Notes under the pieces: generated by a model
The model's database searches: none
What the model was told of the DNA's origin: nothing
What the model saw: only the letters and a program-made list of their open reading frames with translations
Part shown: positions 1 through 24,745 of the stretch, piece by piece
Layout of the letters: each line of letters starts with the position of its first letter
Numbering within the stretch: position 1 is the first letter of the stretch
From: a virus
DNA: 24,745 bases
Reading direction: 5' to 3' (one strand)
IMG/VR virus record: IMGVR_UViG_3300012936_000157
Span: 1-24,745 of that record
Program-made: the position numbers and the translations under genes

Positions 1-537
1 ACATTATTTGACGAAAGAGGTGCAAGATACCATCCATATAGGTTACTACCAGACAAACAGAACACATACGAAATGGCAGAACGTTTTGGTGTCACAAAAG
101 ACGAGATAAGAAAACAAATCAGAGAATTCAACAGGAGTGCATGGATGGGCACACAACGTCCAATGCTTGAATCACAAACGTGGGTAAAACTACTAGCGGC
201 AGAAGGTTGGACATTTATACCGATCACATCTCAGACATCTGACATACCAGCACAACAGTTACGTAAGAAAAGACTAGGAGAACTGTTTGGAGATCATATA
301 TTCACAAATTACCACATTTTAGGCACAGGTGCTGACAAAGATGGTGCTTTGGCCGAGTTTCACAACACCGGACTATATTGGGTCGAGGACAAGCCAAAGA
401 ACGCTGTAGCCGGGCTCAAATACGGTTTAAAGCCTATATTAATAGACCATCCATATAATCAAGATTTTAGTCATCCTGATATTATACGTGTAAGTAATTG
501 GCAAGACATACACAAATTGTTATCAGGAAGAAAATGA
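1..537 (+). CDS. HAD-superfamily phosphatase-like protein (5' partial)
   Basis: The frame is open from the first base of the window, so the N-terminus, including the expected DxD nucleophile motif, lies upstream; the ATG at 73 is probably internal. The visible 178 residues fit the rear half of a small HAD hydrolase of the 5'(3')-deoxyribonucleotidase type. There is a Ser/Thr motif II in PITSQ, a Lys in ADKDGALAEF that suits motif III, and an acidic motif IV in WVEDKPKNA, followed by a strand-turn segment ending in HPDIIRVSNW. HAD proteins of this kind remove phosphate from nucleotides or sugar phosphates. Its stop overlaps the next start (ATGA at 534-537), which suggests co-translation with the glycosyltransferase downstream and possibly a sugar-phosphate substrate. 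The fold is a fairly safe call; the substrate is not known. Confidence 0.7.
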   Translation, partial: TLFDERGARYHPYRLLPDKQNTYEMAERFGVTKDEIRKQIREFNRSAWMGTQRPMLESQTWVKLLAAEGWTFIPITSQTSDIPAQQLRKKRLGELFGDHIFTNYHILGTGADKDGALAEFHNTGLYWVEDKPKNAVAGLKYGLKPILIDHPYNQDFSHPDIIRVSNWQDIHKLLSGRK

Positions 538-1208
538 AAATTTACGTAGGGCATGACAGCAGAGAAGACATAGCATACCAAGTATGTGAACACAGTATCA
601 AACGTAGAGACCCATCAGCAGAAGTAATTCCCTTAAAGCAAAAGCAGATGCGTGATCAAGGACTTTACACAAGACCAGTGGATAAGTTGGCATCAACAGA
701 ATTTACTTTTACGAGATTCTTTGTGCCCTACCTAAATGATTTCAAAGGATGGGCAGTTTTTTGTGACTGTGACTTTCTTTGGAAAATACCTACACATGAA
801 CTTGTAAAATTTTGTGACAATAGCAAAGCGGTGGTATGTGTGCAACACGACTACACGCCAAAAGAAACAACGAAAATGGATGGGCAAGTACAGACAGTAT
901 ATCCAAGAAAAAATTGGAGTAGTATGGTGTTATGGAACTGCGAGCATCCAAAAAATAAAATACTCACTCCGGATTTGTTGAACGAAGAATCACCTAAATT
1001 TTTACACAGATTTAGTTGGCTAGACGACAACGAGATAGGATCTCTGCCGATAGAATACAATTGGTTAGTAGGTTGGTACAAAGAACCAACAGACGGTAAG
1101 CCTAAGATATTGCACTACACAGAAGGAGGTCCATGGTTCGATGGATATAGAGATTGTGAGTACGGAGACGATTGGAAGAAAGAACTTATAAACCTGTTTA
1201 GTTCATAA
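534..1208 (+). CDS. GT-A-type glycosyltransferase (GT8-like)
   Basis: A 224-residue protein that probably moves a sugar from a nucleotide-sugar donor. It opens with a beta strand (MKIYVGHDSRED) like GT8-type enzymes and has a DxD metal-binding motif in FCDCDFLW at residues 78-80. A C-terminal HYTEGGPWF segment resembles the late His-Gly motif of GT8 proteins. The start at 534 is chosen because an AGGAAG ribosome site sits just upstream and the ATG overlaps the preceding TGA. An earlier in-frame start at 498 would run well into the upstream gene. The stop TAA overlaps the next ATG. It lies at the head of a run of sugar genes. The acceptor and donor cannot be told from the sequence. Confidence 0.7.
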   Translation: MKIYVGHDSREDIAYQVCEHSIKRRDPSAEVIPLKQKQMRDQGLYTRPVDKLASTEFTFTRFFVPYLNDFKGWAVFCDCDFLWKIPTHELVKFCDNSKAVVCVQHDYTPKETTKMDGQVQTVYPRKNWSSMVLWNCEHPKNKILTPDLLNEESPKFLHRFSWLDDNEIGSLPIEYNWLVGWYKEPTDGKPKILHYTEGGPWFDGYRDCEYGDDWKKELINLFSS

Positions 1209-1645
1209 TGCATTGGGACAAACTCAAACCAAATCATTATTTTACAGATCCTGTAGCACATATCTACACACATACCATCTATGATTCAAGAGAATACGAC
1301 AAACTCTATGAAAATCAAAACAATCTAAATCACAAAGTGTGGCAAGACTTTGATGCAAAATACAAAGTTGGCTACGAATTTAAAGAAGATTTCTCAACAT
1401 TAGACTACGAAAAAGAAGTGATGTGTTTGTGGTTCTTCAAGGAAAGAGCACAAAGAGATATATCATACGTAGAAGTAAGTGGGAAAAAATTAACCTATTT
1501 GGCAAATACTTTCTTACTTACTCAATCCAAAGATATAAAATTTATAGAAACAAAAAGAAAACACATACGCTATCCTGTATTGCAATTAGATGTGTCGTTA
1601 AAGACTTGGGACAGTATATTAGAAAGATTTAATAAAGTTTCGTAA
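1208..1645 (+). CDS. Hypothetical protein in glycan island
   Basis: I do not recognise this 145-residue protein. It begins by sharing the A of the upstream TAA (TAATG), so it is likely translated together with the glycosyltransferase before it. The sequence is rich in aromatic and charged residues (Tyr, Trp, Lys, Asp), has no predicted membrane segment or signal peptide, and contains no obvious catalytic motif. It ends tail to tail with the minus-strand gene at 1619-2329, overlapping it by about 27 bases. By location it probably takes part in the same sugar pathway, but this is inference only. Confidence 0.6.
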   Translation: MHWDKLKPNHYFTDPVAHIYTHTIYDSREYDKLYENQNNLNHKVWQDFDAKYKVGYEFKEDFSTLDYEKEVMCLWFFKERAQRDISYVEVSGKKLTYLANTFLLTQSKDIKFIETKRKHIRYPVLQLDVSLKTWDSILERFNKVS

Positions 1646-2329
1646 GGCACTCACATCTGAATCTAAGATCCTGCCTTGCACTTTTTTCCAAACAAATTTA
1701 TCTCTTTCTGATATGTTGAAATTTTTCCTTATTTGCTTGCCGGCATTATCATTCATTATCTTTTTGGCCTTAAATTCTACAGTAGGAAGATATAGACATC
1801 TATTCAATTTACGTGCAACTTTCTGTGTGTAAGAATCAACATGCCAGTGCCAAAAATACACAGGGGCAAGAAATCCGAGGGTATTTGTCCAGTTTTTATG
1901 CACTGCAAAATGCGCCGCTGGCAATGGGGTATCGTCCCATAACTTCGTTTCACTACCCAACTCTTTTGTTCCTTTTATTCTACCGTCACTAGGCACAACC
2001 ATTAAAATTTTGTCTTTGTAATTGTTGATTTCGTCTACAATTAGTTGATCCCAGTTTTTAGTGTTTACCCTTACATCATCTCCCATCAGCATTACCACAT
2101 CATGTTTTGCCCTCTCACACATCAAGTTCCAACTAAAACAAGTTGATTGGTTAGGTCCTATTGTGTAATGTTTTTCATCTATCAAATCTCGATACTCCTC
2201 GAGAGTTGGATCGTCGTCGTTTAGATAAAATAAAAATTCTGTTTCACCTTTTTGTGTAGAAGTAGCAGTATCTATCAATCTTTTTGCTAATTTTGGTCTG
2301 CCTCTCGATGGACAACAGAATGATATCAT
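1619..2329 (-). CDS. Family 2-like glycosyltransferase
   Basis: A 236-residue protein with the layout of a short GT2-type transferase. It starts with the strand ISFCCPSRGRP (residues 2-12), which resembles the nucleotide-binding start of GT2 enzymes. YLNDDDP lies at 36-41, and a likely metal-binding DxD-like site in VVMLMGDDVRV at about 78-88. A later FWHWHVDSY segment (about 160-168) may supply the catalytic acid. Such enzymes transfer sugars in polysaccharide or lipid-glycan synthesis in the cytoplasm. It is the last gene of a five-gene minus-strand block; its ATG overlaps the TGA-side end of the epimerase gene (2326-2329). The donor and acceptor are not known. It is shorter than typical GT2 proteins and lacks any membrane segment. 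Confidence 0.65.
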   Translation of the reverse strand: MISFCCPSRGRPKLAKRLIDTATSTQKGETEFLFYLNDDDPTLEEYRDLIDEKHYTIGPNQSTCFSWNLMCERAKHDVVMLMGDDVRVNTKNWDQLIVDEINNYKDKILMVVPSDGRIKGTKELGSETKLWDDTPLPAAHFAVHKNWTNTLGFLAPVYFWHWHVDSYTQKVARKLNRCLYLPTVEFKAKKIMNDNAGKQIRKNFNISERDKFVWKKVQGRILDSDVSALRNFIKSF

Positions 2330-3330
2330 ATAAGTTTATTCTTCCAGGTTTCTGGAGTAATGTCGTTAACAATTTCTAGTGGCAAGTGGTATTGAAATTT
2401 TTTTGTGCCTCTAGTCCTAATGTATTCCGCTGTCTTACGCACAGACTGTCTCATGTTTGTTGATGTCTTATAGTCTAGTAATTTACGTGCCTTATCCGAA
2501 GAACATGTAGCCAGTTTCACTTCTTTTGGTCTATCCTTGTGATGGATAGGATCAAGATTTACTCCTGTTTCATTTGCACATGCTTCTGCCAACTCGTTTA
2601 TTGTAACTGGCTCTTCGTCAGGACCTATATTAATGACCTCACCAACTACGTTATCATTGAAGGCAAGTGCGTTCAAGCAATACAAACAATCGTCAATGTA
2701 ACTGAAACATCTTTTTTGTTCACCATCTCCATAAATTATTGGTTGCTTTCCCTGTAACATCCTATTCAACATGATACTCATTACATTTCTGAAAGGGTCA
2801 TCATATTTTTGCCTTGGGCCAACAATATTATGTGGCACGGCAATAACGTATTCTACACCGTGTGTTTCACATAAATTTTTCAGTACGTCTTCGCCGGCTT
2901 TTTTTGCAATACCATAGGGATCTTGTGGCCGACACTCGTACGTTTCTTTGTATGGTACTTCGTCATGATGTCCATACCTTGCCATACTCGAACAATACAC
3001 GATACGTTTTACTTTGTTCCTTATTGCGGCTGTAATGGTTGTGACCGATGCTTCAAATATGTTTCTTGTTACAAGGACAGGAGAAAATACCGATAATCCT
3101 TCATAGGCTGTGGCGGCTGTGTGATATACAATATCACACCCTTCCATTGCTTTGGTGAGATTTTCTAAATCACAACAATCCACTTGATGGAATTCAACAT
3201 CTTGTGGGACGTTGTCTGTGTATCCACCAATCATGTTGTCATTGCCAGCAACAGTATGTCCTTGAGATATCATCAAGTCTGCTAGATGTGACCCCAAGAA
3301 ACCTGCAACTCCTGTTATGAAAATTTTCAT
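2326..3330 (-). CDS. NAD-dependent epimerase/dehydratase (extended SDR)
   Basis: A full-length (334 aa) nucleotide-sugar epimerase/dehydratase. The N-terminal Rossmann motif is FITGVAGFLGSH (Gly-x-x-Gly-x-x-Gly, residues about 6-12). The active site holds a Ser in VYCSSMARYG (about 114-115) and the YxxxK pair in DPYGIAK (Tyr139, Lys143). A substrate-side motif, GDGEQKRCFSYIDD, is typical of UDP-sugar epimerases. The likely reaction is 4-epimerisation, or a related NAD-dependent change, of a UDP- or dTDP-sugar. I take the ATG at 3330; a TTG one codon upstream is also possible. It is the strongest evidence that the island makes its own activated sugar rather than only transferring host sugars. 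Which sugar is made cannot be told. Confidence 0.9.
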   Translation of the reverse strand: MKIFITGVAGFLGSHLADLMISQGHTVAGNDNMIGGYTDNVPQDVEFHQVDCCDLENLTKAMEGCDIVYHTAATAYEGLSVFSPVLVTRNIFEASVTTITAAIRNKVKRIVYCSSMARYGHHDEVPYKETYECRPQDPYGIAKKAGEDVLKNLCETHGVEYVIAVPHNIVGPRQKYDDPFRNVMSIMLNRMLQGKQPIIYGDGEQKRCFSYIDDCLYCLNALAFNDNVVGEVINIGPDEEPVTINELAEACANETGVNLDPIHHKDRPKEVKLATCSSDKARKLLDYKTSTNMRQSVRKTAEYIRTRGTKKFQYHLPLEIVNDITPETWKNKLI

Positions 3331-3349
3331 CAATCGTATTTAATTTGTG

Positions 3350-3976
3350 TTAAGTCCGGTAGAAAACTTTATCCGGCCAGTGATCCATTAACACTTTGAA
3401 TCCTAAAGACTCTAAGTGTTTTTCAATATCTCGATTGCTACTGCCGTATTTTTTTGAATTGTTGTTTAATTCGATCATCACATACTGAACTGTATCTAAT
3501 AACCTTTTTGCTCCTTTGAGGACTTCCATTTCGTAACCTTCAACGTCAATTTTTATCATATCTATATTGGTGTACTCAGTTGAATCTAATGTCACGAGTC
3601 GAATACTACCTTCTTTGTTTACACGTTTTGCTTGTGTAAAGTCATCTTCTGTCAAAGATATTTTTCCCATTTCTGAACCAACTGCCTCCATTCTAGGTGT
3701 GCAGTTTATAGTGCAATTTTTCTGTAGGCACTCGAAATGAATTTTGTCAGGCTCGTAAGCAATCACACGTTTGGCATAAGGTTCTATTGCTTTTGCCCAA
3801 GTTCCACACCAAGCACCAACATCGATTACCGTGTTAAATTTTTTACTTTGTGAATCACAATAATCTAAAAATTTTATTAGGCATTTATTTTGTGTGAAAG
3901 GCTTTCCTGATCTCCAGTTTTCGATATGTATATCATTACTAGGAACCCAAAAACCATTTATTTTTTCTATCTTCAC
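3350..3976 (-). CDS. FkbM-family methyltransferase
   Basis: A 208-residue SAM-dependent methyltransferase. Motif I is TVIDVGAWCGTW (residues 49-60), the SAM-ribose acidic site is YEPD (74-77), and the FkbM signature IKIDVEGYEMEVLKGA spans 141-156. FkbM enzymes usually O-methylate sugars or polyketides, so methylation of a glycan hydroxyl fits the neighbours. Its first codons overlap the end of the capsule-type gene upstream (ATGA-type junction at 3973-3976), and 19 bases separate it from the epimerase. No membrane segment is seen. The family call is strong; the substrate is inferred from context. Confidence 0.88.
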   Translation of the reverse strand: MKIEKINGFWVPSNDIHIENWRSGKPFTQNKCLIKFLDYCDSQSKKFNTVIDVGAWCGTWAKAIEPYAKRVIAYEPDKIHFECLQKNCTINCTPRMEAVGSEMGKISLTEDDFTQAKRVNKEGSIRLVTLDSTEYTNIDMIKIDVEGYEMEVLKGAKRLLDTVQYVMIELNNNSKKYGSSNRDIEKHLESLGFKVLMDHWPDKVFYRT

Positions 3977-4785
3977 AGTATTCCTTTGTCCATTAATATT
4001 TCTACGGCAGTGCCATTTTGAATTTCCTCTGGAGTAAATTGCTGATATGCTAAACTATACAACCAAGGTTCTGGTCCACCGTAGTATGGATTCTCTATGT
4101 CAGACAATTCTACATTGCCAACATCTACAGCAAAACTTTTGTTGTCACAAAATACTGGTATCCCTTCGCAAATGGCCTCTACTGCTGATATGCTACAACT
4201 CGTTACAACACACCACGCTTCCTTGAGATCCTCGGATAGGGGTACCTTTGCCTCACTTGGCCCTGATGTACCCCTGCCCCTAGGCTTGTGTCGAAGTTTG
4301 ATAGGTCTGTCTGTGTACCTTTTAATCTGTTCTATGGTTTCGGTTGTCCAACTTGGTCTATCTAGGTAATCGTGTATGCCTGTAGAACTAGGACAAACAA
4401 GCACGTGCTTGCCGGCAAAGTTTGGTGCCTTTATGCTCATTCCAAATTTTTCAAATCTATCTGCCTTACAATTTTTTATGTAAGAGGCGTGTATCGAATT
4501 TCGACAAATTCTCCAATAATGATTGTCAGGTTTCAAGTTGTTATTATCAAACCTTCCAAAATACGGCGTATCTGTAAACCAATACTGATGATTACGTGCT
4601 TCAAGTTTCTTAACCATTTCTCGATTGTTGCCTACAAATCCCCAAAACATGCTGTTGGTTACAGGATCATTCTCAACTGAATTATCTAATTTTGTAATCT
4701 GATCAGGCCATGACTTTTCAACCCCGTTGAATACTTCCCATGCCTTACTATTCTTATTATTAAATGGTGCGTAAATCGTTAGCAT
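3973..4785 (-). CDS. Capsular polysaccharide synthesis-type protein (GT-B-like), paralogue 1
   Basis: A 270-residue member of a family present four times in this window (also 7276, 8075 and 11698). The C-terminal half has a KLRHKPRGRG segment (164-173) where two of the paralogues have RPHP. Next comes a VVTSCSISAVEAICEGIPVFCD block (193-214), then DIENPYYG and LAYQQFTPEEIQNGTA. This layout resembles capsule-export or Kdo-transferase proteins of the KpsC/KpsS type, in which the Ser-rich turn and GIPVF contact a nucleotide sugar. The start MLTIYAPF at 4785 is preferred because it matches the compact paralogues and overlaps the SGNH gene by only 26 bases; an upstream start at 4860 would overlap by 101. 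The closest relative in the window is the gene at 7276, which shares the YF-x-DxPYF-like and KILVxPPT-like segments. Confidence 0.65.
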   Translation of the reverse strand: MLTIYAPFNNKNSKAWEVFNGVEKSWPDQITKLDNSVENDPVTNSMFWGFVGNNREMVKKLEARNHQYWFTDTPYFGRFDNNNLKPDNHYWRICRNSIHASYIKNCKADRFEKFGMSIKAPNFAGKHVLVCPSSTGIHDYLDRPSWTTETIEQIKRYTDRPIKLRHKPRGRGTSGPSEAKVPLSEDLKEAWCVVTSCSISAVEAICEGIPVFCDNKSFAVDVGNVELSDIENPYYGGPEPWLYSLAYQQFTPEEIQNGTAVEILMDKGIL

Positions 4786-5422
4786 CAATAAATTCCTGTA
4801 ATTGTTTTGCCCATTCCTCGTGCCCTTTTTTAGATGGATGTGGATCATGAGAACTAACAATGTAGTTCTTGTCGTTTATAAATTCAAAATGACTAACCTT
4901 TGGACTAAAGAACCTATCCATGTTGATTGCACTTCTAATAACCTCAAAGTCTGCTGTACCGTTGCCGAAATCATTAGGTAGCGAATTATACATCACATAG
5001 GGTATTTTATTACGTTCAAAATAGTTTTGAAGATCAAAAACATTTTCTAAAAAATTCATTGTTAAATTATTTTCAATATCCCAACCTTTGTTATTACGTA
5101 TGAAACTTACATTATCAAGTGTTTTCCAAGTACGCCAAGTTAGATCTGTTCCGGGTATACGCCCTTTTTTCCATCCATCATCCGTGATGTAATCATTCCT
5201 TACTGCACTAGACCAACCTATGACAGCAAACACATCTTTGCCTTTATTCTGTTCAAACCATACCTTTGATGAAAAACTAATCCTCACATTTCCTCTGCCA
5301 CCCATTGCAAGGTTTTGTAGTTCCATTCCATAATGTTCTGCAAGAACTTTACTGGTAAATGTTTCTACTCCATCTTTAGGTCTAGGAGTTAAGAAACTGC
5401 AACCGTTTGAAAATAATATCAT
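4760..5422 (-). CDS. SGNH/GDSL-family hydrolase
   Basis: A 220-residue protein with the four SGNH blocks. The Ser nucleophile is in FSNGCSF (Ser9), the Gly of block II in AMGGRGN (40-45), block III in the IGWSSAVRN segment (68-76), and the Asp-x-x-His pair in SSHDPHPSKKGHEEWA (Asp193, with His195 close by). SGNH enzymes are esterases or acyl transfer enzymes, and phage and cell-surface members often remove or move acetyl groups on polysaccharides. There is no signal peptide, so it acts in the cytoplasm or on virion components. It is the first gene of the minus-strand block and lies directly behind the promoter at 5431-5460. The Asp/His spacing is close to the usual DxxH but reads DPH here, so the exact catalytic pair is uncertain. 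Confidence 0.75.
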   Translation of the reverse strand: MILFSNGCSFLTPRPKDGVETFTSKVLAEHYGMELQNLAMGGRGNVRISFSSKVWFEQNKGKDVFAVIGWSSAVRNDYITDDGWKKGRIPGTDLTWRTWKTLDNVSFIRNNKGWDIENNLTMNFLENVFDLQNYFERNKIPYVMYNSLPNDFGNGTADFEVIRSAINMDRFFSPKVSHFEFINDKNYIVSSHDPHPSKKGHEEWAKQLQEFIDANDLRTI

Positions 5423-5430
5423 AGTAGTGT

Positions 5431-5460
5431 ATTATAACATAATTATTAATTGAATGTCAG
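5431..5460 (-). promoter_or_regulatory. Sigma70-type extended -10 promoter for the minus-strand block
   Basis: Read on the minus strand, CTGACA (5460-5455, one mismatch to TTGACA) lies 18 bases before TATAAT (5436-5431, perfect), with a TGT just upstream of the -10 giving the extended form TGTTATAAT. The ATG of the SGNH gene follows 8 bases after the -10, so the transcript would be nearly leaderless or start inside the first codons. The -35 overlaps the start of the divergent GT61 gene. The core AATTATGTTATA is shared with the promoter at 14271-14298. Confidence 0.6.
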
Positions 5461-6542
5461 TTAAAAATATAAACTCATTGAGATACTTTTTGGATAGGTG
5501 GGAGATCGTTGATCCTGAATACAATTATACTGTTCCGTACCATGATTCAGTTGATCCTCACTTCACAAGTTTACCAACCTTTGTAGCAGAATTTCATAAT
5601 TGCAAAGTGCATTCATGTCCATTACTACTAACAATGGAGAACAAATTAATCACAGAATATATTTGGAAACTTACAGACAAAAGCAGAAACAAACCTAACA
5701 AATCACACAAACTATGGACCGAATGGGGAGACAAAGTTGATCTAGATATACCACCAGTGAAACAAAGTTTCAACGAATCTAATACCTACGTATGGTTACC
5801 AATTGATGAAGACAGTTGTAACAACCCATGGCACATTTGGATTGATGTCATTTCAAAATTTAGATTACTAGAAAAAAGATGGTCAACTAATTTTGCCCGA
5901 TATTGTTTTATATTGGCAAATCACAGTCCTTATTTTGAAAAAGTGTGCAAAACACTTTTTCCAGATGTAAAGATTGTTGTTATTCCTAAGGGAGAAACTT
6001 GGCAGTTTAAACATCTATTAGTCCCAAGTATGAGTAATTCTAAAGACGGAGTAATAGTCCCACCAATGGCACCATGGCTTAGACACTTCAAAGGACTTAA
6101 GGATCTCAAAAATATCAAACCTAACAGAAAAATAGTTGTGATACGTCCAGGTGCAAAAAGCAGAAAACTTCTTAACTCAGATGAACTCCTACTCAAACTT
6201 AAAGGATGGGAAACAGTAGCGTTAGAAAAACTCTCAATTAAAGACCAAATGAAAACTTTTGCCGAGGCAACACATATTGTTGCGGCACACGGTGCAGGAC
6301 TTACTAACTTACTGTGGTGCCAGCCGGGTACAAAAGTAATTGAAATACAAGACAGAAACATGATACACAAGAAGGTGTATCCTTGCTTATCGCATAATCT
6401 CAACCTTGAGCACAAATTATTCCTTGCAGATGTAGTTCCTATACCAAGAGAAAACGGAAAGAGACCTAAAGGTATTAAAAGATTCAGTGACATGATAAAC
6501 TTCAAAATAAACATTCCAGAAATAATGGAGCACCTAGAATGA
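5454..6542 (+). CDS. GT61-family (DUF563) glycosyltransferase
   Basis: A 362-residue protein with hallmarks of GT61. There is a nucleotide-binding strand KIVVIRPGAKSRKLLN around residues 225-240. The family signature IVAAHGAGLTNLLWCQPGTKVIEI lies at about 273-297, where AHGAGLTN is the conserved catalytic/donor-binding loop. An earlier segment NNPWHIWIDVISKFRLLE (about 123-140) matches the conserved His region of these enzymes. GT61 enzymes transfer xylose, GlcNAc or other sugars onto glycans. The gene is divergent from the minus block and has 31 bases of intergenic DNA. It overlaps the next gene by ATGA (6539-6542). Acceptor and donor are not known. Confidence 0.85.
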   Translation: MSVKNINSLRYFLDRWEIVDPEYNYTVPYHDSVDPHFTSLPTFVAEFHNCKVHSCPLLLTMENKLITEYIWKLTDKSRNKPNKSHKLWTEWGDKVDLDIPPVKQSFNESNTYVWLPIDEDSCNNPWHIWIDVISKFRLLEKRWSTNFARYCFILANHSPYFEKVCKTLFPDVKIVVIPKGETWQFKHLLVPSMSNSKDGVIVPPMAPWLRHFKGLKDLKNIKPNRKIVVIRPGAKSRKLLNSDELLLKLKGWETVALEKLSIKDQMKTFAEATHIVAAHGAGLTNLLWCQPGTKVIEIQDRNMIHKKVYPCLSHNLNLEHKLFLADVVPIPRENGKRPKGIKRFSDMINFKINIPEIMEHLE

Positions 6543-7279
6543 ACCTTTCGGTATTACAAAAGAAACCAACAGTTATAAAAGAACCATATCCTCACTTTGT
6601 AATTGAAGAAGCATTGCCGGAGGACATCTACAGGCAACTTGAACAGGAATGGCCGGAGCAACAACTATTGGCCACGGAACCGCATGACAACGGTGTTTGC
6701 TACAGACTAAAAGCAGATGAAATGTTGAAGCCAGAAAAAGTTTCTAACTTATGGAAAGAATTCACAGACTATCATACATCAATAGAATTTTACAAAGAAG
6801 TAAAGGAACTCTTTACAGAAATCAAACATGACAATCCAACGCTAGGTCCACGTGGTTGGGCGGCTAAAACAGATACCATATGGACAGACTGCCAAACTGT
6901 AATGCACAAGCCTATCGATACAACAACAAGATCTCCACACATAGATAATCCTCGAGAAATTTATGCCGGACTACTTTACATGCCTTACGCTGGTGATCAA
7001 AGCAAGGGAGGTGAATTCCAGATATATCACAATGTTGGAAATGTCGTTGACGTTGACATGAAAAAAGGAAGACAGATATTTGAATCAAACCTAGGACAAG
7101 TTTACAAAACAGTGCCTTACAAGGCCAACACGTTTGTTATGTTCCTTAACAATTCCACAAACGCCATACACGGAGTGACACCAAGGATAGAAGCATCTGT
7201 GCATAGACGTAGTGTGAACATCATAGCAGAATACAGTAGAGCAAGTAGACAACAAATGTTCTCAGTCACCGAAAAATGA
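6539..7279 (+). CDS. 2OG-Fe(II) oxygenase (P4H-like)
   Basis: A 246-residue dioxygenase that would use 2-oxoglutarate, Fe(II) and O2 to hydroxylate a substrate. The iron-binding triad reads His134-x-Asp136 (SPHIDNP) and His211 (NAIHGVTPR). A basic residue for 2OG, Arg223 or Arg224, falls in VHRRSVNII. A jelly-roll strand pattern (YAGLLYMPYAGDQSKGGEFQIY, then ANTFVMFLNN) supports the fold. The 150-residue spread of the triad and the N-terminal EPYPHFVIEEALPEDIY segment match phage enzymes that act on proteins or sugars. Start and stop overlap the flanking genes by four bases each. Its target could be a sugar, a lipid or a virion protein; the sequence does not say which. Confidence 0.85.
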   Translation: MNLSVLQKKPTVIKEPYPHFVIEEALPEDIYRQLEQEWPEQQLLATEPHDNGVCYRLKADEMLKPEKVSNLWKEFTDYHTSIEFYKEVKELFTEIKHDNPTLGPRGWAAKTDTIWTDCQTVMHKPIDTTTRSPHIDNPREIYAGLLYMPYAGDQSKGGEFQIYHNVGNVVDVDMKKGRQIFESNLGQVYKTVPYKANTFVMFLNNSTNAIHGVTPRIEASVHRRSVNIIAEYSRASRQQMFSVTEK

Positions 7280-8085
7280 TTTCAGGTATACACACAACCA
7301 AGCCGCGTACACAACGTTACGTTGAGGCTTTTGTAAAAGGATCAGGCAATGGAAAGATATACCAATTTAGAGATCTCAAATCATTGCCTGAGGAAGAACT
7401 AACAATGTACGGCATATTGGCGGGATCTGGTGAAGTTTATAAACAGTGTGAGAAAGAAAAAAAGAACTTTTATTTTATGGATCATGGCTATTTTACAAAT
7501 GCCCATGATAGTCCACACTGGTTACGAATAACAAAAAACAAGCATTGTCAAAATGAAATGCAAAAAAGGCCAGCAGATAGATATGAGAAATATTTCAAAC
7601 AAGAAATAAGATCTTGGCACAAAGGAAAAAAAATACTAGTGTTACCGCCAACAAATGCAATATCTAATTTTTTCGGTGTTGACGATTGGCTGGACAATAC
7701 TTTAAAGACACTTAAAGAAAATACTGACAGACAAATTGACATCAGAGAAAAACCTTACAATCCAACAATCGCTATTGACCATGTGGGGGCGACTGTAAAA
7801 GTTGATAAGCCAACAGAACATAAAGGTCCTATACAGTGGGATGATTATTTTGCTACAGTAACATATAACTCAAACACAATGATAGCCAGCCTTTGTAACG
7901 GTGTTCCTGTGTTCTGTGATTCAATTAACAGCGGTGCCGCACCCATATCAGAAACAGATTTTAGTAAAATAGAAACGCCTAAATACGGTGACAGAGTTGC
8001 TTTATTTTCAAGCCTAGCGTATAATAATTGGACTATGGAAGAAATGGCAAATGGCACAGCATGGAGAATGATTAATGAAAGTTGA
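7276..8085 (+). CDS. Capsular polysaccharide synthesis-type protein (GT-B-like), paralogue 2
   Basis: A 269-residue member of the four-copy family. It aligns along its whole length with the gene at 3973-4785: YFMDHGYF with YWFTDTPYF, KKILVLPPTNAISNFFG with KHVLVCPSSTGIHDYL, a TDRQIDIREKP segment with TDRPIKLRHKP, and ASLCNGVPVFCD with EAICEGIPVFCD. It ends SLAYNNWTMEEMANGTAW, as do its relatives. The loop reads TYNSNTMIAS in place of the SCSISAVEA or HSSNPAMEA of others. Such proteins usually act on nucleotide sugars in capsule or lipid-glycan synthesis. The start overlaps the oxygenase stop (ATGA, 7276-7279). Confidence 0.65.
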   Translation: MISGIHTTKPRTQRYVEAFVKGSGNGKIYQFRDLKSLPEEELTMYGILAGSGEVYKQCEKEKKNFYFMDHGYFTNAHDSPHWLRITKNKHCQNEMQKRPADRYEKYFKQEIRSWHKGKKILVLPPTNAISNFFGVDDWLDNTLKTLKENTDRQIDIREKPYNPTIAIDHVGATVKVDKPTEHKGPIQWDDYFATVTYNSNTMIASLCNGVPVFCDSINSGAAPISETDFSKIETPKYGDRVALFSSLAYNNWTMEEMANGTAWRMINES

Positions 8086-9058
8086 AATTTTTAGAAGATC
8101 AGTAAAGGATAGACGTAAAGGGAACAGTTGGGATTTGCTATATCATTTAAAAGAAGGCATAGAAGCATCAGGCGATGAGGCAGTAATCGTAAACGAACAC
8201 AGAACAGGACCTACAGTTCCAGGCGAGATGACCCCGACTGCACCAATGGCGGCAATGTTTGGCTACGGTGGTGATAAGCAAATGCATCACACCAAAGGCA
8301 GACGTAGAGAACTTGCAGATAACTGTAGAGCAAAAAAGATACCATTAATAACATTCGATGGGGGTCTACTGTCTAGTTTTGGCAACGTATCAACATCTCC
8401 CGATCATCATTTTAGAGTTGCATTGTATACTCCAATGAATGACGGCAACTTTCTATCTGATAATAGTCCTAGCGATCGTTGGGACATGATGGTCAAAAAA
8501 TTCAAAGTTAAGTACGAGCCATGGCGCAAGTCTGATCAAAAGGACCCTATAATATTTGTGCTTCAACCTAAAGACAACTGGAGCATGAATGAACTTGATC
8601 CAATAGAATGGTTCAAAGGTGTATATGACAAACTGAGGCCTATTACTGATAGGAAATTTATTGTGCGGCCACATCCAAATCACGTTGCACCAATAGTTGA
8701 TCGTAAAGACGAGTTACCGGAAGACATAGAATTACAATATACACAAAAGCATTTTTCAGGAGATGAAAAGAAGTTCTATAGATTCCATTTCCAAGAAGCA
8801 ATATCAAATGCACATGCAGTTGTAACGCACAACTCAACAGCAAGTACTGACAGTTGCATACGAGGTATACCCACTTTCTGCACATCTGATCTCGCTCTAT
8901 GTTGGGACGTATGCAACAAAGATTTGAACAATATCGAGACTCCCGAATACCCAGACAGAACTCAATGGGTGCATGACCTTGGATACAAGATGTGGAGCAT
9001 CAAAGAAATCAGAGACGGAACAGTTTACAAAAGGTTCAAATCAAAACTAGGTTTGTAA
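8075..9058 (+). CDS. Capsular polysaccharide synthesis-type protein (GT-B-like), paralogue 3
   Basis: A 327-residue, somewhat longer member of the family. It has a full RPHPNH motif (about residues 197-202, KFIVRPHPN). The family block VVTHNSTASTDSCIRGIPTFC follows (about 249-269), then WDVCNKDLNNIETPEYPDR and LGYKMWSIKEIRDGT near the C-terminus. In GT-B capsule enzymes the RPHP and the Ser-Thr turn line the donor site. It overlaps the gene before it by 11 bases and the next gene by TAATG (9056-9060). Its N-terminal 150 residues share little with the other copies, so the acceptor side may differ. Function is inferred from the motif layout only. Confidence 0.65.
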   Translation: MKVEIFRRSVKDRRKGNSWDLLYHLKEGIEASGDEAVIVNEHRTGPTVPGEMTPTAPMAAMFGYGGDKQMHHTKGRRRELADNCRAKKIPLITFDGGLLSSFGNVSTSPDHHFRVALYTPMNDGNFLSDNSPSDRWDMMVKKFKVKYEPWRKSDQKDPIIFVLQPKDNWSMNELDPIEWFKGVYDKLRPITDRKFIVRPHPNHVAPIVDRKDELPEDIELQYTQKHFSGDEKKFYRFHFQEAISNAHAVVTHNSTASTDSCIRGIPTFCTSDLALCWDVCNKDLNNIETPEYPDRTQWVHDLGYKMWSIKEIRDGTVYKRFKSKLGL

Positions 9059-10773
9059 TGTGCGGCATATATGGCATAACAGACAATGATCCTAAATTCA
9101 TTGAGGATTATTTAGAAATATGTAAACACAGAGGCCCAGACGGTTCCAACATATATTCATCGAGTAAAGTAACACTAGGCCACAACCTTTTAAGCATAAT
9201 GGCAGATCCAGACAAGTCGCAACAGCCATGGATTACGCCAAAAGGCAACCGCCTCGTGTACAATGGTGAGATCTTCAATTACGATCAACTAGTGAAAAAA
9301 TATAAAGAATTCAAAGATACCACAGGGTGCGACACCGAATTACTTGCTTGGGGTTTAGACCAATATGGGATTGATTTCTTAGACGAAATTGATTCCATGC
9401 ATGGCTTTGCCTACTACAATTACCAAAATGAAACCATAACGCTATCTCGCGACCATGCTGGCATCAAACCATTGTACTACGCTGAGATCGATCGAGGACT
9501 AGTGTTTGCGTCAGAAATCAAAGGAATGTTAGATATTGTGCCAAATGCAAGAACACTTGACAATCTTGCTTGTAGTATGATGACCAAAGCAGGCACCAAT
9601 CCATTGAGGAACACCTTGTTTACGAATATCAAAAAAGTCTTACCTGGCGAAACAATAGTTTATGACATAGTTGAAAAGACTATCGATTATGCAAAAAGAA
9701 TTTACGTGAAACCAAACGCCAACAAAGATTATTCTAAAAGTGAATTGAAAGAAATGTTTGCTCTAGCAGTAAGACAGTGTTGTATAGGACAAAGAGAAAT
9801 AGGGGTATTCTTAAGTGGAGGCATAGATTCATCTATTGTTGCATATGAATTACAACAATTCAAGAACAAGGTTAACTCTTTCACGAATAGAATCACACCC
9901 GAGACAGTTGCCGATGAAGACTACAACAGCGATTCTAAAGTAGCAAAGAAGTTTGCCAAAGAACAAAATTTTAATCATCATGATGTTGTAATCTCACCGG
10001 CGGAGTATCTATCTGCATGGGAAGACAGTATATGGTTCCAAGAACAACCAATATATAATCCTAGCAACGCGATGTATTGTTACACAAACAAATATCTTGC
10101 AGATCACAAAATAATTGTAACACTTGCAGGAGACATGGGAGACGAATTATTTGGTGGTTACCCAAAATATTTAGAACTATACAATACAAAAGACAAACCA
10201 AAGTCGTGGCGAGAACTGTTACAATTATGGATGCAAAGAATTAGAAAGGGCAGTTACGCATTGACTGATACACCAGAGGACGACGAGGTCTTGCTAAATG
10301 AATTAGAAAATTGCTACAGCGACGAGTTATGGAATCCAGATGATCCAACTGCTTCATACATGGCTTTAGATTGTGTTGCACAGGTGCCTGACTGTTTCCT
10401 TGCACGTAATGACAATTACGGAATGGCCTACAGCATGGAAGGTAGATTTCCTTTGGCATCTAAAAAGTTTATGCAATATTGCCTAGATATCAAATCTGAA
10501 CACAAGTTCAAGGGAGGAAGTGTAAAGGCATTGGTTAAAGACTCATACAGGAAGTTTCTTCCCGATTACATACTAGACAAGCCAAAGACAGGATGGACTG
10601 TGCCAATTGGTTATTGGATAATGGACGGTGTAGATAAAAAATTAAGTGAAGTGTATGCAGAGACCATTGGTGCAGATAGGTTGAAACTGGTTGGTAGATC
10701 ACAGAAGATTGGAAAAAGGTTAATACCGGAATGGCAAATAAAAAGTTGGAAGGAAAAATATCAAATTAAATAA
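9058..10773 (+). CDS. asnB: Asparagine synthetase (glutamine-hydrolysing)
   Basis: A 571-residue, full-length class II glutamine amidotransferase plus synthetase (E. coli AsnB is 554 aa). Met1-Cys2 gives the catalytic cysteine in MCGIYGI. The glutaminase side shows HRGPDG, YNGEIFNY, DTELL and RDHAGIKPLYY. The synthetase side has the PP-loop SGGIDSS at about 253-259 and the AGDMGDELFGGY segment at about 358-369. The reaction takes Asp, Gln and ATP to Asn. Phage and sugar-cluster relatives sometimes amidate carboxyl groups of uronic acids instead, and the location among sugar genes favours that reading here. The start at 9058 is fixed by the required Cys2; an earlier in-frame start at 8992 would be wrong. 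It overlaps the gene before it by TAATG. Confidence 0.9.
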   Translation: MCGIYGITDNDPKFIEDYLEICKHRGPDGSNIYSSSKVTLGHNLLSIMADPDKSQQPWITPKGNRLVYNGEIFNYDQLVKKYKEFKDTTGCDTELLAWGLDQYGIDFLDEIDSMHGFAYYNYQNETITLSRDHAGIKPLYYAEIDRGLVFASEIKGMLDIVPNARTLDNLACSMMTKAGTNPLRNTLFTNIKKVLPGETIVYDIVEKTIDYAKRIYVKPNANKDYSKSELKEMFALAVRQCCIGQREIGVFLSGGIDSSIVAYELQQFKNKVNSFTNRITPETVADEDYNSDSKVAKKFAKEQNFNHHDVVISPAEYLSAWEDSIWFQEQPIYNPSNAMYCYTNKYLADHKIIVTLAGDMGDELFGGYPKYLELYNTKDKPKSWRELLQLWMQRIRKGSYALTDTPEDDEVLLNELENCYSDELWNPDDPTASYMALDCVAQVPDCFLARNDNYGMAYSMEGRFPLASKKFMQYCLDIKSEHKFKGGSVKALVKDSYRKFLPDYILDKPKTGWTVPIGYWIMDGVDKKLSEVYAETIGADRLKLVGRSQKIGKRLIPEWQIKSWKEKYQIK

Positions 10774-10777
10774 TACC

Positions 10778-11698
10778 ATGCCTACACTAGCAGTAGTAAC
10801 AACTTTTCCACCAAACAGATGGACAGCATATGCCAAAAGGATGTTGGAAAGCCACATTGAATTCTGGCCGGACGATGTTATTCTGTATGCATACCATGAA
10901 GGTGAAAAGCCTGAACTCGAACACGCAAAGATAAAATTTGTCAATATCGAAGACGTCAACCCCGAATTAGTAAAATTCAAACAAAGACACAAGAATGACC
11001 CTGTGGCCAATGGAGAAGTGGATGAAATACCTGGTGGTGTGCGAAGAAATCCAAACGCAGGTAAAAATGACAGAGGTAAAGGATCTTATCTATGGGACGC
11101 TGTGAGATTTGCTCATAAAACGTTTGCCGTTGATCATGCACTTAAAAACATCGACGCAGATTATGTGTTGTGGCTGGATGCGGACACATACACATTTAGA
11201 AAAATTACTACGGAGTTCGTCACAGGATTACTTCCAGAAAACAAACTTGTAAACTATCTAGGCAGAGGTGACAAATATCCAGAATGTGGTTGGGTGTGCT
11301 ACAACAGAATGCATCCAAAAATTTCAGAGTTCATGCAGTATTGGACAGACCTTTACATAAAAGACACAATATTTGAAGAGTTGGAATGGCACGACAGTTA
11401 TCTGTTCTGGCAGTGTGTCAAACGTATAGCACCCAACGACGGAGTTGACATAGGTAAAGGTGCAGGGGCAAAAGGTCACCATGTGTTCATCAATAGTGTT
11501 TTAGGAGCATACATCGACCACATGAAAGGCAAAAGGAAAGTAAAAGGAAAAAGTAGCAAAAGCGATCTGCGTGGAGATAGAAACGAAGACTACTGGAAGA
11601 ACGTGGAGAACTATGATCCGTTTGGTGGTGTAAAGTTTGATCCGAAGCAGGCAGAGGACATCGTAAGCAAAGTTGCCAAAGGAAAGCAGGGTAACTAA
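10778..11698 (+). CDS. GT-A-type glycosyltransferase
   Basis: A 306-residue protein with the marks of a GT-A transferase. The N-terminal strand is LAVVTTFPPNRW, a DxD metal site sits in LWLDADTYTF (Asp134-x-Asp136), and a late acidic segment EWHDSYLFW at about 207-215 could supply the catalytic acid. The last 60 residues are Lys- and Arg-rich (KGKRKVKGKSS), which may be a flexible basic tail or a membrane or nucleic-acid contact. The start lies four bases after the asparagine synthetase stop. The stop overlaps the next ATG (TAATG at 11696-11700). The donor is not known. It differs clearly from the GT at 534, so it is not a recent copy. Confidence 0.65.
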   Translation: MPTLAVVTTFPPNRWTAYAKRMLESHIEFWPDDVILYAYHEGEKPELEHAKIKFVNIEDVNPELVKFKQRHKNDPVANGEVDEIPGGVRRNPNAGKNDRGKGSYLWDAVRFAHKTFAVDHALKNIDADYVLWLDADTYTFRKITTEFVTGLLPENKLVNYLGRGDKYPECGWVCYNRMHPKISEFMQYWTDLYIKDTIFEELEWHDSYLFWQCVKRIAPNDGVDIGKGAGAKGHHVFINSVLGAYIDHMKGKRKVKGKSSKSDLRGDRNEDYWKNVENYDPFGGVKFDPKQAEDIVSKVAKGKQGN

Positions 11699-12570
11699 TG
11701 AGGATAGAAGCATGGCCCGAGTATGGCCCTTTGAACTCTAAAAACATTTTTTCAAAATTTATAAGTTCGGTGCAGAATACCGGAGACACTGTAAGTGTCA
11801 ACAAAGAAACCAATGGCGACGTTGCTGTTATATGGAGTGTGCTATGGCGTGGCAGAATGGCACAATACAAAAGGATTTGGGACAGATATAGAAAACAAGG
11901 CAAGCCAGTTATTGTAATAGAAGTAGGAGGACTACGTAGGAATCTTAGTTTCAAAATAGGAATAAACGGCATCAACAGAGATGCTGATTTCGCCAACCAA
12001 AAGTACGATGACAAGCGTTGGCCTCTATTCAACCATGAACTGCGTCCTTGGAATCCAACGGGGGATATAATCGTAATATGTGGTCAACACGACTCTTCGG
12101 AGCAATGGAAAGGACTTCCGAGGATGTCTCAATGGATAGAACAACAGATTACAACAATAAGAAAATTTACAACTCGCCCAATACTAGTAAGACCGCATCC
12201 GCGAAATCAGATTCAATTTCAAGAATCAAAATTTGAGAACGTTAAAGTTAGATTGCCAAGAAGAGATTACAGAACATATGACGACACAGATTTCAAAGCC
12301 ACACTAGAAAGGACTTGGGCAGTAGTGAATCATTCTAGTAACCCTGCCATGGAGGCAGTAATTAAAGGGATACCTGTATTTGTATCAGAGTCTAGTCTAT
12401 GCCACGATGTTGGCAATGTAAAGTTAGAAGATATCAACACACCAGCGATGCCAAACAGGCACACGTGGGCACACAAACTTGCATACACCGAGTGGTTCGA
12501 GGACGAGATAGAACAAGGTCTACCATGGGCAAGAATAAAGAAAAGACTTGAGGAGAAATACTTGAAATGA
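11698..12570 (+). CDS. Capsular polysaccharide synthesis-type protein (GT-B-like), paralogue 4
   Basis: A 290-residue member of the four-copy family and the one with the cleanest motifs. RPHPRN lies at 165-170 in TTRPILVRPHPRNQ. VVNHSSNPAMEAVIKGIPVF spans 209-228, the turn HDVGNVKLEDINTP 236-249, and LAYTEWFEDEIEQG 261-274. DVGNV is also found in paralogue 1. These fit the donor-binding half of a capsule-type GT-B enzyme. The N-terminal half contains WSVLWRGRM and VIVIEVGGLRR, which look like the other Rossmann-like domain. It overlaps the 2OG oxygenase gene after it by four bases (12567-12570). Confidence 0.7.
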   Translation: MRIEAWPEYGPLNSKNIFSKFISSVQNTGDTVSVNKETNGDVAVIWSVLWRGRMAQYKRIWDRYRKQGKPVIVIEVGGLRRNLSFKIGINGINRDADFANQKYDDKRWPLFNHELRPWNPTGDIIVICGQHDSSEQWKGLPRMSQWIEQQITTIRKFTTRPILVRPHPRNQIQFQESKFENVKVRLPRRDYRTYDDTDFKATLERTWAVVNHSSNPAMEAVIKGIPVFVSESSLCHDVGNVKLEDINTPAMPNRHTWAHKLAYTEWFEDEIEQGLPWARIKKRLEEKYLK

Positions 12571-13070
12571 AAATCATAGATAATTTTCTAAAGCCAGAAG
12601 ATCTAGAGGATCTGAAAAGCATAGTGCTTGGCACAAACTTTCCATGGTACATGAACGACGGTGTAACAACCATAGGCGACGGATACATACAATTCACACA
12701 CTTGATATACAAAGACGATGCGTTCACAAGTTCTTACACTCTAGGTGGATTGGACATATTCAAAGAACTTCTTGGATTCAAAAAAATATTACGTGCAAAA
12801 TTCAACTTGTTACAAAGGACTGATAAGATAATAGAACACGGACTACACACAGATCTAGCGGAACCGGACAGCAAAGTCAAGACTGCAATATTGTATCTCA
12901 ACACAAATAATGGCTATACAAAATTTGAAAACGGAGATATAATAGAATCAGTAGAAAACAGATTGGTCTTGTTTGACGGTAATGTGCAACACGCTGGAAG
13001 CACATGCACTGATAAAAAATACAGAGCAGTATTCAATTTAAATTTTGAGGTAGACAATGAAAACAATTAA
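12567..13070 (+). CDS. 2OG-Fe(II) oxygenase, short type
   Basis: A 167-residue compact dioxygenase. The triad is His94-x-Asp96 (HGLHTDLAEP) and His142 (VQHAGST), with a 2OG-binding Arg153 in KKYRAVFNLNFE. Strands KTAILYLNTNNGYTKFENGD and NRLVLFDGN form the jelly-roll core. It is much shorter than the oxygenase at 6539 and belongs to a different branch, common in marine T4-like phages. It is probably translationally coupled to the capsule-type gene before it (ATGA). The start overlap with the gene after it is 14 bases. Substrates of this branch are mostly unknown; a role in glycan or protein hydroxylation is inference. Confidence 0.85.
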   Translation: MKIIDNFLKPEDLEDLKSIVLGTNFPWYMNDGVTTIGDGYIQFTHLIYKDDAFTSSYTLGGLDIFKELLGFKKILRAKFNLLQRTDKIIEHGLHTDLAEPDSKVKTAILYLNTNNGYTKFENGDIIESVENRLVLFDGNVQHAGSTCTDKKYRAVFNLNFEVDNENN

Positions 13071-13812
13071 CATAGGTCAGAGAAACATTATTGAACCAAT
13101 AGAATTCAAAAAGTACGAAGGTGAAGATGTCTGTGTAAGCACCGTTATACGTAAAGGCAAACGTATACAAGAGTGGCAATTTTATCCAGACAAGGTCAAT
13201 TGTGAGCCACGTGGTAACGCATACGTCATAGGTAACGGGCCGTCACGGAAACACTTTGACCTTAACAAATTGAAAGAGACAGGCCAGACTTATGGCTGTA
13301 ATGCATTATACAGAGATTACATGCCGGACTTTATTTTTTCTGTGGATACAAAAATGACACAGCAGATGGTGGCAGACGAAGTTGGACTGAAAACAATACA
13401 CTATGCACCTGCACTAGAAGTAAACAGGAAACAAAGTAAAGGCATGCTACATCTAATACCCAACAATCCTCACTGGATATCAGGTAACGCCGCTTTTTGG
13501 ACAGCAGGTGTGCATGGACACACGAGCATTTATCTATTGGGATTTGATTTTCGAGAATACGGAAAAGGCGAACTGAACAACATATATCAAGACACAGATT
13601 GTTATGGAGAACGTAATGATGATAAGATATTCGAAGGCTGGTTGAAACAATTCAGAGATATGTTAAAGATGAGACCTTATGTGAATTACACTGTTGTGCA
13701 TGACAACCCACCTGAATTTCTAAACTATTTGCAGACAGGCACAGACCTAGGAAACAGTAAAGTGATTAGTTACGCGGAATTTGAAAAGGTACTAACACCT
13801 GGACAGGCCTAG
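13057..13812 (+). CDS. GT42/DUF115-like protein
   Basis: A 251-residue protein whose central segment reads VIGNGPSRKHFDLNKL (residues 57-72), then YGCNALYRDYMPDFIFSVD (79-97). The GNGPS turn, the following Asn-rich strand and the Asp in SVD are typical of GT42 sialyltransferases such as CstII and of DUF115 proteins related to them. Both groups bind CMP-sugar-like or pterin-type nucleotides. FDFREYGKGEL around 164-174 could be part of the acceptor side. The first 55 residues have no match that I recognise. It closes the plus-strand island and overlaps the SprT-like gene tail to tail by 21 bases. If GT42-like, it could add a sialic-acid or related sugar, but no CMP-sugar synthase is visible in the window. 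Confidence 0.6.
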   Translation: MKTINIGQRNIIEPIEFKKYEGEDVCVSTVIRKGKRIQEWQFYPDKVNCEPRGNAYVIGNGPSRKHFDLNKLKETGQTYGCNALYRDYMPDFIFSVDTKMTQQMVADEVGLKTIHYAPALEVNRKQSKGMLHLIPNNPHWISGNAAFWTAGVHGHTSIYLLGFDFREYGKGELNNIYQDTDCYGERNDDKIFEGWLKQFRDMLKMRPYVNYTVVHDNPPEFLNYLQTGTDLGNSKVISYAEFEKVLTPGQA

Positions 13813-14286
13813 ACCTGCATTCTTAAATTTATTTTTCCAAGCAAAGAAATTTTTGTTGTGATTTGCATATGGATCTTGCACCCATGTCATCTGGTAAAGA
13901 TGCACCATTTCGTGTGCTAAAGTCTCTATAAAGTCTTTCCATTTAGGAAATTTACAATGCAGTTCTATATAGAATTCAACATCTATGTGATAAGGAATCA
14001 CACGCTGGTCAAACTTGCCTTTTGGAGTTTTTCTGTTGTCCCAATTGGCAACACATCTGCCCCAATCGTTATGTAATTTCTTGACTTGAATGTGTACCAT
14101 TGGTAATCTGCTGTTAAAAAGTCCTCTGTTTATAACCTTGAACCAATGATATGCTTGTTCTTGCGTAGGCTTAAAACCTTTAATATTTTTGTGCCTAGTC
14201 AGAGTATTTTCCAACTTAACTTTAAGTTGTTTTCTAGCATTTACCTTTTTACTTTTAGTTTTTTTCACGGTTGACAATATTACCAA
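13792..14286 (-). CDS. SprT-like zinc metallopeptidase
   Basis: A 164-residue SprT/Spartan-type protein. The zinc site is HEMVH at 125-129 (ETLAHEMVHLYQ), with a third His at 143 in ANHNKNFFAWKNKF, the usual spacing for the family. An N-terminal Lys-rich tail (about 1-25) could bind DNA. Eukaryotic Spartan cuts DNA-protein crosslinks; the function of phage copies is unsettled. No ATG is available in the first 60 codons, so it must start at TTG (14286 or 14277) or GTG (14268), each without a clear ribosome site. The start lies in the promoter region of the replication operon on the other strand. The stop runs 21 bases into the gene before it. Confidence 0.75.
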   Translation of the reverse strand: MVILSTVKKTKSKKVNARKQLKVKLENTLTRHKNIKGFKPTQEQAYHWFKVINRGLFNSRLPMVHIQVKKLHNDWGRCVANWDNRKTPKGKFDQRVIPYHIDVEFYIELHCKFPKWKDFIETLAHEMVHLYQMTWVQDPYANHNKNFFAWKNKFKNAGLGLSRC

Positions 14287-14298
14287 TTATGTTATACT
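14271..14298 (+). promoter_or_regulatory. Sigma70-type extended -10 promoter for the replication operon
   Basis: TTGACA (14271-14276, perfect) lies 16 bases before TATACT (14293-14298, one mismatch to TATAAT), with TGT just upstream of the -10 giving TGTTATACT. The ATG of the HARP-like gene follows 22 bases after the -10, a normal short leader. The core AATTATGTTATA is the same as in the promoter at 5431-5460, so both are likely read by the same host-type holoenzyme early in infection. The -35 falls inside the TTG/GTG start region of the minus-strand gene. Confidence 0.75.
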
Positions 14299-14320
14299 AT
14301 TAATAATTATCTAAAATACC

Positions 14321-15676
14321 ATGACAGAAATGCACACAGATTTGCCAAAAACTATTAACGAAGCACTTAAAATACTAGCATATAATGATTATTTTTGGTC
14401 AGCAGGTCCGGATGCACCAAATATGAAGATTAAACCCCATCCTAAGGATTTTCAAACTGTGAAATCACTAGCGGAATCGCAATACGCTTGGACAGAAAAA
14501 CAGGCCAGATTGGCATTGGTAATTTTGAAAAGATATCTTACGAAATTCCAAGCACACGGTATGGACATAAAAAAATTGTTGGATAACCCACAGTATGAAG
14601 AACCATTCAGGATAATAAGTTTCGATAAGAGCATTGAGAAATACAAAGACGAAGAGGGAGTGGACAGAATTGAAATGAAATTTCCGTATCACAAAAAAGT
14701 AATACAACTGATCAGATGTATGAAAGACAAAAAAGGAATGCCCGCAGGCTACAGCCAATATGACGGTGAGGCAAAGAAATGGACTTTCCTACATAGTGAT
14801 GTCACTGCATACTACCTAACACTAATTGCAGTGCGTTATGATTTCAAATTCAGTGATGATGGTTTACTTAATGACTATGAAAAGATTAGAAAAGAGATTG
14901 CTGGATTTAGGCAACCAACAGCGGTACAAATAGGTGGTGAGATTGTTTTGAGAGATGCACCAAATTCATTGCAAGAATATTGGAACAAAAAGATCAAACC
15001 AATGACTCCATTACAACAAGTGGACGCTTTGAAAAATTTAAGCATACCTACAAAAGGAATAACGGTAAAAGCAAATACTATAATTGGACATAAAATTGCA
15101 CACAACGACTACCACAAACTTTGGATAGACTCCAAAGGCTTTTCAAAATACGAAGTTGTAAAAGGACTAGCCGAACTAGATTGTTTTCCGTTGATGATGC
15201 CTGTCAGTGGCGACATACACATGGAAGAAGAGGTCAAGGACTTCTGGGAGTGGATGAATGCATTCAAGGCACACGGTATAGACATTTTGACTGAATGCAG
15301 TTGGGGGTTTGATGTGAAAGAACCAATCTACAAAAAAGATTTGGATAGGCACGACTCTGACAGAACTTATCTTGTAGATAACCAAAAGCCTCATGAGTTC
15401 TTTGAAAACTTGTACGAACTGCATCAAATGAGCAAACAATTCAAATTGATAAATGAGAAAACCAAAATTATATTTGTTCGGAACAGAATACCAAGAGCCC
15501 TTATCAAAAGCAATATCAAGCCTAAGGCTTCACTTGTTGCAGTTGGCGGTGGTTATTACGCAACTGGCACAGACAATCTCAAAAGAATGCTTGAAAATCT
15601 TCCAAAAAAGTTGTATTATAGTGATCACCAACCGAGTAGTTGGGATTGGCATGATCATATTATAATAAAACTTTAG
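14321..15676 (+). CDS. HARP-like domain protein, replication-associated
   Basis: A 451-residue protein with no enzymatic motif that I recognise. Residues 119-178 (FPYHKKVIQLIRCMKDKKG, then YDGEAKKWTF, then a strand ending YDFKFSDD) resemble the HARP domain of SMARCAL1-type annealing helicases. That domain also has a Phe-x-Tyr start, a Tyr-Asp turn and a Lys-x-Trp core. Residues 55-75 (AWTEKQARLALVILKRY) look like a helical DNA-binding approach segment. The C-terminal part ends with an Asp/His-rich SDHQPSSWDWHDH. The gene is first in the operon and is followed two bases later by uvsW. It may be an accessory that supplies the substrate-recognition part to the helicase. Homologues appear to be annotated as hypothetical; the HARP reading is inference. 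Confidence 0.6.
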   Translation: MTEMHTDLPKTINEALKILAYNDYFWSAGPDAPNMKIKPHPKDFQTVKSLAESQYAWTEKQARLALVILKRYLTKFQAHGMDIKKLLDNPQYEEPFRIISFDKSIEKYKDEEGVDRIEMKFPYHKKVIQLIRCMKDKKGMPAGYSQYDGEAKKWTFLHSDVTAYYLTLIAVRYDFKFSDDGLLNDYEKIRKEIAGFRQPTAVQIGGEIVLRDAPNSLQEYWNKKIKPMTPLQQVDALKNLSIPTKGITVKANTIIGHKIAHNDYHKLWIDSKGFSKYEVVKGLAELDCFPLMMPVSGDIHMEEEVKDFWEWMNAFKAHGIDILTECSWGFDVKEPIYKKDLDRHDSDRTYLVDNQKPHEFFENLYELHQMSKQFKLINEKTKIIFVRNRIPRALIKSNIKPKASLVAVGGGYYATGTDNLKRMLENLPKKLYYSDHQPSSWDWHDHIIIKL

Positions 15677-15677
15677 A

Positions 15678-17144
15678 ATGAGTAGTTGTAAATTAGTAAT
15701 AAAAGACGAAGTGAATGTGAAGTTCGAGAACTTATCACTCGAATGGCGTAAGAGACTTTCCAATAAATTCAAATATGAGATACCGTACGCAAGACATTTG
15801 CCTGCTGTCAAACTAGGCAGGTGGGATGGCAAAGTAAGTTTTTTTGGCTTAGGTGGCACAACATACTTGAACCTCGTGGACCAGATACTGCCCATACTAG
15901 AAGATGGTGGTGTGTACGTAGACTTCGAAGACAAAAGGCCACAGCATTCCTATGAATTCAAAGCCGTAGATAAAAACTATCTCTCTCACATCACATGGCC
16001 TGACAATCATCCTGCCGCAGGACAACCAATTGTGTTGCGAGACTATCAAGTTGAAACAATAAACAAGTTCATCGAACATCCACAAAGCATACAAGAGATC
16101 GCCACAGGCGCAGGTAAGACTATCATTACAGCGGCACTATGCCAATTGGTTGAACCTTATGGGAGGACACTAACAATCGTGCCAAATAAAAGTCTAGTTA
16201 CACAAACCGAAGAGGACTTCTTAGCATGTAACTTAGATGTTGGTGTTTACTATGGCGACCGTAAAGAACTAGGAAGATATAACACTATTGCAACGTGGCA
16301 ATCATTGAATGTGCTTGAAAAGAAAAGCAAGGACGAACATACAACAGACTTTCTAGAAGCAATACAAGGCATTAGCACAGTCATAATAGATGAAGTACAC
16401 ATGGCAAAAGCAGACGTGTTGAAAAGATTGCTGACAGGACCATTTGCACATTGTGGTATAAGGTGGGGACTAACTGGCACAGTTCCAAAAGCAGATTATG
16501 AATTCATGGGCCTGAAATGTAGCATTGGTGATGTGTCAAATAGAATACAAGCAAGTGAACTGCAAGACAAAGGTGTATTAGCAAACTGCCACGTTAATGT
16601 TTTGCAAACACAAGACCATCCACAATTCAAAACCTATGGAGAAGAATTGAAATGGCTGACAACCGATACCACTAGGATGTCTTGGGTGGCAAAAACTATA
16701 CAGGACATAGCAACATCAGGTAACACACTGATTCTTGTAGATCGAATTTCAGCAGGTGAGATACTTGAGAAGAAAATAAAGGATTCAGTGTTTGTATCTG
16801 GATCTACAAAAAACACAGACAGGAAGGAACAATATGATGAAATATCTACTAGCCAAAATAAAGTTATTATTGCCACATATGGAGTTGCCGCTGTTGGGAT
16901 TAATATTCCTAGGATTTTTAATCTTGTCCTTATAGAACCGGGCAAGTCCTTTGTAAGGGTGATCCAAAGCATAGGACGTGGCATCAGGAAAGCAGAAGAC
17001 AAGGACAGCGTACAGATATGGGACATTACCAGTAGTTGCAAGTTTGCAAAAAGACACCTGGGTGCAAGAAAAAAGTTTTACAAAGAGGCAAATTATCCGT
17101 ATAATATAGAAAAGATAAATTATGAAAATCCTTACACTAGATAA
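15678..17144 (+). CDS. uvsW: UvsW-like SF2 DNA/RNA helicase
   Basis: A 488-residue protein (T4 UvsW is 503 aa). Walker A reads EIATGAGKT around residues 138-147, Walker B VIIDEVHMAK around 234-243, motif III LTGTVPK at about 273, and motif VI VIQSIGRGIRK at about 427-437. T4 UvsW unwinds branched DNA, regresses stalled forks and helps shut off origin-primed replication by removing RNA primers, which moves replication to the recombination-dependent mode. The N-terminal 110 residues look like the small UvsW-specific domain (WRKRLSNKFKYEIPYARHLPAVKLGRWDGKVSFF). Its final 23 bases overlap the next gene, and a -10/-35 pair lies inside its tail (17077-17105). Confidence 0.92.
   Translation: MSSCKLVIKDEVNVKFENLSLEWRKRLSNKFKYEIPYARHLPAVKLGRWDGKVSFFGLGGTTYLNLVDQILPILEDGGVYVDFEDKRPQHSYEFKAVDKNYLSHITWPDNHPAAGQPIVLRDYQVETINKFIEHPQSIQEIATGAGKTIITAALCQLVEPYGRTLTIVPNKSLVTQTEEDFLACNLDVGVYYGDRKELGRYNTIATWQSLNVLEKKSKDEHTTDFLEAIQGISTVIIDEVHMAKADVLKRLLTGPFAHCGIRWGLTGTVPKADYEFMGLKCSIGDVSNRIQASELQDKGVLANCHVNVLQTQDHPQFKTYGEELKWLTTDTTRMSWVAKTIQDIATSGNTLILVDRISAGEILEKKIKDSVFVSGSTKNTDRKEQYDEISTSQNKVIIATYGVAAVGINIPRIFNLVLIEPGKSFVRVIQSIGRGIRKAEDKDSVQIWDITSSCKFAKRHLGARKKFYKEANYPYNIEKINYENPYTR
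17077..17105 (+). promoter_or_regulatory. Putative sigma70 promoter inside the uvsW tail
   Basis: TTTACA (17077-17082, one mismatch) lies 17 bases before TATAAT (17100-17105, perfect). The ATG of the next gene is at 17122, 17 bases after the -10. Spacing is ideal. The block is AT-rich coding DNA where chance matches occur, so the call is tentative. It would let the genes from 17122 onward be made separately from uvsW. Confidence 0.4.
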
Positions 17145-17625
17145 TAGAACATACAAATTAGAAAAAATACCAGAATGGGTCGATGAAAAATTAAGATTTG
17201 CAGTGCTTGATAATTCAGATCCATCAAATCCTGACTTCTTTTACATACCGTTAATATTCTTGGAAAGTTTCAATGCTCCGGCGGCAGTGCTTGAAATAGG
17301 TAATCATAAAATCAAAATGCCTTTGGATTGGAAAATGCTTATAGGAGAGGCAGGACAATCTGAGATGCATGTGCTACCAATCACGAGTTTAAATGACAGA
17401 GGGTTTGATGCTTTCACGTTTAATCCACTATCTAGTGCAAAACCTGACTTCATGCCTATTGACGTAGTTGATATCTACACAGAAGTCAAATGGTACTTCC
17501 CAAAAATCAAATCAGGCCAAATGCTGGCAGTGCCGTTGACAAACGGATCAAAACCAATGTGTGCTTATTTTGTCAAGGACATTTCTAGACAATGTGAACA
17601 GGTAGACTATGGCTCGGTCTGGTAG
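17122..17625 (+). CDS. Conserved hypothetical protein next to uvsW
   Basis: A 167-residue protein that I do not assign. It has a strand-rich first half (ILTLDNRTYKLEKIPEW, then FFYIPLIFLESF), a PLDWKMLIGEAGQSEMHVLPI segment at about 68-88 and a second strand set (YTEVKWYFPKIKSGQMLAVPLT). There is no signal peptide or transmembrane helix. The gene overlaps uvsW by 23 bases and the next gene by 17, so it is a fixed part of the replication operon. It may be a small replication or transcription accessory. A phage-specific name cannot be given from the sequence. Confidence 0.65.
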   Translation: MKILTLDNRTYKLEKIPEWVDEKLRFAVLDNSDPSNPDFFYIPLIFLESFNAPAAVLEIGNHKIKMPLDWKMLIGEAGQSEMHVLPITSLNDRGFDAFTFNPLSSAKPDFMPIDVVDIYTEVKWYFPKIKSGQMLAVPLTNGSKPMCAYFVKDISRQCEQVDYGSVW

Positions 17626-17842
17626 AAAATCAATCACAATACAAGCACCAGTAATGATTACCAGTAATAAGATTGCAGTATGGATGGATGAAAAGTGGAT
17701 GCATGAGTTTTTTGACTTTTTACATTTACATAAATTCAAACTTTCAGGTTTACAACACAAGCAAAGGAAATTAAAATTAACATTTGTTACACCAAAGGAA
17801 TGTACAATGTTTGGATTAAAATATGCCAGCAGAAAAAAATAG
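17609..17842 (+). CDS. Small basic hypothetical protein
   Basis: A 77-residue protein rich in Lys and Arg (MARSGRKSITIQ at the start, FGLKYASRKK at the end). The middle holds WMDEKWMHEFFDFLHLHKFKL, an aromatic, partly helical segment. It overlaps both neighbours (17 and 20 bases), a pattern that supports a real gene. The size and charge suit a nucleic-acid-binding accessory. I do not recognise the family. Confidence 0.55.
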   Translation: MARSGRKSITIQAPVMITSNKIAVWMDEKWMHEFFDFLHLHKFKLSGLQHKQRKLKLTFVTPKECTMFGLKYASRKK

Positions 17843-18275
17843 AAAATTTTTTGATCTAAGAAACGGACTCAAAGCAGTAGACTTCCGAAACAAGGACTAC
17901 TTTGATAGGATAGACGAAAAAGAAAAATCACTATATTCACCTTACATGTTGATGAGATACGTGTCCAGTTGTTCTTCAAAAGATAAGTTCTATGTTGAAC
18001 ACTACGTCGAAATGGTCAATGAATGCGTCAACAAACACTGTTTCACACTTGGCAAACACAAGAAACTTTTATGGATATTGACGGCGATGTGTGGTTCACT
18101 ACAACAGCAATTCCATCCATGGATCAAACCCATGAAGCGTGTACCAAATAAAAGTTTGAAAAAATTACAACAGATATATCCAACATGGAAAGAGACTGAC
18201 TTGGAGACACTAGACAAAGTGATCACTGACAGGGAACTGGAGGAACTGATAGAAGCACATGGCCTCAACGAATAA
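17823..18275 (+). CDS. Probable clamp-loader small subunit (gp62-like)
   Basis: A 150-residue protein placed where gp62 could sit in a T4-like replication module. The segment LYSPYMLMRYVSSC (about 38-51) corresponds to the Pro-x-x-x-x-Arg-x-Leu-Ser motif near the start of marine phage gp62 proteins. The stretch WKETDLETLDKVITDRELEELI (about 122-143) fits their C-terminal helical end, and FHPWIKPMKRV fits the KRFGKW-like turn. T4 gp62 is 187 aa and joins gp44 to load the gp45 clamp. The similarity is faint and seen only by eye. If it is gp62, gp44 and gp45 must lie outside this window, which is unusual because gp44 is often adjacent. Overlaps the next gene by 17 bases. Confidence 0.5.
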   Translation: MPAEKNRKFFDLRNGLKAVDFRNKDYFDRIDEKEKSLYSPYMLMRYVSSCSSKDKFYVEHYVEMVNECVNKHCFTLGKHKKLLWILTAMCGSLQQQFHPWIKPMKRVPNKSLKKLQQIYPTWKETDLETLDKVITDRELEELIEAHGLNE

Positions 18276-18942
18276 ATGCACTTACTGTGGTAAAGAATTT
18301 GCAAAGGCAAGAACACTGCAAGTACATCTGTGCGAACCAAAAAGAAGATATCTACAACGAGATGAGAAGTGGGTGGTGAATGCCTTTATGGTGTTTCAAA
18401 GATTCTATCAAATACATCAACACAATTCTAAGCCAAAGACATATGATGACTTTGTAAAGAGTTCGTACTACAATGCTTTTGTTAAGTTCGGCAGATTCAT
18501 AATGCACATCAATCCTATATACCCAGACAAATATATAGACTATGTCCTACAGTCAAAAGTGAAATTAGATCACTGGGCGAGAGATGATCTTTATGAACTG
18601 TATCTGGTTGAAGCACTTAAAAGCGAACCTGTGGAGGCCGCCCTACAGAGAAGCATAGCAACCATGATGGACTGGGCAACCGAACAGAATGCACAATGGT
18701 CAGATTACTTTAGATTGGTCAACACAAACAGAGCAGTGGCACACATACAACAAGGAAAAATAAGTCCATGGTTGTTGTTAGGTTGCAAGGCAGGCAAAAG
18801 AATGCTAAAATCATTCAACGACGAACAATTACAAATGATAGAAAAATTTATAAACCCAAGTTTTTGGCCAAGCAAGTTGAAAAGTTATCCAGCGGATCTA
18901 ATGCTTGTTCAGGACACAGCGAGGGAGGCAAAAATTGTCTAA
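18259..18942 (+). CDS. Zinc-finger protein of the replication operon
   Basis: A 227-residue protein with a single N-terminal C2H2-like finger (CTYCGKEFAKARTLQVHLC, residues 7-25). Here the pair is Cys-x2-Cys and the far side reads His-x-Cys instead of His-x3-His, so zinc would be bound as C2HC. The rest is helical. Its last 90 residues (WSDYFRLVNTNRAVAHIQQGKISPWLLL, then FINPSFWPSKLKSYPADL) recall the C-terminal part of gp59-type helicase loaders, which also have a helical core with a similar length of about 217 aa. This is only a resemblance. T4 gp59 has no such finger. It overlaps gp62-like by 17 bases and the next gene by 8. Confidence 0.55.
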   Translation: MASTNKCTYCGKEFAKARTLQVHLCEPKRRYLQRDEKWVVNAFMVFQRFYQIHQHNSKPKTYDDFVKSSYYNAFVKFGRFIMHINPIYPDKYIDYVLQSKVKLDHWARDDLYELYLVEALKSEPVEAALQRSIATMMDWATEQNAQWSDYFRLVNTNRAVAHIQQGKISPWLLLGCKAGKRMLKSFNDEQLQMIEKFINPSFWPSKLKSYPADLMLVQDTAREAKIV

Positions 18943-19168
18943 GATAGATTTAGAAGTTTCTGACAACTTGGAGTTTGACGATGGAGACTGTGCTGTGATA
19001 ATCAAAGAAGATGGATCCATAGGACGAGTAATAATGCCAAAAGTCGACAAGGAAATATTAAAGACTGAAGGTTATAGGAAACTGCTTGATGTACTGGAAG
19101 TATTACAACCAGGATCACGCGACAAGATGATACAACATGCAGAAAAAGATAAAGGGAGTGTACACTAA
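18935..19168 (+). CDS. Conserved hypothetical protein (77 aa)
   Basis: I take the TTG at 18935 as start because a strong GAGGGAGG site lies about six bases upstream; a TTG at 18905 lacks one. The protein reads SKIDLEVSDNLEFDDGDCAVIIKEDGSIGRVIMPKVD, then a helix YRKLLDVLEVLQPGSRDKMIQHAEKD. The pattern, a small strand pair with Asp-rich loops and a helical tail, occurs in marine T4-like phages without a known role. It overlaps the zinc-finger gene by 8 bases and the next gene by one (TAATG). Confidence 0.65.
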   Translation: MSKIDLEVSDNLEFDDGDCAVIIKEDGSIGRVIMPKVDKEILKTEGYRKLLDVLEVLQPGSRDKMIQHAEKDKGSVH

Positions 19169-19761
19169 TGCCTGACGTAGACATAGACTTTTTCGATAGA
19201 GACACAACACTGAAGTTGTTCAAGCACACACCGGCATCAATGCGAAACAAAAAAGGAGACATTGAGAAACACAAGACTGGAGTGTACTTCCATGCTGTCC
19301 CAGAACATCCTGTGACAGGACATGCGTCTCTGGAATACAAGGAAGCAGAAAAAAGAGGGTACTTCAAGATAGACTGCCTTAATGTGAACATATACAAAGA
19401 AGTCAAGTCAGAGCAAGAACTTGTAGAACTAATGATACAGGAGCCTGACTGGGATATGCTCAAAGATCCAAAAGTTGTTGATCAACTGTTCCATTTGAAC
19501 GGACACTACAGCATTGTATCAAAACTCGAACCAAAGAATATAGAACAACTTGCGGCTGTGTTGGCAATAATACGTCCTGCCAAAAGACAACTGATGTACA
19601 AGGACTGGGTTGATATAATGGCAGAGGTATGGATAAAGCCAACTGACGGATCTTATTTCTTCAAGAAGTCACATGCTATTGCATATGCCCAAGCCATAGT
19701 AGTGCAGATGAATTTGTTACAAAAGGCTAAATATAGTTTTGATGCAACATCAAAAAACTAA
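19168..19761 (+). CDS. Reduced DnaE (DNA polymerase III alpha)-like protein
   Basis: A 197-residue protein that matches scattered parts of the DnaE polymerase core in order. MPDVDIDFFDRD (1-12) matches the PDFDVDF motif with the two catalytic aspartates (Asp3, Asp5). HKTGVYFHAV (35-44) matches the H-A-G-V-V-I-like strand. EAEKRGYFKIDCLNVNIY (59-76) matches the segment carrying the third aspartate (Asp69). HLNGHYSIVSKLEPKNIEQLAAVLAIIRP (109-137) matches the FQLES to RPG region. FFKKSHAIAYA (164-174) matches the NKSH-x-A-Y-A motif near the thumb end. Bacterial DnaE is over 1000 aa; here the PHP, most fingers and the whole C-terminus are absent. It may be an accessory, a decoy or a remnant. Activity is not assured. 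Confidence 0.65.
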   Translation: MPDVDIDFFDRDTTLKLFKHTPASMRNKKGDIEKHKTGVYFHAVPEHPVTGHASLEYKEAEKRGYFKIDCLNVNIYKEVKSEQELVELMIQEPDWDMLKDPKVVDQLFHLNGHYSIVSKLEPKNIEQLAAVLAIIRPAKRQLMYKDWVDIMAEVWIKPTDGSYFFKKSHAIAYAQAIVVQMNLLQKAKYSFDATSKN

Positions 19762-19897
19762 AAAAAGAATCAAACCAAAATCCAAAAAAAAATCCAAGTC
19801 ATCGTATCGTTCAGAGAGCAACAGTTATCAGCCGAATAGTCCTTTAACACAACATTATCTGATAACAGGTGCTATACTTCCTGAAAAAAAGGACTAG
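19742..19897 (+). CDS. Small basic ORF (51 aa)
   Basis: A 51-residue frame that starts inside the last codons of the DnaE-like gene (20-base overlap) and ends with TAG. The first 20 residues are almost all Lys, Arg, Ser and Gln (MQHQKTKKRIKPKSKKKSKS), the rest is PNSPLTQHYLITGAILPEKKD. The pattern of a basic, disordered head and a short hydrophobic tail suits a nucleic-acid-binding or clamp-binding peptide. No strong ribosome site is visible. It overlaps the minus-strand gene end to end by four bases, and fills what would otherwise be a gap of about 130 bases. Confidence 0.4.
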   Translation: MQHQKTKKRIKPKSKKKSKSSYRSESNSYQPNSPLTQHYLITGAILPEKKD

Positions 19898-20268
19898 ACA
19901 GGTCTTCGTACTAATTGGATAGTTTTTCTTTTTACCCGTTTCTTTGAAATATCAGAAAGCCTTACCGTTGGACCATGCACTATCTCAACATCTTTTGAAT
20001 TAAGAGTTATTAAGGTAGTCCTAAAATATCTAAAATCACCTTTAAGGAAAATGTTGATTGGTAATTTTCTGTTTGATTCATGCCACCAAGTTTCGCCACA
20101 CTTCAAAAATTTCATCTTGTCTGCTGGTAACATGAGCCTGCCATAGTCATAGAAACTGATTACGTTGGTGTCTTCGTTTTGTACTATACCAACATACTCC
20201 AAATCACCCTTTCTTATCAGGCTTAAAAATGGGAATTTGTCCCTAAGGGTGTTAAAAATTTCGTTCAT
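19894..20268 (-). CDS. Hypothetical phage protein
   Basis: A 124-residue protein that I do not assign. It begins MNEIFNTLRDKFPFLSLI, then strands EYVGIVQNEDTNVISFYDYG, a turn LMLPADKMKFLKCGETWWHESN and a basic tail (SKKRVKRKTIQLVRRP). The shape, a small strand-rich body with a basic end, resembles small phage regulators, but no motif is diagnostic. It is the only minus-strand gene in this part and lies divergent from the late structural gene, so it could be expressed at a different time. Only 32 bases separate the two starts. Confidence 0.6.
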   Translation of the reverse strand: MNEIFNTLRDKFPFLSLIRKGDLEYVGIVQNEDTNVISFYDYGRLMLPADKMKFLKCGETWWHESNRKLPINIFLKGDFRYFRTTLITLNSKDVEIVHGPTVRLSDISKKRVKRKTIQLVRRPV

Positions 20269-20276
20269 TCTATATC

Positions 20277-20284
20277 TATAAATA
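20277..20284 (+). promoter_or_regulatory. T4-type late promoter box
   Basis: The octamer TATAAATA is a perfect match to the T4 late promoter -10, which is read by the phage sigma factor gp55 with gp33 and the gp45 clamp. It lies 16 bases before the ATG of the structural protein gene. It is the only perfect match I noticed in the intergenic DNA of the window. Confidence 0.7.
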
Positions 20285-20300
20285 CTGTTAAATATGTATT

Positions 20301-21080
20301 ATGCAAACAGTATCAAGGTATTTACTATCACAGTTGGTAATAGCCTACATAAATGGTTATCACGGAAGGAATTCAAAGGTGTACGATAGACGTTTAACAC
20401 TGCACAGAGGGGTATCCAACCCCATTACGTTCACATTTAAGAACGAGGACCAAAAGGCCCAAACGATAACTTCAAAAACGTATGAGTTCAATTTGATTGA
20501 TACTGAGAGCCTAAAATCGGTTCTAACGAAAACGCTTACTATACTGGACGACGGATCTACTGTAAGCACAAAAGGTGACGCTAGTACAACAATAACAGCG
20601 GGTGATCTGTTACCACTTGATGCTAAATTCTACAACTTTTCAGTGCGTGAAGTAAAATCAGATGGTAGTCATGAAATCACATACTCAGACACAGGCTATG
20701 CCGCGGCAGGAACAGTTGAACTTTTAGATGGTGCATATCCAGAGTTCTTGGCAAGTACATCAATATCGGCATTCACATTGTCCACTGACACATTTACTTC
20801 AAGTGCAGTGTCTGGTAAACCAGGCATCAACAACAACCAAGCACTCCACACTATAGCAATATATCCTAAAAACTTTACAGGCACGGTCACTGTACAGGGC
20901 ACAATGGAATCAACTCCATCATCAGACAACGATTACTTTGATATTACCAGTTCGTCTTTGAGTGCTTCGTCTAGCGTATCTACAATGAACTTCACAGGTG
21001 TTTTCCAGAATGTGAGATTTAAAGCGGTAAGAGACGCTGGTACCACAGGCCGTATTGACAAAATCCTTTATAGACAGTAA
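20301..21080 (+). CDS. Virion structural protein (beta-rich, baseplate/fibre type)
   Basis: A 259-residue protein rich in Ser and Thr, with no Cys. The first half (RRLTLHRGVSNPITFTFKNEDQKA, then EFNLIDTESLKSVLTKTLTI) resembles the N-terminal beta domain of baseplate upper proteins. The second half (HTIAIYPKNFTGTVTVQGTMESTPSS, then NVRFKAVRDAGTTGRIDKILYRQ) is the repeat-like domain found at the end of many marine myovirus structural proteins. Codon composition and length are typical of a small tail or baseplate part. It sits directly behind a perfect late promoter and is alone among replication genes. A specific T4 gene equivalent cannot be named. Confidence 0.65.
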   Translation: MQTVSRYLLSQLVIAYINGYHGRNSKVYDRRLTLHRGVSNPITFTFKNEDQKAQTITSKTYEFNLIDTESLKSVLTKTLTILDDGSTVSTKGDASTTITAGDLLPLDAKFYNFSVREVKSDGSHEITYSDTGYAAAGTVELLDGAYPEFLASTSISAFTLSTDTFTSSAVSGKPGINNNQALHTIAIYPKNFTGTVTVQGTMESTPSSDNDYFDITSSSLSASSSVSTMNFTGVFQNVRFKAVRDAGTTGRIDKILYRQ

Positions 21081-21090
21081 AATATAGATT

Positions 21091-22110
21091 ATGAACCTGA
21101 TCCAGTCTACTATTCTGACGAACTTGCCTACGGGACAAAAGAAAACTCCTAGTGGGTGGATAAGTTTCAATGCACCCTGTTGTGTACACAATGGAGAAAC
21201 AGCAGACAAGAAAAAACGTGGTGGCATCATGAATTCTTCTGATGGCACAGTAACCTATCACTGTTTCAACTGCGGTTACAAAGCAAACTATACACCTGGA
21301 CGTAAAATTAATTACAGGATGAGAATGCTTCTCAGTTATCTGCACATACCTGACGAAACAATACGTAAACTGGCACTACAGGCCTTGCGTGAAGAAGGAA
21401 CTGGAAATACTTACACGAAAAAAGAGTTTACTTTCTTTGATCTCAAACCTTTGCCAAAGAACACACAGCCACTGGGGTCGTGGCTAGAAAAATATCTTGG
21501 TGAGGATTTGACTCCGCAACAACACAGCAAGATTGATGCATTAATAAAATATCTGCAGGACAGAGGAATTGGTGCTGATTGGTACCCTTTCATGTACTCT
21601 CCAGATAAGTCATGGGACATGCATCAGAGAGTACTGATACCATTCTATTGGAGGAACAAGATAGTTGGCTTCACTGCGAGACAGTTTGAAGAAACAAGAT
21701 TTTCCAAAGTAAAATACTACACAGATGTACAGCCTGGTTATGTGTTCAATGTGGATGCACAAGATTGGCAAAGGAAATTTGTGATCGTGACAGAAGGCCC
21801 ATTTGATGCCATAGCCGTTTCTGGTGTGAGCATACTTGGTTCAGAGATAAATGATACACAGCGGGAGTTGATACAAGAATTGAACAGACAGGTAATTGTT
21901 GTTCCTGACAGAGATGCCCCAGGACAGAAACTGATAGACCAAGCAATAGAGTTTGGTTGGAGCGTTGCTTTTCCAAATTGGGATAAAACGGTTGGCGACG
22001 TGGCGGAGGCTGTGTTAAAATATGGAAGGTTGTTTACGATACAATCGATATTGAAATCAACAGAAACAACCAAACTGAAAATAGAATTGAAACGGAAAAT
22101 GTATGGATAA
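21091..22110 (+). CDS. 61: DNA primase (gp61-like)
   Basis: A 339-residue primase (T4 gp61 is 342 aa). The zinc site reads CCVHNG (Cys30, Cys31, His33) with HCFNCGYK (Cys58, Cys61). The TOPRIM core is KFVIVTEGPFDAIAVSG around residues 228-244, with the acidic DRD of VPDRDAPG around 272-278. It makes short RNA primers at the fork for lagging-strand synthesis and works in a complex with gp41, coded 0.4 kb downstream. The gene starts 11 bases after the structural gene. Its stop is overlapped by the next small gene. No oddity in key residues is seen. Confidence 0.93.
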   Translation: MNLIQSTILTNLPTGQKKTPSGWISFNAPCCVHNGETADKKKRGGIMNSSDGTVTYHCFNCGYKANYTPGRKINYRMRMLLSYLHIPDETIRKLALQALREEGTGNTYTKKEFTFFDLKPLPKNTQPLGSWLEKYLGEDLTPQQHSKIDALIKYLQDRGIGADWYPFMYSPDKSWDMHQRVLIPFYWRNKIVGFTARQFEETRFSKVKYYTDVQPGYVFNVDAQDWQRKFVIVTEGPFDAIAVSGVSILGSEINDTQRELIQELNRQVIVVPDRDAPGQKLIDQAIEFGWSVAFPNWDKTVGDVAEAVLKYGRLFTIQSILKSTETTKLKIELKRKMYG

Positions 22111-22261
22111 AGAGATAGCAGGATTAAAAAAAGAGATAAAAGAACTTAAGAAGATTGTTGTGGAACTAGACAAGAAATTATCTAAACACATAGTTTTCAT
22201 TGAACAAGTTTATGGCCCTTTACAAAAATCCATAGACAAATTTAAGAGGTTTTTTAAATGA
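22103..22261 (+). CDS. Small coiled-coil protein (52 aa)
   Basis: The frame begins with an ATG inside the last codons of the primase and ends with a TGA overlapping the next ATG (22258-22261), so both ends are coupled to the neighbours. The product (MDKEIAGLKKEIKELKKI and onward) has heptad-like spacing of Leu, Ile and Val (about residues 5-34), predicting a short coiled coil, and a basic Phe-rich end (FKRFFK) that could bind a membrane or nucleic acid. It has no signal peptide. Together with the DUF2061 gene it separates primase from helicase. It is short, but the tight double overlap argues for a real gene. Confidence 0.65.
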   Translation: MDKEIAGLKKEIKELKKIVVELDKKLSKHIVFIEQVYGPLQKSIDKFKRFFK

Positions 22262-22494
22262 CGGAATTCACACACGGCATACAAGGAGCAGTAAAAAGAC
22301 TCATTGCAGGATCAAGTGTGGGTCTCGCTGTCATATACACACTGGGTCATATTGTTATAGCAATGACCGTAGTAAGTGTGATGACGGGTGCCAGTTTGTG
22401 GGAGGCAGGAGCAGTTGCCTTGATTGAACCTAGCATAAACGGTATTTGGTTTTACATACTACATTCACTGTGGAAAAAGTACAAAGGACTATAA
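22258..22494 (+). CDS. DUF2061 membrane protein
   Basis: A 78-residue inner-membrane protein with two hydrophobic helices: GLAVIYTLGHIVIAMTVVSVM (about 22-42) and a weaker second one around WEAGAVALIEPSINGIWFYIL (about 48-68). The second carries the family pattern in which an Ala-Gly-Ala stretch is followed by Ile-Glu-Pro and then Tyr-x-Leu-His-x-x-Trp. DUF2061 proteins are found in marine bacteria and phages and have no defined role. The start overlaps the coiled-coil gene and the stop overlaps the helicase start, which ties it to replisome genes. A link to membrane attachment of replication is speculation. Confidence 0.8.
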   Translation: MTEFTHGIQGAVKRLIAGSSVGLAVIYTLGHIVIAMTVVSVMTGASLWEAGAVALIEPSINGIWFYILHSLWKKYKGL

Positions 22495-23933
22495 TGGCTG
22501 AATACACATTTGACGTACAGAAACTTTACATAGAGATGCTATTGGCAGATGCTGAATCATTTGCAAGGGCACAGAATATCTTCAAGCCAGAGTCGTTTGA
22601 TCGTAAACTGCAACCAGTTGCAAAATTTATCAAGGACTACATGGACGAGTACAAGGTAATGCCTGAGGTCGAACAAGTAAATGCAAAACATGACATCACA
22701 CTCAAATCGGCAAAGGATTTAGATCCAAGTCACTTTAATTGGCTACTAGACGAATTTGAAACATTTTCAAGACACAAAGCACTAGAACGTGCGATATTAC
22801 AATCTGCTGACATGCTAGAAAAAGGCGACTATGCTCCTGTAGAGGACATGGTCAAAGACGCTGTCAACGTTGGACTCACACGTGATCTTGGTACAGACTA
22901 CTTTGAGGATCCGAAAGGAAGACTTGAGGCACTCAAGGCAAACAACGGACAGATCAGCACTGGCTGGCAAAATCTCGACAAGAAACTATTCGGTGGATTT
23001 AATCGAGGAGAACTAAACATCTTTGCAGGTGGATCAGGCGCAGGTAAAAGTTTGTTCTTACAGAATCTTGCGGTGAATTGGGCACAGGCTGGTCTGAACG
23101 TTTGTTACATATCTTTTGAATTGTCGGAACAACTTACCGCTATGAGGTTAGATGCTATGATGACAAACATACCAACTAAAAAGGTGTTTCCTGAAATAGA
23201 GAATGTGGAAATGAAAGTCAAGATGTTGAAAAAGAAATCAGGAACACTACAGATCAAATACTTGCCAAGTGGTAGCAACGTGCTTGATGTAAGGACGTAT
23301 CTAAAAGAACTAGAACTTAAGAACAAGAAAAAGATAGACTGCATATTGATTGATTACTTAGATTTGATGATGCCGAAGAGCAAAAGAATAAGTCCAGCAG
23401 ACTTGTTTATCAAAGACAAATACGTTTCAGAAGAACTGAGAAACTTGGTTGTGGAAAAACAATGTGTATTGGCAACAGCATCTCAGTTGAATAGAGCATC
23501 TGTTGAAGAAATTGAATTTGATCACTCTCACATATCAGGCGGACTATCCAAGATACAGACGGCTGACAACGTGATAGGTATATTCACATCAAGAGCAATG
23601 AAAGAACGTGGTAGATATCAGATTCAATTTATGAAGACTAGATCAAGTTCTGGTGTTGGACAAAAAGTTGATTTGGAGTTTGATGTGGACAGTTTGAGAA
23701 TCAGAGACTTGGCGGACGACCCGGAATACAAACAATTTGACAAACAAAGAAGCACAATATATGATAACCTTAAGAAAACATCTAAAGTTACAGGTGGTGA
23801 CACATCAAAAGATGCTAGGAATGAGGTGCCGGATCCTACAAAAGGCGACACAATTGGTAAAGTAAAAGCCACTGTAGAAGGTGGCAAACTGAGACAACTT
23901 CTAAACGAACTGCACTCAGATGAAGAACAGTAA
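22494..23933 (+). CDS. 41: Replicative DNA helicase (gp41-like, DnaB family)
   Basis: A 479-residue hexameric 5'-3' helicase (T4 gp41 is 475 aa). Walker A reads AGGSGAGKSLF around residues 178-188, the DnaB-type strand VCYISFELSEQ around 203-213, and Walker B CILIDYLDLM around 282-291. SQLNRASVEE follows with the sensor Gln/Asn, and the C-terminal ring-contact end has FMKTRSSSGVGQKV. It unwinds the lagging-strand template and pairs with gp61. The N-terminal 150 residues form the helical collar. I take the ATG at 22494, which overlaps the DUF2061 stop; a start at 22446 would lie inside that gene. The C-terminal tail is long, charged and probably flexible. It overlaps the endonuclease III gene by 14 bases. 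Confidence 0.93.
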   Translation: MAEYTFDVQKLYIEMLLADAESFARAQNIFKPESFDRKLQPVAKFIKDYMDEYKVMPEVEQVNAKHDITLKSAKDLDPSHFNWLLDEFETFSRHKALERAILQSADMLEKGDYAPVEDMVKDAVNVGLTRDLGTDYFEDPKGRLEALKANNGQISTGWQNLDKKLFGGFNRGELNIFAGGSGAGKSLFLQNLAVNWAQAGLNVCYISFELSEQLTAMRLDAMMTNIPTKKVFPEIENVEMKVKMLKKKSGTLQIKYLPSGSNVLDVRTYLKELELKNKKKIDCILIDYLDLMMPKSKRISPADLFIKDKYVSEELRNLVVEKQCVLATASQLNRASVEEIEFDHSHISGGLSKIQTADNVIGIFTSRAMKERGRYQIQFMKTRSSSGVGQKVDLEFDVDSLRIRDLADDPEYKQFDKQRSTIYDNLKKTSKVTGGDTSKDARNEVPDPTKGDTIGKVKATVEGGKLRQLLNELHSDEEQ

Positions 23934-24600
23934 TGACATCGAATACATATACGAGAAGTTGAGTTCTCTATATCCGAACTATTCAAACCGTAAACCAAAA
24001 GCAAAGATATATTCAAAAGCATACACAAGTTTAATTGGTGTCATGCTGTCTGCACAAAGCCAAGACAAAAGAACAGCAATCGCATGTAATCAACTTTTTG
24101 CATTGGCTGACACGCCTGAAGAAATGGTAAAACTAACACAGGAAGATATTATCGAAGCAATCAAGCCTGCAGGATTGTTCAATGCAAAAAGCAAAAACAT
24201 TCTTGCCACAAGCAAGATGTTGTTAGAAAAATTCAACGGACAGGTGCCTAGGACACAGAAAGAACTAATGACACTGCCTGGGGTTGGAAGAAAAAGTTCT
24301 GACATAGTCATGAGGTTTGTATTTGGTGAGCCACACATAGCGGTAGACACACACGTGTTCAGGATGTTATGGCGTCTGGGTTGGGCAGATAGTCTTGACG
24401 AGGGCAAAGCATCAATCACAGTGAACAACACAACACCAAGCAAATACAAATACGGTGCACACATGTGGTTGATTACACACGCAAAGAAAGTTTGCAAATC
24501 AAGATCTCCAGTTTGTGATCCTTGTGTGATAAGTGCGGCATGTGATAGGAGAGACATCGATATTCCTAAAAGTAAACTTCGCCAAAATTTACAGTCATAA
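23920..24600 (+). CDS. nth: Endonuclease III (Nth-type DNA glycosylase/AP lyase)
   Basis: A 226-residue HhH-GPD enzyme (E. coli Nth is 211 aa). The helix-hairpin-helix LPGVGRKSSDIV has the catalytic Lys125, and the GPD Asp is Asp143 in HIAVDTHVFRM. A C-terminal 4Fe-4S cluster has Cys192, Cys199, Cys202 and Cys208, spaced x6-x2-x5 as in Nth. It removes oxidised pyrimidines and cuts the strand. All active-site residues are present, so it is likely functional. It starts inside the helicase gene, so it is expressed with the replisome. T4 itself carries a different repair enzyme (DenV), so this is an accessory acquisition, possibly from a host. Confidence 0.93.
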   Translation: MKNSNDIEYIYEKLSSLYPNYSNRKPKAKIYSKAYTSLIGVMLSAQSQDKRTAIACNQLFALADTPEEMVKLTQEDIIEAIKPAGLFNAKSKNILATSKMLLEKFNGQVPRTQKELMTLPGVGRKSSDIVMRFVFGEPHIAVDTHVFRMLWRLGWADSLDEGKASITVNNTTPSKYKYGAHMWLITHAKKVCKSRSPVCDPCVISAACDRRDIDIPKSKLRQNLQS

Positions 24601-24611
24601 TAATATACGTA

Positions 24612-24619
24612 GATAAATA
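24612..24619 (+). promoter_or_regulatory. Near-match late promoter box
   Basis: GATAAATA differs by one base from the T4 late octamer. It lies in the 63-base gap after endonuclease III, 45 bases before the next ATG, a workable distance for a late transcript. An AT-rich sequence can give such a match by chance, so this is tentative. Three AGGCAA copies (24630, 24640, 24658) follow it. Confidence 0.35.
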
Positions 24620-24663
24620 TATTTGCTCAAGGCAATAACAGGCAAACATAAAAGCATAGGCAA

Positions 24664-24745
24664 ATGAAAGACAAAGAACTGAACGACATAACAAGGCTGT
24701 ACGATAGATTCATTAGGCAATGTCCAGGCACAGAAGAATACACGC
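24664..24745 (+). CDS. Start of an unidentified gene (3' partial)
   Basis: The frame runs from ATG at 24664 to the window end (27 codons). It reads MKDKELNDITRLYDRFIRQC, then PGTEEYT. It is a charged, helical start with no diagnostic motif. AGG at 24658-24660 may serve as ribosome site but is close to the ATG. The rest of the gene is outside the window, so nothing can be said about function. Confidence 0.5.
   Translation, partial: MKDKELNDITRLYDRFIRQCPGTEEYT

Follow-up and report, generated by a model that had tools for sequence, protein, structure and literature searches.

The window, by which we mean the whole stretch of 24,745 nt of viral DNA analysed here, encodes a 197-aa protein (Table 1) from a family in which the palm of the DNA polymerase III alpha subunit (DnaE) is split over two genes and most of the fingers, together with the thumb, PHP and clamp-binding parts, have been lost. 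We propose that this protein is the C-terminal, metal-binding half (C half) of a nucleotidyltransferase palm of the DnaE type, reduced to a minimum, and that its most likely partner in assembly is the N-terminal half (N half), a product of about 175 aa from another gene, which would supply the GRGS motif. The two halves together would rebuild one C-family active site, and the rebuilt enzyme would work as a distributive accessory DNA polymerase beside the phage family B replicase, in repair, gap filling or post-recombination synthesis. Homology to DnaE, the fold, the intact catalytic residues, the seam, and the co-occurrence of the halves and of a family B polymerase (PolB) in relatives are documented below. 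Taken as a whole, the proposal, with the physical assembly, polymerase activity and role that we infer, is in our judgement probable.

Table 1 Features of the window at and around the gene of the C half
Feature	Position	Strand	Basis or remark
UvsW-type helicase; upstream end of conserved neighbourhood	15678..17144	+	helicase domains, synteny
C2H2-containing protein (phrog_11058); conserved upstream neighbour	18259..18942	+	profile and domain matches, synteny
Small ORF, 87 aa	18905..19168	+	overlaps start codon of the 19168 gene (TAATG)
C-terminal half of split minimal DnaE palm (phrog_11778)	19168..19761	+	197 aa; homology, profile, conservation, predicted structure
124-aa protein (phrog_11637); conserved downstream neighbour	19894..20268	-	profile match, synteny
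Toprim primase (gp61-like)	21091..22110	+	profile and domain matches
DnaB/gp41-type replicative helicase	22446..23933	+	profile and domain matches
HhH-GPD base-excision repair protein	23920..24600	+	lies between the genes for gp41 and the single-chain DnaE
Second, single-chain PHP-less DnaE-like gene, first codons (MKDKELNDITRLYDRFIRQCPGTEEYT), cut by window edge	24664..24745	+	identity to L211

The ORF of the C half starts with the ATG at 19168 and its product opens with MPDVDIDF. The stop codon of the preceding ORF overlaps this start, and a ribosome-binding-like AAAGGGAG lies 5' of it. In the neighbourhood comparison, small ORFs of comparable size were seen at the same spot in the loci of several relatives. 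With numbering fixed against the E. coli DnaE sequence, the protein is collinear with Pol III alpha and has all five segments in DnaE order: PDVDIDF (residues 2-8; E. coli PDFDVDF, 400-406), KHKTGVYF (34-41; KHAGGVV, from 510), FKID (66-69; VKFD, 552-555), IRP (135-137; FRP, 638-640) and KSHAIAYA (167-174; NKSH, from 757). Its key residues are the metal-binding D3, D5 and D69, together with K67, H35, R136-P137-K139 and H169. D3, D5 and D69 correspond to E. coli D401, D403 and D555, and D7 corresponds to D405. Aspartates of the D401/D403/D555 type are the catalytic metal-binding set, absolutely conserved across the C family, and the fourth is typical of DnaE, its place being taken by Asn in PolC (PMC3919608). 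This DnaE-typical fourth Asp is present here.

Read from one sequence alone, the resemblance to DnaE would be weak evidence. The Pfam finger domain scores 16.3 bits on the single window sequence, below the cut-off of 22; a search of NCBIfam with the protein gave zero matches, and single-sequence phmmer against the PDB gave chance matches only. Among profiles, the window protein matches phrog_405 (phage DnaE) with E=1.2e-4 and its Phosso homologue does so with E=4.5e-6, and a profile-profile comparison of the C half with the single-chain DnaE described below gave E=5e-7 (92%). The family profile of the C half found weak Pol III alpha matches in the PDB, the best with E 0.036.

AlphaFold models were built from the window and its IMG/VR relatives, with pLDDT of 86 for the C half and 90 for the N half (from contig G016). 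With the C-half model, Foldseek ranked Pol III alpha structures in all of the first 12 places among PDB matches; the E-values are modest for both halves (best 2e-3 and 4.5e-3). The VIA structural aligner placed C-family structures in the top 15 rows for the C-half model (Z 5.1-8.6, 177-194 of the 197 residues aligned), and the next row has Z 4.1. The C-half model thus has good matches to C-family polymerases only. Only C-family entries are among the matches listed for the N-half model (Z 7.3-12.0), the first 78 or so residues of the N half falling outside the alignments. A resemblance to DnaE by chance, which the Pfam match below the cut-off would allow, has a negligible probability and is ruled out by the profile and structure matches and the family-wide conservation given below. 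The sequence-only reading had claimed a reduced DnaE derivative with Asp3, Asp5 and Asp69 as catalytic aspartates, and the profile searches, the structure matches to DnaE and the correspondence with the C-family catalytic set bear this out.

The C half starts at the equivalent of DnaE Met399, and the part of the palm before it, with GRGS, is missing from the chain. The Pfam palm model, searched against ten named phage genomes, located in each of them a further ORF, far from the first and about 175 aa long. The C-terminus of this N half (phrog_11127) reads ...GRGSS...YDLDxxEFLK where DnaE has GRGSGAGS...FERFLN, and its profile aligns with E. coli DnaE up to residue 393. Spatial agreement of the two models was judged by their alignment ranges on solved structures. 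The N and C ranges are 279-392 and 401-781 on E. coli 2hnh, 306-412 and 419-856 on M. tuberculosis 5lew, and 825-964 and 971-1361 on PolC 3f2b; they adjoin with zero overlap, and the position of the seam is constant across the three. Both halves are present in 18/18 C-half records of at least 200 kb, namely the ten named phages and contigs G001, G002, G003, G006, G007, G010, G069 and G070; the shorter G016 and G073 also carry both, for a total of 20 relatives. Eight large contigs (at least 191 kb) were chosen by the N half alone, and in two of them, G005 (191 kb) and G011 (202 kb), both of which may be incomplete, the C half was not found. Among named phages the genus counts of the two halves are nearly equal. 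Because the models adjoin without overlap and every C-half record of 200 kb or more also has the N half, we conclude that the palm is split over two genes. The term polymerase core, used in the sequence-only reading, is thus right as to the DnaE derivation and the three aspartates and goes too far in that the N-terminal half of the palm is absent here and is a second, distant gene in relatives. For the same reason the stand-alone small nucleotidyltransferase that had been considered is unlikely.

A comparison of 127 distinct C halves, which include many close marine relatives but reach down to about 36% identity, shows D3, D5, D7, H35, K67, D69, R136, P137 and K139 without variation in every sequence that covers them. 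The nucleotide-binding GxGRGS, found in the N half and not in the C-half chain, is invariant in 86 of 86 distinct N halves. The invariance of catalytic residues in both halves argues for an active site in the split pair. A non-catalytic protein, such as a Pol III-derived accessory or a decoy of the host Pol III that needs the fold only, would fit the fact that lone half-palms are unusual, and no assay of one was found in the literature. We regard it as quite improbable, since about 125 distinct, widely divergent sequences all keep the three aspartates and K67, and all 86 N halves keep GRGS. Dead enzymes usually lose catalytic residues.

The spacing of the segments indicates what else has been lost. 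By this measure the thumb is deleted (8 to 35 here versus 406 to 511 in E. coli), as are most of the fingers (136 to 169 versus 639 to 760), and with this spacing 197 aa leave no room for PHP, thumb, clamp-binding and OB domains. By sequence length, E. coli residues 406-510 and about 640-757 would be largely gone. With the thumb and most of the fingers lost, processive, templated synthesis by the assembled pair appears doubtful. The halves might instead form a template-independent or special-substrate nucleotidyltransferase, for end-tailing or nucleotide modification, in keeping with the loss of these parts while the palm catalytic residues are all retained and with other families of the same fold that work without a template (PMC11646218). 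This alternative is unlikely, although less so than a non-catalytic role, because UvsW, primase and gp41 share the replication/recombination operon of the C half and because the RP and KSH finger elements are conserved. The accessory DNA polymerase is the preferred reading.

Over its full length the window protein belongs to phrog_11778 (E=2.4e-66, residues 3-188). Its homologues in 63 named phage records are 35-53% identical and cover at least 80% of the length; they come from jumbo T4-like phages that include Atu_ph07, Phosso, PA5oct, XacN1, GAP32, RaK2 and 121Q, and relatives are encoded on at least 569 IMG/VR stretches; megablast of the window against phage records gave no near relative. 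The neighbourhood is conserved in the order UvsW, small ORFs, C2H2 protein, C half, minus-strand gene, primase and gp41 helicase. Most phages examined keep it, and XacN1 and RAS14 keep part only. The T4-like replication operon described by the sequence-only reading is confirmed. In the lineage of the window the C half is under purifying selection, with a median uncorrected pN/pS of 0.13 over 66 relatives at a pS that is already high (0.67). The family is large, under purifying selection and described in 2021, so the protein is not a lone remnant. As a separate observation, one gene of the XacN1 locus (L085:8865-9458), some 2.3 kb away from the C half, carries the annotation of the epsilon subunit of DNA polymerase III, and GAP32 has an annotated exonuclease subunit upstream (L087:723-1568); a proofreading partner of the C half is possible.

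Elsewhere in the window, a 593-aa asparagine-synthase-type amidotransferase (phrog_16728) is encoded at 8992-10773 (+), among genes of the glycosyltransferase and nucleotide-sugar epimerase types (1619-3333), resembling a surface-sugar cluster. Apparent paralogues at 3973-4860 (-), 7276-8085 (+), 8075-9058 (+) and 11698-12570 (+) share, by eye, a short G.PVFC-like motif near the C-terminus and are possibly a glycosyltransferase-like family. A protein with an SprT-like metallopeptidase domain lies on the strand opposite to the operon (13792-14286, -).

A C-family gene alongside a family B polymerase had been noted as unexpected, and the two do coexist in relatives: of the records that have both halves and measure 200 kb or more, 16 were tested (the ten named phages and six contigs), and all of them have PolB. 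The partner of the window's own lineage was sought in the 24.7-kb window, where the N half was not found, and on contigs of the lineage up to 91 kb, none of which links it to the C half. In marine C-half contigs, some first matches to the N-half profile proved to be the different, single-chain DnaE gene, and a synteny comparison of the downstream part of G055 with G016 gave nothing useful. The C-half contigs have UvsW, primase and gp41 and have neither PolB nor the N half. The N-half contigs (up to 180 kb) are without uvsW, primase, gp41 and the C half, and five of the seven have a PolB with 65-69% identity to the PolB of G003 and G006, two contigs in which both halves are present. Since the gene contents are complementary, the simplest reading is that the two kinds of contig are two arms of one genome type, and we infer that the N half is present in the genome of the window.

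The last 82 bases of the window encode residues identical to the start of a 563-aa single-chain DnaE that is complete in a relative (L211:1372-3063), where its palm and finger domains exceed the Pfam cut-offs. The C half of the window's lineage might do without an N half, acting alone or with this protein, encoded about 5 kb downstream. The absence of the N half from the C-half contigs is in line with this, as is the presence of a C half upstream of the single-chain gene in 34/35 loci with enough upstream sequence. Such an arrangement is nevertheless very unlikely: complementary contigs are what two arms of a single genome type would give, the large relatives have both halves, and the single-chain gene is variable in the lineage, not found in G035 and reduced to a 26-aa tail in G037. 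PolB and the single-chain form are also present in the huge phage LR756508, which does not have the split pair. Next to the HhH-GPD gene, the single-chain DnaE is possibly a base-excision repair polymerase. Returning to the two-gene enzyme, we tentatively suggest, at somewhat less than even chances, that the marine lineage runs three DNA polymerases, namely PolB, the single-chain PHP-less DnaE and a DnaE core that lacks the thumb, is put together from the products of two unlinked genes and has an active site that spans the contact between its subunits.

If the halves do form an active enzyme, a polymerase active site would be shared between two polypeptides and the pair would define the minimum that a C-family polymerase needs. 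To our knowledge, the rebuilt thumb-less core would then be the smallest active C-family enzyme. Its activity would also give a reason for the retention of a bacterial-type polymerase by phages whose T4-like replisome is complete. In a computational study, Iyer et al. (2021) described group 2.2 jumbo phages that have a split minimal Pol III as well as a family B polymerase, and suggested that the split form could model ancestral Pol III (PMC7824862). Their analysis agrees with the split-palm reading; a laboratory follow-up of the split Pol III was not found in the open-access literature searched. The exact seam makes the ancestral idea testable with two small proteins. The window gene is a marine member of this already described kind, from an abundant lineage, and the new points are the coordinates of the seam, how abundant the marine lineage is, and the second, single-chain PHP-less DnaE gene at the right edge of the window.

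The split minimal Pol III of group 2.2 (phrog_11778/phrog_11127; PMC7824862) shares with the window the family, neighbourhood and type of split, and has the company of PolB that is seen in the large relatives. The window differs in belonging to a marine lineage of hundreds of IMG/VR contigs, in that the N half of this lineage is not linked on one contig, and in the single-chain DnaE gene adjoining the operon. With E. coli Pol III alpha (2hnh) the C half shares the palm fold and the equivalents of D401/D403/D405/D555, K553, H511, R639-P640 and H760. Unlike E. coli DnaE, it is without PHP, thumb, clamp-binding, OB and C-terminal domains, its fingers are reduced, and the N half of the palm is in another gene. 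In cyanobacteria, Pol III alpha is likewise made by two genes (DnaE-N and DnaE-C), and a split intein rejoins the full-size enzyme. The cyanobacterial break is far downstream, whereas the phage break is inside the palm, just before PDxDxDF, and at the seam neither phage half has an extension of sufficient length to hold an intein. The single-chain PHP-less DnaE-like protein (phrog_405/phrog_11165-like), found in the same phages and in LR756508, has a C-family palm with the same motifs and differs from the split pair in uniting palm, fingers and a C-terminal extension in one variably present chain.
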